This document shows positions 1 through 62,955 of a DNA stretch of 62,955 bases, piece by piece. The stretch comes from Parabacteroides sp. GTDB taxonomy: Bacteria; Bacteroidota; Bacteroidia; Bacteroidales; Tannerellaceae. The position numbers and the translations under genes were made by a program. The notes beneath the pieces were generated by a model. It was not told the origin of the DNA, ran no database searches, and saw only the letters and a program-made list of their open reading frames with translations. Within the stretch, counting starts at the first letter, position 1; every line of letters starts with the position of its first letter. The stretch lies in the NCBI GenBank assembly GCA_022775005.1, contig JALFJR010000096.1:1-62955 (forward strand). The letters are read 5' to 3'.

Positions 1-744
1 CTTCGGCTTGGCAAATTCCTCGTGCAGCAGGAACACCTTTTCAAGGAATGTGCGTTGTGGCAGCACGGCACGGACTTCAAACTCTTTTTCCGTGAATGGA
101 GCCTTTGTGAAGACCTCGTCGATGAACGACCGCAATTTGACGGGAGTGACCGGCTCGCTCATGGAACGGCCGCTGACCTCAATGATAACCTTGGGACGGA
201 TATAGACGTTGTCGTCAAAAGCGGGATGATAGGCCACCTCGATGATTTCAGGGTCGGTCGTCGTCACGGGGGTGATGTTCACGGACACCGTAAACGCATC
301 CTTGGAAATGCCGTCCCGGACGAGTTGTTCCGCCAAGTCATATTGCAGCCTTTCCCTGACAAACGAGCAGGAGGCACGGCGCAGTTTGTCGCTTATCTGA
401 GTCTTCGACAGCTTTCCGTTGAAACCAAGATATTCCCGGTCTATGGCTATGTCGGCATCCTCAGACATTCGGCTGATGAGATGCCAGCACTTGCTCAGAT
501 TGGTACCGCCCTTGAAGGAGATATGCTCCGCATAAGGCAAAGCGAACAATGCCCGCAAGACTGCCTTCACCCACCAGTCTTTCTCGATTATCTGAAGGTG
601 CAACCCGTTCTCGGCTTGCACACGGCGTATGATTTCCTGTCGGTCTTTTACGGATAAATCTGCAAATTTTCTTCGAGATTTTCCACTGCGCTCGGCAGAG
701 TCAAAATCTATTTTGCCTCTGCTCTTACTTGATTGAAAATTCAT
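1..744 (-). CDS. AbiEii-type nucleotidyltransferase toxin (partial, 3' end outside window)
   Basis: Read on the minus strand from an ATG at 744 the frame stays open for 248 codons to the window edge, so the C-terminus is missing. The protein starts MNFQSSKSRGKIDF and carries, at about residues 78-100, the nucleotidyltransferase signature FKGGTNLSKCWHLISR followed by SEDADIAI (GG-T then D-x-D). That is the arrangement of AbiEii/AbiGii toxins of type IV toxin-antitoxin systems, which transfer nucleotides to RNA targets and cause growth arrest or phage abortion. The start overlaps the stop of the antitoxin gene by four bases (ATGA), typical of translational coupling. The plus-strand open frame across the same DNA is a shadow. 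Family call is firm; the exact target is not known from sequence. Confidence 0.88.
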   Translation of the reverse strand, partial: MNFQSSKSRGKIDFDSAERSGKSRRKFADLSVKDRQEIIRRVQAENGLHLQIIEKDWWVKAVLRALFALPYAEHISFKGGTNLSKCWHLISRMSEDADIAIDREYLGFNGKLSKTQISDKLRRASCSFVRERLQYDLAEQLVRDGISKDAFTVSVNITPVTTTDPEIIEVAYHPAFDDNVYIRPKVIIEVSGRSMSEPVTPVKLRSFIDEVFTKAPFTEKEFEVRAVLPQRTFLEKVFLLHEEFAKPK

Positions 745-1346
745 AGTTGTGAGAGTTTCTTGCGCACCCATATTGGTGCGAGTTGGATGTCTTTCTGATA
801 GTCTTCTTCGGTCACATGTTCAAGATGTTTCCGGATGATGGCCAGCTGTTCTTCGGTCACATTGTGTTCGCCTATCTCGCGCATGGCGGTCACGATGAGC
901 TGCATCATGGTGGAACGAAAGGCGAAAACACGCATTTCTGACGTGTGCTTGAACAAGATGCCCTTGCCTTTCCCGATGGACACACGACGGCCCGAACCAT
1001 CCGTGACGAACACGACATTGGCCGGAATCTGGGTGGAAAGTCCCAGCTTGTTCAGTACGTACGCTCCGGTAGGGGCAATCCTCACCTTGTCGCGCTTGGC
1101 GATAGCTTCGGCAATTTCTTCTATGGAGGGCGGGATGATGCCGCTGCCCCATTTCCTATCCACTTTCGGATAGCAATAGATGCCTTGGGCCACACGCATA
1201 AGGTCGCCCGCACGGCATAGTCGGACCAAGGCCGACCGTACCGCATCGGAAGATGCCGGGTGAAAATCATCGGGAAAGAAAAGTCTTCCCCTTTTGGATT
1301 TCTCCACCCTTCTTTTTATCTCGCTATAAACGCTTTGCGCTGCCAT
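741..1346 (-). CDS. AbiEi-like antitoxin (DUF6088-type, winged-helix)
   Basis: 201 aa. The N-terminal third (residues about 20-60, SDAVRSALVRLCRAGDLMRV then GIYCYPKV) looks like the winged-helix domain of AbiEi-type antitoxins, and the rest matches the type IV antitoxin C-terminal region. Family members neutralise the AbiEii toxin and repress their own operon by binding inverted repeats near the promoter. Here an inverted repeat with arms CACAAAT/ATTTGTG lies just upstream and overlaps the likely -7 box, which fits autoregulation. It is the first gene of a two-gene minus-strand operon; the toxin start overlaps its stop. Start ATG at 1346 is the only sensible one in the frame. Confidence 0.85.
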   Translation of the reverse strand: MAAQSVYSEIKRRVEKSKRGRLFFPDDFHPASSDAVRSALVRLCRAGDLMRVAQGIYCYPKVDRKWGSGIIPPSIEEIAEAIAKRDKVRIAPTGAYVLNKLGLSTQIPANVVFVTDGSGRRVSIGKGKGILFKHTSEMRVFAFRSTMMQLIVTAMREIGEHNVTEEQLAIIRKHLEHVTEEDYQKDIQLAPIWVRKKLSQL

Positions 1347-1363
1347 TTCCTCTTTAATTTTGC

Positions 1364-1386
1364 CACAAATGTATAATAAATTTGTG
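1364..1386 (-). promoter_or_regulatory. AbiE operon promoter with overlapping operator
   Basis: On the minus strand TACATTTG (1373-1366) fits the Bacteroidota -7 consensus TAnnTTTG, 20-27 bp before the antitoxin ATG. A perfect 7-bp inverted repeat, CACAAAT (1364-1370) and ATTTGTG (1380-1386) with a 9-bp spacer, overlaps that box. This is the expected place for the antitoxin to bind and shut off its own promoter. No clear -33 TTTG was seen, so the promoter is plausible and not proven. Confidence 0.5.
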
Positions 1387-1449
1387 ACACTATCTCATAC
1401 AAGAAACGCTTATTCTGTTCAAAACCTAAATCATTCCATTGATAACGAC

Positions 1450-1492
1450 AAAAAAGCCGTCAGGCTTGTTGCATCCTGACGGCTCCTTTTTT
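1450..1492 (-). terminator. Terminator of the first DUF6383 gene
   Basis: Arms gccgtcagg (1456-1464) and cctgacggc (1475-1483) form a perfect 9-bp stem with a 10-nt loop; on the minus strand a run of T follows, and on the plus strand too, so it may act in both directions. It recurs nearly unchanged after the other two DUF6383 genes. Confidence 0.88.
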
Positions 1493-1642
1493 GTGACTGC
1501 CTTTCGCCCCTCACGAGGCTACTCCGCAATAAGAACTTTTTATTATTAACTTTCTAAATCCCTGCTTGTTCACCCTCACAGGTTACTTGGCTCAACGCCT
1601 CGCAGGGAGATTATTTATTATGAATAAATTTCTTTTGTTCTA
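1493..1642 (-). other. Conserved structured 3' UTR, copy 1
   Basis: Between the stop codon of the first DUF6383 gene and its terminator lies about 150 bp that is closely repeated after the other two family genes. On the minus strand it can fold into an outer stem (1602-1608 with 1559-1565, perfect 7 bp) enclosing two small hairpins, ggc-gttga-gcc and cct-GTGA-ggg, followed by a hairpin with a GTGA loop (1506-1519, arms gcctc/ggggc with one G-T pair). Pairing is kept across copies although bases change. No coding potential. It also contains no other gene, so this is the content of the 1347-1642 gap together with the terminator and the AbiE promoter. Confidence 0.6.
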
Positions 1643-3304
1643 TTATTTAACCACTACCTTCGTAACCTCACCTTCAACAGCAACTACGACTACACCTGCC
1701 GGAGCAGCGATCGTTACGTTGTCAGAAGCGGCTACCTGGCTAGCGATCGTCTGACCCAAGATGTTCGCTACGGTAATTACCTTACCAGCTGCACCCTCGA
1801 TGAACGCCCACTGTGCATATACGTTAGAGCCGTCGATAACGTTTGATAAACTATACTTATCGTTAGCCTTTGAAATCAAGTAAGCACCCTTATCCAAAGT
1901 AGCACGCAGAGAGTTTGCATACTGGCCAGCGATTTGCAAGCTATAAACCACAGCCTTTGTATCGATCACAGCGCCACTAGCTGAAGCAGCCTTTGCATAC
2001 GGTTGAATCATCGGAACAATCCAACCCGTTGCTGCTTCTGTAGCTTGACCTGCAACAGTCAATACAACACCGTTACCCAACTGACGCAAAGTAACCTGAC
2101 CTGCGCTGGGCTTATTATTCTCAGCATCAGTAGCAACCTTTGAATTTACTGCTGAAGCCGTAGCCTCTACAGCTTGATTGTTGAAGAAGAGACTTGTTTT
2201 TCCATTCACCACTGGAACATTCACCGCATTCAATGCGATAGAGTCATTTGTGAAAGTATACGTACCCTTGAAAGCAGCCTGCTTAGTAGAACGCTTCACC
2301 GCACCTTTATTAGTGGCTGACTCATTAAACGTACCCGCTTTCTTCAAACCATTTGCAGCATCCTTAGTGTACGCCTCATAAGGAATTGTATCCACTGCCA
2401 ACTTGAAGTACTGCTTTGCAGCCTTGTCCTGATACAACGTATCGACAATCAAATATTTCTTTTTCTCGATACTGATCACCTTCTTGTCACTATCTACGGC
2501 CATATCATTATTCGGACCGGTAACTGTCTCACCATTAGTCAAGGCGAAAGAGTTATCAGTCGAATTATAATCAACAGCTGTCCACTTAGTGTCCTTCAAG
2601 ATGTTTGTCTCATTAGAAGAAACATCCTTTCCACCGTTGAAATGCAACAGCCCATCATTCTTACCCATGATGTAGTTAAAGATTGCCGCATTCAAAGTGA
2701 TAGGAGTAGCAGACAAATCCTCAGCATCAAACTTCAAAGGAGAAGTAAAATCTCCAGTAGCAGTTTTCAAACCTTGTACAGCCACCAAAGTAAAACTCTC
2801 ATTCAGATAGTAAGTAGAGTCCTTTCCCTCTTCTGCATTTGGCACATACGCATAAAGCACTCCGTCACTATTGAGTGCCCATGTCTTATTACCGGCTTGG
2901 TCCAATTCCGTACCACCTGAAGTTTTGCCATTGGTTTTCAACTTGTAAGCGATGTATTCACCAGAATACTTATTAGATATACGATAGGTCTTCTGAACGC
3001 CAGCAGCAGTTGTATTCTCAACTACCTCCACATTCCAGGTAACTTTGTTCAAGTTGTTAAAGTCGTTTTCAACATTAGTTGATTCAACCATCTTTTTCAA
3101 TTTGTCAGAAGCTTTGCTTCCAGCTCCTGACAACTTCTGGTTCTTAATTGCCAAACCCTTACTATCAGAGCCAACGGTGACAGTAATACCAACATTCTCT
3201 CCATTTTTCACAGAAAGAAGCTTGTTATCAGCTGCCCACGCTGAAGAGCTGAACGCCGTAGCGAGCAGGAGGCTCGCCATCAGAGTAGAAAACTTTTTGT
3301 TCAT
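1643..3304 (-). CDS. DUF6383-domain secreted protein, copy 1
   Basis: 553 aa. A signal peptide (MNKKFSTLMASLLLATAF, cleavage near AWA-AD) is followed by a variable beta-rich core of about 470 residues that I do not recognise, rich in Thr, Asn, Lys and Val. The last 55 residues (from GAAGKVITVANILGQ to VTKVVVK) are almost identical to those of the other two family members; I recognise them as DUF6383. Their layout (NILGQ-type turn, APAGVVVVAVEG, terminal KVVVK) resembles a type IX secretion C-terminal sorting domain, which would place the protein on the cell surface; that is inference. It is the shortest of the three and lacks the roughly 200-residue penultimate module shared by the other two. 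It reads away from copy 2 across a likely invertible promoter, and in this assembly it is the gene that has the complete upstream block, so it is predicted to be the one expressed. Confidence 0.85.
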   Translation of the reverse strand: MNKKFSTLMASLLLATAFSSSAWAADNKLLSVKNGENVGITVTVGSDSKGLAIKNQKLSGAGSKASDKLKKMVESTNVENDFNNLNKVTWNVEVVENTTAAGVQKTYRISNKYSGEYIAYKLKTNGKTSGGTELDQAGNKTWALNSDGVLYAYVPNAEEGKDSTYYLNESFTLVAVQGLKTATGDFTSPLKFDAEDLSATPITLNAAIFNYIMGKNDGLLHFNGGKDVSSNETNILKDTKWTAVDYNSTDNSFALTNGETVTGPNNDMAVDSDKKVISIEKKKYLIVDTLYQDKAAKQYFKLAVDTIPYEAYTKDAANGLKKAGTFNESATNKGAVKRSTKQAAFKGTYTFTNDSIALNAVNVPVVNGKTSLFFNNQAVEATASAVNSKVATDAENNKPSAGQVTLRQLGNGVVLTVAGQATEAATGWIVPMIQPYAKAASASGAVIDTKAVVYSLQIAGQYANSLRATLDKGAYLISKANDKYSLSNVIDGSNVYAQWAFIEGAAGKVITVANILGQTIASQVAASDNVTIAAPAGVVVVAVEGEVTKVVVK

Positions 3305-3706
3305 AAATAAGTAATTTAATAGATTAATAATATGTTATAAATAACTCGTTCTTATTTGCCGGAAGGCTTCGCTGAAGGGAGGCGGGAAAAGGGGAAAAAT
3401 TGCGAAATTCCCACTGTCCGGACTGCTCAACGAAAACGTTCCTAACATTTGAGCACAAAGGCATGCGTATTTTCCTAATCACCAAGGGTTGCTCAAAGAA
3501 AAAGATGCGTCACCCCATTTTTCTGAACAAGGGCGTTGGTTTGCGCGACGAAAGCGCCGATTTCTTACATAACTTCGCTTTGCCCTGTTTACTCATCATT
3601 TGCAAATAGCTCACTATCTGTGTCTTTGCGGGCTTGACCCGCAACTCATCCTCTCTTTTTCTAACGCAACACGTTGCGTCCCTACCCCTTTTATAGACCG
3701 AAATGC
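3305..3706 (-). repeat. DUF6383 upstream block, copy 1 (inverted relative to 39045-39439)
   Basis: Read on the minus strand, these 400 bp match the block directly upstream of the third DUF6383 gene base for base over long stretches, from the CTATAAAAGGGGTAGGGACGC end at about 3706 to the start codon. Landmarks shared in the same order are the palindrome acgcaac-gt-gttgcgt, the phrase gggtcaagcccgcaaagaca, gcgcaaaccaacgcccttgt, the inverted-repeat core, and the pyrimidine-rich stretch ending gaagcctt. The two blocks therefore form a long inverted repeat about 36 kb apart. No protein is encoded; short open frames across it do not follow a coding pattern. Confidence 0.85.
3414..3440 (+). repeat. 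Left inverted repeat of the putative invertible segment
   Basis: This 27-bp core is the exact reverse complement of 3778-3804. The similarity continues outward on both sides with only scattered changes to the start codons of the two divergent DUF6383 genes, about 135 bp per side. The inner boundary is sharp: the sequences stop matching immediately inside the repeat. A direct-orientation copy of the right-hand core is also found at 39301-39327 before the third gene. Confidence 0.85.
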
Positions 3707-3777
3707 GGGGTCTGCTCAGCGCAATAAAATGCGCAAAAATACCCGGATTGTTCCACGGCGACTGCTCAACGAAAGTG
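3441..3777. promoter_or_regulatory. Putative invertible promoter segment between two DUF6383 genes
   Basis: 337 bp bounded by the inverted repeats. It carries the sequences that lie upstream of the third DUF6383 gene, oriented toward copy 1; copy 2 has homology only up to the repeat. A candidate promoter on the minus strand is TTG at 3485-3483, 19 bp, then TGCCTTTG at 3463-3456 (one base off TAnnTTTG); the same TTG-N19-TGCCTTCG is present before the third gene at 39256-39285. Inversion would put this block in front of copy 2 and remove it from copy 1. No recombinase gene is in the window. The geometry is seen; switching itself is inferred. Confidence 0.65.
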
Positions 3778-3797
3778 AACGTTTTCGTTGAGCAGTC
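3760..3797. repeat. Perfect 15-bp palindrome overlapping the right inverted repeat
   Basis: gactgctcaacgaaa at 3760-3774 and its exact reverse complement at 3783-3797, separated by 8 bp. The right arm is part of the right inverted repeat; the left arm is an extra inverted copy found only on this side. It may be a remnant of a second crossover site or a binding site for a recombinase or invertase accessory protein. Confidence 0.7.
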
Positions 3798-3804
3798 CGG
3801 ACAG
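3778..3804 (+). repeat. Right inverted repeat of the putative invertible segment
   Basis: 27 bp, exact reverse complement of 3414-3440. From here to the ATG at 3916 the sequence matches the leaders of the other two family genes (pyrimidine-rich stretch, gcctcccttcagcgaagcct, then an A/T-rich ttatttataacatatt run), giving a leader of about 135 nt. Confidence 0.85.
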
Positions 3805-3915
3805 AGGGAATCACCCCATTTTTCCCCCTTTTCCGGCCTCCCTTCAGCGAAGCCTTCCGGCAAGACAAGAACAGTTATTTATAACATATTATTAATCTAT
3901 TTAATTATTTATCGT

Positions 3916-6900
3916 ATGAACAAAAAGTTTTCTACTTTAATGGCCAGCTTGCTGCTGGCGGGTAGTGCTTTCTCAGTTGCCAATGCCACTGACTTTGCAA
4001 CTTTGGCAGGCAATGGGAAGTATTACAAGATTCAGAGATCAGCGTACTACACCAAAAGTTCTGCGGCTTGGACAACTGGAGAAGCTGGTTACTTTTTAAA
4101 TGATGAGGCAAATAAGAGCACAAATGTCACGTCGAAAATTGGTTTGTATACTATTATCGAAAATGAAGACGGAACCGTTTCTTTGAAAACTTTTGACGGT
4201 ACTTTATTGAAAGTCGCAGGTGTCAGCTCTTTTGTTGTTTCATATAAAACAGATTCCAGCAAACCCGGAAACCGTTTGTGGAAAAACGGCGAAAATTCGA
4301 AAGCCCTCCTTGGTACCGATGACAGTGGGAACTTGGAAATCGTTGATTGGAATGACGATCCTGATGAAGCCAACAAAGGTACATACGGCTATGCTGTTCA
4401 AGAAGTTGGCACAGACTTGGAGCAGGTAACCGGCTATGATGCGGATGACATTGACGATGGCTATACCTTCCGTTTTGTTATCCAAAAAGACGGTGAGGTT
4501 ACAGTGTCTGATGACATGTATAAGGCTGTAGTTAATGAGACAACAGGGACAGTTTTTTTCGTAGAAATAGAAAGTGGTGATGCTTTGGAAATTGGTGGTG
4601 CTTCTAACTTCACTCTTTTAGAGGTAGGTGATGATGTGGTGCTGCAAGTATCAGACAACTCTTTCGTGAAATACGATGGTACTAGCTTCTCTTTGGTTTC
4701 TTCTTTGGCAGAAGCTACTATCGTTGCATTCAAGGCAACTGGTTCTGCAAATGTTGACGTTGATCAGTTGAACTTCTTCGCACAGAATGGTTTCAGTGTG
4801 ACAGTGAAGGGTAAGGCTACCAATGGTAAATATACTGTAACGTTAAGTGATAATCCTTTCACAGGCCATTTGATCCCGATGACTTATTCTTCAAGTGATA
4901 ATGGCTCTTTCAGCAAGGCTGCCGATAGTGAAACTTCTTTCTATTTGAAGAATGAGGCTGGCAAGTATATCGTGGCTAAGCGTTACTCTGGTGAGGGTAC
5001 TTCTGCTTCTCAGGCTTTGTATAAGTTTGTGACTGTTGCTGAGAAGGATTTGATCTCTAACTTGCAACGCGCTGATAAGAAGCTTGAGACTCGCCTTTAC
5101 TACGGTTTGTTTAGTGCGGACGCTTCTGAGGCTGTATTGACAGAGGATGACGAGAAGTTGCAGTACATCGACCATCTGTATGTCAATGAGATTCCGGCTG
5201 ACAACGATGGGACGGGTGTCGCTAACGTTGGTCAATACAATTTCAATGGCACACCGACATTGGCCGCTTCTATCTCTACTGGTTTGAAGCCTATTCAGAT
5301 CAAGCTGGGCAGCAGTCAGTTGGTTAACGTGAAGAAGTTCTTGCAGAAGGGTAAGTTCTATACCATCGAGAAAGTGATTGCAAATGCGGTTTCCGGAAAC
5401 GGTAAGCTGGCTGTAAAAGACGGTAACGATACAGAGTATGTGAAGTCATACGGAAACGTATTGGAGGGTCAGTTTGCAGCAGCTTATGACGAGAATAATG
5501 ATAAAATTACTTTTACCAACCGAGAGAATCTTCAGGCTTCTGTAACGTTCGAGGCACATGCTTTGTATGTAGTGGATGGCGTGGCTGACACGTATCGTTA
5601 CGGTGCAGAGGCAACACAGCAGGAAGATAAGGATGGAAATGCTTTGGTAACAACTTATGAGATCAAAGCGGTTGCTTCTCACGCTGCAACGGATGGTTAT
5701 ATCACTTTGCCGCAGACAAATACGAACCGTGTTTATAACATCGGTTACTCTTCAAATGTATTTGGAAACAATGCGTACATGACTGAAAACCATGACGATG
5801 ACACAGCTGGTGCACATATCATTGGTTTGGATACCGATGTGGATGCAGCTTTGCAATTCTCTGCTTACGAGTGGTCAACAAAGGCTTACAAGAAGAGACA
5901 GGATGATCATACAGATAAGTATTTCCCGACAGACTCTATCTATGTAATCAGCCACATGGATTACTGGAATGCTGACGATGAGGAGTATCAGACAACAGCT
6001 GATACCTTGAAGGTGGTTTCTTACACTTTCGTTAACCAGTGGAATGAGCCGTTGGTTCGTGCAGCGGTTAAAGATGGCTATGCTTATCAGTCATTGGTAA
6101 CTTATACCGACGGTGGCAAGACTTATAAGTATGCTAACGCAACCTCAGAGAAAGCTTATGGCGATGCCGATCAGTTCGCATTGCGTAAAGATGGTAGCAA
6201 GCTGAACTTGCGTCTGGTTAACTTGGATCGTAATGAACAAAGCGAGGCTGACTTTGAGGCTGGTAAGAATTACCAAGTATTCCAGTTCGGTAACGATGCT
6301 AAGGTCTATGCTGGTGATGCCGCTAACGGTATCTTGGATGTGACTTCTTTGTATGACAGAACAGAGAATGACCTGTTCGTAGTTGAGGAGACCTCTAAGG
6401 CTATCTATCGCTCTTTGGAGGGCGCTAACGCCAACGGTTTGGATACGATCTCTATCTATCGCGACGAGAACAACAAGTCTCTGTTGTATGAGAAGACTGT
6501 TACGTTGACTGCTGACAACGACAAGGTGGTTAACTTCTTGGGCATGGAGAATATCGCTGACTTCACGAAGATGGCTCCGGCTATGTTAGCTGACATCGCT
6601 TACGTTCGCTATGAGACTTACATGCCGCAGTATCTGTTGGTAGTTGATCCGACAATCGTACCGGCCGGCAAATGGTGTGATGTTCACCAGACCGCTGATT
6701 GCGAGCACGCTGTTCCGACTAAGGGCTTGGTTTCTGGTCGCTTCTTGGTAAGCTTGGCTGATACCGCTGCTGTATGGGCAGACGCTAACAAGCACAAGGC
6801 TGGCAACCCGTATCTGAACTCTGAGAACTTGCCGAAGTTAGGTTTCGTACAGGCAACTCACTACAACGATACATTGGCGATCACTCGTGAGAAACCGACT

Positions 6901-7323
6901 GCAGCAGATTCCTTGTATTTGGGCGACAACAAATTCAACGTGGCCAAGTTTGCGTTCAAGTATGTTGACACTGAGTCTAAGTCCTTCTTGATCGAGACGA
7001 AGGGTGGCTTCTTGAAGTGGATGAATGGCTATGTAGTAGTAGTTCTGAACGAGAAGGATGCTGACATCTTCAACATGAACGAGGATGAGGATCGTAACCC
7101 GACGGCTAACGAGGCAATCGAGGCAGCTGGTGTTCAGGTAATCGCTGGTAAGGGTACTGTGACTGTACAGGGTGCTGCTGGTAAGGTGATTACTGTAGCT
7201 GACATCTTGGGTCGCACAATCGCTAACCAGGTAGCTGCTTCTGACAACGTAACGATCGCTGCTCCGGCAGGTGTAGTTGTAGTTGCTGTTGAGGGCGAGG
7301 CTACGAAGGTAGTGGTTAAGTAA
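3916..7323 (+). CDS. DUF6383-domain secreted protein, copy 2
   Basis: 1135 aa from the ATG that begins MNKKFSTLMASLLLAGSAF; the open frame extends 71 codons further upstream, but those lie in the repeated leader and are not protein-like. Signal peptide cleavage is likely after VANA. The core is long, acidic and beta-rich with no domain I can name. About residues 880-1075 (MLADIAYVRYETYMPQYL through LGDNKFNVAKFAFKY) align with the corresponding region of copy 3, and the last 60 residues are the shared DUF6383 module ending ATKVVVK. Codon use changes along the gene: the first 200-odd core codons use many GAA and AAA, whereas the rest is strongly GAG and AAG as in a highly expressed gene, suggesting a mosaic origin. 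In this orientation the promoter block points away from it, so it is predicted to be off. Confidence 0.85.
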   Translation: MNKKFSTLMASLLLAGSAFSVANATDFATLAGNGKYYKIQRSAYYTKSSAAWTTGEAGYFLNDEANKSTNVTSKIGLYTIIENEDGTVSLKTFDGTLLKVAGVSSFVVSYKTDSSKPGNRLWKNGENSKALLGTDDSGNLEIVDWNDDPDEANKGTYGYAVQEVGTDLEQVTGYDADDIDDGYTFRFVIQKDGEVTVSDDMYKAVVNETTGTVFFVEIESGDALEIGGASNFTLLEVGDDVVLQVSDNSFVKYDGTSFSLVSSLAEATIVAFKATGSANVDVDQLNFFAQNGFSVTVKGKATNGKYTVTLSDNPFTGHLIPMTYSSSDNGSFSKAADSETSFYLKNEAGKYIVAKRYSGEGTSASQALYKFVTVAEKDLISNLQRADKKLETRLYYGLFSADASEAVLTEDDEKLQYIDHLYVNEIPADNDGTGVANVGQYNFNGTPTLAASISTGLKPIQIKLGSSQLVNVKKFLQKGKFYTIEKVIANAVSGNGKLAVKDGNDTEYVKSYGNVLEGQFAAAYDENNDKITFTNRENLQASVTFEAHALYVVDGVADTYRYGAEATQQEDKDGNALVTTYEIKAVASHAATDGYITLPQTNTNRVYNIGYSSNVFGNNAYMTENHDDDTAGAHIIGLDTDVDAALQFSAYEWSTKAYKKRQDDHTDKYFPTDSIYVISHMDYWNADDEEYQTTADTLKVVSYTFVNQWNEPLVRAAVKDGYAYQSLVTYTDGGKTYKYANATSEKAYGDADQFALRKDGSKLNLRLVNLDRNEQSEADFEAGKNYQVFQFGNDAKVYAGDAANGILDVTSLYDRTENDLFVVEETSKAIYRSLEGANANGLDTISIYRDENNKSLLYEKTVTLTADNDKVVNFLGMENIADFTKMAPAMLADIAYVRYETYMPQYLLVVDPTIVPAGKWCDVHQTADCEHAVPTKGLVSGRFLVSLADTAAVWADANKHKAGNPYLNSENLPKLGFVQATHYNDTLAITREKPTAADSLYLGDNKFNVAKFAFKYVDTESKSFLIETKGGFLKWMNGYVVVVLNEKDADIFNMNEDEDRNPTANEAIEAAGVQVIAGKGTVTVQGAAGKVITVADILGRTIANQVAASDNVTIAAPAGVVVVAVEGEATKVVVK

Positions 7324-7474
7324 TTAACGAGAAAAATTATTCATAATAAGTAATCTTCCTGCGCAGTCCATTGGGCTAAGTAACCCGCGAGGGGTGAACG
7401 AGCAGGGAAATAGAAAGTTAATAATAAAAAGTTCTTATTGCGGAGTAGCCCCGTGAGGGGCGAAAGGCAGTCAC
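7324..7474 (+). other. Conserved structured 3' UTR, copy 2
   Basis: Non-coding. Predicted stems: outer cctgc/gcagg (7358-7362 with 7402-7406); inner gtcc-att-gggc (7366-7376, one T-G pair); ccc-GCGA-ggg (7384-7393), a GNRA loop; and gcccc-GTGA-ggggc (7448-7461). The same four elements occur after the other two DUF6383 genes with paired base changes. Confidence 0.6.
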
Positions 7475-7518
7475 AAAAAAGGAGCCGTCAGGATGCAACA
7501 AGCCTGACGGCTTTTTTT
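7475..7518 (+). terminator. Terminator of the second DUF6383 gene
   Basis: Stem gccgtcagg (7484-7492) with cctgacggc (7503-7511), 10-nt loop, followed by seven T. An A-run precedes it, so it could work in both directions. Confidence 0.9.
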
Positions 7519-7541
7519 ATATCCATTTATCCCTTCTCAAA

Positions 7542-7553
7542 CCGTAAGCTTAC
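7542..7553. repeat. REP-like palindrome unit ccgtaagcttac
   Basis: The unit ccgtaagcttac (palindromic around aagctt) is also found at 62437-62448, with relatives at 62459-62524 and a related hairpin at 10631-10659. It lies between the DUF6383 terminator and rpoN; the rest of the 7519-7624 gap holds only a weak possible rpoN promoter (TATATTCG at 7597-7604, one base off TAnnTTTG). Confidence 0.45.
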
Positions 7554-7624
7554 CTTTAATACACGAAGCTTATAACAATTATTCAGAACGGATTGTTATA
7601 TTCGCGAGTACAAATGGGCAGATT

Positions 7625-9094
7625 ATGTTAAAGCAACAGTTACAACAGAAGTTACAGCAAAAGCTCTCTCCGTTACAGATCCAGCTGATCCGAATGTTGG
7701 AGCTACCCACGATTGAGCTGGAGGAGCGGGTGAAGCATGAGCTGGAGGAAAATCCCGCTTTGGAGGAGGGAAAGGAGCCTTTGGATGATTTGGAACGCAA
7801 CGAAGAGGGAGGAAGCGCTGATGGAGAGGATGATTACCCGTCGGAAGGTGCAGAGAATGAGGATCTCTCTTTGGGCGATTACCTGTCGGAAGATGATATT
7901 CCTGAATATAAATTGCAGCAAATAAGCGAGCGGGCGGCACGCCAGGAGGAGTTCTCGTTGGTCGAGGGAGATTCCTTGCGTGACTATCTGTTGGAGCAGT
8001 TGAGGCTACGTAACTTGTCGGAGAAACAGGTGAAGATCGCTGAATACATCATCGGGAATATCGACGATGATGGCTATCTGCGTCGAGATTTGCAGGCTGT
8101 CGCCGATGACTTGATCTTCCAAGCCGGACTGGAGGTGAATGAGACGGAGCTTGAGGAGGTGCTGCGCGTTATTCAAGATTTTGAGCCAGCCGGTGTCGGT
8201 GCAAGGGACCTGAAAGAGTGCTTGTTGATTCAGCTGCGGCGACGGGAGAAAACAGCTGCCACGCAGTTGGCTATACGGATCCTGAACAGCTATTTCGATG
8301 ACTTTATCAATAAACGCTATGAACGCATCATGAAGCTCCTTGAGATTAAGGAGGAGGGGTTGAAACAGGCGATCCGGGAGATTACCTTGATGAATCCGAA
8401 GCCAGGGGGTAGTTGGGGCGATGCGATAGAGACAGCAATGAGCCAGGTCGTGCCTGATTTCTTGGTGGAGGCGAACAACGGTGAGTTGACTTTGAGCCTG
8501 AATGTGCGAGGTATTCCTGAGCTGCGCATCAACAAGGAGTATGAGGATATGTTTCAGGATTACAGCGGCAATAAGGCCAACCAAACCGTTGAACGGCGGG
8601 AGGCGATGCAGTTCGTGAAGCAGAAACTGGATGCGGCACAATGGTTTATCGATGTGATTAAGCAGCGCAACGAGACCTTGGAACGCACTATGGAGGCCAT
8701 TATCCATCTGCAACGGGAGTTCTTCTTGACCGGCGACGAGGCTACCTTGCGCCCCATGATCTTGAAAGATGTAGCAGAGCGGGCCGGTTATGACATCTCT
8801 ACCATCTCGCGGGTTAGCAACAGCAAATACGTGCAGACTAATTTCGGAATCTATCCCTTGAAATTCTTCTTCTCAGAGTCGATGCAGACCGATACGGGCG
8901 AGGAGATCTCTAACCGAGAGGTGAAGCAGATTATGAAGAACCATGTGGATGCGGAGGATAAACGCAACCCGTTGACCGATTTAGAATTGTCGGATATTTT
9001 AAAGAAGGCGGGTTATGTGATTGCTCGCCGAACCGTAGCGAAATATCGGGAGCAGTTGGGTATCCCTGTGGCCCGTTTGCGAAAGGAGATTTGA
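7625..9094 (+). CDS. rpoN: RNA polymerase sigma-54 factor
   Basis: 489 aa, the usual length. The Gln- and Leu-rich region I (LKQQLQQKLQQKLSPLQIQL) that contacts activators is at residues 2-45, followed by an acidic linker rich in Glu/Asp (about 40-95), the core-binding domain, the helix-turn-helix around ISTISRVSNSKYVQTNFG, and the RpoN box ARRTVAKYRE at 467-476 that reads the -24 element. Sigma-54 directs transcription that depends on AAA+ enhancer-binding proteins. It starts about 100 bp after the preceding terminator and is followed after one base by a membrane protein gene, so both are probably cotranscribed with gcvH and purE. Confidence 0.97.
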   Translation: MLKQQLQQKLQQKLSPLQIQLIRMLELPTIELEERVKHELEENPALEEGKEPLDDLERNEEGGSADGEDDYPSEGAENEDLSLGDYLSEDDIPEYKLQQISERAARQEEFSLVEGDSLRDYLLEQLRLRNLSEKQVKIAEYIIGNIDDDGYLRRDLQAVADDLIFQAGLEVNETELEEVLRVIQDFEPAGVGARDLKECLLIQLRRREKTAATQLAIRILNSYFDDFINKRYERIMKLLEIKEEGLKQAIREITLMNPKPGGSWGDAIETAMSQVVPDFLVEANNGELTLSLNVRGIPELRINKEYEDMFQDYSGNKANQTVERREAMQFVKQKLDAAQWFIDVIKQRNETLERTMEAIIHLQREFFLTGDEATLRPMILKDVAERAGYDISTISRVSNSKYVQTNFGIYPLKFFFSESMQTDTGEEISNREVKQIMKNHVDAEDKRNPLTDLELSDILKKAGYVIARRTVAKYREQLGIPVARLRKEI

Positions 9095-9095
9095 C

Positions 9096-9716
9096 ATGAG
9101 GCTGTTTTGTAATGTGTTATCTGCGTTGTTTCATCCCTTGCTGATGGTGACTTATAGCATCACGCTGGCGTTGACGGGTACCTTTTTAGCGTTATATCCC
9201 TTGCGGATGAAACTGTTGATCTGGGGGTCTACTTTCCTTTCGACTGCCGTTTTGCCCGGATTGTTCATCTACTTGTTGATTCGCTGCGGTGCGGCAAGCG
9301 ATTTGGAGTTGTCGAAACGGAGGGAACGTGCGTTGCCCTATTTGATCGTTATTCTTTCAGTGGCGCTTTGCCTGTACTTCCTTTTTCGGATGATGATGCC
9401 CTTTTGGTTGATTGCGATTTTGATAGGCATTTGCGTGGCTTTGCTTTTGGCGCTTTGTATCAACTTCGTCTGGAAGATCAGTGCCCACATGATCGGTATC
9501 GGGGGCCTGATGGGGGGCCTGATGGGCGTGGCCCGTATTCACTTGGTCAATCCCTATCAGACTTTTATCGCCGTGCTGTTGATCGCCGGCCTGTTAGGAA
9601 CGTCGCGAATTTTTCTAAAAAGACATACCCCAATGCAGGTGTACGCAGGCTTTAGTTTAGGATTTATGTGTACATTTGTAGCCTCAATGATGAGTTATAT
9701 CTATTTATTTATCTAA
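9096..9716 (+). CDS. PAP2-like integral membrane protein
   Basis: 206 aa with about six hydrophobic segments. It keeps traces of the PAP2 phosphatase signature: SKRRERALPY near residue 74, SAHMIGIGG near 143 in the place of the SGH motif, and RHTPMQVYAGFSLG near 180 resembling the final His-x3-D/Q-x2-G motif. The middle motif has Ala where Gly is usual and the last has Gln in place of Asp, so activity on lipid phosphates is uncertain. It follows rpoN by one base. A Bacteroidota-conserved membrane protein with this fold is the safest call. Confidence 0.7.
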   Translation: MRLFCNVLSALFHPLLMVTYSITLALTGTFLALYPLRMKLLIWGSTFLSTAVLPGLFIYLLIRCGAASDLELSKRRERALPYLIVILSVALCLYFLFRMMMPFWLIAILIGICVALLLALCINFVWKISAHMIGIGGLMGGLMGVARIHLVNPYQTFIAVLLIAGLLGTSRIFLKRHTPMQVYAGFSLGFMCTFVASMMSYIYLFI

Positions 9717-9739
9717 CATAAATTAAAGCATTACAAGTT

Positions 9740-10120
9740 ATGAATTTTCCCGCAGATTTGAAGTACACGAAGGATCATGAGTGGATCCGTGTAGAAGGAG
9801 ATGTTGCCTATGTAGGCATTACCGATTTCGCGCAGAGCGAGTTGGGCGAAATCGTTTATGTGGATATCACCACAGAAGGAGAGACTGTTGAGAAAGAGGA
9901 GGTCTTCGGTACGATCGAGGCTGTAAAGACGGTTTCAGACCTGTTCATGCCGGCAACGGGTGAGGTGCTGGAGGTGAATCCGGAGTTGGAGGATGCGCCT
10001 GAGTTGGTCAATGAGGATGCGTATGGCAAAGGCTGGTTGATCAAGGTGACGGTGGCTGATCCCGCTCAGTTGGATGAGTTGCTCTCAGCAGAGGAGTATC
10101 AGAAATTAATCGCGAAATAA
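9740..10120 (+). CDS. gcvH: Glycine cleavage system H protein
   Basis: 126 aa, standard length. The lipoyl domain is complete, with the lipoate-carrying lysine at Lys63 inside [10 protein letters not shown] and the preceding GEIVYVDI strand. H protein shuttles the aminomethyl group from the P protein to T and L proteins during glycine breakdown; those partners are not in the window. The stop codon is directly followed by the purE ATG, so the two are cotranscribed, linking a one-carbon donor pathway to purine synthesis. Confidence 0.97.
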
Positions 10121-10627
10121 ATGACACCGGTTGTAAGTATCATTATGGGTAGCACCTCTGACCTACCCGTTATGGAGAAGGCGGCCAAGTTCTTGGACGA
10201 GATGGAGATCCCGTTTGAGATGCATGCGCTTTCCGCACATCGCACGCCCGCTGAGGTGGAGGCCTTTGCCAAAGGTGCCAAGGCACGTGGCATCAAGGTG
10301 ATCATTGCGGCGGCAGGTATGGCGGCTCACTTGTGTGGTGTCATTGCCTCCATGACGACGGTTCCGGTGATCGGTGTCCCCATTAATTCTACCTTAGATG
10401 GTATGGATGCGCTGTTGGCGATCGTGCAGATGCCCCCGGGCATCCCGGTGGCCACGGTAGGTATCAACGGAGCGTTGAATGCCGGCATCCTGGCGGTGCA
10501 GATGCTTGCGGTGAGCGACGAGGCCTTGCAAGCGAAGTTGGCCGCCTATAAGGAGGACTTAAAGAAAAAGATCGTCAAGGCAAACGAAGAGTTGGCCAAG
10601 GTCTCTTTCAAATACAAAACAAACTAA
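10121..10627 (+). CDS. purE: N5-carboxyaminoimidazole ribonucleotide mutase
   Basis: 168 aa. Motifs of class I PurE are all present: GSTSDLPVM at residue 9 on, LSAHRTP near 39, and AAAGMAAHL near 66 forming the nucleotide site. It converts N5-CAIR to CAIR in purine synthesis and normally needs PurK, which is not in this window. The start abuts the gcvH stop with no spacer. A second purine gene, purT, lies 11 kb away. Confidence 0.96.
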   Translation: MTPVVSIIMGSTSDLPVMEKAAKFLDEMEIPFEMHALSAHRTPAEVEAFAKGAKARGIKVIIAAAGMAAHLCGVIASMTTVPVIGVPINSTLDGMDALLAIVQMPPGIPVATVGINGALNAGILAVQMLAVSDEALQAKLAAYKEDLKKKIVKANEELAKVSFKYKTN

Positions 10628-10630
10628 CAT

Positions 10631-10659
10631 ACAGCTTGCGGCCTTACGCCGCAAGCTGT
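10631..10659 (+). terminator. Perfect 12-bp hairpin between purE and ispG
   Basis: acagcttgcggc (10631-10642), loop of five, gccgcaagctgt (10648-10659). It starts four bases after the purE stop. There is no T-run behind it, so it may be a weak terminator, an mRNA stability hairpin, or a REP-like unit: its gccgcaagct arm matches palindromes at 62459-62500. Confidence 0.55.
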
Positions 10660-10682
10660 CATTATTCATAATTCATAAGGAA

Positions 10683-12518
10683 GTGGCTTATTTTAATTAT
10701 CTGCGTAGGGCCTCTTCGGAGGTACATATCGGACAAACCCCGATGGGTGGAGCTAATCCCATTCGTATTCAATCCATGGCCAATGTTTCGACACTCGATA
10801 CGGAGGCTGCTGTGGCACAGGCGATCCGCATGATTGATGCGGGGGCGGAATATGTGCGCTTCACAGCACAGGGTGAACGAGAGGCTCGTAACTTAGGTGT
10901 GATTCGTAAACAGCTGAATGAGCGGGGGTATCTGACGCCGTTAGTGGCAGATATTCATTTCAACCCGAAGGCAGCCGATGCGGCTGCAGAGGAGGTGGAG
11001 AAGGTGCGTATCAATCCTGGCAACTATGTGGATAAGGTGAAAACATTCCACCATTTGGAGTACACGGATGAGGAGTATGCGGCTGAGATCGAGAAGATTC
11101 GTGCTCGCTTCGTTCCTTTCCTGCGTATTTGTAAAGTACACGGTTGCGCCATCCGTATTGGCGTGAATCATGGCTCGCTTTCCGACCGCATCATGAGTCG
11201 GTATGGAGATACCCCGGAGGGTATGGTGGCGAGCTGTATGGAGTTCCTGCGTATCTGTCGGGAAGAGCAGTTCCCGGATGTAGTGATCTCCATCAAAGCC
11301 TCTAACACGGTTGTTATGGTACGGACGGTTCGTCTGTTGGTGAAGACCATGGAGGCAGAAGATATGCATTATCCCCTGCATTTAGGCGTGACGGAAGCCG
11401 GAGATGGAGAGGATGGTCGCATCAAGAGTGCGGTAGGTATCGGCACGTTGTTGGCCGATGGTATAGGCGATACCATTCGGGTCTCGTTGAGTGAGGATCC
11501 CGAGGCGGAGCTACCGGTCGCTCGTAAATTAGTGAATTATATCTTGGAGCAGGAGGGGCATCATCCGATCCATGGTGAGCTGGCTCCCGGTTTTGATCCA
11601 ATTGCTCCGCAGCGTCGAGTGAGTCGGGTAGTGGGGCAAATCGGTGGAGGTTTGTTGCCAATAGTGGTTGCTGATCGGAGTCAGGGCGATTCCCGGTTTG
11701 ATGAGCAGGCCATGCCAGACTATATATATATAGGTAAGGATGATCCCGATAACTGGCCGGATCCGTTGCATCGGATTGTAGATGCTTCGCTTTGGCAGCC
11801 CCGTCAGCATGTATATCCCTGCTTCACGGTGGCAGAGAGTGCGCAGATGCAAAGTTGCGAGAGTGCCGTGAAGTTCTTGCGACTGACGGATGTGGAACTG
11901 ACTGATGCATTGATGGCGCAATGTCAAGCTGATCCGGCTGTGGTCTTGTTGTTGAGCACCCATCATCGGAATGCGGTAGGTGCTTTACGAGCAGCCATGC
12001 ATCGGCTGATGCATGCGGGTTGTGAGGCTCCGGTGGTGCTTGAACTGAATTATCAAGAACAAGATGTGGAGTCGCTTCAGTTGAAATCTGCCGCCGATCT
12101 TGGAGCGTTGTTGCTTGATGGCTTCCAGGATGGCGTGTTATTGCGGAACGAGGGTTGTGAATCAGTGATCGCCGATCGCTGCATGTTTGGTATTTTGCAA
12201 GCGGCTCGTGCGCGCATTAGCAAGACGGAATACATCTCTTGTCCCAGTTGTGGACGTACACTCTATGATTTGCAAACAACCATTGCTCGGATTAAGGAGG
12301 CAACCTCGCACCTGAAAGGGCTGAAGATCGGTATCATGGGTTGTATCGTGAACGGTCCTGGTGAAATGGCCGATGCGGATTATGGGTATGTAGGTGCTGG
12401 TCGGCACCAGATAAGTCTGTATAAAGGAAAGACCTGCGTGTTGCGCAACATCCCGGAGGAAGAGGCTGTGGAGCGTTTGGTGCAGTTGATCAAAGAGCAT
12501 GGAGACTGGGATCGATAA
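10683..12518 (+). CDS. ispG: 4-hydroxy-3-methylbut-2-enyl diphosphate synthase (long form)
   Basis: 611 aa, the long form with an extra domain between the TIM barrel and the iron-sulfur domain, as usual in Bacteroidota and plants. The start is GTG at 10683 (protein MAYFNYLRRASSEVHIG); no ATG fits. The barrel begins at about residue 20 (IRIQSMANVSTLDT). The [4Fe-4S] domain at the C-terminus has CPSCGRTLYDLQ and later GCIVNGPGEMADADYG. The enzyme carries out the penultimate step of the non-mevalonate isoprenoid pathway using reduced ferredoxin or flavodoxin. It lies between purE and dut in the same direction. Confidence 0.97.
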   Translation: MAYFNYLRRASSEVHIGQTPMGGANPIRIQSMANVSTLDTEAAVAQAIRMIDAGAEYVRFTAQGEREARNLGVIRKQLNERGYLTPLVADIHFNPKAADAAAEEVEKVRINPGNYVDKVKTFHHLEYTDEEYAAEIEKIRARFVPFLRICKVHGCAIRIGVNHGSLSDRIMSRYGDTPEGMVASCMEFLRICREEQFPDVVISIKASNTVVMVRTVRLLVKTMEAEDMHYPLHLGVTEAGDGEDGRIKSAVGIGTLLADGIGDTIRVSLSEDPEAELPVARKLVNYILEQEGHHPIHGELAPGFDPIAPQRRVSRVVGQIGGGLLPIVVADRSQGDSRFDEQAMPDYIYIGKDDPDNWPDPLHRIVDASLWQPRQHVYPCFTVAESAQMQSCESAVKFLRLTDVELTDALMAQCQADPAVVLLLSTHHRNAVGALRAAMHRLMHAGCEAPVVLELNYQEQDVESLQLKSAADLGALLLDGFQDGVLLRNEGCESVIADRCMFGILQAARARISKTEYISCPSCGRTLYDLQTTIARIKEATSHLKGLKIGIMGCIVNGPGEMADADYGYVGAGRHQISLYKGKTCVLRNIPEEEAVERLVQLIKEHGDWDR

Positions 12519-12560
12519 ATCCTCCTGGTTATCCGAATGAACAAAAGAGCGAAATCGTAT

Positions 12561-12995
12561 ATGAAAATAAAGATTATCAATAAATCACATCATCCGATGC
12601 CCGCTTATGCGACACCGCAATCGGCAGGTATGGATATTCGTGCGAACCTGACAGAACCGGTGGAGTTGAAACCATTGGAACGCAAATTGATTCCGACGGG
12701 GCTGTATATCGCATTGCCTGAAGGGTATGAAGCTCAACTGCGCCCTCGCAGTGGGTTGGCACTCAAGCATGGCCTTACGTTGTTGAACTCACCGGGTACC
12801 ATTGATGCGGATTATCGAGGAGAGATTGGAGTTATCTTGGTGAACCTCTCTTCGGAGCCTTTCACGATAGCTGATGGTGAACGTATCTGTCAGATGGTGA
12901 TTACGACCCATGCGCATGTAGAATGGGAGGCCGTGGAGACATTGGATGAGACGGAGCGTGGTGCCGGAGGTTTTGGCCATACCGGTAAAGCATAG
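12561..12995 (+). CDS. dut: dUTP diphosphatase
   Basis: 144 aa from the ATG at 12561 ([20 protein letters not shown]); eight extra in-frame codons upstream would give an unusual N-terminus. All five trimeric dUTPase motifs are visible: [39 protein letters not shown] and the flexible [10 protein letters not shown] tail. It removes dUTP and supplies dUMP for thymidylate synthesis. It is the first gene of a conserved Bacteroidota cluster with the TPR, DUF4292 and EnvC-like genes that follow. Confidence 0.96.
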
Positions 12996-13022
12996 GTTAA
13001 ACGGAAGGAAAACGTAGGTTTG

Positions 13023-14753
13023 ATGAGCGTAAAACGTAGGTTAATCGGTAAGATCTGGATCGGATTAGGACTCTGCAGCTTGGTGTGGACACTTTCGGCG
13101 GCTCCAGGGGAGGACGACTCCGTACGGCAACAGCGTAAGTTCGATTACTTTTTTTATGAGGGATTGAAACTGAAGGAGGCCGGGCAATACGATGCCGCTT
13201 TTGATGTGTTCAACCATTGCTTGGCCATCGACTCGACCGATGCGGCGGTGCGTTATGAGCTGTGTATGTTTTATATGCAGTTGAACAAACCAGAGAAGGC
13301 GATAGAGGTACTTAAACCAGCGGTGGCTCATCGTCCGGATCAATTTGAATACCGCATGGCGTTTGCCAGCATCTCCCGTAGCTTGGGCATGTTTGGTGAA
13401 GCGGCTGAGGCTTATCGAGCGTTGGTGAAGGATTTCCCGCAGAAGAAGGAGTTAAACTATTACTTGGCAGATGCGTTGACGCAGGCGGGTGAGATAGGAG
13501 AGGCGATAGATGCGTTGGATGCGTTGGAGGAGCGAGTGGGCATGAATGAGGCACTCTCGATGCAGAAATATCGGTTGTATAATCAATTGGAACAGCCTGC
13601 TGAAGCATTCAAGGAGATCGAGAAATTGGCGGATAAGTTTCCAATGGAGGCACGTTACCCATTGATCATGGGTGATTTGCATTTGGAAAAGGGAGAACTG
13701 GAGTCGGCTTTGTCATGCTATCAGAAGGCCCATGAGATTGATCCAACGAATCCTTACTACATCGTCTCTATGGCTAATTATTATGAGGCCAATGGCGATA
13801 AGGAGGAAGCAGAGAAGGAAATCAAGGCCGCTTTGGTGAATGAAAAGTTGGATGTGGAAACGAAAGTGAGCATCCTTTCTCGCTATATATTGCGCTTGCA
13901 GCAATCGAAGCAGGGATTAGAGAATGCCAACCACCTCTTTGAGACCCTTTTGGAGCAACACCCCGAAGATACGGAGTTGAAGCTGATGTATGGCGGCTTG
14001 TTGTTGGCGCAAGAGAAAGAGGAGGAGGCTCGTTTCCAGTTCCAGTTAGTGACAGAGATGGACCCCAGCCAGGCGGAAGCGTGGAAACGCTTGCTCAATA
14101 TGGCACTAAAAGCAGATGATTGGGCAGAGGTAGAGCGAATTTGTACCGCTTGCATGGAGCTGTTTCCAACGGCACCCGAATACTATTTTTATTTAGGTAT
14201 TGCCTATTTCCAGCAGGAGAACTACCAGGCGTCGCTCAATACCTATTATGCCGGTTTGAATGTCATTCCCAAGGAGAATCCCCGACTGAAATCGGACTTC
14301 TATGGGCAGATAGGCGATATTTATCATCAGTTAAATAAGCAGGAACAGGCCTATAAAGCCTACGAGGAGGCATTGAAATACAACGAGCAAAACGTGGTGG
14401 TACTCAATAACTACAGCTATTTCCTCTCCTTGGAAAAGCGAGACTTGAAACGGGCGGAGCGTATGAGCGCACAATGTATTCGCTTGGAACCGGATAATGC
14501 GACCTATCTGGATACCTATGCGTGGATCTTCTTTGTGCAGGGAAATTATACCTTGGCGAAGATCTACATCGAGAATGCTCTTTCTAAAGACAAAACGAAC
14601 AGTTATGAGTTAGTGGAGCATTATGGCGATATCCTCTTCATGAATGGCGAGGAGGAGAAGGCTGTGGATCAATGGAAGAAAGCTAAGGAGATGGGCAAAG
14701 AGAGTAAGGTATTGGAGCGTAAGATCGCAGAACAAAAATACATTGAGGAATGA
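13023..14753 (+). CDS. Secreted tetratricopeptide repeat protein
   Basis: 576 aa. ATG at 13023 is preferred over the TTG just before it. An N-terminal hydrophobic segment ending LSAAPGED suggests export. The rest is a chain of TPR units from about residue 40 to the end (for example FDYFFYEGLKLKEAGQYDAA, ALSCYQKAHEIDPTNPYYIV and AYKAYEEALKYNEQN), at least ten repeats, a scaffold for protein contacts. In Bacteroidota this gene is commonly found between dut and a DUF4292 lipoprotein gene, suggesting a shared envelope task. Its stop overlaps the next start (ATGA). Confidence 0.85.
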   Translation: MSVKRRLIGKIWIGLGLCSLVWTLSAAPGEDDSVRQQRKFDYFFYEGLKLKEAGQYDAAFDVFNHCLAIDSTDAAVRYELCMFYMQLNKPEKAIEVLKPAVAHRPDQFEYRMAFASISRSLGMFGEAAEAYRALVKDFPQKKELNYYLADALTQAGEIGEAIDALDALEERVGMNEALSMQKYRLYNQLEQPAEAFKEIEKLADKFPMEARYPLIMGDLHLEKGELESALSCYQKAHEIDPTNPYYIVSMANYYEANGDKEEAEKEIKAALVNEKLDVETKVSILSRYILRLQQSKQGLENANHLFETLLEQHPEDTELKLMYGGLLLAQEKEEEARFQFQLVTEMDPSQAEAWKRLLNMALKADDWAEVERICTACMELFPTAPEYYFYLGIAYFQQENYQASLNTYYAGLNVIPKENPRLKSDFYGQIGDIYHQLNKQEQAYKAYEEALKYNEQNVVVLNNYSYFLSLEKRDLKRAERMSAQCIRLEPDNATYLDTYAWIFFVQGNYTLAKIYIENALSKDKTNSYELVEHYGDILFMNGEEEKAVDQWKKAKEMGKESKVLERKIAEQKYIEE

Positions 14754-15607
14754 GGCGGATGCAAAAACATTTCTACACAGCAGGGCTTTGGTTTGGTTTG
14801 CTCCTGTTACTGATCTTGGGCGGTTGTAAATCTTCCAAGAAGGTGGGTACGGTGGCAACGGGTACGGCAAAGGTGCATCAGGTATTCTTTCAGGCTATGG
14901 AGGAGCAGGCGTTGCATTACCAGACCTTGACTGCCCGATTGGGAGTAGAGATCAATCTGCCGAACTTTCAGGTGAACAGTACTCGGGTTGATCTGAAGAT
15001 GGTCAAGGACAGTGCGTTCCAGCTCTCTGTGCAACCGTTGTTAGGAATTGAGCTGTTTCGGATTGAGGTGAGCCGAGACAGTATTAAGGTACTCGACCGC
15101 ATGAACAAACGTTATTTGGCGGAGAACTATGAGTCACTACGTTCGCAGACCCCAATTGCGTTTAACTTTTATAACTTGCAGGCGTTGTTTACCAATCACC
15201 TTTTCTTGCCGGGAGAGCAAATGGTCAATGAGTCCTTATACAGTCGTTTCCGATTAGATCAAACTGGCTCGACCGCTTTGATTCAGGTGAAGGATCCGAT
15301 TGGGTTGCGCTATACCTTTGAGGCGGATGGCGAGGAGAAGCTGTTGGCGACGGAGATTACTGATCCCAAGAGACAATACCGTTTGCGTTGGGGATATGCT
15401 GATTTTCGGATGGTGGAGAAGCAGATATTCCCGCAGCTGATGACGGTAGAGGCCTTCAAAGAGGGGAATGCCGAAGGCAACATACAGTGGGGTTTCACTC
15501 GTATGCGTTTGGATGAGCCAGTGAAACTGGATTTTGTCATTCCGGCTAAATACACTCGGATTACTTTCGAGCAATTAGTACGAACCCTCAAGAATTTAAA
15601 TGCGTAG
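14750..15607 (+). CDS. DUF4292 lipoprotein
   Basis: 285 aa. The signal sequence ends in the lipobox LILGGC (Cys near residue 26), so the protein is probably lipid-anchored in the envelope. The body matches the DUF4292 family of Bacteroidota, which has a fold similar to lipoprotein carriers such as LolA/LolB; a transport or assembly function is inference. The start overlaps the TPR stop by four bases; a second ATG three codons in is also possible. An EnvC-like gene follows after 6 bp. Confidence 0.85.
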   Translation: MRRMQKHFYTAGLWFGLLLLLILGGCKSSKKVGTVATGTAKVHQVFFQAMEEQALHYQTLTARLGVEINLPNFQVNSTRVDLKMVKDSAFQLSVQPLLGIELFRIEVSRDSIKVLDRMNKRYLAENYESLRSQTPIAFNFYNLQALFTNHLFLPGEQMVNESLYSRFRLDQTGSTALIQVKDPIGLRYTFEADGEEKLLATEITDPKRQYRLRWGYADFRMVEKQIFPQLMTVEAFKEGNAEGNIQWGFTRMRLDEPVKLDFVIPAKYTRITFEQLVRTLKNLNA

Positions 15608-15613
15608 GATGCC

Positions 15614-16930
15614 ATGAGACTGCTTTGCTTGATTCTTTTCTGCTGTGCGCTCTTTGCCAAGGGGGGCTATGCGCAAAAATCGTCGGCTGTGCGTAAGCTT
15701 GAGCAACAGCGCAAGGAGGCATTGGCTGACATCGAGCAGACGAATCAACTGCTGCAGGAAACTTCTAAATCCGTAAAAAGCTCTCTTAATCGATTGAATC
15801 TGCTTTCTAAACAGATCCTTTCTCGTAAGAAGGTGATCAGTCTGTTGAATCAGGAGCTGGACGAGATAGAGAAGGAGTTGATGACGATCCAAGGAGAGAT
15901 CCGTCGCTTGCGCGGTCAATTGTGCGAGAAGCAGGAGAATTATGGCAAGTCGATGCGAGGACTATATAAACGGCACAGCGCACAAGACAAGCTGCTTTTT
16001 GTTCTTTCTGCCGAGACTTTCAGTCAGTCGTTGCGTCGCATCCGGTACCTGCAAGAATATGCGGACTGGCAGAAACGTCAGGCAAAAGAGATTATCGCTA
16101 AGCAGCAAGAGATCGACTTGAAGAAGCAGGAGATGGAGAAAACTCGGGCTGAGAAGCGAGCACTGCTTGGCACAAGACAGGAAGAGAGTAAGAAGTTGCA
16201 GAGCGAAGAAGCTGTGCAGAAAGAAGAGGTGCAGCAACTCAATAAGAAGCAGAAAGATCTCAAGGCTGAGTTGCGGAAAAAGCAGAAACAAGCGGAGGCT
16301 TTGAACCGACAAATCGAGAAGCTTATTGCTGAGGAAATAGCTCGAGCAGAGGCTGAAGCTCGTGCAGCCCGAGAGAAAGCAGAACGTGCTGCTCGAGAAC
16401 AGGCCGCTAAACGAAAATCATCGGGGGGGAACACTGCGGATAAGCCGATGCGAGAAGAGCGTGTCGCTGCTACGAAAGGCGGATATGCGATGACCAAAGA
16501 GGAACGCCAGCTATCGGATAATTTTGGCAGTAACCGAGGTAAATTGCCCTACCCAGTGACTGGACGTTATACTGTAGTGGCTACCTTTGGTGAGCAGCAA
16601 CATTCGGAGTTGAAATATGTGCGCACCAGCAACAGCGGTATTGATATTCAGACAGCACCTGGTGCGGATGCCCGAGCCGTCTTCAATGGAGTGGTGACCC
16701 GTGTCTTTGTGGTGCCAGGCTACAATAATTCGGTTATTGTTCGTCATGGTAACTACTTGACGGTCTATAGCAACTTGAGCCAGGTTTATGTCAAGGCAGG
16801 CGATGCAGTCTCTACCCGTCAAGCTTTGGGTAAGATCTATTCCGATCCAGAAGAGGGACAAGCCACTATCCTCCACTTCCAACTGTGGAAAGAGAAGACT
16901 AAGCTTAATCCGCTTCCTTGGTTAGATTGA
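15614..16930 (+). CDS. EnvC-like murein hydrolase activator, degenerate M23 domain
   Basis: 438 aa. A signal peptide (MRLLCLILFCCALFAKGGYAQ) is followed by a long coiled coil, about residues 24-270, rich in Lys, Glu and Gln, and a C-terminal LytM/M23 domain from about 310. The zinc ligands of active M23 enzymes are altered: the HxGxD site reads SNSGIDI, and YxHL reads YSNLS, while LHFQLW is kept. That pattern fits EnvC-type regulators that activate amidases during division and do not cut murein themselves. It ends the dut-TPR-DUF4292 cluster and its 3' end overlaps the convergent glycerate kinase gene by nine bases. Confidence 0.88.
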   Translation: MRLLCLILFCCALFAKGGYAQKSSAVRKLEQQRKEALADIEQTNQLLQETSKSVKSSLNRLNLLSKQILSRKKVISLLNQELDEIEKELMTIQGEIRRLRGQLCEKQENYGKSMRGLYKRHSAQDKLLFVLSAETFSQSLRRIRYLQEYADWQKRQAKEIIAKQQEIDLKKQEMEKTRAEKRALLGTRQEESKKLQSEEAVQKEEVQQLNKKQKDLKAELRKKQKQAEALNRQIEKLIAEEIARAEAEARAAREKAERAAREQAAKRKSSGGNTADKPMREERVAATKGGYAMTKEERQLSDNFGSNRGKLPYPVTGRYTVVATFGEQQHSELKYVRTSNSGIDIQTAPGADARAVFNGVVTRVFVVPGYNNSVIVRHGNYLTVYSNLSQVYVKAGDAVSTRQALGKIYSDPEEGQATILHFQLWKEKTKLNPLPWLD

Positions 16931-18067
16931 AGAGAATGCGCTAAAAAGTCGTAGCACTTGGGCTATCGTGCGCTCAATATTTTGTTGGGTGAAAGAGGAA
17001 TCCATCGCCTCGGTTAACGAGGTGGGATAGGGCAGGATGGGAAAGACCGCTAAAAAGCCACATTGGTTGAGTGCCTCGCTTGCTTCCACGGCACCTCCTA
17101 AAGCGACTACCGGAATGCCTTGCTGTTGGGCACGGCGTAATATGCCTAAAGGCGTTTTTCCCATACAGGTTTGTGCATCTAATTTACCTTCACCCGTAAT
17201 GATCAAGTCGGCTCCTGTGATTTGTGTGTCAAACCGTAAGGCATCTAATACCATCTCAATACCGGGTGTCAGACGAGCGTTGAGGAAAGCGACTAAACCT
17301 CCACCTAAACCACCGGCCGCTCCTGCTCCCGCTAATTGGTCGATAGCGATACCTTGTGTAGTATGTATCAATTGGGCGAAATGGCGAAGTCCTTGATCTA
17401 AAGCCTCTACCATCTCGGCATCGGCTCCTTTCTGTGGAGCGAACACATAGGCAGCTCCTGTTGGACCATAAAAGGGGTTGGTCACGTCGCATGCTACGGT
17501 GAACTGACATTGGGCTAAATCGACTAATACGCCAGAACTGTCTATCTGTTGGATTTGTTGAAGCGATCCTCCACAACCAGGCAACTCCTTTCCTTCCGCA
17601 TCCAAAAAGCGGAACCCTAAAGCTTGCAGCAGTCCCATACCTCCATCGTTGGTAGCACTGCCTCCGATAGCGATTAAGAATTTATGGCAACCTCGTTCCA
17701 GGGCATTTCGAATCAGTTCACCGGTGCCGTAGGTTGAGGTCAGCCATGGATTGCGCTCTTCGAGTGGAAGCAACGGAAGACCACTGGCGGCAGCCATTTC
17801 GATAAGGGCTGTTTGCTCTTGGGCGATCCAACCATAGCGAGCTGTGATCAAACGTCCTAACGGATCATGTACAATAGCAGTAACTGACTGCCCCCCTAAG
17901 GCGGCAGTCAGTGTTTCTACTGTTCCTTCGCCTCCATCGGCTACGGGCAGTTGTACTACCTTGCAGTCGGGAAAGAGACGATGCACCGCTCTTTCGCCAC
18001 AGGCTGCCACTTCCGCAGAGGAAAGGGAGCCTTTGAACGAATCAGATGCGATGACTATCTTTTTCAT
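16922..18067 (-). CDS. Glycerate kinase, type 1 (GlxK/GarK family)
   Basis: 381 aa from the ATG at 18067 (a GTG codon precedes it). Diagnostic stretches are KIVIASDSFKGSLSS at the N-terminus, VADGGEGTVETLTAALGG near residue 44, and ATNDGGMGLLQALGF near 140. The enzyme phosphorylates D-glycerate to 2-phosphoglycerate (or 3-), feeding glycolysis. It ends convergently with the EnvC-like gene and lies 12 bp downstream of the tricorn-like protease on the same strand, so the two may share a transcript. The functional neighbours of glycerate metabolism are not here. Confidence 0.92.
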   Translation of the reverse strand: MKKIVIASDSFKGSLSSAEVAACGERAVHRLFPDCKVVQLPVADGGEGTVETLTAALGGQSVTAIVHDPLGRLITARYGWIAQEQTALIEMAAASGLPLLPLEERNPWLTSTYGTGELIRNALERGCHKFLIAIGGSATNDGGMGLLQALGFRFLDAEGKELPGCGGSLQQIQQIDSSGVLVDLAQCQFTVACDVTNPFYGPTGAAYVFAPQKGADAEMVEALDQGLRHFAQLIHTTQGIAIDQLAGAGAAGGLGGGLVAFLNARLTPGIEMVLDALRFDTQITGADLIITGEGKLDAQTCMGKTPLGILRRAQQQGIPVVALGGAVEASEALNQCGFLAVFPILPYPTSLTEAMDSSFTQQNIERTIAQVLRLFSAFSSI

Positions 18068-18078
18068 CACCGGATCAT

Positions 18079-21000
18079 TTATTTGTTGCTCCAGTCTCTC
18101 GGTGCGGGTACACCAGGCAACGGCTTACGGTCTTTCAACTGTTTCATGACCTCTTCGATGGCCCGATCCAACTGTTGATCCTCACCGTTCCACTCACGAA
18201 TCGGATCGTTGTCGATCAAGATATCCGGATCCACACCGTGGTTTTCGATGATCCAGTCACCAGTCTTCACGTCGTAGCTGGTGAAGAAAGGCACACGGAT
18301 GTCAGTGCCATCCATATAAGGCAGCGGGCCACTGATACCAATGATACCACCCCAAGTACGTGTACCGATCAGCTTACCTAAACCCAACGCACGGAAGCCC
18401 CACGGGAAGAGGTCGCCATCTGATGCGGAATACTTGTTAATCAAGCAGACTTTCGGACCTACCTGCACGGCATCAGGTACCGTACCAATTAAGTTAGAGC
18501 CGCGACGCATTGTCAAGCGATAAGCCTCACGAGAGAGACGCTCCAAAATCATCGGAGAGACATTTCCTCCTCCGTTCGCACGGTCGTCGATGATCAAACC
18601 CTCCTTATCCAACTGCGGATAAAAATAGCGAGAGAACTCATTCAAACCCTCCGGACCCATATCAGGGATGTAGATGTAACCGATCTTACCATTCGAAACC
18701 TTATCCACATGAGCGATGTTCTTTTGGATCCAGTTGTAGTGGTAGAGCGAATACTCCTCAGCGATCGGACGGATCACTACCTTATGTGCACCCGCCAATT
18801 TCGGTTGGCTATTGAGTGTCAACTCAGTCGGTACGTCTGCCTTGCCCACAAGGAGTTGATACATATCCTTCACGCTGTTGGTCGGTACACCGTCGATCGC
18901 CACGATGTAGTCGCCTACCTTCGCCTCGATACCCGGCTCTGTCAACGGAGAGCGCAAAGACTTATCGTAGGAGGCACCCGGAAGGATTTTCTCCAAGCGG
19001 AAGAAGCCGCTCTTGTCACGTGAGATCTCTGCACCCAACAGACCCATCGAGATCCGTTTCGGACGATCCACCTCACCCGGGTTCACATAAGCATGACCCA
19101 CACCTAACTCTGCGATCAACTCACCGATCACATAGTTCAGGTCTAAACGGGTCTTGACGTAGGGCAACAGTTGGGCATATTTCGCTTTCAGAGCTTTCCA
19201 ATCTTTGCCGTGCATGTTCTCCAAATAGAAACCATCGCGGAAGGCACGCCATGCTTCGTCATAGATCTGTGCCCATTCCTGTTGGTAATTTACGGGAACC
19301 TGCATATTGGAGAGATCGACGGCCTTGCTCAGATCCACTTTGCTTTTCGGTACATCCGTTACATAGAGGCTATTACCCTTCAAGAAAAGCGCCTTGTCGC
19401 TGCCGGGATCCACACCCATACGGGCACCATCAGCTACTTTCTCCTCTTTCTGTTTCTTCAGGTCGAAACGCTGTGTGCCACCTTTGCCAAAGTAATACAC
19501 AGCCTGTCCATCTGAATAGAGGTTGAAGTAACGACCACCTGCCAACGGCAACTTCACGATGCGCTCGCTCAGTCCCTCCAGGTCAATACGTACATCAGCA
19601 GCTCCTTTGGCCTCTTCTTTGGGGGCAGGGACAGTTGTCTGATCTTTCAGTTGGTCATCCTTCTCCAAGAAGGGAGAGGGCGTATCCTTAGCCAGCATCA
19701 ACAGGTAGATACCACCCATATTATTATAGGAGTGGTTCCATTCGGTCTGGCTGTAGGTCGGGTTGAAATCCCGGTTAGAGGTAAACACCAAGTATTTGCC
19801 ATCCGTACTGAAGACGGGAGAGGAGGAGTCATACCATTTGTCTGTTACGGCATACGCCTTTTTAGCGGCGATGTCAAAGAGGTAGCAGATTGTCATCTGA
19901 TTCTCTCCACTTAAGGAGTAGGTCAGCCACTTGCTGTCCGGAGAGAAGGTGACACCCCGCGGTTCACCAATCGGCGTTTGGGACAGTGTAGTCACCTGCT
20001 TGGTCGCTACGTTGATCAGGTTCATGCGATTCTTGCGATCTGTATAGACAATCTTCTGGGCATCGGGACTCCACTCAAAGCTGCGGATGTAGGTGTCGTT
20101 GTTCTTCGTCAGCTGTATGGCCTCGCCACCCTCTGCCGGTTGCAGGTAGAGCTCGGTCTCTCCGGTTTGGTCGGAGATGTAGGTGATGTATTTGCCGTCG
20201 GGCGACCATTGTGCGTCTCGCTCGTGAGCTCCCGGTGTGCGTGTCAAGTTCTTGATTACGCCTTTCTCGGTAGGTACATTAAACACCTCACCTCGTGCGG
20301 TGATCACCATCCGTTCACCCTTGGGCGAGAGGCTAACAGCTGTGATGTAGTCGCTGCCCTGCTTCAACTCCGTGCGGGCGAAAATGTTATCGGCAGCCAA
20401 GGTCACGTTCACCTTCTCTGCCTTCTTCTGGTTGGCATCCAATTTATAGAGGTAACCGCCATTCTCAAACACGATGGTCTTGCCATAACAGCTGGGGAAC
20501 TTACAGTCATACTCCGTGAAGTTCGTCACCTTACTGGTCTGCTTCGTCTGTGTGTTATAGACGAACAGGTTCATCGTATGGTCGCGGTCGGAGAGGAAAT
20601 AAATCTCGTTGCCGATCCACATCGGAAAGATGTCTTGTGCCTCGTTGTTGGTGATGTTCTCCACCTTCTTGGCAGCGGCATCATATACCCAGATGTCATC
20701 AGCCATACCGCCCTTGTAGTATTTCCAAGTACGGAACTCACGCATTACACGGTTGTAGGCAAACTTTTTGCCATCCGGAGAATAGCTGCAGAAGCCACCC
20801 TCTGGCAGGGGAATCGCCTCAGAGAGTCCACCCTCTTTGTTTACGGTGTAGAGACGGCCATCGAAGCCCGTGCTGATACGGTTGCGATAGACAATGGATT
20901 GTCCATCCGGTGTCCAAGTCATCACGATGTTGTTCGGACCCATACGGTCGCCCAAGTCATCGCGACTGTTGGTGGCGGTGTAGGTCACACGCAATGGCTC

Positions 21001-21297
21001 CCCACCGGTAGCCGGAATCGTATAAACCTCCGTATTTCCATCATACTGTCCAGTGAAAGCGATTGTCTGTCCATCCGGAGAGAAGCGGGGAAACATCTCA
21101 TATCCTATGAACGCAGTCAAGCGTTGCGCCTCACCACCTTGGATCGGTACACGGTAGAGATCACCCGCATACGAGAAGACAATCTCCTTTTCATTCGTGG
21201 CAGGGAAGCGCAGCAAGCGAGCCTCGCCCGCCGCATCGGCCACTGTCGGCAATGCCATGGCCGCCAGCAGCGAAATTAATACCTTCTTATTACTCAT
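18079..21297 (-). CDS. Tricorn-like S41 peptidase
   Basis: 1072 aa with a signal peptide (MSNKKVLISLLAAMALPTVADA). Residues about 30-560 are WD40/PD40-like propeller repeats (for example SPDGQTIAFTGQYDGNTEVY and WSPDGKYITYISDQTGETE), then a helical C1 region, a PDZ domain near 770-850 (VGDYIVAIDGVPT) and a C-terminal S41 serine protease domain with NKYSASDGDLFPWG carrying the likely nucleophile Ser. Exported tricorn homologs in Bacteroidota probably degrade peptides in the periplasm. A good -7 box, TATCTTTG at 21334-21327, lies 30 bp upstream. Large antisense open frames in this gene are shadows. Confidence 0.92.
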   Translation of the reverse strand: MSNKKVLISLLAAMALPTVADAAGEARLLRFPATNEKEIVFSYAGDLYRVPIQGGEAQRLTAFIGYEMFPRFSPDGQTIAFTGQYDGNTEVYTIPATGGEPLRVTYTATNSRDDLGDRMGPNNIVMTWTPDGQSIVYRNRISTGFDGRLYTVNKEGGLSEAIPLPEGGFCSYSPDGKKFAYNRVMREFRTWKYYKGGMADDIWVYDAAAKKVENITNNEAQDIFPMWIGNEIYFLSDRDHTMNLFVYNTQTKQTSKVTNFTEYDCKFPSCYGKTIVFENGGYLYKLDANQKKAEKVNVTLAADNIFARTELKQGSDYITAVSLSPKGERMVITARGEVFNVPTEKGVIKNLTRTPGAHERDAQWSPDGKYITYISDQTGETELYLQPAEGGEAIQLTKNNDTYIRSFEWSPDAQKIVYTDRKNRMNLINVATKQVTTLSQTPIGEPRGVTFSPDSKWLTYSLSGENQMTICYLFDIAAKKAYAVTDKWYDSSSPVFSTDGKYLVFTSNRDFNPTYSQTEWNHSYNNMGGIYLLMLAKDTPSPFLEKDDQLKDQTTVPAPKEEAKGAADVRIDLEGLSERIVKLPLAGGRYFNLYSDGQAVYYFGKGGTQRFDLKKQKEEKVADGARMGVDPGSDKALFLKGNSLYVTDVPKSKVDLSKAVDLSNMQVPVNYQQEWAQIYDEAWRAFRDGFYLENMHGKDWKALKAKYAQLLPYVKTRLDLNYVIGELIAELGVGHAYVNPGEVDRPKRISMGLLGAEISRDKSGFFRLEKILPGASYDKSLRSPLTEPGIEAKVGDYIVAIDGVPTNSVKDMYQLLVGKADVPTELTLNSQPKLAGAHKVVIRPIAEEYSLYHYNWIQKNIAHVDKVSNGKIGYIYIPDMGPEGLNEFSRYFYPQLDKEGLIIDDRANGGGNVSPMILERLSREAYRLTMRRGSNLIGTVPDAVQVGPKVCLINKYSASDGDLFPWGFRALGLGKLIGTRTWGGIIGISGPLPYMDGTDIRVPFFTSYDVKTGDWIIENHGVDPDILIDNDPIREWNGEDQQLDRAIEEVMKQLKDRKPLPGVPAPRDWSNK

Positions 21298-21326
21298 TTG
21301 TTTGTTGAATTAGTAGAATACTGAGG

Positions 21327-21334
21327 CAAAGATA
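21327..21334 (-). promoter_or_regulatory. Probable promoter of the tricorn-like gene
   Basis: TATCTTTG on the minus strand matches TAnnTTTG and lies 30 bp before the ATG. Several TTTG-like stretches are upstream but none at the ideal 19-bp spacing. Confidence 0.5.
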
Positions 21335-21406
21335 ATGCAAACTGAAAGCAAAAACATTACGTTTACGCAAATGTTTTTACCAAAATGGCGATACTTTTTG
21401 CGTCGC

Positions 21407-22096
21407 TTAACGCTTGCCGCCTGTATTGACAGAGAAGGGTTCCTCACAAAGCACCAGATCTCGGCTGTCTTCGAGCAGGATGACAAACTCCGCCGTGCCA
21501 CTCTTAAGCTTCTCGGTCGCCCTGGCTTGCACGGTGTAGCTGATCTTCTGGCCTTCTGCAATTTGTTGGATGCTCTTGGGCGGAGAGAGTAGGATGCGTT
21601 TGCCATTGCCTTTGGCTTTGAGGGAAGGCCGTACGTCGTAGGCAGGGCGGTTGCCCACGTTCTCGATGATAAAGGAGATTTGGCAATCCTCTCCGGCGTC
21701 GATGCGCTGGTTACCATTCCGGTCACGCAACATGATGTCACTGATGGTCAGCTCCGGCCCCTGCTCGTAATTGACACGAGAAACACGACGGGGATTGCTT
21801 TCTGAGTAGGTATGTTCTTTTTGTGTCTCGCCTTTCTGCTGTTGGTCGTAGGAGGAGGCTGCTGCCGCACCAATGGCCATACCTGCTACACCGCCCAACA
21901 GGGAACCCCAGAAAGAGCCGTGTCGACTGTCGATCTGGTCTCCGAGTGCAGCTCCAAAGCCACTGCCCAGCATCAGTCCGCTTTGCGTGGCCACTTGCGC
22001 CCGGGTAGCGGAGTGCATGGAGGCACAGCTGTTGCACAATACGGCCAAAGCACAGGTGGCCGATATCATTTGGAGATAATAGATATGTTTCATCAT
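21407..22096 (-). CDS. Glycine-zipper lipoprotein
   Basis: 229 aa from the ATG at 22096 (second ATG directly after); a longer frame exists but would hide the signal. The N-terminal segment ends in the lipobox VLCNSC. Residues about 30-80 form a glycine-zipper-like stretch (GLMLGSGFGAALGDQ and LLGGVAGMAIGAAAA) able to insert in or pack against membranes. The second half, from DRNGNQRIDAGEDC, resembles a CARDB-like beta-sandwich (FIIENVGNRPAYDVRPSLK). I cannot assign a function. It lies 109 bp upstream of the tricorn-like gene in the same direction; a TATCTTTG box is at 22130-22123. Confidence 0.72.
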   Translation of the reverse strand: MMKHIYYLQMISATCALAVLCNSCASMHSATRAQVATQSGLMLGSGFGAALGDQIDSRHGSFWGSLLGGVAGMAIGAAAASSYDQQQKGETQKEHTYSESNPRRVSRVNYEQGPELTISDIMLRDRNGNQRIDAGEDCQISFIIENVGNRPAYDVRPSLKAKGNGKRILLSPPKSIQQIAEGQKISYTVQARATEKLKSGTAEFVILLEDSRDLVLCEEPFSVNTGGKR

Positions 22097-22122
22097 CGCA
22101 GTTACTCTTTTGCTAACGTGAG

Positions 22123-22130
22123 CAAAGATA
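22123..22130 (-). promoter_or_regulatory. Probable promoter of the glycine-zipper lipoprotein gene
   Basis: TATCTTTG on the minus strand fits TAnnTTTG, 26 bp before the start. It lies close to a divergent plus-strand box for purT (22174-22181). Confidence 0.5.
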
Positions 22131-22173
22131 GAAACTCTAAATGATTTCACAGGGTGAATCAGGAAAGAAATAC

Positions 22174-22181
22174 TACCTTTG
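22174..22181 (+). promoter_or_regulatory. Probable purT promoter
   Basis: TACCTTTG fits the TAnnTTTG -7 box and lies 35 bp before the purT ATG. No clear -33 element was seen. Confidence 0.5.
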
Positions 22182-22216
22182 TCGCCAAATAGAATGGAAT
22201 AATCTTGTAAAGCTAT

Positions 22217-23398
22217 ATGGTTAAAATTGGTACTCCTTATTCTCCGACAGCAACAAAGGTCGTGCTGTGCGGATCTGGTGAATTAGGTAAAGAGTTTGTG
22301 ATCGAGTTGCAACGCTATGGTGTGGAGGTCGTTGCCTTGGATAAATATGCCAATGCGCCTGCGATGCAGGTGGCGCATCGCTCCTATGTGGTCTCCATGT
22401 TGGATGGTAAGGCCTTGCGTGAGATCATTGAGAAAGAGAAACCGGATTACATCGTACCCGAGGTGGAGGCAATAGCAACCACTACCTTGTTGGAGTTAGA
22501 AAAGGAGGGGTATCATGTGATTCCAACTGCTAAAGCAACTTGGTTGACCATGAATCGTGAGGGTATTCGTCGTTTGGCCGCAGAGGAGTTGGGCTTGCCT
22601 ACCTCGCCTTATCGCTTCGCAGCTACGGAGGAGGAGTTCAAAGAGGCGGTGAAAGCTATTGGTATGCCTTGCGTGGTGAAGCCGATCATGAGCTCCAGTG
22701 GTCATGGACAGAGTGTGATCCGTAAGGAGGAAGATATTGATCCGGCTTGGCATTATGCACAAGAGGGTGGTCGTGCCGGTGCTGGTAAGGTGATTGTTGA
22801 GGGTTTTGTCAATTTTGATTATGAGATTACGCAGTTGACGGTCCGTCACATTGGAGGAACCTCTTTCTTAGAGCCGGTAGGCCACGTGCAGGTGGATGGT
22901 GACTATCGGGAGTCTTGGCAACCGCAAGTTATGAGTCCGGAAGCCAAAGCGAAAGCGCGTGAGATTGCCGGAAAGATTACGGAAGCTTTGGGCGGCCGTG
23001 GAATTTTCGGTGTGGAGCTGTTTGTGAAGGGGGACGAGGTGATCTTTAGCGAGGTCTCTCCCCGTCCGCATGACACGGGTATGGTGACGATGATCACGCA
23101 AGACCTGTCTCAATTCGCATTGCATGCACGGGCCGTTTTGGGCTTGCCTATTCCGAATATCGCATTCCATGGCCCTGGAGCCTCTCGTGCGGTTGTGGTT
23201 GAGGGAGATAGCGATCATTTGGCTTTGGGTAATTTGGATAAGGTGTTGGCACAGCCCGATACACAGATGCGTTTCTTTGGCAAGCCAGAGGTGCATGGGC
23301 ATCGCCGTATGGCTGTCTTGTTGGCTCGTGGTCTGGATGTGGCTGATGCTCGTCAGAAGACCGGAGAGATGATGAAAGAGCTGATGATTCAACTTTAA
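22217..23398 (+). CDS. purT: Formate-dependent phosphoribosylglycinamide formyltransferase
   Basis: 393 aa, ATP-grasp family. The N-terminal nucleotide-binding fold starts with [18 protein letters not shown], and the ATP-grasp region includes [18 protein letters not shown] and the late motif [14 protein letters not shown]. It makes formyl-GAR from GAR, formate and ATP in purine synthesis, an alternative to the folate-dependent PurN, and fits an anaerobe that makes formate. It has its own likely promoter just upstream. Confidence 0.96.
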
Positions 23399-23457
23399 AA
23401 TTATGAGTTTTGAGTTTTGAATTATCATTCAAAATTCAAAATTTAAAATTTAGCGTT

Positions 23458-24789
23458 GTGCTTGGAGCAAAGAATCTGACAGAGGGGGCGATTGGTCGGC
23501 AACTGTTCCATTTGGCCATGCCGATCATGGGCACCTCTTTTATCCAGATGGCTTATAGCCTGACGGATATGGCCTGGGTGGGACGCTTAGGCAGTGAGGC
23601 CGTTGCGGCCATCGGTGCGGTTGGTATTTTGACGTGGATGACCAACTCCCTTTCCTATTTAAATAAGGTAGGTGCGGAGGTGGGTGTTGGGCAGAGTATT
23701 GGCGCACGCAACATGGCGGATGCCCGTGCTTACGCTTCGCACAACCTGACACTTTCTTTGCTGATCACTCTCTGTTGGGGTGTGCTTCTTTTCGGTTTGG
23801 CGCACCCGATTATTGGATTGTATAAATTGGAGGAGCCGATTGCTTTGCAGGCAGTGCAATACCTGCGTATTGTTGCAACGGCTTTTCCTTTTGTTTTTCT
23901 CTCGGCCGCTTTCACAGGTATCCATAATGCGGCTGGATGGAGTAAGATTCCCTTCTATATTAGTGGTATGGGCTTGTGCCTCAACATGCTGCTCGATCCC
24001 TTCTTTATCTTCGTGTTGGGATTGGGCACGGCAGGTGCTGCATGGGCTACTTGGATCTCGCAAGCAGTGGTTTGCCTGCTGTTTGTCTATCAGCTCAAAG
24101 TACGGCAACCGCTTTTCGGCGGATTCTCCTTCTTTACTCGTTTGCAGAGGCATTATGCTTGGCATATCGTGCGTTTGGGTATGCCTGTCGCTATGTTGAA
24201 TAGTTTCTTTGCGGTGATCAACCTGTTGATGGGACGGGCAGCCTCTACCTATGGTGGGCACATTGGTTTGATGACTTTAACAGCTGGCGGACAGATGGAG
24301 GCGATTGCTTGGAACACGTCGCAGGGCTTCAGTACGGCATTGAGCGCTTTCACGGCACAGAACTTTGCGGCCCAGAAACCGGAGCGGATTCAAAGAGCCT
24401 ATGCTCTTACGCTTCAGATGACGATGTTGATAGGGGCTTTGGTCACCTTGCTCTTTGTCTTCTGGGGCAGTGAGGTCTTCTCGGTGATCGTACCGGAGCA
24501 GGCAGCTTATGAGGCAGGCGGCATTTTCTTGCGTATTGATGGTTATTCCATGATCTTAATGATGGTAGAGATCTCTACACAAGGCGTCTTCTACGGTATT
24601 GGTCGTACCTTCCCGCCGGCTTTGATCAGCATTGCCTGCAACCTTATCCGTATCCCGTTGGCCAATGGATTGGCAGCTGGAGGCTTAGGTGTGGAAGGTG
24701 TTTGGTGGGCGATCAGCCTCAGCAGTATGTTGAAGGGTGTTGTTATTTATGTTTGGTATAAATTCCTTATCTTTGCCGCAAAAGCATAG
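23458..24789 (+). CDS. MATE family efflux transporter
   Basis: 443 aa if translation starts at the GTG at 23458, giving [27 protein letters not shown], the usual N-terminus. The frame is open back to a TTG at 23410, but those 16 codons are made of an A/T-rich intergenic repeat (attcaaaattcaaaattt) and are unlikely to be real. About twelve hydrophobic helices in two halves, as expected for Na+ or H+ coupled multidrug and toxin extrusion in the inner membrane. The 3' end lies just upstream of surE. Substrate unknown. Confidence 0.9.
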
Positions 24790-24829
24790 TATCCTATTTT
24801 ATATGGCAACTCATAACTCAACATTCAAC

Positions 24830-25603
24830 ATGCAGAACTCCTCGGATCGACCTTTGATCCTGATTACGAACGATGATGGCTATCAAGCAAAGGGTATTAA
24901 CGAATTAGCTGTCTGCCTGCGTGATTTGGGCGACTTGGTGGTGTTTGCGCCGGATGGTGCACGCTCAGGCATGGGTAGTGCAATTACTTCACTGATTCCC
25001 ATTAAGTATAAATTGATCAAGCAGGAACCTGGCCTGACCATTTATAGCTGTACAGGTACGCCGGTGGACTGTGTGAAGTTGGCACTCAATGAGGTCTTGG
25101 ATCGTCAGCCGGATCTATTGGTGTCAGGCATCAATCATGGTGGGAACATGGCCATCTGTGTCAACTACTCCGGCACGATGGGAGCTGCGGAGGAGGGTTG
25201 TATCTTCGATATACCGTCAATTGGTGTTTCGTTGCTCGATCATCATGCGGATGCGGATTTTACGGAATGTTGTCGCTTAGGTCGTCTGTTGGCTCGTCGG
25301 GTGCTGCGAGAAGGATTGCCACATGGTACTTTCTTGAATCTGAATGTGCCGAAGTTGCCGCATGTCAAAGGCATCAAGGTCTGCCGTCAGGCGGATGGTC
25401 GTTGGGTGCGTGAGTATAAACGTTCAGAGAATGCCAGTGGTGAGTCGGTCTTTTGGTTGACAGGTGACTTTGAGAGCGCTAAGCCTATCCATCCGGAAAA
25501 TGATATGTTGGCCCTGGATTGTGGGTATGCCTCCTTGGTTCCCTGCAAGGTGGATGTGACGGACTACGATTTCATGAACACACTCCGCGAGTGGCAACTC
25601 TAA
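24830..25603 (+). CDS. surE: 5'/3'-nucleotidase SurE
   Basis: 257 aa from ATG 24830 ([22 protein letters not shown]). An earlier ATG at 24803 would add MATHNSTFN, which comes from a Bacteroidota intergenic repeat-like stretch. The metal site Asp-Asp (TNDDG), the Ser in [11 protein letters not shown] and the Asn in VSGINHGGN are present. SurE removes phosphate from nucleoside monophosphates, mainly in the cytoplasm under stress. It is followed 7 bp later by lpxB, so the two are probably cotranscribed. Confidence 0.94.
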
Positions 25604-25610
25604 CCGGCTG

Positions 25611-26750
25611 ATGCGATATTACCTGATAGCGGGCGAGGCCTCCGGCGATTTACATGCCTCCAACCTGATGAAAGCGTTGCGGGAAGAGGATTCCCAAGCA
25701 GAGTTCCGTTTCTTAGGAGGCGACTTGATGGCCGCAGTAGGCGGTACGTTGGTGAAGCATTACCGGGAGATGGCTTTCATGGGTATTCTCCCTGTGTTGC
25801 GAAACTTAGGTACAATTATGCGCAATATGCGTACCTGTCAAGCCGATATTCGTCGCTATCAACCCGATGTTGTGATCCTAATCGACTACCCGGGGTTTAA
25901 CTTGAAGATTGCGAAGTTCGTGAAGCAACAGTTGGGGCTTCCGGTCTATTATTACATCTCACCGAAGATATGGGCCTGGAAACAGTATCGCATCAAGGAT
26001 TTCCGGCGTTACGTGGATCAGATGTTCTGTATTTTACCCTTTGAACCGGCCTTCTTTGAACGGTTGCATTATCCAGTGCATTATGTGGGCAATCCCTCTG
26101 TGGATGCGGTAGCTGACTATCGGACGAAGCAAGCGGTGGATCGAGCGACCTTTTGCCAAGCCGCAGGTTTGCAGACTGATCGTCCGCTTTTAGCGCTTTT
26201 AGCCGGTAGCCGTAAGCAGGAGATTCGTTCCAACCTTCCGACGATGCTGCGGGTTGCCGCTTCCTTTCCTGCTTACCAACCGGTGATTGCAGGTGCACCG
26301 GGGATTGATCCCGCTTTATACACCCCTTTCTTAGCAGAATCCTCAGCCCAGATTGTCTATGGCCAGACCTATGATCTGTTGCTGCATAGCGACGTAGCAT
26401 TGGTGACCTCGGGTACGGCTACGTTAGAGACCGCCCTGTTCCGAGTGCCCCAAGTGGTGTGCTATTATGTGGCGGCTGGCCGTTTGGCCAGCTTTATCTT
26501 CAAGCATTTCTTCCATACGCCTTTTATCTCTTTGGTTAACCTGATCGGTGGTCGGGAGATTGTACAGGAACTGTTCGGTGCTCGCTTTTCCGAGGAGAAC
26601 ATCCATGCGGAGCTGGCCCGAATCGTGCGGGATCCGGCTTATCGCCAACGTATGTTGGCGGGCTATGATGAGGTCATCGAGCGATTGGGTGAGCCGGGTG
26701 CCTCCCGACGTGCAGCACAAGGCATGATTGCGGCTTTACGAGCTCAGTAA
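25611..26750 (+). CDS. lpxB: Lipid-A-disaccharide synthase
   Basis: 379 aa, GT19 family. It starts with MRYYLIAGEASGDLHASNLM, the family hallmark, and retains PKIWAWKQYRIKDF near residue 118, LLALLAGSRKQEI near 195 and TSGTATLETALF near 265. It joins UDP-2,3-diacylglucosamine and lipid X to form the lipid A disaccharide at the inner membrane. Position right behind surE matches a common Bacteroidota gene pair. Confidence 0.96.
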   Translation: MRYYLIAGEASGDLHASNLMKALREEDSQAEFRFLGGDLMAAVGGTLVKHYREMAFMGILPVLRNLGTIMRNMRTCQADIRRYQPDVVILIDYPGFNLKIAKFVKQQLGLPVYYYISPKIWAWKQYRIKDFRRYVDQMFCILPFEPAFFERLHYPVHYVGNPSVDAVADYRTKQAVDRATFCQAAGLQTDRPLLALLAGSRKQEIRSNLPTMLRVAASFPAYQPVIAGAPGIDPALYTPFLAESSAQIVYGQTYDLLLHSDVALVTSGTATLETALFRVPQVVCYYVAAGRLASFIFKHFFHTPFISLVNLIGGREIVQELFGARFSEENIHAELARIVRDPAYRQRMLAGYDEVIERLGEPGASRRAAQGMIAALRAQ

Positions 26751-26874
26751 ACCCGGCTGTTACGGGCAGTGATAGCTGGTTGTCGATTAACAACTTTTAT
26801 TAGATCGTTTTGCAGCCTTTTTCGTTAGATCGCATCTACGTTTATGAGATCATTAAAAAAGGAGATAAAACGAT

Positions 26875-27642
26875 ATGAAGAACGTAAAGTATTTTTTCTG
26901 GTTAGTATGCATGGCTTGTATGATGGTTCTGTTACCCTCATGTTTAGATGACGATGACAATAGTTATTCGTTAGACGATATGTGGGTAGCGGTGGCTACC
27001 GTAGTTCCGCAGGGAGACAATAGTTATTTCTTGCGTCTCGACAATGGTGAGACGCTTTGGCCAGCTGCGACCAATTATCCCAATTATGAGCCCAAGGTAG
27101 ATCAGCGGGCGTATGTGAACTTCACTATTCTGGGCGATTCTACGCAGAGTAACTTGGGAGGCTTCGCTTATTATGTCAAAGTCAATGCGATCCACGATAT
27201 CTTGACGAAACCGATTGCCAAGAATGAGGGAGCGGCCAATGATTCTATCTATGGCACTTCGCCAGTGAGCATTCCGAACGAGTCCAGCATTTGGGTGGGC
27301 GATGGCTATCTGAATGTCTATTTCATCACCAATTGGGGTGGCCAAAAGGCGCATTTCATCAACCTGTTGCAGACAGATGCGGAAAATGACCCCTATTCAT
27401 TGGAGTTCCGCCACAATGCTTTCGACGATCCCGCTTACTACTCTGCGGCCGGACGTGTAGCTTTCAATCTCTCTTCCTTGCCCGATACGAAGGGGGAGAC
27501 GGTTGAGTTGCGTGTGAAAGTAAAGACTTACGAGGGTGATAAAACCTTCACTTTGAAGTACAATACGGATAAGAGTCTCTTGGCGGCTCCTGTTTCCTTT
27601 GTTGAGGACAGTTCGGTTTCTAACTTGACGAATTTGAATTAA
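26875..27642 (+). CDS. NigD-like lipoprotein
   Basis: 255 aa. Lipobox VLLPSC with the anchored Cys near residue 23, followed by an acidic run LDDDDNSYSLDD that favours surface export of Bacteroidota lipoproteins. The body, starting WVAVATVVPQGDNSYFLRLDNG, fits the NigD family, whose role is poorly known. A purine-rich aaaaaaggagat lies before the ATG. It is monocistronic, with a strong terminator at 27682-27708. Confidence 0.82.
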   Translation: MKNVKYFFWLVCMACMMVLLPSCLDDDDNSYSLDDMWVAVATVVPQGDNSYFLRLDNGETLWPAATNYPNYEPKVDQRAYVNFTILGDSTQSNLGGFAYYVKVNAIHDILTKPIAKNEGAANDSIYGTSPVSIPNESSIWVGDGYLNVYFITNWGGQKAHFINLLQTDAENDPYSLEFRHNAFDDPAYYSAAGRVAFNLSSLPDTKGETVELRVKVKTYEGDKTFTLKYNTDKSLLAAPVSFVEDSSVSNLTNLN

Positions 27643-27681
27643 TACCTTCCCCACATATTTTTTATCATTTAGTTTGTAGAA

Positions 27682-27708
27682 AGAGGCATCGAGAGATGCC
27701 TCTTTTTT
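27682..27708 (+). terminator. Terminator after the NigD-like gene
   Basis: agaggcatc / gatgcctct, perfect 9-bp stem with a GAGA loop and a T-run. Confidence 0.92.
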
Positions 27709-27775
27709 CTAATTAACATTATCTTCGCTCACTGTTTAGTAGTTGAGAAGCACATCAATTATAATAATTAAGTAT

Positions 27776-28348
27776 ATGAAACGATTGATTTTAGCGTTGA
27801 TGCTGTTGCTGATAGGCGGCGGTATCGGAATGACACAAGCGCAGACCACTGGCAAAAAGGTGGACAAGAAGACAGAGAAAGCGGCAAAGAAAGCTGCTGA
27901 GGAGGCCGAGCTGAATGCCAAGTATGCCTTGGCGGTGAAGGCTCTTGAGCAACAGGAGTTTGTGTTGGAGGCTACACGGGTGGAGTTTAAACGAGGTCGC
28001 TCCGAGTATGTTTCGAGCACGACGAACTTTGTCTCGTTGAAAGATGGAAAGGCCACGGTTCAGCTGGCTACGAATAGCGTGATCAGTGGCCCGAATGGAA
28101 TGGGAGGTATCACTGTGGAAGGCAATGCTTCCCATATTGAGTCGAAAACAGACAAGAAAGGGAATATCACGTATGAGTTTCAGGTGCAGGGCACAGGTAT
28201 CTCAGCGCGTGTCAGCTTCCGTATGACGAAGGGTACGAATCGTTGCCGTGCAACGGTCTATCCGAATTTCAATAGCAACATGATTTCGTTCGACGGAGAA
28301 CTTTATCCCTATGCTCAATCGAATGTGTTCAAAGGACGTACCCTGTAA
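27776..28348 (+). CDS. DUF4251 periplasmic protein
   Basis: 190 aa from ATG 27776 (MKRLILALMLLLIGGGIGMTQAQ); an upstream TTG in frame gives an unlikely start. A cleavable signal is followed by a Lys/Glu/Ala-rich helix (GKKVDKKTEKAAKKAAEEAE) and a beta-rich domain of the DUF4251 type (FVSLKDGKATVQLATN near residue 80). Function unknown. It converges on trxA across a perfect 19-bp bidirectional hairpin. Confidence 0.82.
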   Translation: MKRLILALMLLLIGGGIGMTQAQTTGKKVDKKTEKAAKKAAEEAELNAKYALAVKALEQQEFVLEATRVEFKRGRSEYVSSTTNFVSLKDGKATVQLATNSVISGPNGMGGITVEGNASHIESKTDKKGNITYEFQVQGTGISARVSFRMTKGTNRCRATVYPNFNSNMISFDGELYPYAQSNVFKGRTL

Positions 28349-28366
28349 GTGGGTGTGGACAGAACT

Positions 28367-28414
28367 AACCAAACAAAAGAGCCGCTGCAAAAGCTGCGGC
28401 TCTTTTGTTTGGTT
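28367..28414. terminator. Bidirectional terminator between DUF4251 and trxA
   Basis: A perfect 19-bp stem (28367-28385 with 28396-28414), 10-nt loop; the gagccgc GC core is flanked by A-rich and T-rich arms so each strand has a U-tract. It serves the two convergent genes. Confidence 0.92.
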
Positions 28415-28435
28415 GACGATCTCTTTACGCTTGTA

Positions 28436-28750
28436 TTAGAGTAAAGACTCAATCTTTGCGACAAACTTGTCTTTCGGCATTGCGCCTACGATCTTATCTA
28501 CCATTTGTCCATCTTTGAAAAACAAGACAGTCGGGATGTTGCGGATACCAAATTGGGCAACGACATCGTCGTTCTCATCCACATTCATTTTACCGATGTT
28601 TACTCGACCGGCGTACTCATTGGCCAGCTCGTCGATAATCGGTGAAACCATGCGGCACGGACCACACCATTCAGCCCAGAAGTCCAACACCATTGGTTTA
28701 CCCTCATTCAATGTCTCTGCGAAGTTCGCATCTGTGATTTGTAATGCCAT
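28436..28750 (-). CDS. trxA: Thioredoxin
   Basis: 104 aa with the active site WCGPC (Cys29 and Cys32) in the context VLDFWAEWCGPCRMVSPII and the cis-Pro in IRNIPTVLFF. Cytoplasmic, no signal peptide. It reduces disulfides in ribonucleotide reductase, peroxiredoxins and others. It lies 88 bp downstream of dnaE on the same strand but has its own -7 box, TACTTTTG, at 28813-28806. Confidence 0.97.
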   Translation of the reverse strand: MALQITDANFAETLNEGKPMVLDFWAEWCGPCRMVSPIIDELANEYAGRVNIGKMNVDENDDVVAQFGIRNIPTVLFFKDGQMVDKIVGAMPKDKFVAKIESLL

Positions 28751-28805
28751 GTGTTTATTGATTTATATATGATTGCTTTATTTATTGTCATGCTCTTTGC
28801 GGGGC

Positions 28806-28813
28806 CAAAAGTA
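28806..28813 (-). promoter_or_regulatory. Probable trxA promoter
   Basis: TACTTTTG on the minus strand matches TAnnTTTG exactly, 55 bp before the trxA ATG, in the gap between dnaE and trxA. The -33 element is weak (GGTT at 19 bp). Confidence 0.55.
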
Positions 28814-28838
28814 CAAATTCTTTTGCTACTGTAACCTA

Positions 28839-31800
28839 TCAGCCATTAATTTTAAAATCAATATTCTCATTCCCGGCAAGATAGTCCACCAGATCTCGTG
28901 TCACCTGTATTTTGGTTTTCGGAGCGAACAGATTCAACGTGATATTATGTTCGGCATCTACCACTTTGAAATAGAGCAGACTGTTGCCCGGATGCTTCTT
29001 GATCAGGGCGGATAGCTCGCCAATTGTCGGATCGTCTAACCCATGAATAGGAACCATGATGCTGATCTTTTCGATCAGTTTGTCTTTCTCATCTTGCAGC
29101 AGCCGGATGGAGCCGATCTTGAAGTCTAACTTCTTCGGATCCCATCGTCCGGGTTCTACCCGTGCGGCAACCAACAGATACATGCCAATCTTGCCGTAGC
29201 GTCCATAGTCGATGTAATCCTGTCCGAAGAGCGCAATCTCTCCACTGCCGGAGAAATCTTCCAGTTTCAAGATGCCAAAGGGTTTGCCTGTTTTCGTCAT
29301 GCCCTCGCGGAATCCCGTCACTATGCCACCCAGCAGGATCTCACGCCCTTGCAGGGTCTCTCGGTCATTGAGTTCTACTGTGCCGGTGTTGCAGACATAT
29401 TGCAAGATGATGCGATACTCGTCTAACGGGTGGGCGGAGAGGTAGATACCTACCAGCTCTTTCTCTTTGTTCAATCGCTCCAGGTCGCTCCAGCGTTCAC
29501 AGGTGGGAATCTCCGGCTTGGCGATCGCAACAAATTCATCCGCACCGAAGAGTGTGTTGGCTGCGGTGGTCTTGTCCATCTGGTATTTGTTGCCGTAGCG
29601 GATAAGCGTGTCGAGGAATTGTTCGCCTTTGGCATTCTCGGCATAGATCTGCTCGCGTTGGATTCCAAAGTTATCGAATGCGCCGGATAAGGCCAACGAC
29701 TCGACCGTCTTCTTGTTGCAGCTGCTCAAGTTGACACGCTCCACAAAGTCGAAAATGTCTCGATAGGGGCCATGCAGCTTGCGCTCCTCGATGATGTTCT
29801 GCACTGCCGATTCGCCGACTCCCTTCACGGCTCCTAATCCAAAACGGATGTTCTTATGCTGATCGACACTGAACTTCAGGATAGACTCATTCACGTCAGG
29901 ACCCAGCACCTGGATGCCCATCGCCTTGCATTCATCCATGAACTTCGTGATATCGACAATGTTACTCAGACTTCGGCTCAAGACCGCCGCCATGTATTCC
30001 GAAGGATAGTTGGCCTTGAGGTAGGCAGTCTGGTAAGCCACCCACGAGTAGCAGGTCGCATGGCTCTTGTTGAAGGCATACGAGGCGAACTTCTCCCAAT
30101 CGGCCCATATCTTGTTGAGTGTCTCCTCTTTGTAGCCGTTGGCTTGACCGCCCGCCATGAACTTACCTTTCAGGTGGTTCATCTTGTCGATCAGTTTCTT
30201 ACCCATAGCCTTACGCAAAGCATCGCTCTCGCCACGGGTGAAGTTGGCCAACAGACGAGACAGCAACATGACCTGCTCTTGATAGACCGTGATGCCGTAG
30301 GTATCTTTCAGATAACGTTCCATCACGGGGATGTCATATTTGATCTCCTCCCGTCCCTGCTTACGGGCGATGAACGAGGGGATGTAATCCATCGGGCCCG
30401 GACGATAGAGGGCGTTCATGGCGATCAAGTCTTCAAACTTGGAGGGTTGAAGCTCTTTCAGGTATTTCTGCATACCGGCAGACTCGAACTGGAACGTACC
30501 GGTGGTGCGTCCCTCGCAATAGAGTTTATAGGTAGCCGGATCCTCCAAGCTGATGTGATCGATGTCCAAATCCTTCCCGGTGGTCAGTCGCACATTCTCG
30601 ATGGCCTCCTTGATGATGGAGAGTGTCTTCAAACCCAAGAAGTCCATCTTGATCAGGCCGGTTTCCTCAATGACGGAGCCTTCGTATTGCGTGACCAGCA
30701 TCTCTTCGCCGGTGTCTTTATCTTTGGCGGTGCTGACTGGCACCACATCGGAGATGTCGTAACGGCCGATGATGACACCACAGGCATGCACGCCGGTGTT
30801 GCGCACGTTGCCCTCCAACTTTTGTGCGTATTTTAAGGTGTCGCGTGCCAACGGATCAGGACCATTGGCTGCTTCTCGCAGTTCGGGCACATAGTTGATG
30901 GCATCGCCCAGCTTGAATTTCTTCATGTCCGGAATCTTATCCGGCACCAACTTGGCCAAGCGATTGGATTCCGCCAAGGGAAGTTTTTGCACACGCGCTA
31001 CATCCTTGATGGCCGATTTCGTAGCCATCGTGCCGTAGGTGATGATGTGCGCCACACGCTCTGCGCCATATTTATCGGTTACCCAGCGCAGCACCTCGCC
31101 ACGTCCGTCATCATCGAAGTCGGTATCAATATCCGGCAAGGAGATACGATCCGGATTTAAGAAACGCTCAAACAGCAGGTCATATTTGATGGGGTCGATC
31201 TTGGTGATTCCTAAGCAATAGGCCACTGCTGAACCGGCCGCTGAACCACGACCCGGTCCGACAGATACACCCAACTCTTCACGTGCGGCCCGGATAAAGT
31301 CTTGCACGATCAAGAAGTAACCGGGGAAACCCATCGTTTTCATGATGTGCAGCTCGAAGTTGAGGCGCTCTTTCACCTCCTCGCTCAAGGGATCGCCATA
31401 GAGCGGCTTGGCGCCATCATAGGTTAGCTTCGCCAAGTAGTCAGCCTCTAATTTGATACGGTAGAGTTTATCGTAGCCGCCCAGTTTCTTGATCTTGGCG
31501 TTGGCATCCTCTTCGCTCAATACCACATTGCCATTCTCGTCACGGGTAAACTCATCGAACAGGTCCTTCTCCGTCAACCGTTTCCGATACTCCTCTTCCG
31601 TGCCGAACGATTCGGGGATGTTGAAGGTCGGCATGATGGGGCCGCTATCGATGGAGTAGAACTCCACCTTGTCGGCAATCTCCAACGTGTTGCTCAGTGC
31701 CTCCGGAATATCCGCAAAGATGGCGTTCATCTCGGCGGTGGTCTTCATCCACTCCTGTTTGGAGTAGCGCATACGCTTCGGATCGTCCAGGTCTTTGCCG

Positions 31801-32642
31801 GTGCTCAAGCAGATCAGTCGGTCATGGGCCTCTGCGTCATCGGCGTTCACGAAGTGTACATCGTTGGTGGCGATCAGCTTGATGTTGTGTTTACGCGCCA
31901 GTTCTACCAGCACCTTATTCACCTCTACCTGATGTGGATAGATGGTGCAGTCGGCATTCGGATCATGCGTCTCGTGGCGCTGCATCTCTAAGTAATAATC
32001 CTCGCCAAATAGCTGCTTGAACCAGAGCACCGACGCTTCTGCCTTGTCGAGCTGTCCTTTCAGGATCAGTTGCGGGATCTCACCGCCCAAGCAGGCGGAG
32101 CAGACAATCAGGTCTTCGTGGTATTTCTCCAACAGCTCCTTGTCGATACGCGGGCGACCATAGAAGCCCTCTGTCCAAGAGAGGGAGACCATCTTGATCA
32201 GGTTCTTGTAGCCATTCTTGTTTTTGGCCAGCACGATCAGGTGCCATCCGCTGCGGTCGTCTTGGGTGGCCAACTTGCTATGGCGACCGTTTCGTGCGCA
32301 ATAGCATTCACACCCTAAAATCGGTTTGAAGATGGAAGCCTTCGCCTCGGCGATCTTCTCTTGCAACTCGGCGATCTGTTGCTGCTCTTCGGCGGTAGGG
32401 TCGCTTTTGGCCAAGAGGGGTTTCAAGGCCTTCTCGCTATCTTTGATTACGCCTTGCGGCTTGCTGTTTTTCTTGTTGACTTTGTTGAAAAACTCCTTGA
32501 TGCCGAACATCACGCCGTGGTCGGTTACGGCGATAGCCCGCATCCCATCTTTAGACGCTTTGTCGATCAATGCGTCGATGGAGGCTTGTCCGTCGAGCAG
32601 GGAGTATTGGGTATGTACATGTAGGTGAATGAATGGTTCCAT
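28839..32642 (-). CDS. dnaE: DNA polymerase III alpha subunit
   Basis: 1267 aa from the ATG at 32642 (MEPFIHLHVHTQYSLLDGQ); 39 further upstream codons in frame overlap the promoter and are rejected. The PHP domain opens the protein; the polymerase active site includes PDIDTDFDDDGRGEVL near residue 490; a helix-hairpin-helix region, an OB fold and a C-terminal tail follow. This is the replicative polymerase. It has one of the best promoters in the window (TTTG-N18-TACCTTTG). Confidence 0.97.
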   Translation of the reverse strand: MEPFIHLHVHTQYSLLDGQASIDALIDKASKDGMRAIAVTDHGVMFGIKEFFNKVNKKNSKPQGVIKDSEKALKPLLAKSDPTAEEQQQIAELQEKIAEAKASIFKPILGCECYCARNGRHSKLATQDDRSGWHLIVLAKNKNGYKNLIKMVSLSWTEGFYGRPRIDKELLEKYHEDLIVCSACLGGEIPQLILKGQLDKAEASVLWFKQLFGEDYYLEMQRHETHDPNADCTIYPHQVEVNKVLVELARKHNIKLIATNDVHFVNADDAEAHDRLICLSTGKDLDDPKRMRYSKQEWMKTTAEMNAIFADIPEALSNTLEIADKVEFYSIDSGPIMPTFNIPESFGTEEEYRKRLTEKDLFDEFTRDENGNVVLSEEDANAKIKKLGGYDKLYRIKLEADYLAKLTYDGAKPLYGDPLSEEVKERLNFELHIMKTMGFPGYFLIVQDFIRAAREELGVSVGPGRGSAAGSAVAYCLGITKIDPIKYDLLFERFLNPDRISLPDIDTDFDDDGRGEVLRWVTDKYGAERVAHIITYGTMATKSAIKDVARVQKLPLAESNRLAKLVPDKIPDMKKFKLGDAINYVPELREAANGPDPLARDTLKYAQKLEGNVRNTGVHACGVIIGRYDISDVVPVSTAKDKDTGEEMLVTQYEGSVIEETGLIKMDFLGLKTLSIIKEAIENVRLTTGKDLDIDHISLEDPATYKLYCEGRTTGTFQFESAGMQKYLKELQPSKFEDLIAMNALYRPGPMDYIPSFIARKQGREEIKYDIPVMERYLKDTYGITVYQEQVMLLSRLLANFTRGESDALRKAMGKKLIDKMNHLKGKFMAGGQANGYKEETLNKIWADWEKFASYAFNKSHATCYSWVAYQTAYLKANYPSEYMAAVLSRSLSNIVDITKFMDECKAMGIQVLGPDVNESILKFSVDQHKNIRFGLGAVKGVGESAVQNIIEERKLHGPYRDIFDFVERVNLSSCNKKTVESLALSGAFDNFGIQREQIYAENAKGEQFLDTLIRYGNKYQMDKTTAANTLFGADEFVAIAKPEIPTCERWSDLERLNKEKELVGIYLSAHPLDEYRIILQYVCNTGTVELNDRETLQGREILLGGIVTGFREGMTKTGKPFGILKLEDFSGSGEIALFGQDYIDYGRYGKIGMYLLVAARVEPGRWDPKKLDFKIGSIRLLQDEKDKLIEKISIMVPIHGLDDPTIGELSALIKKHPGNSLLYFKVVDAEHNITLNLFAPKTKIQVTRDLVDYLAGNENIDFKING

Positions 32643-32680
32643 CTGATCTGTCTGCGCACCCTTTATCGGTGCGCACGGCG

Positions 32681-32710
32681 CAAAGGTACGAATAACGCTG
32701 CAAAAACAAA
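32681..32710 (-). promoter_or_regulatory. dnaE promoter
   Basis: On the minus strand TTTG (32710-32707), 18 bp, TACCTTTG (32688-32681): both Bacteroidota promoter boxes at good spacing, 38 bp before the dnaE ATG. Confidence 0.7.
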
Positions 32711-32813
32711 ATTCCTGTCCTGGAAAGCGCAGGCCTGGTTGGGGTACGCCTCCTTTCATGTTAAGTTAGATTAAATAGTAGTACTTTGCGATACAAGGTA
32801 TATAAAGAATACA

Positions 32814-32821
32814 TACTTTTG
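32814..32821 (+). promoter_or_regulatory. Probable promoter of the ABC exporter operon
   Basis: TACTTTTG fits TAnnTTTG, 79 bp before the first gene; the nearest TTTG upstream is 25 bp away, more than ideal. Confidence 0.4.
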
Positions 32822-32900
32822 TGGCGAGCAAAAGAAGCAAGGATGGCGTAACCTATTGGTCGTTGCGTGCGTCTAATGAATAAACATAAAAGGTATAGTC

Positions 32901-33587
32901 ATGATGATTGAACTGAGAGGGATTAACAAAACGTATAACAACGGTGCTCCATTGCATGTCTTGAAAGGCATTGATCTGGACGTGGCAGAGGGGGAGATGG
33001 TCTCCATCATGGGAGCTTCCGGCTCCGGCAAATCTACCTTATTAAATATATTGGGCATCTTGGATACCTACGACAGCGGCACCTATAAGCTGAATGGGCA
33101 GTTGATCAAGGACCTGAGCGAGAGTCGGGCGGCGGAGATCCGCAACCGTACGATTGGCTTTATCTTCCAGTCGTTCAACTTGATCTCTTTCAAGAATGCG
33201 ATGGAAAATGTGGCCTTGCCACTCTACTACCAAGGGGTGAGCCGTAAGAAGCGCAATGCGATGGCGTTGGAATACTTGGATATGGTGGGCTTGAAGGATT
33301 GGGCAGAGCACATGCCCAACGAGATGAGTGGCGGACAGAAGCAGCGTGTGGCGATTGCCCGGGCGTTGATTGCCAAGCCCCGCATCATCCTGGCCGATGA
33401 GCCGACCGGCGCGTTGGACAGTAAGACTACCGTGGAGGTGATGCAGCTCCTGCGTCAGGTGAACTTGGAGGGGATGACGATGGTGATTGTCACCCACGAG
33501 CAATCGGTGGCGGATGCGACGGACAAGATTGTCCGGGTGAAGGATGGGCTGATCTGGAAGATAGAGAAAGGGCAGGGCCATGTTTGA
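32901..33587 (+). CDS. ABC transporter ATP-binding protein, MacB/LolD type
   Basis: 228 aa. Walker [13 protein letters not shown], signature [15 protein letters not shown], Walker [17 protein letters not shown] and the H-loop VIVTHEQ are all intact. It powers the type VII (mechanotransmitting) ABC system formed with the two following FtsX-like permeases; such systems move substrates across the periplasm together with an adaptor and TolC. Overlap of 8 bp with the first permease shows tight coupling. A second ATG follows the first immediately. Confidence 0.94.
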
Positions 33588-34854
33588 TTTTGACAACTTC
33601 CGGGAGATTTGGAGCACCATCCAGAAGAACAAGCTACGTACCTTCTTGACCGGTTTCTCCGTGGCATGGGGCATCTTTATGCTGATTGTCATGCTGGGAG
33701 CGGGCAACGGTTTGCGGAATGGCATTTTTTATAATTTTCGAAACTTCGCTACCAACAGTGTGGAGTCGTGGACACGCTATACGACTAAACCTTGGAAAGG
33801 GATGCAAGAGAATCGACGGATCAACTTCAAGGAAGAGGACTTGACGGACTTGAAAATCTTTTTCCCCGAGGTGAGCTTAGTCTCTGCCTCAATCTCTCAT
33901 AGTGATACGATCAGCTATAATCGGGAATATCTGACAGGCGAGACCAATGGTGTCTCTCCCGACTATGCGCAGATCCGCTATGTGAATGTCGATACGAAGA
34001 ATGGTCGCTTCATCAATGAGCAGGACATGCGGGAATGCCGCAAAGTGATCGTGCTGAGTCCCCGTATGGCGGAGGTGCTGTTCCGCAAGGAATCTCCTGT
34101 GGGCAAATATGTACGTTGTGGCGACAGCATGTTTCAGGTAGTCGGTGTCTATAATGATGATAACAAGAGTAATAACGCTCCTGCCTATATCCCTTTCACG
34201 GTGGCCCAGATGCTTTATAACAAAGGGTATGGATTTGGTTATATCACCTTTGCCGTAGATGGACTCGACACGGAGGAGGCAAACAAAGCTTTTGAGCAGC
34301 GGTTCCGGGCCTGGATGGCTCGTCGCCACCAGTATGATCCCAGCGATGAGAATGCGATTGGTTTTTGGAGCATGGCTTCGGAGTTCCAGATGTTTGGGAA
34401 TATGGTGAATGCGATTACGCTGTTCATCTGGATCATTGGTATCGGCACCTTGATGGCGGGTATCGTGGGCGTGAGCAACATCATGCTGATCACCGTGAAG
34501 GAGCGCACCAAGGAGTTTGGCATTCGCAAGGCATTAGGGGCCAAGCCGGCCTCGATCTTGGGATTGGTGATCACGGAGTCAATCTTGGTGACGGCAGTGT
34601 TTGGCTATGTGGGTATGGTAGCGGGCATTGGGGTGACGGAGTTGATCAACTCGGCGATGGAGACGGCGCAAGCTGCGCAGCAGGCCGGGGAGAACATGGG
34701 AGAGGATCTCTCGATTTTCCGCAACCCAACGGTAGATCTGGGTATTGCGCTCTCGGCGAATCTGTTGATTATCGTGGCTGGCGTGTTAGCGGGCTATTTC
34801 CCAGCACGGAAAGCGACTCATGTGACGGCGATTGAGGCGATGCGGGCGGAGTAA
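33580..34854 (+). CDS. ABC transporter permease, MacB/FtsX type, first copy
   Basis: 424 aa. The layout is one N-terminal helix ([20 protein letters not shown]), a large periplasmic MacB_PCD domain, then three helices with the FtsX motif [33 protein letters not shown] near residues 300-330. It starts inside the ATPase gene. It is paired with a second, divergent permease, so the transporter is probably a heterodimer. Confidence 0.92.
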
Positions 34855-34864
34855 GAAAGGAGGA

Positions 34865-36124
34865 ATGAGTATGTTTGATTTAGACAGATGGACAGAGATT
34901 TGGGTGACCATCACCCGCAATAAGACGCGCAGTTTGCTGACCTGCTTTGGGGTCTTCTGGGGCATCCTGATGCTGGTGATTCTGTTAGGTTCCGGTCGAG
35001 GCATGCAGAATGGCATCATGAAGAGTGTCAATGGCTTTGCGACCAATTCTGCCTTCTTCTTTGCGGATCGCACCAGCGAATCGTATAAGGGATTCAACAA
35101 GGGACGGCAGTGGGACATGCGCAACCGCGATGTGGAGAGCATCCGGCGGGAGGTGAAGGAGCTGGCGGCGATCTCCCCGATCATCTGGGGAAACAGTTCG
35201 GACAAGAACATTGTCTATGGCATGATGAGTGGCAGTTTCAACGTGAAGGGCATCCATCCTGACTATTTCAAGATCGAGACGCAACGGTTGCACGATGGGC
35301 GGTTGCTCAACGAGATGGACGAGCGGGAGCATCGTAAGGTCTGTGTGATCGGTATCAAGGTGAAGGAGGTGCTCTTCAAGGATGAGGACCCCTGCGGTAA
35401 GTATATCCGGGTGAATGGCATCTACTACCAAGTGGTGGGCGTGGTGCAGCAGCGAGCTTCTGGCGTGAACATCGGTGGTCGTTCGGAGGAGTGCGTGCTC
35501 CTGCCTTTCAGCACCATGCAGCAGACGTTGAACCAAGGAGACATCATCCATTTCCTCTGTGTGGCGGCTGAACCGGACGTAGAGATGCTGCCGGTGATCA
35601 ACAAGATCAAAAGTATCATCAAGGAGCAAAACTATATCTCCCCGACCGATCCGCAAGCCATTTCCGCAATCAACTTGGCGGCGCAGTTCGAGACCTTCAA
35701 CAACCTTTTTATGGGTATTGACATCTTGGTGTGGATTGTGGGTATAGGCACGCTGTTGGCGGGCATCATTGGTGTGAGTAACATCATGATGGTGACGGTC
35801 AAGGAGCGTACGAAAGAGATTGGCGTGCGCCGGGCATTGGGTGCCAAGCCTTGGAACATCATCTCGCAAATCATGAGCGAGAGCTTGTTGATCACGGCGT
35901 TGGCAGGTTTGGCGGGATTGAGTGCCGGTGTCTTCCTCTTGGATGGTGTGGATCGTTTGATCGGTGAGCCGGAGGGCGAGAGTATGCTGTTGCATCCTGC
36001 GGTGAGTCTGCAAGTGGCATTGGCCGCTACCTTTATCTTGCTCTTGGCGGGACTGCTGGCGGGATTGATCCCCGCTTGGCGTGCGATGCAGATCAAGGCG
36101 ATCGACGCGATACGGGAAGAATAG
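34865..36124 (+). CDS. ABC transporter permease, MacB/FtsX type, second copy
   Basis: 419 aa from the ATG at 34865, preceded by aaaggagga; a longer frame reaching into the previous gene is not needed. Same topology as the first permease, with [21 protein letters not shown] and RRALGAKPWNIIS near residue 310. The two permeases are clearly paralogs with different periplasmic domains. A gap of 54 bp before the adaptor gene contains a short tttgaattttgagttttgaa repeat. Confidence 0.92.
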   Translation: MSMFDLDRWTEIWVTITRNKTRSLLTCFGVFWGILMLVILLGSGRGMQNGIMKSVNGFATNSAFFFADRTSESYKGFNKGRQWDMRNRDVESIRREVKELAAISPIIWGNSSDKNIVYGMMSGSFNVKGIHPDYFKIETQRLHDGRLLNEMDEREHRKVCVIGIKVKEVLFKDEDPCGKYIRVNGIYYQVVGVVQQRASGVNIGGRSEECVLLPFSTMQQTLNQGDIIHFLCVAAEPDVEMLPVINKIKSIIKEQNYISPTDPQAISAINLAAQFETFNNLFMGIDILVWIVGIGTLLAGIIGVSNIMMVTVKERTKEIGVRRALGAKPWNIISQIMSESLLITALAGLAGLSAGVFLLDGVDRLIGEPEGESMLLHPAVSLQVALAATFILLLAGLLAGLIPAWRAMQIKAIDAIREE

Positions 36125-36178
36125 AACGAATAGAAAGTTTGAATTTTGAGTTTTGAATTTTGAAAGCATATTGTTGTC

Positions 36179-37339
36179 ATGAAGAAACAATGGATTAGAA
36201 AGAGTTTACGCATCGCCCTCTTCACGGGCATTGGTGCAGTGGTTGTGGGTACATTCTATTTTTTGTGGAAGAAATCGCAACCGGAGGTAACGGTCTATGA
36301 GATTGTCTCGCCGAAGCGGGAGACGGTGGAGACCAAGACGGTGGCGACGGGTAATGTGGAGCCGCGCTACGAGGTGGAGATCAAACCGCAGATCTCCGGC
36401 ATCATCGCCGAGCTGCGGAAAGAGGCGGGTCAGATGGTACAGGCGGGCGACATCATCGCTACGATCAAGGTGATCCCCGAGATGGTGCAGCTCAACAGTG
36501 CCGAGAGCCGCGTGAATGTGGCGGAGATCTCGTTGAAGCAGGTGGAGGAGACCTATAAGCGCGACGAGCAGCTCTTCCAGAAGGGGGTGATTGCCCAGGA
36601 GGATTTCGACGTGAGCCGGGCAAACTACCTGAAGGCGGTCGAGGAGCGAGACAATGCGCAGAGTGCGTTGGAGATCATCCGCGACGGTATCGCCAAGAAC
36701 TCCAATGTTTCCAGTACGACACAGATTCGCAGCACCATCACCGGTATGATTCTCGATATTCCCGTGAAGGTGGGTAACTCCGTGATCCAGGCGAACAACT
36801 TCAACGATGGAACGACCATCGCAACGGTTGCCGATATGGGCGATATGATCTTCAAAGGCAATGTGGATGAGACGGAGATCGGACGCATTCACGAGGGAAT
36901 GCCCATCAAGCTGACGGTCGGAGCGATGGAGAGCCGCACTTTCGACGCACGGTTGGAGTATGTCTCTCCGAAGGGTGTGGAGAAGAACGGCGCTATTCAG
37001 TTTGAGATCAAGGCGGCGGTGACCATTCCGTCGGATGCCTTTATTCGTGCGGGGTATAGTGCCAATGCGGAGATTGTCTTGAAGCGGGTGGAGAACGTGC
37101 TGACCATTCCGGAGAGCACGATCGAGTTCAGTGGCGATTCTGCTTTCGTGCAGATCGTGAAGCAGGAGCAGCCGGAGCAATTGTTCGAGCGTCGGCAGGT
37201 GCAGGTGGGCCTCTCGGATGGCATCAACATCGAGATCAAGGAGGGGCTGACCGAGCAGGACAAGGTGCGTGGCTCGGCGGTTGATCCGAACAAGAAAGCG
37301 GAAGAGAAGGAGAAAAAAACGGATGCAACAGTAAATTGA
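36179..37339 (+). CDS. Periplasmic adaptor (HlyD/MacA family)
   Basis: 386 aa. One N-terminal membrane anchor (about residues 9-28, ALFTGIGAVVVGTFYFLW), a lipoyl-like half-motif (VEIKPQISGIIAELRKEAGQ), a coiled-coil hairpin (about 95-165) and the second lipoyl and beta-barrel parts (STITGMILDIPVKVGNSV). It bridges the permeases in the inner membrane to TolC. The C-terminus is highly charged (KKAEEKEKKTD). Confidence 0.92.
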   Translation: MKKQWIRKSLRIALFTGIGAVVVGTFYFLWKKSQPEVTVYEIVSPKRETVETKTVATGNVEPRYEVEIKPQISGIIAELRKEAGQMVQAGDIIATIKVIPEMVQLNSAESRVNVAEISLKQVEETYKRDEQLFQKGVIAQEDFDVSRANYLKAVEERDNAQSALEIIRDGIAKNSNVSSTTQIRSTITGMILDIPVKVGNSVIQANNFNDGTTIATVADMGDMIFKGNVDETEIGRIHEGMPIKLTVGAMESRTFDARLEYVSPKGVEKNGAIQFEIKAAVTIPSDAFIRAGYSANAEIVLKRVENVLTIPESTIEFSGDSAFVQIVKQEQPEQLFERRQVQVGLSDGINIEIKEGLTEQDKVRGSAVDPNKKAEEKEKKTDATVN

Positions 37340-37345
37340 TAGCGC

Positions 37346-38701
37346 ATGAAACGGACAATACTATGGGGACTATTTTCCCTTACCCTCGCTACTACGTCGG
37401 CGGTGGCGCAAGAGCAAACGGCTCCTTGGAGCTTGGAGGCTTGCATCGACTATGCCTACGCCAACAACATCCAGTTGAAACAGAAAGTGGAGGAGCCGGA
37501 GGCACGCAAGGTGGAGCTGCACACCAGCAAGCACAGCTGGCTGCCGGCGGTGAATGCCAACATGGGGCAGAGCTTCCAGTTCGGGCGCTCCACCTCGAAG
37601 AGTGGCGTGATCGTGGATCAGAACGCCTCCAACACCACCTTCAACATCAATCTGGATATGCCTATTTTTGATGGCTTCAAGATTCCGAACGACATTGCGG
37701 CCCGTAAGCTCGACCTGCAAGCGGCGATCGAGAGCCTGAACAAGGCAAAGGAGGATTTGGCGATCAACATCGCCTCCTATTACCTGCAGGTGCTCTACAA
37801 CAAGGAGTTGCAGCGGGTGGCTCAACTGCAGGTGGATTTAGACAAGGAGCAGGTGAATAAAACCGAGGCGATGGTGAATGCCGGCAAGGTGCCCCTCTCG
37901 CAGCTCTACGACATCAAGGCGCAGTTGGCGAAGGATGAGGTGACGCTCACCGAAGCAGCTAACAATGTGCAGTTGGCACTGCTCGACTTGGCACAGAGCT
38001 TGGAGTTAGAGCGGAGCGATCGCTCGTTCGACATCGTGACCCCGCAAATCACCGATGCCGTGGCAGAAAACATGAGCAGCATCCTGCCCCCGGAAACTAT
38101 CTTCGATCAGGCGGTGACCTTTAAACCGCAGATCAAGGAGCAGGAGTATCTGTTGGAGAGCCAAAAGCGGATGCTGAAAGTGGCGCAGGCGGGCTATTAC
38201 CCCAAGCTCAACTTCGGTGCCTCCTACAGCAACGGTTATTACCACACCAGCATGGGCGGTGAGTTTGCCGATACCCGCTCCTTTGGCGATCAGTTGAAGC
38301 AGAACGGGCAGAAGATCGTCGGCTTCTCGCTCTCCATCCCGTTGTTCAACCGTTTTCAGGTGCGCAACAGCGTGCGCTCAGCTCGCATCGGGATCAACAA
38401 CCAGCAGTTGATGCTGGAAAACAGCAAGAAGACGCTCTACAAAGAGATCCAGCAGGCCTACTACAACGCAACGGCGGCACAAGAGAAATACCAAGCCTCC
38501 GACAAGAGCGTAGCGGCCAGCAAGGAGGCCTTCGACTATGCCCAGGTGCGCTATGCGGCCGGAAAGAGCACCGTCTTCGAATTCAATGAGGCGAAGACCA
38601 AATATGCCCAGAGCTTGGCGGAGCAGGCACAAGCCAAGTACGACTTTATCTTCCGAGCGAAGATCCTCGATTTCTACCGAGGTACCCCCTTGAAACTCTA
38701 A
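37346..38701 (+). CDS. TolC-family outer membrane efflux protein
   Basis: 451 aa with a signal peptide (ILWGLFSLTLATTSAVAQ). Two repeats of the outer membrane efflux domain are seen, starting WSLEACIDYAYANNIQLKQ and again around the LLESQKRMLKVAQAGYYPKLNFG stretch. It forms the trimeric outer membrane channel of the exporter. Six bp separate it from the adaptor gene, and it ends the five-gene operon. Substrate is unknown; its neighbour downstream is a DUF6383 gene, but a link is not shown. Confidence 0.93.
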   Translation: MKRTILWGLFSLTLATTSAVAQEQTAPWSLEACIDYAYANNIQLKQKVEEPEARKVELHTSKHSWLPAVNANMGQSFQFGRSTSKSGVIVDQNASNTTFNINLDMPIFDGFKIPNDIAARKLDLQAAIESLNKAKEDLAINIASYYLQVLYNKELQRVAQLQVDLDKEQVNKTEAMVNAGKVPLSQLYDIKAQLAKDEVTLTEAANNVQLALLDLAQSLELERSDRSFDIVTPQITDAVAENMSSILPPETIFDQAVTFKPQIKEQEYLLESQKRMLKVAQAGYYPKLNFGASYSNGYYHTSMGGEFADTRSFGDQLKQNGQKIVGFSLSIPLFNRFQVRNSVRSARIGINNQQLMLENSKKTLYKEIQQAYYNATAAQEKYQASDKSVAASKEAFDYAQVRYAAGKSTVFEFNEAKTKYAQSLAEQAQAKYDFIFRAKILDFYRGTPLKL

Positions 38702-38742
38702 CAGCAAACAGCCCCAAAAACGTTGCCCGTGGTTCGAAAAAA

Positions 38743-38845
38743 TCACGGGCATTGTTTTGAAAAACCATCGGCAACGGCAGAAAAAACTACGGGCAACGTT
38801 TTTCAAAACTACGGGCAATGTTTTTTGAAATTACGGGCAATAGAA
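38743..38845. repeat. Degenerate ~22-bp tandem repeat downstream of TolC
   Basis: Four to five units with consensus near ctacgggcaaygttttttsaaaa: 38743-38765, 38766-38786 (poor), 38787-38808, 38809-38831 and a partial 38832-38845; one reversed partial unit (aacgttgcccgt) sits at 38719-38730. There are no unique spacers, so this is not CRISPR. It starts 40 bp after the exporter operon and may act as a transcription end or a protein-binding array. Confidence 0.6.
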
Positions 38846-38875
38846 TTTACGCCGATAACCAACCGTATTTATCTC

Positions 38876-38907
38876 CCCAGTTAGGGAAAAATTTTTTCCT
38901 AACTGGG
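38876..38907. repeat. Palindromic element cccagttagg...cctaactggg, copy 1
   Basis: 10-bp perfect arms (38876-38885, 38898-38907) around an A/T core gaaaaa-tttttt that also pairs. A second copy is at 62543-62572. It could be a bidirectional terminator or a small dispersed repeat. A further hairpin, ggacgcaa-ggtct-ttgcgtcc at about 38928-38949, follows. Confidence 0.6.
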
Positions 38908-38977
38908 AAAATAATCACAACCCGTAGGGACGCAAGGTCTTTGCGTCCAGGTTGCATCCAGGTTGCGTCCGAGCCCC

Positions 38978-39011
38978 ATGCGCGCGTGAACATTATATAA
39001 TATTAGGTATC
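38978..39011 (+). repeat. Conserved motif atgcgcgcg-t-gaacattatataatat-t-aggtatc, copy 1
   Basis: This 34-bp stretch recurs at 62733-62763 with two single-base gaps. In both places it follows the cccagttagg palindrome. Function unknown; the AT-rich palindromic centre attatataat could be a protein-binding or strand-opening site. Confidence 0.55.
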
Positions 39012-39044
39012 TTTTCTTGCCGGCCTCGACCCTGCGGAACACCC

Positions 39045-39439
39045 TATAAAAGGGGTAGGGACGCAACGTGTTGCGTTAGAAAAAGAGAGGATGAGCTTGC
39101 GGGTCAAGCCCGCAAAGACACAGATAGTGAGGGACTTGCGAATGACGTGTAAATAGAGAGAAGCGAAGTTATGTAAGAAAGTGGCGCTTTCGTCGCGCAA
39201 ACCAACGCCCTTGTTCAGAAAAATGGGGTGACGCATCTTTTTCTTTGAGCAACCCTTGGTGATTAGGAAAATACGCATGCCTTCGTGCTCAAATGTTAGG
39301 AACGTTTTCGTTGAGCAGTCCGGACAGTGGGAATCACCCCATTTTTCCCCTTTTTCCGCCTCCCTTCAGCGAAGCCTTCCCAACAGAAAAGAACGAGTTA
39401 TTTATAATATATTTACTAATCAATTAAATTATTTATCGT
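39045..39439 (+). promoter_or_regulatory. DUF6383 upstream block, copy 3
   Basis: 395 bp matching the reverse complement of 3305-3706. It includes the 27-bp repeat core (39301-39327), a candidate promoter (TTG at 39256-39258, 19 bp, TGCCTTCG at 39278-39285), and a leader of about 150 nt to the ATG. No inverted partner of the core was found between 38702 and 39045, so this copy has no local invertible unit. The block contains no gene. Confidence 0.75.
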
Positions 39440-42400
39440 ATGAACAAAAAGTTTTCTACTCTGGTGGCCAGTCTCCTGCTGACTACAGCGTTCGGAACCG
39501 TTCAGGCAGCTAATACTGTTGAGAAGAGTAACACTCCTTGTGGTGCAGGTCTGATCACGGGTGCTGCTTTCGCCAATCAAGAGCAGTTGAACGCTAAACA
39601 ATTCTATTTTGTACAGGATAAGGATGGTAAGTTCTTGTCTGTCGTTGAGGGTAATGGCTTCCAAGCTAAGTTGGTGAATGAGCCGGCCTCTTTGGACGCA
39701 TTGAATCATTCGTTGTGGAAGATCGAGCCGCAGGTAACTGAGGATGGTGGTGTAACTCGTTTCGTGTTGACCAACAAGGCTACAGGTCTGTATTTCGCTT
39801 ACGATCCTACGGTTAAGGACGCTGACAAGAATTTGGGTGGTGCTTATCCGAACTGGAAGTGGTTCGAGAATAAGTTCGCTGCTTTCGGTACAGCAACAGA
39901 GTTGACTGTTGTTTTCGAGAAGGGCGACAAGACCATGTACTTGGATGAGGAGAATGGTGTTGTTGTTGCGAAGAAGGTAGCAACAAAAGACTATAAAGCA
40001 AATTCTGGTTTGAAATTGAAGATCGCTAAGGCAGGTACGTATGTATTGAGCGCAGCCGATCTGAACAAAGAGACTTCCAAGGCTGGTGTGGAGTACATGC
40101 AGTTGAACTTCGGTGAGGATAATGAGAACAACATCTTCGCTGAGAAGTATCAGGCTCAGCAGCTTGTGGCAAGCAATGCAAAGAATCCGTTCGAAATTGA
40201 GCGCGCAAAGAAAGCAGGTTACACGAATAATTTGGAGAATTATCTTGTTTTGAACAAGATCGATGAGAAGGGTAATTTGACTTATAACTATCTGCGTATC
40301 GATACCTCTTATTATAAGAGCAATGGTGAGACTTATAAGACTTACAATCAGATTGCATCTTCTGCAGCATCTTTCAAGAAAAATGATGGTGAGGTTGCTA
40401 CTGCCAATGGTTACAATGTAATTGATGTATTGGGCGAGAATTTGCCGGATGATGCTTTCCGCTTCCAGTTCGTCAAGAACTTGGCTAACGACTCAGTATG
40501 GGTTCGCTCTTTGGTTGAGGCTGTTGAGTTGAAAGAGGCAACATCAGAGGGCCTTTACAACGCTGCTGCTTCCATGAACACTAAGTGGACTTATGTTCAT
40601 GCAAATGAGTCTGTTGAAGAGGGTACACAAGCTGACGATGTTCACAATGGCGCGGGTACAAATTTGATCCTCTCTCACTGTACATTGGAGGGTGAGACTG
40701 AGAAGGTCATCACGTTCTACACTTGCGACGAGGGTAAACCGGCCGCTAACTATGTAAACTTGATGGCTATTGACGGTGTATCTCAGAACTACACAACTAT
40801 CCCTGCTGGTGTTTATGTAGTCAGCGTGAAGGGAACGGACAAGAAGGCTTACGAGAACTTCTGCAGCGAGTTCGGTCTCTCTGCTGAGGCTTTGCAAGAG
40901 TACACACACATGCCGGCATTCCAGTGGGTTGTTGATCCGGTGATCAAGAACGGCGAGATGGCAGCTGTTAGCCCCGTGAAGGTGATCAACCGTGAGACCA
41001 CAGATAACTTTATGGATCTTGCTAACTTGCAGTTCGTGAAGGCTGAGGGCTTGGCTGCTAATGAGATCAATCTCGGTGGTACAATTTATGTATTCAACGC
41101 AATTGAGCTGACTGAGGAGGGCTACTATCGTGGCATCGCTGAGGACGAGGCTGAGTTGGAGACTTATCGCTTGACTTACTTGAGCGGTTTGGCTGCTGCT
41201 AATGCTAACCTGGAGGTTGGTTTGACAGCTGATGAGACTTTGAAGGTTGGTGCTGAGGGCGTTGACTTCACTTTGGTTCCGACGAATACTAAGCCGGAGA
41301 CTTATGGCGTAGCTGATGAGTTGGAGAAGGTGGCTTACAAGTTGATGGCAAACGGCAAGTATGTCGTAAATGACGCTGATGAGAAGGGTACCGTGAAGTA
41401 CACGTTGACGGATGACGAGCAAGTAGCTTCTGTATTCTATTTGAAGGAGCAGAACTGCGTGGATGGTACACACTACTATGCATTGATCGAGGTTGTTGAT
41501 ACTCCTAATGCTGAAAGAGCTCTTTGTGTTACGGGCAAGGTTGGTGTTGATGATGTAACGGCTGAGTTGCGTCCGGAGTGCGCTTGCTGCGGAGATGTTG
41601 CTACTCGTACTTCTGCCTTCGCTTTGACGAAGTCCACTACTCCGTTGTATCGTCGCTTGGGCGTAACGAACGCTGAGGATGGCTTGGCTGACAAGGACGT
41701 TCAGAACGCGAAGATCTTCCGTGTGAACGCTACGGCTAAGGAGTATCTCTATGAGGATGCGAACTCTGTATATTCTGCAGGCAAGGGCATCAACTTCTTA
41801 GGTGTTGAGGGTAAGGGCGACGATAAGTTGGCAGCCATCACGGTTGATACCGCTTATGTACGCAACGAGACTACTATGCCGCAGTATCTGTTCGTAATGG
41901 GCTATGAGTACCACGAGGCAGGCATGATGTGTCCGGAGAACGACGAGCACAACGATGCAGACTATATCGCTAAGTTCGGTGACTGCGGTCACAAGGTTCC
42001 GACTCAGGCTTACGCAACTGGTCGCTACTTGGTTAACTTCGCAGACTCTGTAGAGTTGGCAGAGAATGCTGCTGATTACATCTGGAACACCCGTTACACT
42101 CGTCTGGGCTTCGTAGAGGCTAAGCACATCGGTGATACGTTGGTAATCTATCGCAACGGTCAGCCGAGCACAGCTGCCGCTGACTCTATCTTCCTGGGCG
42201 ACAACAAGCACAACAAGAACGGTATCAAGAACGCAGTCTTCGCATTGCGCTTGACTGGCACAGGTGAGGCTGACTTCATGATCGAGACCGAGGGTGACAA
42301 GAAGATCCCGACTGAGAATACTGGTGCTTGGGTAGCTATTAAGAATGGTGTACCTGTAGTTGCTAAATACGCTTCTTACAGGGATGCTATCGCAGACGCA

Positions 42401-42658
42401 GAGATCTTCAACGTCGAGGCTACTACTGAGGAGGCAACGGCTAACGAGGCAATCGAGGCAGCTGGTGTTCAGATAATCGGTGGCCAGGGCGTTGTAACGG
42501 TTCAGGGTGCAGCAGGTAAGGTAATTACCGTATCGAACATCTTGGGTCAGACAATCGCTAACCAGGTAGCTGCTTCCGACAACGTAACGATCGCTGCTCC
42601 GGCAGGTGTAGTCGTAGTTGCTGTTGAGGGCGAGGCTACGAAGGTAGTGGTTAAGTAA
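39440..42658 (+). CDS. DUF6383-domain secreted protein, copy 3
   Basis: 1072 aa. Signal peptide MNKKFSTLVASLLLTTAFG with likely cleavage after VQA. The core is beta-rich with no known domain in its first 750 residues. From about residue 800 (AITVDTAYVRNETTMPQYLF through LGDNKHNKNG) it aligns with copy 2, including the MPQYL, GRYLVNFAD and DSIFLGDNK landmarks, and residues about 1005-1072 are the shared DUF6383 module ending ATKVVVK. Codon use is strongly biased (GAG, AAG, GCT, GGT), typical of very abundant proteins, which fits a surface-layer role; this is inference. It sits between the exporter operon and frr with full upstream and downstream cassette flanks. Confidence 0.86.
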   Translation: MNKKFSTLVASLLLTTAFGTVQAANTVEKSNTPCGAGLITGAAFANQEQLNAKQFYFVQDKDGKFLSVVEGNGFQAKLVNEPASLDALNHSLWKIEPQVTEDGGVTRFVLTNKATGLYFAYDPTVKDADKNLGGAYPNWKWFENKFAAFGTATELTVVFEKGDKTMYLDEENGVVVAKKVATKDYKANSGLKLKIAKAGTYVLSAADLNKETSKAGVEYMQLNFGEDNENNIFAEKYQAQQLVASNAKNPFEIERAKKAGYTNNLENYLVLNKIDEKGNLTYNYLRIDTSYYKSNGETYKTYNQIASSAASFKKNDGEVATANGYNVIDVLGENLPDDAFRFQFVKNLANDSVWVRSLVEAVELKEATSEGLYNAAASMNTKWTYVHANESVEEGTQADDVHNGAGTNLILSHCTLEGETEKVITFYTCDEGKPAANYVNLMAIDGVSQNYTTIPAGVYVVSVKGTDKKAYENFCSEFGLSAEALQEYTHMPAFQWVVDPVIKNGEMAAVSPVKVINRETTDNFMDLANLQFVKAEGLAANEINLGGTIYVFNAIELTEEGYYRGIAEDEAELETYRLTYLSGLAAANANLEVGLTADETLKVGAEGVDFTLVPTNTKPETYGVADELEKVAYKLMANGKYVVNDADEKGTVKYTLTDDEQVASVFYLKEQNCVDGTHYYALIEVVDTPNAERALCVTGKVGVDDVTAELRPECACCGDVATRTSAFALTKSTTPLYRRLGVTNAEDGLADKDVQNAKIFRVNATAKEYLYEDANSVYSAGKGINFLGVEGKGDDKLAAITVDTAYVRNETTMPQYLFVMGYEYHEAGMMCPENDEHNDADYIAKFGDCGHKVPTQAYATGRYLVNFADSVELAENAADYIWNTRYTRLGFVEAKHIGDTLVIYRNGQPSTAAADSIFLGDNKHNKNGIKNAVFALRLTGTGEADFMIETEGDKKIPTENTGAWVAIKNGVPVVAKYASYRDAIADAEIFNVEATTEEATANEAIEAAGVQIIGGQGVVTVQGAAGKVITVSNILGQTIANQVAASDNVTIAAPAGVVVVAVEGEATKVVVK

Positions 42659-42814
42659 TAGAACAAAAGAAATTTATTCATAATAAATAATCTCCCTGCG
42701 CGGCCCATTGGGCTAAGTATTCCGTGAGGATGAACAAGCGGGGAAATAGAATTAATAATATGTAAAAAAGTTCTTATTGCGGAGTAGCCTCGTGAGAGAC
42801 GAAAGGCAGTCACA
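42659..42814 (+). other. Conserved structured 3' UTR, copy 3
   Basis: Predicted stems: outer tccctgc/gcgggga (42693-42699 with 42738-42744, one T-G pair); gccc-att-gggc (42703-42713); tcc-GTGA-gga (42721-42730); gcctc-GTGA-gagac (42787-42800, one mismatch). Changes relative to the other two copies mostly keep pairing. Confidence 0.6.
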
Positions 42815-42857
42815 AAAAAGGAGCCGTCAGGATGCAACAAGCCTGGCGGCTTTTTTA
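42815..42857 (+). terminator. Terminator of the third DUF6383 gene
   Basis: gccgtcagg (42823-42831) with cctggcggc (42842-42850), one T-G pair, then six T. Nearly identical to the terminators at 1450-1492 and 7475-7518. Confidence 0.9.
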
Positions 42858-42908
42858 TGTCGTACAACCTCAATCGCAGGGTGTAGTTGCGTTTTCGCAA
42901 GTGAATAA

Positions 42909-42939
42909 TTTGTCTTATAGGAAATCTTTATTACTTTTG
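42909..42939 (+). promoter_or_regulatory. frr promoter
   Basis: TTTG (42909-42912), 19 bp, TACTTTTG (42932-42939): a full match to the Bacteroidota -33/-7 consensus, 36 bp before the frr ATG. Confidence 0.78.
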
Positions 42940-42974
42940 AGCACAATTTTACAGCAACAAAACAATTTAATCTT

Positions 42975-43538
42975 ATGATCGATACGAAGCAAATCATCAA
43001 GGCTGGCGAAGAGAAGATGACGTTCGCCATTGACTATTTAGACGAGCAACTGTCTCACATTCGGGCAGGCAAAGCAAATCCGAAGATTTTGGATTGCGTC
43101 AAGGTAATGTACTACGGTGCGCCGGTACCTCTTTCCAACGTGGCTACCGTGACGGTGCCCGATGCCCGCACGATCATGATCACGCCGTGGGAGAAGAAGA
43201 TCATCCGCGACATTGAGAAGGCTATCTTAGATTCTCCTGTAGGTATTACGCCGGAGAACAACGGCGAGGTGATCCGTTTGGGTATTCCTCCGTTGACTGA
43301 GGAGCGCCGTAAACAGTTGGCTAAGCAGTGCAAGGGCGAGGCTGAGAGCGCTAAGGTCAGCATCCGCAACGCACGTCGCGATGCGATCGAGGCATTGAAG
43401 AAGAGTGTCAAGAGCGACGGTGTGCCCGAGGATGTGGAGAAAGACGCTGAGGCGAACATGCAGAAGATCCACGACAAGTATATCAAGAAGGTGGATGAGC
43501 TGTATGCGGCCAAAGAGAAAGAAATCATGACGGTCTAA
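42975..43538 (+). CDS. frr: Ribosome recycling factor
   Basis: 187 aa, usual length. It has the family landmarks [13 protein letters not shown] near residue 29, [14 protein letters not shown]-like [20 protein letters not shown] near 47, and [16 protein letters not shown] near 105. It splits ribosomes after termination together with EF-G. The rsgA gene follows after 9 bp, coupling two ribosome maintenance genes. Confidence 0.97.
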
Positions 43539-43547
43539 GCCTACGGC

Positions 43548-44480
43548 ATGAAGGGACTTGTCATCAAGAACACGGGCAGTTGGTACACGGTCCGCACGGA
43601 CGATGGACGTGACATCGAAAGTAAGATCAAGGGCAATTTCCGACTGAAAGATATCAAAAGCACCAACCCGATTGCCGTGGGCGATCGGGTGGTGATTGAT
43701 ATAAATACAGAGGGCACCGCCTTTATCTCGGCTATTGAGGAGCGTAAGAACTACATCATCCGCCGTGCCTCTAACCTCTCTAAACAAGCGCATATCATCG
43801 CCGCCAACCTCGACCAGGCGATGTTGATCGTGACCGTGAACTATCCGATCACTACTCCTATCTTTATCGATCGTTTCTTGGCGACCGCCGAGGCCTATCG
43901 TGTTCCCGTTAAATTGGTATTCAACAAGATTGACCGCTATCTGCCCGAGGATGTAAAGCTGATGGAGGCTTTGATCGAACTTTACAGTGCGATTGGCTAT
44001 CCTTGCGCCAAGCTCTGTGCCAAGAAAGGTGAAGGGTTGGAGGCGTTACGGGCAGACCTGAAGGATCGCATTACCCTGCTTTCTGGCCACTCCGGTGTGG
44101 GTAAATCGACTTTGATCAACCAGCTGGTGCCGGGCGTGAACCTACGTACCGGCGACATCTCGGAATATCACAACAAAGGAATGCACACGACGACTTTCTC
44201 GGAGATGATTCCGTTGCCCGACGGGGGCTACCTGATCGACACCCCGGGCATCAAAGGGTTTGGCACGATCGAGATGGAGGATACGGAGATCTCTCACTAT
44301 TTCCCGGAGATTTTCAAGCAATCCGTTGACTGCCGCTTCAACAACTGCACCCATCGGCATGAGCCGGGTTGCGCTGTCTTGGCTGCGGTGAAAGAGGGAT
44401 TGATCAGCGAATCTCGTTATAAGAGCTACCTCAATATCTTGGAAGATCGCACGGAAAGTAAATATCGGGAGGATTATTAA
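43548..44480 (+). CDS. rsgA: Ribosome small subunit GTPase RsgA
   Basis: 310 aa. An N-terminal OB fold ([19 protein letters not shown]) precedes a circularly permuted GTPase domain: G4 FNKIDRY, then G1 [10 protein letters not shown] and G3 DTPGIKGFG. The C-terminal zinc motif is [14 protein letters not shown]. It checks late 30S maturation. Its 3' end overlaps the convergent dgt gene by four bases. Confidence 0.96.
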
Positions 44481-45802
44481 ACCGCCGGCAGGCTCATGCC
44501 GGTAATCTTGCGGTAGAGGTCGAGCGCATAGACATCGGTCATCCCTGAGATGTAATCGAGCACACATTGGATCTTGCCGTAGGTGGTGGGAGCCTGTGTG
44601 TCATATTGCTCCGGGATGCGTTGCAGCAAGAGTTTGCTATATGCATGAGATTGATTCATCACCGCCTCCATCAAGACATCAATGAGATGGCTGAAGATGT
44701 GATAACCAGCCAACTCCACATCCAGGACCTCTTTTGCCCGATAGATCTTACGGCAAGCGGTCTCCGCACAGGTCTGGTAGGCTGCCTTGGCATGAGGCTG
44801 GATGCAGTCGATCAGCGGCTGGTTGTAGCTACCATTCAAGATCGCCTCCTCATTTTCTAAGAATACCCGCGAGCATTCATCCACCAACAGGCCAATGATG
44901 CAGGAGCGCAGGTAGGCAATGCGCTCATTGGTATCATCGACAATGGTCATGGTGCGCTGGATATGTGCCAGCTTCTCCCCTTCAAAGAAACCTAATAACA
45001 GGTTAATGGCTTCATCGGTGGTTAGGATATGGAGCTTGCAGGCATCCTCGATGTCCATCACCTGATAGCAGATATCGTCAGCCGCCTCCACCAAATAGAC
45101 CAAAGGATAGCGCAGGTATTTCTCCGGAGCCTCCGGTTGCCGCCCGATGCCCAGCTCCTCTGCGATCTGCACATAGCTCTCCTCCTCCGACTGGAAGAAA
45201 CCGAACTTACCCTTCTTGCCTGCGTAGATAGAGGCGTAGGGGTATTTCACGATGGAAGCCAGCGTGCTATAGGTCAAGGCAAAGCCCCCTTTACGCCGAC
45301 CCACGAATTGGTGGGAGAGGAGTCGCATGGCGTTGGCATTACCTTCAAAATGAACGAAATCTTCCCAACGTCCACTTTCATTGCGCACTAACTGCTCCAA
45401 CTTCCGTCCGTTGCCCTCTGAGAAATAGGCTGAGATGGCCCGCTCTCCCGAATGGCCAAACGGCGGATTGCCCATGTCGTGCGCCAAGCAAGCGGCAGAG
45501 ACGATGGAGCCAATCTCCGGGAAGTTGATGCTGCCCTCCGGGTATTTCCGCATCAATCCCTTCGATACGTTATTGCCTAACGAACGCCCCACGCAAGATA
45601 CCTCCAAGCTATGGGTCAATCGGTTATGCACAAAGATGCTACCTGGAAGCGGAAAGACTTGCGTCTTGTTCTGCAACCGACGGAAAGGTGACGAAAAGAT
45701 CAAACGGTCATAATCCCGTTGAAAGTCGGTGCGCTCATGCTTGCGCTCGTGATACGCCTCCAAGCCGAAGCGTTTACCGGATAAAAGTTGGTTCCAATTC
45801 AT
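44477..45802 (-). CDS. dgt: Deoxyguanosinetriphosphate triphosphohydrolase-like protein
   Basis: 441 aa from ATG 45802 ([15 protein letters not shown]); 29 further codons upstream are not protein-like. HD-domain residues are in place: [13 protein letters not shown] for the first His and [18 protein letters not shown] for the HD pair. The family cuts dNTPs to nucleoside and triphosphate, controlling the dNTP pool or acting in phage defence. It is downstream of the TrpB2 gene but separated by a strong hairpin, so it is probably transcribed separately. Confidence 0.93.
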
Positions 45803-45892
45803 GGCTCTGACTCCTTTTTTACGGATTCTCCAACGGCAAAGATACGATTCTTTGGGCATACTTCGCATAGGATGGCGGAATCCATACATAGT

Positions 45893-45947
45893 AAATGCCG
45901 TTTCATGCTGGGTTAACCGTACAGTAATACCCGATGAAACGGCATTT
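45893..45947 (-). terminator. Hairpin terminator after the TrpB2 gene
   Basis: Perfect 14-bp arms aaatgccgtttcat (45893-45906) and atgaaacggcattt (45934-45947), with extra inner pairing; it starts 26 bp after the TrpB2 stop on the minus strand. Confidence 0.75.
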
Positions 45948-45973
45948 AATATTGCATTAAAAGCCAGCTAAGC

Positions 45974-47335
45974 TTAAATCAATTTCTCCAAGTCTTTCAG
46001 ATTATTGGCAACTTCCTCGTCAGTTACCTCATAGTTGGACAAGTCACCCGCCAAGTATTGGTCGTAAGCCGCCATATCAATCAAGCCATGACCCGAGAGG
46101 TTGAAGAGGATGGTCTTCTGCTTACCCTCCAACTTTGCCTTCTCCGCCTCACGGATCGCCGTAGCAATAGCATGGGAAGACTCCGGTGCAGGGATAATGC
46201 CCTCTGCCTGTGCGAAGAGGGTAGCTGCCTTGAAGGTCTCCAACTGCGGAATATCCACAGCCTCCATCAACTTGTCCTCCATCAACTGACTGACGATAGA
46301 ACCAGCACCGTGGTAACGCAAACCACCGGCATGGATATTGGCCGGAGCGAAGTTGTGACCCAAAGTGTACATCGGGATCAACGGCGTATAACCTGCCTCA
46401 TCACCAAAGTCATACTGCAACTGACCACGAGTCAACTTCGGACAAGAGGCCGGCTCAGCCGCAATGATACGTACCTCCTTGCCTTCAGTCAGCTTGTGAC
46501 GCATGAAGGGGAATGAGATACCGGAGAAGTTAGAACCACCACCGAAGCAAGCGATCACCACATCGGGATACTCACCCGCCATCTCCATCTGCTTCTCAGC
46601 CTCCAAACCGATCACCGTCTGGTGCAACATCACGTGGTTCAACACACTACCCAAGGTATATTTGCAATTCGGTGTCTGCATCGCCAACTCTACAGCCTCA
46701 GAGATAGCCGTACCCAAGCTACCTTGGTAGTTGGGATGATCGGTCAAGATCTTACGACCCGCCTTCGTGCTCATACTCGGCGAAGCGATCACCTGCGCAC
46801 CAAAAGTCTGCATGATCGAACGACGATAGGGCTTCTGATGGTAGCTGACCTTCACCATATAAACAGCCAACTCCAAACCGAATGCCTTCGCTGCGTAAGA
46901 CAAAGCGGCACCCCACTGACCGGCACCGGTCTCCGTCGTGATGTTGGTGATACCCTCCTGCTTGCAATAGTAGGCCTGCGCCAAAGCAGAGTTCAATTTG
47001 TGTGAGCCAACCGGGCTGACGCTCTCGTTCTTGAAATAGATATGTGCAGGAGTGTCCAACGCTTTCTCCAAACCGTAAGCACGTACCAACGGTGTGGGAC
47101 GCCACACCTTATACAGTTCACGTACCTCTTCCGGGATCTCGATCCAAGCATCTGTGGTGTTCATCTCCTGATGCGAAACACCTTTGGAGAAGAGTGGATA
47201 GAGATCCTCCTCTTTCAGCGGCTGTTTTGTGGCGGGGTTCAACATAGGCCGGGGTTTGTTCTTCATATCGGCCACGATGTTATACCAAGCGGTTGGTATA
47301 TCCTTCTCTGACAATAAAAATTTCTTTGTGTCCAT
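45974..47335 (-). CDS. TrpB2-type PLP enzyme (tryptophan synthase beta-like)
   Basis: 453 aa, the long TrpB2 form. The PLP-binding lysine is Lys113 in SPVGSHKLNSALAQ; ETGAGQWGAALSYA and the phosphate-binding CFGGGSNFSGI are present. TrpB2 makes tryptophan from indole and serine without needing TrpA; no trpA or other trp genes flank it, so indole salvage is a reasonable role. It is a single-gene unit, divergent from the outer-membrane barrel gene and ended by a strong hairpin. Confidence 0.93.
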   Translation of the reverse strand: MDTKKFLLSEKDIPTAWYNIVADMKNKPRPMLNPATKQPLKEEDLYPLFSKGVSHQEMNTTDAWIEIPEEVRELYKVWRPTPLVRAYGLEKALDTPAHIYFKNESVSPVGSHKLNSALAQAYYCKQEGITNITTETGAGQWGAALSYAAKAFGLELAVYMVKVSYHQKPYRRSIMQTFGAQVIASPSMSTKAGRKILTDHPNYQGSLGTAISEAVELAMQTPNCKYTLGSVLNHVMLHQTVIGLEAEKQMEMAGEYPDVVIACFGGGSNFSGISFPFMRHKLTEGKEVRIIAAEPASCPKLTRGQLQYDFGDEAGYTPLIPMYTLGHNFAPANIHAGGLRYHGAGSIVSQLMEDKLMEAVDIPQLETFKAATLFAQAEGIIPAPESSHAIATAIREAEKAKLEGKQKTILFNLSGHGLIDMAAYDQYLAGDLSNYEVTDEEVANNLKDLEKLI

Positions 47336-47499
47336 GCGTATGTTATCTTTATACTACTGCTAAATTTTTCGCCGTCCTTGTTTGACAACTTGGCGGCAAA
47401 GGAACAAATAATATTTCTTTTCTTCAAGCTGATTCAACAAAAATAGATACATTCGCGAAGAAAACTCATATTTTAGATAACTATATAGATCGTCCAAAC

Positions 47500-48720
47500 A
47501 TGAAACAATCCCTTTTAGTAGGGCTCCTGCTTAGCTTGGCCCTTCCGTTATGCGCACAAAAAAAGAATCTTTCGTACAGTTTTTATGGTCAGGTGCGTGG
47601 TGACCTTTACCTCGATTCCCGATCCAGTCAAGAGATTGTCGATGGTCTCTTCTTCCTCTATCCGAAAGATCATGCCTACGATGCGGATGGCAATGACCTC
47701 AATGCCAGTCCCAGTGGCAGTTTCTACCTGCTCTATTCTCGGCTGGGTCTGGATGTGAAAGGCCCTCAGATCGGCACAGCGAAAAGTTCCCTGAAACTGG
47801 AGGTGGATTTCCGCGGTTCCAGCACCAACTGGGCGGTGCTCCGCATCCGTCATGCCTATGCCAACTTGGATTGGGGCAAATCAGCGGTCTTGATTGGGCA
47901 AACCTGGCATCCGCTCTTTGGCGAGGTTTCCCCGCAGATGCTCAACCTTTCCACAGGAGCTCCTTTTCAACCCTTCAACCGCAGCCCACAGGTGCGCTAT
48001 CGCTACCAGCACAAAGGCTGGCAACTGACTGCGGCCGCCCTTTGGCAGTTGCAATACCTCTCCACCGGCCCGAACGGGAAAAGTGAGGAGTACATCAAGA
48101 ACAGTTGCGTGCCGGAATTCTATTTCGGAATCGACCGAAAAGAAGCAGGCTGGCAAGTGGGAGCGGCGGTGGATGTGCTCTCCATCGTGCCCCGCAAGCA
48201 AAACGTCGTGGAGGGTAAAATCTTCAAGGTGAGTGAGCGAGTGACAGGTGTGAGTGGTGAGCTCCATGCCAAATATCAGGACAAGGATTGGTTCATCGCA
48301 GCCAAGACACTCTATGCAACCAATCTGGCACACACCTGTATGCTGGGAGGCTATGGGGTGACCGCTATCGACTCTCGCACAGGCGAACAAGACTATGCCC
48401 CCTTTCACCATGCGACCGCATGGCTGAACGTGGTCTATGGCAAGAAATGGAAACCGGGACTCTTCGTGGGCTATCTGAAGAATTTAGGGGCAAACACACC
48501 TTTGGTCGGTGGCAGCTATGGTGTTGGACTGGAAGTGGATCAACTCTTCACCACCAACTGGCAGCTCTCCTACAATCTCCCGCATTGGAAGTTAGGTGTG
48601 GAGTATGCGCCTTCCCTTGCCTGGTTTGGCACAATCGACGAAGCGGATGGAGGTCGCATCCGCAGCAACCATCATGTGACCAACCATCGGGCAGTCGCCA
48701 CCATGATCTATCTGTTTTAG
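47500..48720 (+). CDS. Outer membrane beta-barrel protein (DcaP-like porin)
   Basis: 406 aa. Signal peptide MKQSLLVGLLLSLALPLCAQ, then alternating strands typical of a 16-strand type barrel (SYSFYGQVRGDLYLDSRSS, FYLLYSRLGLDVKGP, WQVGAAVDVLSIVPR), ending in a C-terminal Phe (MIYLF) as required for outer membrane insertion. Resemblance to DcaP-like porins is by overall pattern, so the substrate is unknown. The gene converges with the small membrane protein of the sigma locus (4-bp overlap). A possible -7 box TACATTCG is at 47448-47455. Confidence 0.75.
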   Translation: MKQSLLVGLLLSLALPLCAQKKNLSYSFYGQVRGDLYLDSRSSQEIVDGLFFLYPKDHAYDADGNDLNASPSGSFYLLYSRLGLDVKGPQIGTAKSSLKLEVDFRGSSTNWAVLRIRHAYANLDWGKSAVLIGQTWHPLFGEVSPQMLNLSTGAPFQPFNRSPQVRYRYQHKGWQLTAAALWQLQYLSTGPNGKSEEYIKNSCVPEFYFGIDRKEAGWQVGAAVDVLSIVPRKQNVVEGKIFKVSERVTGVSGELHAKYQDKDWFIAAKTLYATNLAHTCMLGGYGVTAIDSRTGEQDYAPFHHATAWLNVVYGKKWKPGLFVGYLKNLGANTPLVGGSYGVGLEVDQLFTTNWQLSYNLPHWKLGVEYAPSLAWFGTIDEADGGRIRSNHHVTNHRAVATMIYLF

Positions 48721-49091
48721 CGGGCCCGCTTGGCTCGCCAACGGAGCCACTTGTCCAACTGAGTGAAGAAGACAAAGAAGGCAAGGCCGGAGCATAGCGT
48801 GATCAGCACCGGGAAGAGTTGGTCATGGGCAGGCAGATCGGTTGTCAAGGTCCCTTTCATCCAGCGCATACCACCCAAAATGAGGCTACCCACAATCAAC
48901 AGGTAAACGGCCAAGCCGGTCAACAAGCCACTTGGTGTCAGCCAGAAGCGAACCGTATAGACAAACACTTTACGCTTCTCTTTCATCAAGATTGCCATGA
49001 TGCGGGCATTCATCGACGCAGAGGGGCGCTCCGTCATTCCCTCCATCAACTGATGGGTCAATCCATCTCGCTCGAAATCCACTATCTTCAT
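48717..49091 (-). CDS. Small membrane protein, possible anti-sigma factor
   Basis: 124 aa. A charged N-terminal cytoplasmic part of about 45 residues (MKIVDFERDGLTHQLMEG) is followed by two transmembrane helices (about 50-73 and 92-112) and a basic tail. It overlaps the sigma factor gene by four bases, the usual arrangement for an anti-sigma factor. It has no HxxxCxxC zinc motif, so if it inhibits the sigma factor it is not of the ZAS type. I do not recognise a named family. Confidence 0.6.
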   Translation of the reverse strand: MKIVDFERDGLTHQLMEGMTERPSASMNARIMAILMKEKRKVFVYTVRFWLTPSGLLTGLAVYLLIVGSLILGGMRWMKGTLTTDLPAHDQLFPVLITLCSGLAFFVFFTQLDKWLRWRAKRAR

Positions 49092-49648
49092 AATAAATCG
49101 GCTGTTTGATAGTTCATTTTCTCTTTTAAAATTACATACAGATGCTTACGTGCCCGAAACAGCTTCGTCTTGACATTGGTCTCGGTGTATCCGGTGATCT
49201 GGTGGATCTCCTCGATGGTACATTCCTCTAAATAAAACAGGGTCAAGAGCAATGCCTCATCCGAAGGCAACTGTTTCAAAGCACGAGCCACGGCCTCCCG
49301 GCGATCTTTCCGTTCGAGCCAAGCTGTGGCGGAATCCATCTCATCCGTAGTCAAATCGGTGCAGTACTCCTCATAGTCCACCGTGGGATGTTGCTGGCGC
49401 AAGGCGGTCAGTGCCGTACGGTAAACGATGCGATAGAACCAGGTAGAGAACTTGCTCTCGAAATGAAAGTCGGGCAGGGCACGATACATCTTCAGGAAAG
49501 CATCTTGGGTGGCCTCCTCCGCCTCCTCCCGATTCCCAATAATTCGGAAGGCGATGGTGAAGGCCATCTGCTCATACTTCGCCACTAAGTAGGAGAAACT
49601 TTGCATGTCTCCTGCCAAGATGCGTGCGATCCATTGCCGTTCGTCCAT
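49088..49648 (-). CDS. ECF-type RNA polymerase sigma factor
   Basis: 186 aa. Region 2 spans about residues 20-90 (EEAEEATQDAFLKMYRALPDF) and region 4 about 125-180 (EEIHQITGYTETNVKTKLFRARKHL). It belongs to the sigma-70 extracytoplasmic function group. The gene is in the middle of a three-gene minus-strand set: a DUF6249 membrane protein upstream (15 bp) and the putative anti-sigma protein overlapping downstream. Confidence 0.93.
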   Translation of the reverse strand: MDERQWIARILAGDMQSFSYLVAKYEQMAFTIAFRIIGNREEAEEATQDAFLKMYRALPDFHFESKFSTWFYRIVYRTALTALRQQHPTVDYEEYCTDLTTDEMDSATAWLERKDRREAVARALKQLPSDEALLLTLFYLEECTIEEIHQITGYTETNVKTKLFRARKHLYVILKEKMNYQTADLL

Positions 49649-49663
49649 GCTTCACCTGCTCGG

Positions 49664-50074
49664 TTAATCGTTCAATGCCTTTGACAAATCCTCTTTGGCC
49701 TCCTTCTGCTCCAAATGGCGTGCCAAGAAGAAATAGCCCACGAAGCCTGCGCCACCAAACAGCACCGTGATCATCGGCACCAACAACCGATGCCACTCAT
49801 TGGTGAACGTGAAACAGCTCTCGATCGAAATACCAATCAAGGCACCTATGGCCAAGCTGGCCATCAACATACCATTGCGCAAAGCGATGTAACGATTCGG
49901 GTTCGCCTTCTGTCGCTGAGCTTCCTCGGGCACAATGCCTCGCTCGATCATCGCCATCCGCTCCTTGTGTTTGCCGGTCAATACCCAATAGCAAATGAAA
50001 ATCGTCATCACAATCGGTAAACCTACCGCACAAATTACGCTTAATACAGCTACCAATGTTTCTCCATTATCCAT
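49664..50074 (-). CDS. DUF6249-like membrane protein
   Basis: 136 aa from the ATG at 50074 (MDNGETLVAVLSVICAVGLP); the 20 extra codons upstream are rejected. Three hydrophobic helices: residues 6-30, about 78-97 and 104-124. A cytoplasmic stretch KHKERMAMIERGIVPEE after the first helix is typical of DUF6249 proteins that sit next to ECF sigma genes in Bacteroidota. Likely part of the sigma regulon or a sensor for it; function unproven. Confidence 0.72.
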   Translation of the reverse strand: MDNGETLVAVLSVICAVGLPIVMTIFICYWVLTGKHKERMAMIERGIVPEEAQRQKANPNRYIALRNGMLMASLAIGALIGISIESCFTFTNEWHRLLVPMITVLFGGAGFVGYFFLARHLEQKEAKEDLSKALND

Positions 50075-50170
50075 ACTTCTATACCATTTAAAAGATTCAA
50101 CCTGTTTGTTTTTGCCTATATGACTACGGGCCAAGCAAACAGGTTACACAAAAGTCGCACTTTTTTGCGA

Positions 50171-50206
50171 AAAAAAGAGGGAAGTCCCAATAAGGACCTC
50201 CCTCTT
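50171..50206 (-). terminator. Terminator of the Gfo/Idh-DUF1080 locus
   Basis: Arms aagaggga-gtcc (from 50175) and ggac-tccctctt (to 50206) form a stem with one bulge on each side and a six-base loop; on the minus strand a run of seven T follows. Confidence 0.85.
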
Positions 50207-50233
50207 GCTGAATGATCAATAATCCAAAGCCAA

Positions 50234-51892
50234 TTAAGCGAACTCGCCTCTGACAATCTCCTCCTTGTCTGGATCCCAATACATCGTGCGACCCTCCAAG
50301 TAAGCACGTGTACCCATGTGAGCTGTCATCGCCTCTTGGAAGGCGGCATCAATATCGCAACTCGGTTTCTTACCCTGACGGATGCACTCCAACCACTCTC
50401 GGATGTGGAGGTGCGTCGTGTCGTAGCGCTTACCATTCACATAGGTATAGAGCAAACCACGCTTCGCAAAATACAACTCCGTCGGAGAGGTCATCGAGTC
50501 AGAACTGTTCTGTCCCGGCACATAAGTATAGAAGGGAGAATCGGTCGGGATGATACCCTGCTGAATCTTCTCCGCATACCGCTCGGAGTTCTGATCCACC
50601 GTGATGGAGAGGATATTGGAAACCTCCATAGAGGCCTCATGACCCATAAACACCTTACCACGGTTGCGGCTGCTGGCCAAGGTTGCGCTATACAACATGG
50701 TCAAGTCACGATCAGGCCACTCGAAGGTTGTCTGCAGCACATCGGGCACCGTACGGCCATCCTTGAAGAAATAGACACCACCCGAAGAGGTAGCGGAGTG
50801 CGGAATACCCACGTGCATGATCTGGTTGACCGCATCATACTCGTGTGTCAGCAAGTCACCCGACAGACCCGTACTGTAGTCCCACCAGCAACGCCAGCGG
50901 AAGAAACGCTCCAGACTGAACTTGCTACGCTCATCCGGACCTATGTAACGCTCCAGATGGTTGGAGGTCATATAGTTCATATACTCCTTGATACGCTCGG
51001 GATCGCCCTCGAACTGCTTCCAGTCAATCGTGTCAGGATTCGAGCCTTCAATGATGTCATAGACCCATGCGCCATTGGGGGTGTTACGGTTGGTGGTCAC
51101 CTCGATCAAGTTGACCGGACCCAACAACCCATTGCCGATGATCTCCTCTGCCTTCTGGTAGCAATCGGTCTGACGACCTTGGTGACCTAACTGGAAGACC
51201 ACACCCGTCTCCTTGATAGCCTGACGCACCATATAGGTCTCCTCCACCGTCCAAGAGAGCGGCTTCTCGCAATAGACATGCTTACCCGCACGAGCAGCAG
51301 CCATCGCGATCGTGCTGTGCCAATGGTCGGGAGCGGCGATGATCACCGCATCTACGTCAGGTGCGTTGACCAACTCTTGATAGGTCTTGTAAATCTTCGG
51401 GGCGGGGCCGAACTTACCGTCGGAGCCCTCCCGATGGATATTGGAGCCGGCGAGCTGTCCACGCTTCGCATAGACATCAAAGATGTCGCAAATCGCAGTG
51501 ATCTCTACGTTCAGATCATCCTGCTCCATATATTGTTGATAACGGGTATCTTTGCTATTCTCTTTGTTAGCTTGTTTCATCTGGTCGATCCACGTCGGCT
51601 CAGCGAAACCAGCGGCACGCATCAATTGCTTGCCACGAATACCGAAACCGACCACGCCTATGCGAATCTTCTTGCTGTCGGCCTGCGGCTCCAAGTAGTA
51701 AGCCTGCTTGTTGCTGACCTGAAAGACATCTGAGATGTTACGGCCTCTCAGTGCGTCTTTCCGTTTCTGGTAAATGCCGTATGCCATCGCACCCAGGATA
51801 GGCACAGTGGCCAATGTCTTCAATGCGTCACGACGACCCTTGTCGGGCGCTTGCTCCTGCGAGGGAGTTTTCTTAGTCTCTTCTGTTGCCAT
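50234..51892 (-). CDS. Exported Gfo/Idh/MocA-family oxidoreductase, second copy
   Basis: 552 aa. The N-terminus has a twin-arginine type signal (GRRDALKTLATVPILGAMAYG, near residues 19-40) after a polar extension. A Rossmann fold (IRIGVVGFGIRGKQLMRAAG) and the family motif YCEKPLSWTVEE near residue 210, with Lys as the usual catalytic residue in EKP, follow. The C-terminal alpha/beta domain contains WRCWWDYSTGLSGDLLTHEYD. Exported members normally carry tightly bound NAD(P). It is the last gene of a minus-strand cluster with DoxX, DUF1080 and another Gfo/Idh/MocA protein. Confidence 0.88.
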   Translation of the reverse strand: MATEETKKTPSQEQAPDKGRRDALKTLATVPILGAMAYGIYQKRKDALRGRNISDVFQVSNKQAYYLEPQADSKKIRIGVVGFGIRGKQLMRAAGFAEPTWIDQMKQANKENSKDTRYQQYMEQDDLNVEITAICDIFDVYAKRGQLAGSNIHREGSDGKFGPAPKIYKTYQELVNAPDVDAVIIAAPDHWHSTIAMAAARAGKHVYCEKPLSWTVEETYMVRQAIKETGVVFQLGHQGRQTDCYQKAEEIIGNGLLGPVNLIEVTTNRNTPNGAWVYDIIEGSNPDTIDWKQFEGDPERIKEYMNYMTSNHLERYIGPDERSKFSLERFFRWRCWWDYSTGLSGDLLTHEYDAVNQIMHVGIPHSATSSGGVYFFKDGRTVPDVLQTTFEWPDRDLTMLYSATLASSRNRGKVFMGHEASMEVSNILSITVDQNSERYAEKIQQGIIPTDSPFYTYVPGQNSSDSMTSPTELYFAKRGLLYTYVNGKRYDTTHLHIREWLECIRQGKKPSCDIDAAFQEAMTAHMGTRAYLEGRTMYWDPDKEEIVRGEFA

Positions 51893-51898
51893 AGCGAA

Positions 51899-52399
51899 TC
51901 AAATGAATTTAAGTTTTTTCAAAATGGGGCAGACACGTCCTAATACACGGTCGAAGCCGATGATCTGTGAGGTGGGGAATACACACATCAAACCTAACGC
52001 AGCCAGCTCCACCAGATTCTTGTCGATCCAGAGGTAAGAGCCCTCGAAAGGTTGCAGGTAGCTCGCACCGATAAAGGAGGGGTGCGATAAGGTGTACATG
52101 GCCAGCAAGATCATGCCGCCAACAGAAGCCAAACGATAGAGGCAACCTAATGTCAAGCCTAAGCCAATCAAAAACAGCGCCCACTCGTTGCAGACGTTGA
52201 CCAATGACATCAAGCTTTCATCTTGAGTTAGTTTCACAAAGAAATCGGAGGCAAAACCTTTTGAGTCCAAGAGGTAAGGTAGTGAAGTCCATTTGGGGTT
52301 CATGATCTTCACCAGTCCCTCATACATAAAGTGCCAGCCGATGAAAAGACGCAACAACATGAGCCAGGTCATCTGCGTCTTCGTATAACTGTGTTCCAT
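51899..52399 (-). CDS. DoxX-family membrane protein
   Basis: 166 aa with four hydrophobic helices (for example WLMLLRLFIGWHFMYEGLVK, ALFLIGLGLTLGCLYRL). The DoxX family includes quinone-linked subunits such as the small subunit of thiosulfate:quinone oxidoreductase. In this cluster it lies 6 bp ahead of an exported oxidoreductase gene, suggesting it could pass electrons from that enzyme to the quinone pool; that is inference. Confidence 0.85.
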   Translation of the reverse strand: MEHSYTKTQMTWLMLLRLFIGWHFMYEGLVKIMNPKWTSLPYLLDSKGFASDFFVKLTQDESLMSLVNVCNEWALFLIGLGLTLGCLYRLASVGGMILLAMYTLSHPSFIGASYLQPFEGSYLWIDKNLVELAALGLMCVFPTSQIIGFDRVLGRVCPILKKLKFI

Positions 52400-52452
52400 A
52401 ATACATTAATTAATTTGTTGGTCTGAAAAATTGATAAGCAGATTGTTGAAAC

Positions 52453-52507
52453 GCATAAACGCCCGAAGCTAAAATCAAAGATTTCGGCCCCGGGCGTCTT
52501 CTTATGC
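52453..52507 (-). terminator. Hairpin between DUF1080 and DoxX genes
   Basis: gcataa-acgcccg (52453-52465) pairs with cgggcgt (52491-52497) and ttatgc (52502-52507), with a cgaa/ttcg inner stem. There is no T-run on the minus strand, so partial termination or RNA processing between the two halves of the cluster is more likely than a full stop. Confidence 0.45.
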
Positions 52508-52534
52508 TAAACAAATGATGTAGCTATTGGAGCA

Positions 52535-53386
52535 TCAGTCCAGTACCTTCACAGTAATGTTGCGGTACCATACATCATCGCCATGGTCTTGCAAACCGAT
52601 GAAACCCTCATGGTTCGCGCCACCGCAGTTAGACAGCAACTCATAAGCCAACGGCCATTTTTCCTTGCTGAACTTGCTCTTCTGCAGCAACTCGTCCCAC
52701 TGCGGAGTCCACAAGTGATACTCAACCACGTTCTGGTCGTTCTGGTAGTGAGCTACTGTACCCTTGTAGCAAAGGATCTTCACCTTGTTCCACTCGCCGT
52801 ACGGTTTAGCGTTCTGCGGCTTCGCGGGGATCATGTCATACAAAGAAGAAGACTGACGGATACCCAGCTCAGCGCCCAACTTAGCGTCGGGGTGATTCTC
52901 GTTATCCAACACCTGGCACTCAGGAGCTGAGATATAAGCCGGCTGATCCTTCACCTCCTGGATCAAATAGAAGATACCAGAGTTAGAACCCTTACCAACC
53001 TTCCACTCCAATTCGAGCTCGAAGTTCTGCAACTTGCTCATGAAGATCAAGTCACCACCATTCTCGGCACCTGCCTCGCCTCTACCAGAACCATTGATCT
53101 TGATGCAACCATCCTCGATTGTCCAAGCACCCGGAACGTTCTCCTTGTTGTAACCTCTCCAACCGTTGAAAGTCTTACCATCGAAAATCACATAACGACC
53201 CTCTTTGTCCTGCGGGAAAGTCTTGATATCTACCGTAGGCAGGTTCGTCATCAACTCGTACGTAGGAGCAGCAGCCTCAGCGGGAGCAGCAGCCTCAGCG
53301 GCCTGCTCTGCTTTCTGACCACCACCGCAAGAAGCGAATACGCCCATCATCAGCGCAGCACTTGCAAATAAAACTGTCTTTTTCAT
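52535..53386 (-). CDS. DUF1080 lipoprotein (3-keto-disaccharide hydrolase family)
   Basis: 283 aa. Lipobox GVFASC with Cys20, then an Ala/Glu-rich linker and a concanavalin-like DUF1080 domain from about residue 65 (FDGKTFNGWRGYNKENV) to the end (EGFIGLQDHGDDVWYRNITV). Members of this family cleave 3-keto-glycosides made by oxidising the C3 hydroxyl of a sugar, by hydrolysis or elimination. The flanking oxidoreductase genes supply a candidate for that oxidation. 21 bp separate it from the upstream gene. Confidence 0.9.
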   Translation of the reverse strand: MKKTVLFASAALMMGVFASCGGGQKAEQAAEAAAPAEAAAPTYELMTNLPTVDIKTFPQDKEGRYVIFDGKTFNGWRGYNKENVPGAWTIEDGCIKINGSGRGEAGAENGGDLIFMSKLQNFELELEWKVGKGSNSGIFYLIQEVKDQPAYISAPECQVLDNENHPDAKLGAELGIRQSSSLYDMIPAKPQNAKPYGEWNKVKILCYKGTVAHYQNDQNVVEYHLWTPQWDELLQKSKFSKEKWPLAYELLSNCGGANHEGFIGLQDHGDDVWYRNITVKVLD

Positions 53387-53407
53387 CTTTTTATTTAGTG
53401 ATTAATG

Positions 53408-54895
53408 TTATCTCGGCATGTCAACCAGCTTCCAACCCTCACGATAGTTGTGCTTGATCATCTCAGCAGCGAATGCCTGTGCGTTGATCGGATCAGTGTA
53501 GATCTTGTTGAACTTCGGATCGCCATCAACAACCTTGAAATCATCCTTCTTCAAGATGCGGATCTCCTCGTTCGGGCCGATGTTCGTGAACTTCATGTTC
53601 TGGCCATCCCACTCCAACTCCTTGTTCAGAGTCTGCAAGCGAACTGCCAATACACCCATATCCACCATCTCAGTGAACGGACCTGCGATACGGAAGTCAG
53701 ACTTACACGGAACGCGGCTTGAACCAGCCTTGATCTGTGCGATCCAGTCTTGCTCGTGACCACCACGCATAGCGTCTTTCACACGACGAACAGCCTTCGG
53801 AGCGTTAGGCACGCGACCAGACATCAATCTCGGCTTCTGACCGTAGCAACCGCAAACCAATGTATCCTTCGTACCGTGGAAGATGGTGATACCACCGCCC
53901 ATGCCCATCATATTCTCACCGTCGGGGAAACCAACTGGACGATCAGGCAACAAACCACCGTCATACCAGTGGATCTCAACCTCCGGCATAGCGATCTTCG
54001 GCATGTTCTCACGAGCCGGGTAGATCAAACGTACGTGCTCAGCCGTCGGTGCGCAATCCTGCAACAGCATCGTAGAGGAAGCCTGTACACGAGTCGGATA
54101 GGTCAGCTTCAAAGCCTGGAACGGTTGATGCAAGATGTGGCAAGCCATATCACCCAAAGCACCTGTACCATAATCCCACCATCCACGCCAGTTCCAAGGA
54201 TGATAAGTCTTGTTGAACGGTCTCATCTTTGCCGGACCCGTGAACAAATCCCAGTTCAACGTAGAAGGAATCTTATCCACCTTCTCCGGTGTGTTCAAGC
54301 CCTGCGGCCAGATAGGACGGTCAGTAGCGCAATCTACACGAGTCACCTCACCGATCTCACCATTCCAGATCCACTCTGTAACCAAGTCAGTACCCTCGTC
54401 AGAAGAGCCCTGGTTACCCATCTGAGTAACAACCTCCGGGTGGGCCTCAGCCAACTTCGTCAACAAACGAGCCTCATAGATAGAGTGAGTCAACGGTTTC
54501 TGTGTGTAAACGTGCTTGCCTAAAGTCATCGCGTCAGCGGTGATGATAGCGTGTGTATGGTCAGCTGTAGCGATCAACACAGCGTCGATAGAGCTACCCA
54601 TCTCATCGAACATCTTGCGATAATCCCAGTACTTCTTCGCCTGCGGATGACGATCGAATACGGGCTTTGCGTATCTCCAGTCGATATCACAGAGAGCGAC
54701 GATATTCTCCGTCTTCTCCATGTTCTTCAAGTTAGCATTACCCATACCACCGATACCAACACCGGCAATGTTCAGTTTATCTGTGGGAGCAATATGTCCG
54801 TGAGCCTTACCGAGCACCACGTTCGGGACAATTGTCAAAGCTGCGGCAGCAGCTGTACCTCTTTGAAGAAATGATCTTCTCGTAATGTTTGACAT
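53408..54895 (-). CDS. Tat-exported Gfo/Idh/MocA-family oxidoreductase, first copy
   Basis: 495 aa. A canonical Tat signal, TRRSFLQRGTAAAAALTIVP, is at residues 5-24. The Rossmann motif is LNIAGVGIGGMGNANLKNM, the catalytic region YTQKPLTHSIYEAR has Lys in QKP, and WNWRGWWDYGTGALGDMACH follows near residue 235. It probably oxidises a sugar or sugar alcohol in the periplasm with bound cofactor. It is the promoter-proximal gene of the cluster, with a TTG-N19-TATATTTG promoter 80 bp upstream. Confidence 0.9.
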   Translation of the reverse strand: MSNITRRSFLQRGTAAAAALTIVPNVVLGKAHGHIAPTDKLNIAGVGIGGMGNANLKNMEKTENIVALCDIDWRYAKPVFDRHPQAKKYWDYRKMFDEMGSSIDAVLIATADHTHAIITADAMTLGKHVYTQKPLTHSIYEARLLTKLAEAHPEVVTQMGNQGSSDEGTDLVTEWIWNGEIGEVTRVDCATDRPIWPQGLNTPEKVDKIPSTLNWDLFTGPAKMRPFNKTYHPWNWRGWWDYGTGALGDMACHILHQPFQALKLTYPTRVQASSTMLLQDCAPTAEHVRLIYPARENMPKIAMPEVEIHWYDGGLLPDRPVGFPDGENMMGMGGGITIFHGTKDTLVCGCYGQKPRLMSGRVPNAPKAVRRVKDAMRGGHEQDWIAQIKAGSSRVPCKSDFRIAGPFTEMVDMGVLAVRLQTLNKELEWDGQNMKFTNIGPNEEIRILKKDDFKVVDGDPKFNKIYTDPINAQAFAAEMIKHNYREGWKLVDMPR

Positions 54896-54973
54896 AGTAA
54901 TAATTTTTTATTGATTAGCACTTAGCAATGAATTCATGTTTATTTGATCGGCCCTTTGGCCTACAAATTGTCG

Positions 54974-55003
54974 CAAATATAGGCAATACCCCATGATTGG
55001 CAA
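54974..55003 (-). promoter_or_regulatory. Promoter of the Gfo/Idh-DUF1080 cluster
   Basis: On the minus strand TTG (55003-55001), 19 bp, TATATTTG (54981-54974), matching the Bacteroidota consensus. It shares the 302-bp intergenic region 54896-55197 with the divergent cyd promoter; nothing else was seen there. Confidence 0.62.
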
Positions 55004-55118
55004 GGTGATCTTCGACCTTTCTTCTTTTTGATAGGTATTTTTAACACAGGTATGCGAGCAATTTTATATTTTCTAAATAATAAGTACCCAAAGGGGAGTA
55101 TATTTCAAATAATGTCTT

Positions 55119-55126
55119 TATATTTG
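55119..55126 (+). promoter_or_regulatory. Promoter of the cyd-glp operon
   Basis: TATATTTG fits TAnnTTTG; the start of the DUF4492 gene is 72 bp downstream. No -33 TTTG at ideal spacing. A short inverted repeat, cgttagtataattacgctacg-like, lies between it and the gene. Confidence 0.55.
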
Positions 55127-55197
55127 TCCGCATCGTTAGTATAATTACGCTACGATTCATTTTGTTACATTAAATAAGGTTGAAGGACACATATACC

Positions 55198-55425
55198 ATG
55201 AATATAGATTCCGCCATCCAGCAGGTATTCCGTTTTTATGTGGAAGGTTTTCAAGAAATGAGGTTGGGCAAGACGCTTTGGCTGATTATCTTGATTAAAC
55301 TCTTTATTATGTTCTTTATCCTCAAGTTGTTCTTTTTCCCAAACTATTTAGGGCGGTTCGACACGGAGGCCGAGAAAGGGGAGCATGTGTCGGGCGAGCT
55401 GGTTGATCGAGCAAGTAATCCTTAA
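55198..55425 (+). CDS. DUF4492 small membrane protein
   Basis: 75 aa from ATG 55198 (MNIDSAIQQVFRFYVEGFQEM); a TTG six codons earlier is not needed. One strong transmembrane helix (LWLIILIKLFIMFFILKLFF). DUF4492 proteins are found directly upstream of cydA in Bacteroidota and epsilon-type bacteria and may be an assembly or accessory subunit of the bd oxidase. The stop codon lies 13 bp before the cydA start. Confidence 0.88.
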   Translation: MNIDSAIQQVFRFYVEGFQEMRLGKTLWLIILIKLFIMFFILKLFFFPNYLGRFDTEAEKGEHVSGELVDRASNP

Positions 55426-55438
55426 AACAATATCGTGT

Positions 55439-56986
55439 ATGATTGCAAACATTGACACTTCACTTATTGATTGGTCGAGGGCGCAATTCGCTCTCACGGC
55501 CATGTACCATTGGCTCTTCGTGCCATTGACGTTGGGTTTGGGCGTGATCCAGGCCATCATGGAAACTTTGTATTACCGGACGGGTAACGAAGCCTGGAAA
55601 AAGACTGCCCAGTTCTGGATGAAACTCTTCGGCGTGAACTTTGCGATCGGTGTTGCTACCGGTTTGATCCTGGAGTTCGAGTTTGGTACCAACTGGTCGA
55701 ACTACAGCTGGTTTGTGGGCGACATCTTCGGCGCACCCTTGGCCATAGAGGGCATCGTGGCTTTCTTTATGGAATCTACCTTCATCGCTGTCATGTTCTT
55801 CGGTTGGGATAAGGTGAGCAAGCGCTTCCATTTGGCTTCTACCTGGCTGACGATTATTGGTGCTTCTCTCTCGGCGCTCTGGATCTTGATTGCTAACGGT
55901 TGGATGCAATATCCGGCGGGCATGTCGTTCAATCCCGACACGGTGCGTAATGAGATGTTCGACTTCTGGGCCGTGGCGCTCTCTCCTGTCGCAATGAATA
56001 AATATTTCCACACATTACTCTCCGGCTGGATCGTAGGTGCGGGCTTTGTGCTGGGTGTCAGTTGCTGGTATCTAATCAAGTCTCGCAGTCGTGAGTTCGC
56101 GCTGCGTAGCATTAAGGTTGCCTCTATCTTTGGCCTGGTTGCCGCTTTGTTGACGGCCATGACCGGTGATGGTTCTGCCTACGAGGTGGCGCAGAAACAG
56201 CCGATGAAGTTAGCGGCCATGGAGGGCTTGTATGAGGGTGGCAACGGCGTCGGCTTGGTCGGCATTGCCCTGCTTAATCCGGAGAAGACCTATTATAACG
56301 ACGGTGTGGAGCCGTTGCTGATGAAGATTGAGTTTCCCAAGATGCTCTCGATGTTGGCGGAAAGAGATCTCGATGCCTACGTGCCCGGTATCGTCAACCT
56401 GATTGATGGCGGCTACACGATGAAAGATGGAACAGTGGCCCTCTCTGCCAAGGAGAAGATCGCCAAGGGGCAATTAGCGATCCAAGCGCTGGCCAACTAT
56501 CGTAAAGCCTTGAAAGCGGGCGATACACAAGCAGCTGCGCTCCATAAGGCTACGCTCGACGAAAACTTCGCCTATTTCGGTTATGGCTACATTAAAGATC
56601 CGACGGAGCTGATCCCCTCGGTGGGCATGACCTTCTATGCTTTCCGTATCATGGTGATGCTGGGCGGTTTCTTCATCCTGCTTTTCTTAGTAGCGCTTTA
56701 CTTAGAGCGGAAAGGGAAGATCGCTGACTGCCGTTGGATGCAGTGGATAGCTCTGCTCTCCATCCCCTTGGGCTACATTGGTGGACAGGCCGGTTGGATC
56801 GTGGCAGAGGTGGGGCGTCAACCTTGGGTGATCCAAGACATCCTGCCGACCAGCGCTGCTATCTCCAAGCTGGATCCCGCTTCCGTACAAACCACCTTCT
56901 TCCTCTTCTTGATTCTCTTCACTGTCCTGCTCATCGCTGAGCTGCGCATCCTGGTGAAGGCCATCCAAAAGGGACCGGAGGAATAA
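55439..56986 (+). CDS. cydA: Cytochrome bd ubiquinol/menaquinol oxidase subunit I
   Basis: 515 aa from the ATG at 55439 (MIANIDTSLIDWSRAQFALT). His24 in ALTAMYHWLFVPLTLG corresponds to the conserved heme ligand near the N-terminus; GWIVAEVGRQPWV is at the C-terminal part. Around nine helices, with a short Q-loop. It oxidises quinol and reduces oxygen at very low concentration, letting a strict anaerobe tolerate or use nanomolar oxygen. Followed by cydB after 31 bp. Confidence 0.96.
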   Translation: MIANIDTSLIDWSRAQFALTAMYHWLFVPLTLGLGVIQAIMETLYYRTGNEAWKKTAQFWMKLFGVNFAIGVATGLILEFEFGTNWSNYSWFVGDIFGAPLAIEGIVAFFMESTFIAVMFFGWDKVSKRFHLASTWLTIIGASLSALWILIANGWMQYPAGMSFNPDTVRNEMFDFWAVALSPVAMNKYFHTLLSGWIVGAGFVLGVSCWYLIKSRSREFALRSIKVASIFGLVAALLTAMTGDGSAYEVAQKQPMKLAAMEGLYEGGNGVGLVGIALLNPEKTYYNDGVEPLLMKIEFPKMLSMLAERDLDAYVPGIVNLIDGGYTMKDGTVALSAKEKIAKGQLAIQALANYRKALKAGDTQAAALHKATLDENFAYFGYGYIKDPTELIPSVGMTFYAFRIMVMLGGFFILLFLVALYLERKGKIADCRWMQWIALLSIPLGYIGGQAGWIVAEVGRQPWVIQDILPTSAAISKLDPASVQTTFFLFLILFTVLLIAELRILVKAIQKGPEE

Positions 56987-57017
56987 TTCACATTCGTCAC
57001 ACCTAATTTGAATCAAC

Positions 57018-58169
57018 ATGGACAATACATATATATTATTACAGCAATATTGGTGGTTCCTGGTCTCCCTGTTAGGAGCCTTATTGGTCTTCCTGCTTTT
57101 CGTACAGGGTGGACAATCCTTGCTTTTCACCATCGGCAAGACCGAGGTGGAGCAAAAGATGATCATGAACTCAACTGGTCGGAAATGGGAGTTCACTTTC
57201 ACGACCTTGGTTACTTTCGGTGGTGCTTTTTTCGCCTCCTTCCCGCTGTTCTACTCTACCAGCTTCGGTGGTGCCTATTGGGTATGGATGCTGATCCTGC
57301 TTTGCTTTGTGCTCCAAGCTGTGTCGTATGAGTATCAATCCAAGAAGGGTAACCTGTTGGGCAAGAAGACCTATCGGATCTTTTTGATTCTGAATGGTGT
57401 CTTAGGACCGCTTTTGCTGGGTACAGCCGTGGGTACCTTCTTCACCGGGGCGGAGTTCGTCGTCAATAAGGAACAGCTTTCAGAGGTAGCAATGCCGGTC
57501 ATCTCCACATGGGCGAATCCGCTACATGGTTTGGAGGCCGCTTTCAACCCCTGGAACCTGATGTTGGGCTTGGCGGTCTTCTTCCTGTCACGGGTGTTGG
57601 CCCTGCTCTATTTCATCAACAACATTAACGATGTGAATATCTATGATCGCTGCCGCAGCCAGTTGCGTAAGGAGACGATTCCTTTCCTGCTTTTCTTCTT
57701 GGCCTTCGTGATCAACTTGGTATTGACCGATGGCTTCGCCGTAGATCCGCAGTCGCAAGTAGTCTTCATGCAGCCGTTCAAATACTTCATCAACCTGACC
57801 CAGATGCCGGCAGTAGGTGCTGTGCTGCTGGTCGGTGTCATCGCTGTGTTGATGGGTATCAGTAAAACCATCTTCGTGAAAGGATGGAAGAAGGGCATTT
57901 GGTTCACCGGCGTGGGTACGGTATTGACCGTGTTGGCATTGTTGCTCTGCGCTGGCTGGAACAACACCGCCTACTATCCCTCGTTGGCCGACCTGCAAAG
58001 CTCGCTGACCATTCACAACAGCTGCTCCAGCCCCTTCACTTTGAAGGTGATGAGCTTCGTCTCGCTGTTGGTGCCGTTTGTCTTGGCTTACATCTATTAC
58101 GCATGGCGTGCGTTAGACCTGCGCAAGATTGATAGCCAAGAAATGAACGAAAGCCATCATACCTATTAA
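57018..58169 (+). CDS. cydB: Cytochrome bd oxidase subunit II
   Basis: 383 aa, eight to nine helices (LQQYWWFLVSLLGALLVFLL at the N-terminus). It pairs with CydA as a structural subunit. The next gene, glpA, begins 11 bp after its stop, so oxidase and dehydrogenase are likely on one transcript. Confidence 0.95.
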   Translation: MDNTYILLQQYWWFLVSLLGALLVFLLFVQGGQSLLFTIGKTEVEQKMIMNSTGRKWEFTFTTLVTFGGAFFASFPLFYSTSFGGAYWVWMLILLCFVLQAVSYEYQSKKGNLLGKKTYRIFLILNGVLGPLLLGTAVGTFFTGAEFVVNKEQLSEVAMPVISTWANPLHGLEAAFNPWNLMLGLAVFFLSRVLALLYFINNINDVNIYDRCRSQLRKETIPFLLFFLAFVINLVLTDGFAVDPQSQVVFMQPFKYFINLTQMPAVGAVLLVGVIAVLMGISKTIFVKGWKKGIWFTGVGTVLTVLALLLCAGWNNTAYYPSLADLQSSLTIHNSCSSPFTLKVMSFVSLLVPFVLAYIYYAWRALDLRKIDSQEMNESHHTY

Positions 58170-58180
58170 TATCCTGGGAG

Positions 58181-59821
58181 ATGATAGACGATAAGCAAAT
58201 TGATAAAGCGTATGATGTGATTATCATCGGAGGTGGTGCCACAGGTGCGGGCACCGCCCGAGATTGTGCCATGCGAGGCTTGAAGGTCTTGCTGCTGGAG
58301 CGTTTCGACTACACGTCTGGCGCTACCGGGCGCAACCACGGATTGCTCCACAGCGGTGCACGCTATGCCGTCAACGACAATGAGTCGGCCGCTGAGTGCA
58401 TCAAAGAGAACAAGATCCTGAAGAAGATCGCCAGCCATTGCGTGGAGAATACCTCCGGGCTTTTCATCACGTTGCCGGAAGATGACCTGACCTATCAGGG
58501 CACCTTCATCGAACGTTGCAAGAACGCTGGTATCAATGCATACGCCATTGACCCGAAAGAGGCGATCCGGATGGAACCTTCCGTCAATCCGGCCTTGACG
58601 GGTGCGGTGGTGGTGCCCGATGGCTCGATTGATCCTTTCCGGCTGACCATCGCCAATGTGCTCGATGCCCGGGCGCATGGAGCGGTTACCTTGGTTTACC
58701 ACGAGGTGGTGGGCTTCGTCAGGGAGCAGAACCGTATCATCGGTGTCAAGACCTTCAATCATAAGACCAAAGAGGAGCGTCATTTTTATGCGGAGGTGAT
58801 TGTCAACGCAGGAGGTATCTGGGGACATCATATTGCCGAGTTGGCTGGAGTACGGGTCAATATGTTCCCGGCCAAGGGCGCTTTGCTGATCTTCGGGCAT
58901 CGGGTGAACCAGGTAGTCTTGAACCGCTGCCGTAAACCGGCGGATGCGGACATCTTGGTGCCGGGTGATATGATCTGCGTGATCGGTACGACCTCCAGCC
59001 GTGTGCCTTATGACGAGATCGACCGGATGTATGTCACCGCCGCCGAAGTGGAGTTGCTCCTCCGGGAGGGAGAGAAGTTGGCTCCCTCCTTAGCGACGAC
59101 CCGCATCCTGCGTGCGTATTGCGGCGTGCGCCCGTTGGTGGCTGCCGATAATGATCCCTCCGGGCGTAACATCAGTCGTGGTATTGTCTTGCTGGATCAT
59201 GCCACCCGAGATGGTTTGGAAGGTTTCATCACTATCACCGGCGGAAAGCTGATGACCTATCGCCTCATGGCGGAATGGGCAACTGATTTGGTTTGTAAGA
59301 AACTGAATATCCATAAACGATGCAATACGGCTACGACACCTTTGCCCGGTTCGCGCGAGCGAAAGAAGAAAGATAATGAAGGCATGGAGGAGGTACCGGC
59401 TAATATTCTTCGCTCAGAAGTCGATCGTCATGGAGAGTTAGCCGCCCGCATCGCCCGTAAGAATCCGTTCGACCACAGCTTGGTTTGTGAGTGTGAGAAT
59501 GTGACTGTGGGCGAGGTGGAATATGCTTTCAACGAGTTGGCCGCCGACACGCTGACTGCCCTGCGCCGACGCACCCGTATCGGTATGGGTACCTGCCAAG
59601 GAGAGCTTTGTTCCTGCCGGGCAGCCGGGTTGCTCAGTAAAGCCCGCGATTGTTCCGAGCAGGCAAAGGCAGAGTTGGCCTCTTTCCTCAACGAACGTTG
59701 GAAAGGCATGTATCCCATTGCTTGGGGCGAATGCTTGCGCGAGAGTCAGCTCTCCGCTTGGCTCTACAACAGTGTCTGTGGATTAGGAACCTATAATCGA
59801 AGAAAGGAAACAAACAGATGA
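58181..59821 (+). CDS. glpA: Anaerobic glycerol-3-phosphate dehydrogenase subunit A
   Basis: 546 aa. FAD-binding motif VIIIGGGATGAGTARDCAMR at residues about 13-32, then YTSGATGRNHGLLHSGARY. The C-terminal BFD-like [2Fe-2S] domain has CECENVTVGEVEYA and GTCQGELCSC. It oxidises glycerol-3-phosphate to dihydroxyacetone phosphate. The stop overlaps the glpB start by four bases. Confidence 0.95.
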   Translation: MIDDKQIDKAYDVIIIGGGATGAGTARDCAMRGLKVLLLERFDYTSGATGRNHGLLHSGARYAVNDNESAAECIKENKILKKIASHCVENTSGLFITLPEDDLTYQGTFIERCKNAGINAYAIDPKEAIRMEPSVNPALTGAVVVPDGSIDPFRLTIANVLDARAHGAVTLVYHEVVGFVREQNRIIGVKTFNHKTKEERHFYAEVIVNAGGIWGHHIAELAGVRVNMFPAKGALLIFGHRVNQVVLNRCRKPADADILVPGDMICVIGTTSSRVPYDEIDRMYVTAAEVELLLREGEKLAPSLATTRILRAYCGVRPLVAADNDPSGRNISRGIVLLDHATRDGLEGFITITGGKLMTYRLMAEWATDLVCKKLNIHKRCNTATTPLPGSRERKKKDNEGMEEVPANILRSEVDRHGELAARIARKNPFDHSLVCECENVTVGEVEYAFNELAADTLTALRRRTRIGMGTCQGELCSCRAAGLLSKARDCSEQAKAELASFLNERWKGMYPIAWGECLRESQLSAWLYNSVCGLGTYNRRKETNR

Positions 59822-61071
59822 AATATGATACACTCATTATCGGAGGAGGATTGGCAGGCTTAGTATGTGGCATTCGCCTGCAAGAGGCGGGACAACGGTG
59901 TGCAATCTTGTCAGCCGGGCAGAGTGCGCTGCACTTCTCTTCCGGTTCGTTCGACCTCTTGAACCGATTGCCCAATGGCCAGGAGGTGACTGAGCCGTTA
60001 GAGGCGTTGAATGCCCTGCCTTCCGGTCATCCCTATCAGTTGATCGGTGTGGAGCGGGTAAAGCGGTTCGCCGCTGAGGTTCCTGAATGGTTCCGCCAAT
60101 CGGTCGGTGTCAACCTGCAAGGTGCGGTGGGGCGTAACCATTATCGCTTGTCTCCCATTGGCATTGTCAAGCCGGCTTGGATGTCGTTCGATGAGTTTAC
60201 GCCTGTCTTCAAACCCGAGGTGGTCCCCTCTAACAAGGTGTTGCTGATCAACTTTGAGGGCTTCCTCGATTTCTATCCCAAGTTTATCGCGGATTGGATG
60301 ATCCAGAATGGTGGTCGCTGCTGTGTGAAACTGATCAATCTCCCGGCGGTCGAGAAGCTGCGTGTCAACCCGACCGAGATGCGTGCGACCAATATTGCCC
60401 GGGTGTTTGAGTCAAAACGGCAGTTGGAGAAACTGGTGGCAGAGATCAACCGCTCCATCACCGATGAGGAGGCTGTGCTCCTGCCTGCTACCTTCGGCTT
60501 GACCTCGATGGAACCGATTGAGTACCTGCGTGCGCAGTGTCGTAAGCCGGTTTACTTCGTTCAACCTGTACCTCCCTCTGTCTCTGGCATCCGCACCCAG
60601 CAGCGGTTGCAAGATCGCTTCATGGCGTTGGGTGGCGACTTCTTCTTGGGCGATCGGGTTGAGAATGCCATCTTCGAGGAGAACCGCATCACCGGCCTGC
60701 GCACCCACAACCATGGTGACATCCTGTTTCATGCGGATCACTATGTGTTGGCCACCGGCAGCTTCTTCAGTAATGGTATCGTCGCTCGCCCCAACCTGGT
60801 CTATGAACCGGTATTGGGAGCGGATGTCTATTACGATGCCTCCCGCGAGTCGTGGTTCGACAAGAGCGTGTTCAATCCGCAGCCCTATATGCGCTACGGC
60901 ATCTTGACCGACGAGGCATTGCATCCCCTGCGGGAGAAGCAGCCGATCAGCAACTGCTACGCCGCCGGTTCCATCCTCTCCGGCTACAATCCGCTGGAAG
61001 AGGGTTGTGGCAGTGGTGTCGCCATCCTCACCGCTTTTGATGTATCCGATAAGATTCTCTCTTCCAAATAG
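59818..61071 (+). CDS. glpB: Anaerobic glycerol-3-phosphate dehydrogenase subunit B
   Basis: 417 aa. It starts MKYDTLIIGGGLAGLVCGIRLQ, an FAD-binding dinucleotide fold, and has GQSALHFSSGSFDLL near residue 39 and the C-terminal NPLEEGCGSGVAI. GlpB is the flavoprotein subunit that links GlpA to GlpC. It lies between them with an overlap on one side and 9 bp on the other. Confidence 0.94.
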   Translation: MKYDTLIIGGGLAGLVCGIRLQEAGQRCAILSAGQSALHFSSGSFDLLNRLPNGQEVTEPLEALNALPSGHPYQLIGVERVKRFAAEVPEWFRQSVGVNLQGAVGRNHYRLSPIGIVKPAWMSFDEFTPVFKPEVVPSNKVLLINFEGFLDFYPKFIADWMIQNGGRCCVKLINLPAVEKLRVNPTEMRATNIARVFESKRQLEKLVAEINRSITDEEAVLLPATFGLTSMEPIEYLRAQCRKPVYFVQPVPPSVSGIRTQQRLQDRFMALGGDFFLGDRVENAIFEENRITGLRTHNHGDILFHADHYVLATGSFFSNGIVARPNLVYEPVLGADVYYDASRESWFDKSVFNPQPYMRYGILTDEALHPLREKQPISNCYAAGSILSGYNPLEEGCGSGVAILTAFDVSDKILSSK

Positions 61072-61080
61072 GCATGATCC

Positions 61081-62331
61081 ATGAACTTACAACAATATAA
61101 CTTCAGCGAGAACAATTTTGAGCAGTGCATCAAATGTACCGTGTGCACGGTCTATTGTCCGGTGATCCCGGTGAACCCCAAATATCCCGGTCCGAAACAG
61201 GCGGGGCCGGATGGGGAGCGTTTCCGTTTGAAGGCTTCCGACTATTTTGATCCCTCCTTGAAGTACTGCCTCAACTGCAAGCGTTGCGAGGTGGCTTGCC
61301 CCAGTGGGGTACGCATCGGCGACATCATCCAGGCAGCTCGTATCAAATATAACCACGAACGGCCGAAACTGCGCGACCGTATCTTGGCCAACACCGACTT
61401 CATGGGCAACATTGCTACCCGTGTGGCTCCGTTGGTCAATTTGACTTTAGCGCTTCAGCCAGTGAAATTGGCGTTAGATGGTATGTTAGCGATCGACTAT
61501 CGGCGTACCTTCCCCGCTTATGCGACACGCACGTTTGAGCGCTGGTATAAAGAGGAGCTGACCGAAGCCAGTCAAGAGGCTTTCGCTCATCACGTCAGCT
61601 ATTTCCACGGTTGCTACGTCAACTACAACTATCCGCAGTTAGGCAAAGACTTGGTGACTATACTCAACGCCATCGGTTATGGTGTGCATCTGTTAGACGA
61701 CGAGCATTGTTGTGGCGTAGCCCTTATCTCCAACGGCTTGATCGACAAAGCCCGTCGGCAGGGTACTCGGAATATCGCCTCTATCCGGCGTTCCATCGAA
61801 GAGGAGGATCGCACGGTGTTGGCCACCTCCTCGACTTGTGCTTTTACCCTGCGGGATGAATATCCTCACCTGTTGGGCATAGCCAATACGGATGTACGGG
61901 ATCGGATTGAGTTGGCTACCCGCTTCCTCTATCGGTTGATCGAGGAGCAGCAGATTCAGTTGGTTTTCAAGCCCGGCTATCAGAAGCAGGTGGCCTATCA
62001 CACCCCCTGCCACATGGAGAAATTGGGCTGGGCCATCTATTCCATTGCGCTGTTACGGATGATCCCTGGTGTTAAGTGCCAGATGTTGCCCTCTAACTGT
62101 TGTGGCATCGCCGGTACCTATGGCTTCAAGCGAGAGAACTACCGCAGCTCACAGCTGATCGGAGAGCCCCTTTTCCAAGCCATCAAGCAGGCCGCTCCCG
62201 ACGTTGTTGCCACCGATTGCGAGACCTGCAAGTGGCAGATCGAGATGTCCACCAAAGTCAAGGTGATGCACCCCATCTCCATCTTAGCTGAAGCGTTGGA
62301 TGTAGAAGCGACACGGGCTAAGAATCAGTAG
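61081..62331 (+). CDS. glpC: Anaerobic glycerol-3-phosphate dehydrogenase subunit C
   Basis: 416 aa. Two [4Fe-4S] motifs near the N-terminus (CIKCTVCTVYCPV and CLNCKRCEVACPSG) and two cysteine-rich CCG domains (DDEHCCGVALIS near residue 210 and PSNCCGIAGTYGF near 338). It anchors the complex and passes electrons to the menaquinone pool, from which CydAB can take them. Last gene of the operon. Confidence 0.95.
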   Translation: MNLQQYNFSENNFEQCIKCTVCTVYCPVIPVNPKYPGPKQAGPDGERFRLKASDYFDPSLKYCLNCKRCEVACPSGVRIGDIIQAARIKYNHERPKLRDRILANTDFMGNIATRVAPLVNLTLALQPVKLALDGMLAIDYRRTFPAYATRTFERWYKEELTEASQEAFAHHVSYFHGCYVNYNYPQLGKDLVTILNAIGYGVHLLDDEHCCGVALISNGLIDKARRQGTRNIASIRRSIEEEDRTVLATSSTCAFTLRDEYPHLLGIANTDVRDRIELATRFLYRLIEEQQIQLVFKPGYQKQVAYHTPCHMEKLGWAIYSIALLRMIPGVKCQMLPSNCCGIAGTYGFKRENYRSSQLIGEPLFQAIKQAAPDVVATDCETCKWQIEMSTKVKVMHPISILAEALDVEATRAKNQ

Positions 62332-62435
62332 TAGGGTATTGCGAACGCCTTATTTAACATAGGTGTTTGCATTACGTGAGAGCGATGAATGGTAACATGA
62401 TCGGGCTTATCTTTAGATTGAACTTACCTTCCTAA

Positions 62436-62524
62436 GCCGTAAGCTTACGAGTTGTCGAGCCGCAAGCTTATGACTATAGGTAGCCGCAAGCCTACGGCTT
62501 CAACAGTGACAAGCTTACGGCTTG
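62436..62524. repeat. Cluster of REP-like gccgYaagct palindromes
   Basis: Four related units in alternating orientation: gccgtaagcttac (62436-62448), gccgcaagctta (62459-62470), gccgcaagcctacggctt (62483-62500), caagcttacggcttg (62510-62524). One further unit is at 7542-7553. It begins about 105 bp after glpC and may protect or end its transcript; the 62332-62435 stretch holds nothing I can identify. Confidence 0.6.
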
Positions 62525-62542
62525 TAGAGCCTATTTCTTTCC

Positions 62543-62572
62543 CCAGTTAGGGAAATATTTTTTCCTAACTGG
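62543..62572. repeat. Palindromic element ccagttagg...cctaactgg, copy 2
   Basis: Arms 62543-62551 and 62564-62572; same element as 38876-38907 with a slightly changed centre. Confidence 0.6.
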
Positions 62573-62600
62573 AGAAAAATTTCTGCCCTGTTAGCGGTAG

Positions 62601-62801
62601 AGCCGTTGCGTGCAACGGCTGGGATACCGGGAGATGCGCCAATAACACGTCTCTACTGTCGATAGTAATGTCGAGCTCTTGTCATTAGTAATGACTAACC
62701 CTGAAGATTACTAATGTATCACCCGCCTCCTTATGCGCGCGAACATTATATAATATAGGTATCGGCCATGCGGGGGAATGACTGCTCCATTAAATGGAGC
62801 A
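62601..62801. repeat. Stack of small palindromes plus second copy of the atgcgcgcg motif
   Basis: agccgttgc-gt-gcaacggct (62601-62620), gtcatta-g-taatgac (62681-62695), the motif atgcgcgcgaacattatata through ggtatc (62733-62763, first copy at 38978-39011), and tgctccatt-a-aatggagca (62783-62801). No open frame of note. Same order of elements as upstream of the third DUF6383 gene. Confidence 0.5.
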
Positions 62802-62821
62802 ATCAAGCCGTGGAACCACTA

Positions 62822-62955
62822 GTGTCCACTAAATAAATTTAAGACTTAATTCTCTTACAGTTTGTAACTTCTCGGCAGGTTCGCTTTTGCCGAGCAAATC
62901 TACGAGAGGGGTTCTGTCCAACAATGAGACAGATAAAATTCTTAACAAATCATAC
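62822..62955 (+). mobile_element. Possible left end of an insertion sequence (partial)
   Basis: From gtgtccactaaataaattta onward the base composition and style change. A hairpin ctcggca/tgccgag (62871-62877, 62888-62894) and an ATG at 62924 (MRQIKFLTNH, open to the window edge) follow, the layout of an IS terminal region with a hairpin in front of a transposase start. No transposase motif is visible, so this is a guess. Confidence 0.3.

Follow-up and report, generated by a model that had tools for sequence, protein, structure and literature searches.

The stretch of DNA analysed here (the window) is the whole of contig C96, 62,955 bp long, in a Parabacteroides draft genome of 109 contigs (G000). 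Near its start, two DUF6383 genes, copies 1 and 2, lie head to head around an exact inverted repeat, CTGTCCGGACTGCTCAACGAAAACGTTC. The repeat was found to be 28 bp long, with its arms 335 bp apart; an earlier sequence-only reading had it exact, which held, and put it at 27 bp and 337 bp, which did not. That the repeats lie between two divergent genes of this family, as that reading also proposed, was borne out by PF19910 matches in both. The features of the locus, and those of a third gene further along (copy 3), are as follows.

1643-3304, minus strand: copy 1, DUF6383 gene, an open reading frame of 553 aa (PF19910, 69.5 bits; cut-off 23.7); the predicted promoter faces it now
3305-3413, minus strand: leader of copy 1, aligned to the leader of copy 2
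3414-3441, plus strand: inverted repeat arm 1, GTTC core at 3438-3441, same sequence as arm 2 and the copy 3 site
3442-3776: putative invertible segment, 335 bp, promoter end on the copy 1 side and promoter-less end on the copy 2 side
3456-3485, minus strand: predicted promoter facing copy 1, TTG at 3485-3483, 19 nt, then TGCCTTTG at 3463-3456
3760-3797: at the copy 2 end, putative recombination site, a palindrome of two 15-bp inverted arms flanking 8 bp
3777-3804, minus strand: inverted repeat arm 2, core at 3777-3780
3805-3915, plus strand: leader of copy 2, aligned to the leader of copy 1
3916-7323, plus strand: copy 2, DUF6383 gene, 1135 aa (PF19910, 90.2 bits), which faces the promoter-less end now
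39044-39299, plus strand: remnant of a cousin segment, with its predicted promoter facing copy 3; neither its far end nor a far arm was found
39300-39327, minus strand: third 28-bp site, identical to the arms, upstream of copy 3
39440-42658, plus strand: copy 3, DUF6383 gene, an open reading frame of 1072 aa, with DUF6383 at 42434-42652 (95.4 bits)

The start of copy 2 was set by homology, at the conserved MNKKFSTL. When the whole window was searched with a 26-base repeat query allowing up to three mismatches, the three matches were both arms and 39300-39325 on the minus strand; the same query had no match in 100 shuffles. A scan of 3280-3940 for sigma-70-type promoters and terminators found nothing, and an Rfam search of 1300-7700 gave no match.

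The weaker inverted homology of about 110 bp seen earlier on the outer sides of the repeats is real, and it corresponds to paralogous leaders (3307-3402 and 3817-3912) and coding starts (3261-3305 and 3915-3959), returning at the 3' ends of the genes (1642-1797 with 7169-7324, and 1450-1575 with 7392-7517). The two leaders are identical at 89 of 111 alignment columns, and the first residues of both proteins are alike and, by eye, signal-peptide-like. By BLASTP, the part common to copies 1 and 2 is confined to their last 52 residues. DUF6383 is entered in one table as a putative T9SS targeting domain (PMC9722745). The bodies of DUF6383 genes seem to be replaced quickly. We also compared the window with a relative, G007, which we take to be Parabacteroides distasonis strain An897; at corresponding positions it carries the DUF6383 genes L072 and L067, whose leaders and 3' ends are common with those of copies 1 and 2 and whose C-terminal parts alone match them by BLASTP.

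The DNA between the arms had been described as the same as that upstream of copy 3. This applies to about 284 of the 391 bp, which match 39044-39327 at 95%, but not to about 80 bp at the copy 2 end, for which no counterpart was found; the loss of homology between copy 2 and copy 3 at the repeat was confirmed. Since its far arm was not found, the copy 3 cassette (39044-39440) looks locked, and it looks silenced by mutation as well.

A promoter core, TTG-N19-TACCTTTG, points outward from one end of the cassettes. A pattern search of G000 and G007, which more diverged copies would escape, returned 20 distinct promoter positions, 18 of them with TACCTTTG, although four of these 18 may be two cassettes each present on two contig ends. 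Together with a third Parabacteroides genome, G004, which we take to be probably the P. distasonis type strain, ATCC 8503, the core is kept at 28 of 30 positions. The only two exceptions to TACCTTTG are both in the window, TGCCTTTG in the segment and TGCCTTCG at copy 3. In both, the A of the -7 box is G, and the copy 3 box carries one change beyond that, making two relative to TACCTTTG. The position and spacing of the window promoter are conserved, and over a 56-bp stretch the segment differs from C42 and C16 at two bases only, one of which is the -7 A. The consensus for Bacteroidales promoters is given, in passages of PMC7366714 and PMC12632263, as a -7 box TAnnTTTG (also TANNTTTGY) with TTTG near -33; the window promoter has TGCCTTTG in place of TAnnTTTG. 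As this box is without the conserved A, the output of the window promoter is doubtful, and it may be reduced in either direction. The segment holds a second promoter-like match, TTG-N18-TGTCTTTG with one mismatch (3600-3628, toward copy 2), of the same nominal quality and overlapping sequence that recurs across the genus. A part of the segment that contains a palindrome, TTGCGGG...CCCGCAA, at 3617-3658, recurs many times across other Parabacteroides genomes.

DUF6383 profile matches number 15 in G000 and 16 in G007, and related segments with related arms lie upstream of several of these genes in both. The source organism is a Parabacteroides that is not close to G004: its RpoN protein is 85% identical to that of G007 and 75% to that of G004. 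The predicted promoters were found in the following orientations.

G000, window segment: toward copy 1
G000, C42, C13, C34, C94, C105 and C9: away from the gene
G000, C16 near 15.9 kb: away from the gene, most of the segment missing
G000, C16 near 70 kb: toward a two-ORF DUF6383 unit, gene-side arm not found
G007, L069 and L072: toward the gene
G007, L067, L068, L070, L073 and L086: away from the gene
G007, L071: the contig carries the promoter-less end only
G007, L084: contig end, no gene seen

Among the type I cassettes of G007, the gene-side arm reads CGTTC in five of five and the far arm GGTTC in all four seen. Cassette L069 has its inner sequence swapped relative to the other type I cassettes, with its outer arms unchanged, and a second, diverged segment type also occurs in both orientations (L072 versus L073). 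Both orientations were thus found in a related genome, in sister cassettes that lie at different loci rather than being one locus in two states. Because the outer arms stay fixed while the inner sequence is swapped, the exchange point would fall inside GTTC. This core is not invariant in G000, where the far arm has CTTC at C33 and GTTT at C105; TT is kept in both. An 18-base site pattern also matched 12 stretches of viral contigs, none with the promoter-end GAGCACAAAGG, and these were taken as unrelated.

In G004 (4,811,379 bp), 11 upstream regions of DUF6383 genes were fetched, ten of them with a readable start. Each of these ten has one promoter, always with TACCTTTG, pointing away from the gene in nine and toward it in one, where the inverted repeat was not found. 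Around the promoter, six of the ten regions have inverted repeats of another sequence, 171-176 bp apart; these repeats (L130-L140) are AAACGACTAGTYTAAACGATCG or close forms and end in AAACGATCG or a close form. The same promoter core with other repeats indicates that the core is conserved while the arms differ. Across G000, G007 and G004, most single-gene cassettes have the promoter pointing away from the gene, which fits what is expected of switches that are mostly OFF.

A gene for an Mpi-family serine invertase lies in G000 at C103:9190-9819 (NF009949, 316 bits; cut-off 272), unlinked to the 3414-3804 locus on C96. Its product is 92% identical to a homologue in G007 and 54% to one in G004. 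For Bacteroides fragilis, Mpi is described in parts of PMC8375218, PMC4747536 and PMC5903667 as a serine invertase that controls scattered invertible promoters at capsule loci, with a site core of ARACGTTCGTN (PMC8375218). The site core of the window, AAACGTTC, agrees with this at nine of ten positions at one end and eight of ten at the other, and sister arms vary (GGTTC, CTTC, GTTT). With an Mpi-family gene in the genome and a site core like that of the B. fragilis enzyme, the likeliest mechanism is a promoter inversion of the known Mpi type, as with the P. distasonis surface glycoproteins. The repeat end of G004, AAACGATCG or a close form, also resembles ARACGTTCGTN. Given the other repeats of G004 and a homologue there that is only 54% identical, site and enzyme may have diverged together between G004 and G000; from one species to another, the comparison suggests, the recombination site and the invertase change and the core of the promoter does not.

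It is quite unlikely that a tyrosine recombinase, XerC/XerD or another, inverts the segment in place of Mpi. Serine recombinases make a 2-bp crossover; tyrosine recombinases use an overlap of 6-8 bp. The palindrome at the copy 2 end does resemble 15-bp arms around an 8-bp spacer, and a tyrosine-type site was our first reading of it. The recombining ends, however, share little beyond GTTC, which suits a 2-bp serine crossover better and is why a serine enzyme is now preferred; both end sites of the window segment are moreover symmetric about the TT of GTTC, as would suit such an enzyme. G000 has five tyrosine recombinases, two of which, XerD (92%) and an XerC-like protein that scores below the XerC cut-off (89%), have close counterparts in G007, as Mpi does. 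None of the remaining three has a close relative among the four matches in G007; they are at most 30% identical to the nearest, apart from a 42% match to XerD over 55 residues, and this speaks against them.

Taken together, these data make it probable that 3414-3804 is a working invertible promoter cassette able to face copy 1 or copy 2. It would most likely be of the Mpi kind, set between head-to-head DUF6383 genes, with a single outward promoter that points at copy 1 in the present orientation. An exchange at GTTC in the two identical arms would reverse the 335-bp segment and leave the same promoter at copy 2, in the same leader geometry. That a flip would serve copy 2 with the same promoter follows from both genes offering an identical 28-bp arm and homologous leaders. 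We infer three steps from the sequence: the flipping of the window copy, Mpi as the likeliest enzyme, and the setting of expression by orientation.

The promoter shuttle proposed earlier is upheld by the anatomy of the cassette, a conserved promoter facing copy 1 and identical arms, and is weakened by the -7 box, which is altered here and at copy 3; as an either/or device it is supported by geometry and doubtful in output. A serious contender, to which we give somewhat less than an even chance, is that the segment can invert but a defective -7 box leaves its promoter weak or inactive; both genes would then be poorly expressed, and no true either/or would exist. This overlaps with the working-cassette interpretation and concerns output only. 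The -7 change may have arisen in a locked cassette like that of copy 3, where mutation would be the remaining way to silence the gene, and then passed to the segment by exchange. The near-universal TACCTTTG (18 of 20 in G000 and G007, ten of ten in G004, the window segment and copy 3 being the exceptions) argues for a loss of output, as does the -7 A being one of the two differences from C42 and C16 in 56 bp. On the other side, the remainder of the promoter is intact, and the -7 mutation tested in print (TAnnAAAC, in the part of PMC4747536 that describes it) is a change other than A to G.

It is unlikely that the locus is a frozen relic, in which a DUF6383 gene and its upstream region were duplicated in inverted orientation, so that two leaders came to face each other, and whose repeats recombine no longer. 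Paralogy extends over the leaders, the signal peptides and the 3' ends, as a duplication would have it, and other cassettes look locked (copy 3 without its far arm, C16 at 15.9 kb without most of its segment). Yet identity between the arms is complete across 28 bp and drops to only about 80% in the leaders just outside them. The copy 2 end also keeps its palindromic site whole, in agreement with the sites of C34 and C42, and the genome holds an Mpi-family gene. Least likely of all is a false head-to-head pair made by wrongly joining two cassettes in assembly. The 109-contig state of the draft, with C34, C33 and C13 ending inside cassettes, makes such an error conceivable, as do the stretches that copy 1 has exactly in common with a C16 cassette (101 bp in the leader, 107 bp in the terminator) and the segment with copy 3 (101 and 50 bp). 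In the stretches compared, however, no exact run extends from the copy 1 leader through arm 1 into the segment; the longest across that junction are 40 and 50 bp. Were the join wrong within the 101-bp run shared with copy 3, the true partner of copy 2 would be copy 3 rather than copy 1, again a DUF6383 gene in head-to-head position. Contig breaks fall in or next to cassettes at C34, C33, C13 and G030:C53, and counts of cassettes and flips from draft genomes are therefore probably too low.

The working-cassette reading does not carry with it the idea that the cell would show one protein or the other. In G000 a promoter stands beside a DUF6383 gene at nine other places (C42, C13, C34, C94, C105, C9, two on C16, and copy 3), and a flip here would not restrict the cell surface to two proteins. 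Between copies 1 and 2 themselves, the geometry of a common promoter would by itself, without a regulator, allow one surface protein or the other but not both.

In a tabulation of 159 matches to DUF6383, drawn from nine genomes (G000 and G007 plus seven more), copies 1 and 2 are the only head-to-head pair with starts at most 1.5 kb apart. The count includes weak matches, takes gene starts estimated from open-frame lengths and would overlook any pair that a contig end separates. The second closest divergent genes, in G012, are separated by about 8.9 kb, and in G004 no DUF6383 genes were found head to head within 10 kb. In the open-licence literature we found no report of a shared, divergent invertible promoter for two genes of the type seen in the window.

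What is new is this two-gene arrangement; Mpi-type inversion and phase-variable surface glycoproteins in P. distasonis are known. Campylobacter fetus switches its S-layer (sap) with a single promoter carried on invertible DNA that separates divergent S-layer genes, giving either/or expression. The window locus resembles that system in having one putative invertible promoter between divergent surface-protein genes; the sap element is much larger and its bacterium unrelated. Fletcher et al., in PNAS in 2007, reportedly described phase-variable surface glycoproteins of P. distasonis. That such glycoproteins vary by promoter inversion and form a family of large surface proteins, as the sequence-only reading had stated in part, is in print in passages of PMC8400631 and PMC2943079, the latter tabulating DgpA and DgpC for the species. 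They share with the present proposal the genus, a family of large surface proteins and promoter inversion. In G004 the DUF6383 genes have the same promoter core, mostly directed away from the gene and in many cases flanked by inverted repeats; they differ from the window locus in repeat sequence and spacing, and are candidate Dgp genes. The B. fragilis Mpi system has an invertase of the family present in G000, acting on scattered promoters, and its site core, ARACGTTCGTN, is approached by the window segment to the extent given above; its promoters serve polysaccharide operons, whereas here one promoter with 28-bp arms would serve two surface-protein genes. On gut Bacteroidales, surface structures that vary by phase influence what is encountered by phages and by the host.

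The decay of cassettes appears recognisable, the examples above suggesting arm loss, loss of most of the segment and loss of the -7 box; such marks help to infer switch states from genome sequence. By eye, the C16 cassette near 15.8-15.9 kb (L024 near 2425-2540) was apparently deleted between two TCACCCCATTTTTC copies, leaving a promoter that points away from the gene and no gene-side arm.

The window is collinear with G007 in two blocks: 7.55-38.9 kb (7554-38911) with G007:C1:89.7-121.1 kb, and 42.9-62.4 kb (42892-62368) with G007:C76:103.9-130.3 kb, where G007 has extra DNA. The G007 cassette beside rpoN has a single gene, and its other neighbours are kinase-like and CtpA-like genes (named by eye), which in G000 lie beside a C16 cassette. 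From these blocks and neighbours, the window cassettes have other combinations of flanks in G000 than in G007, and DUF6383 cassettes, where long collinear blocks end, look like rearrangement points. In the stretches compared from G002, G004, G005, G018, G027 and G030, the rpoN side is common and the other side of the cassette was unmatched.

Somewhat unlikely, on our assessment, is a three-gene switch on two scales, in which the small flip would move the promoter between copies 1 and 2, and inversion of the 3.44-39.3 kb block would decide whether copy 1 or copy 3 is paired with copy 2. The 28-bp site of copy 3, opposite to arm 1 and about 36 kb off, would be open to the same invertase. The differing cassette flanks of G007 fit such a switch but do not show it. 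If true, promoter cassettes would also be chromosome-rearrangement sites that make new gene pairings.

A simple inversion of the 36-kb block between G000 and G007 was suggested by an AbiEi gene, which in G007 has as its neighbour the DUF6383 gene on the opposite side of the collinear block; this reading was weakened by a second AbiE copy at the start of C42, in step with the G007 neighbourhood. The two AbiE-type toxin-antitoxin copies of G000 are 92-94% identical and both lie at contig ends, one at C42 (L141) 1-1572 and the other at 1-1346 of the window, just downstream of copy 1.
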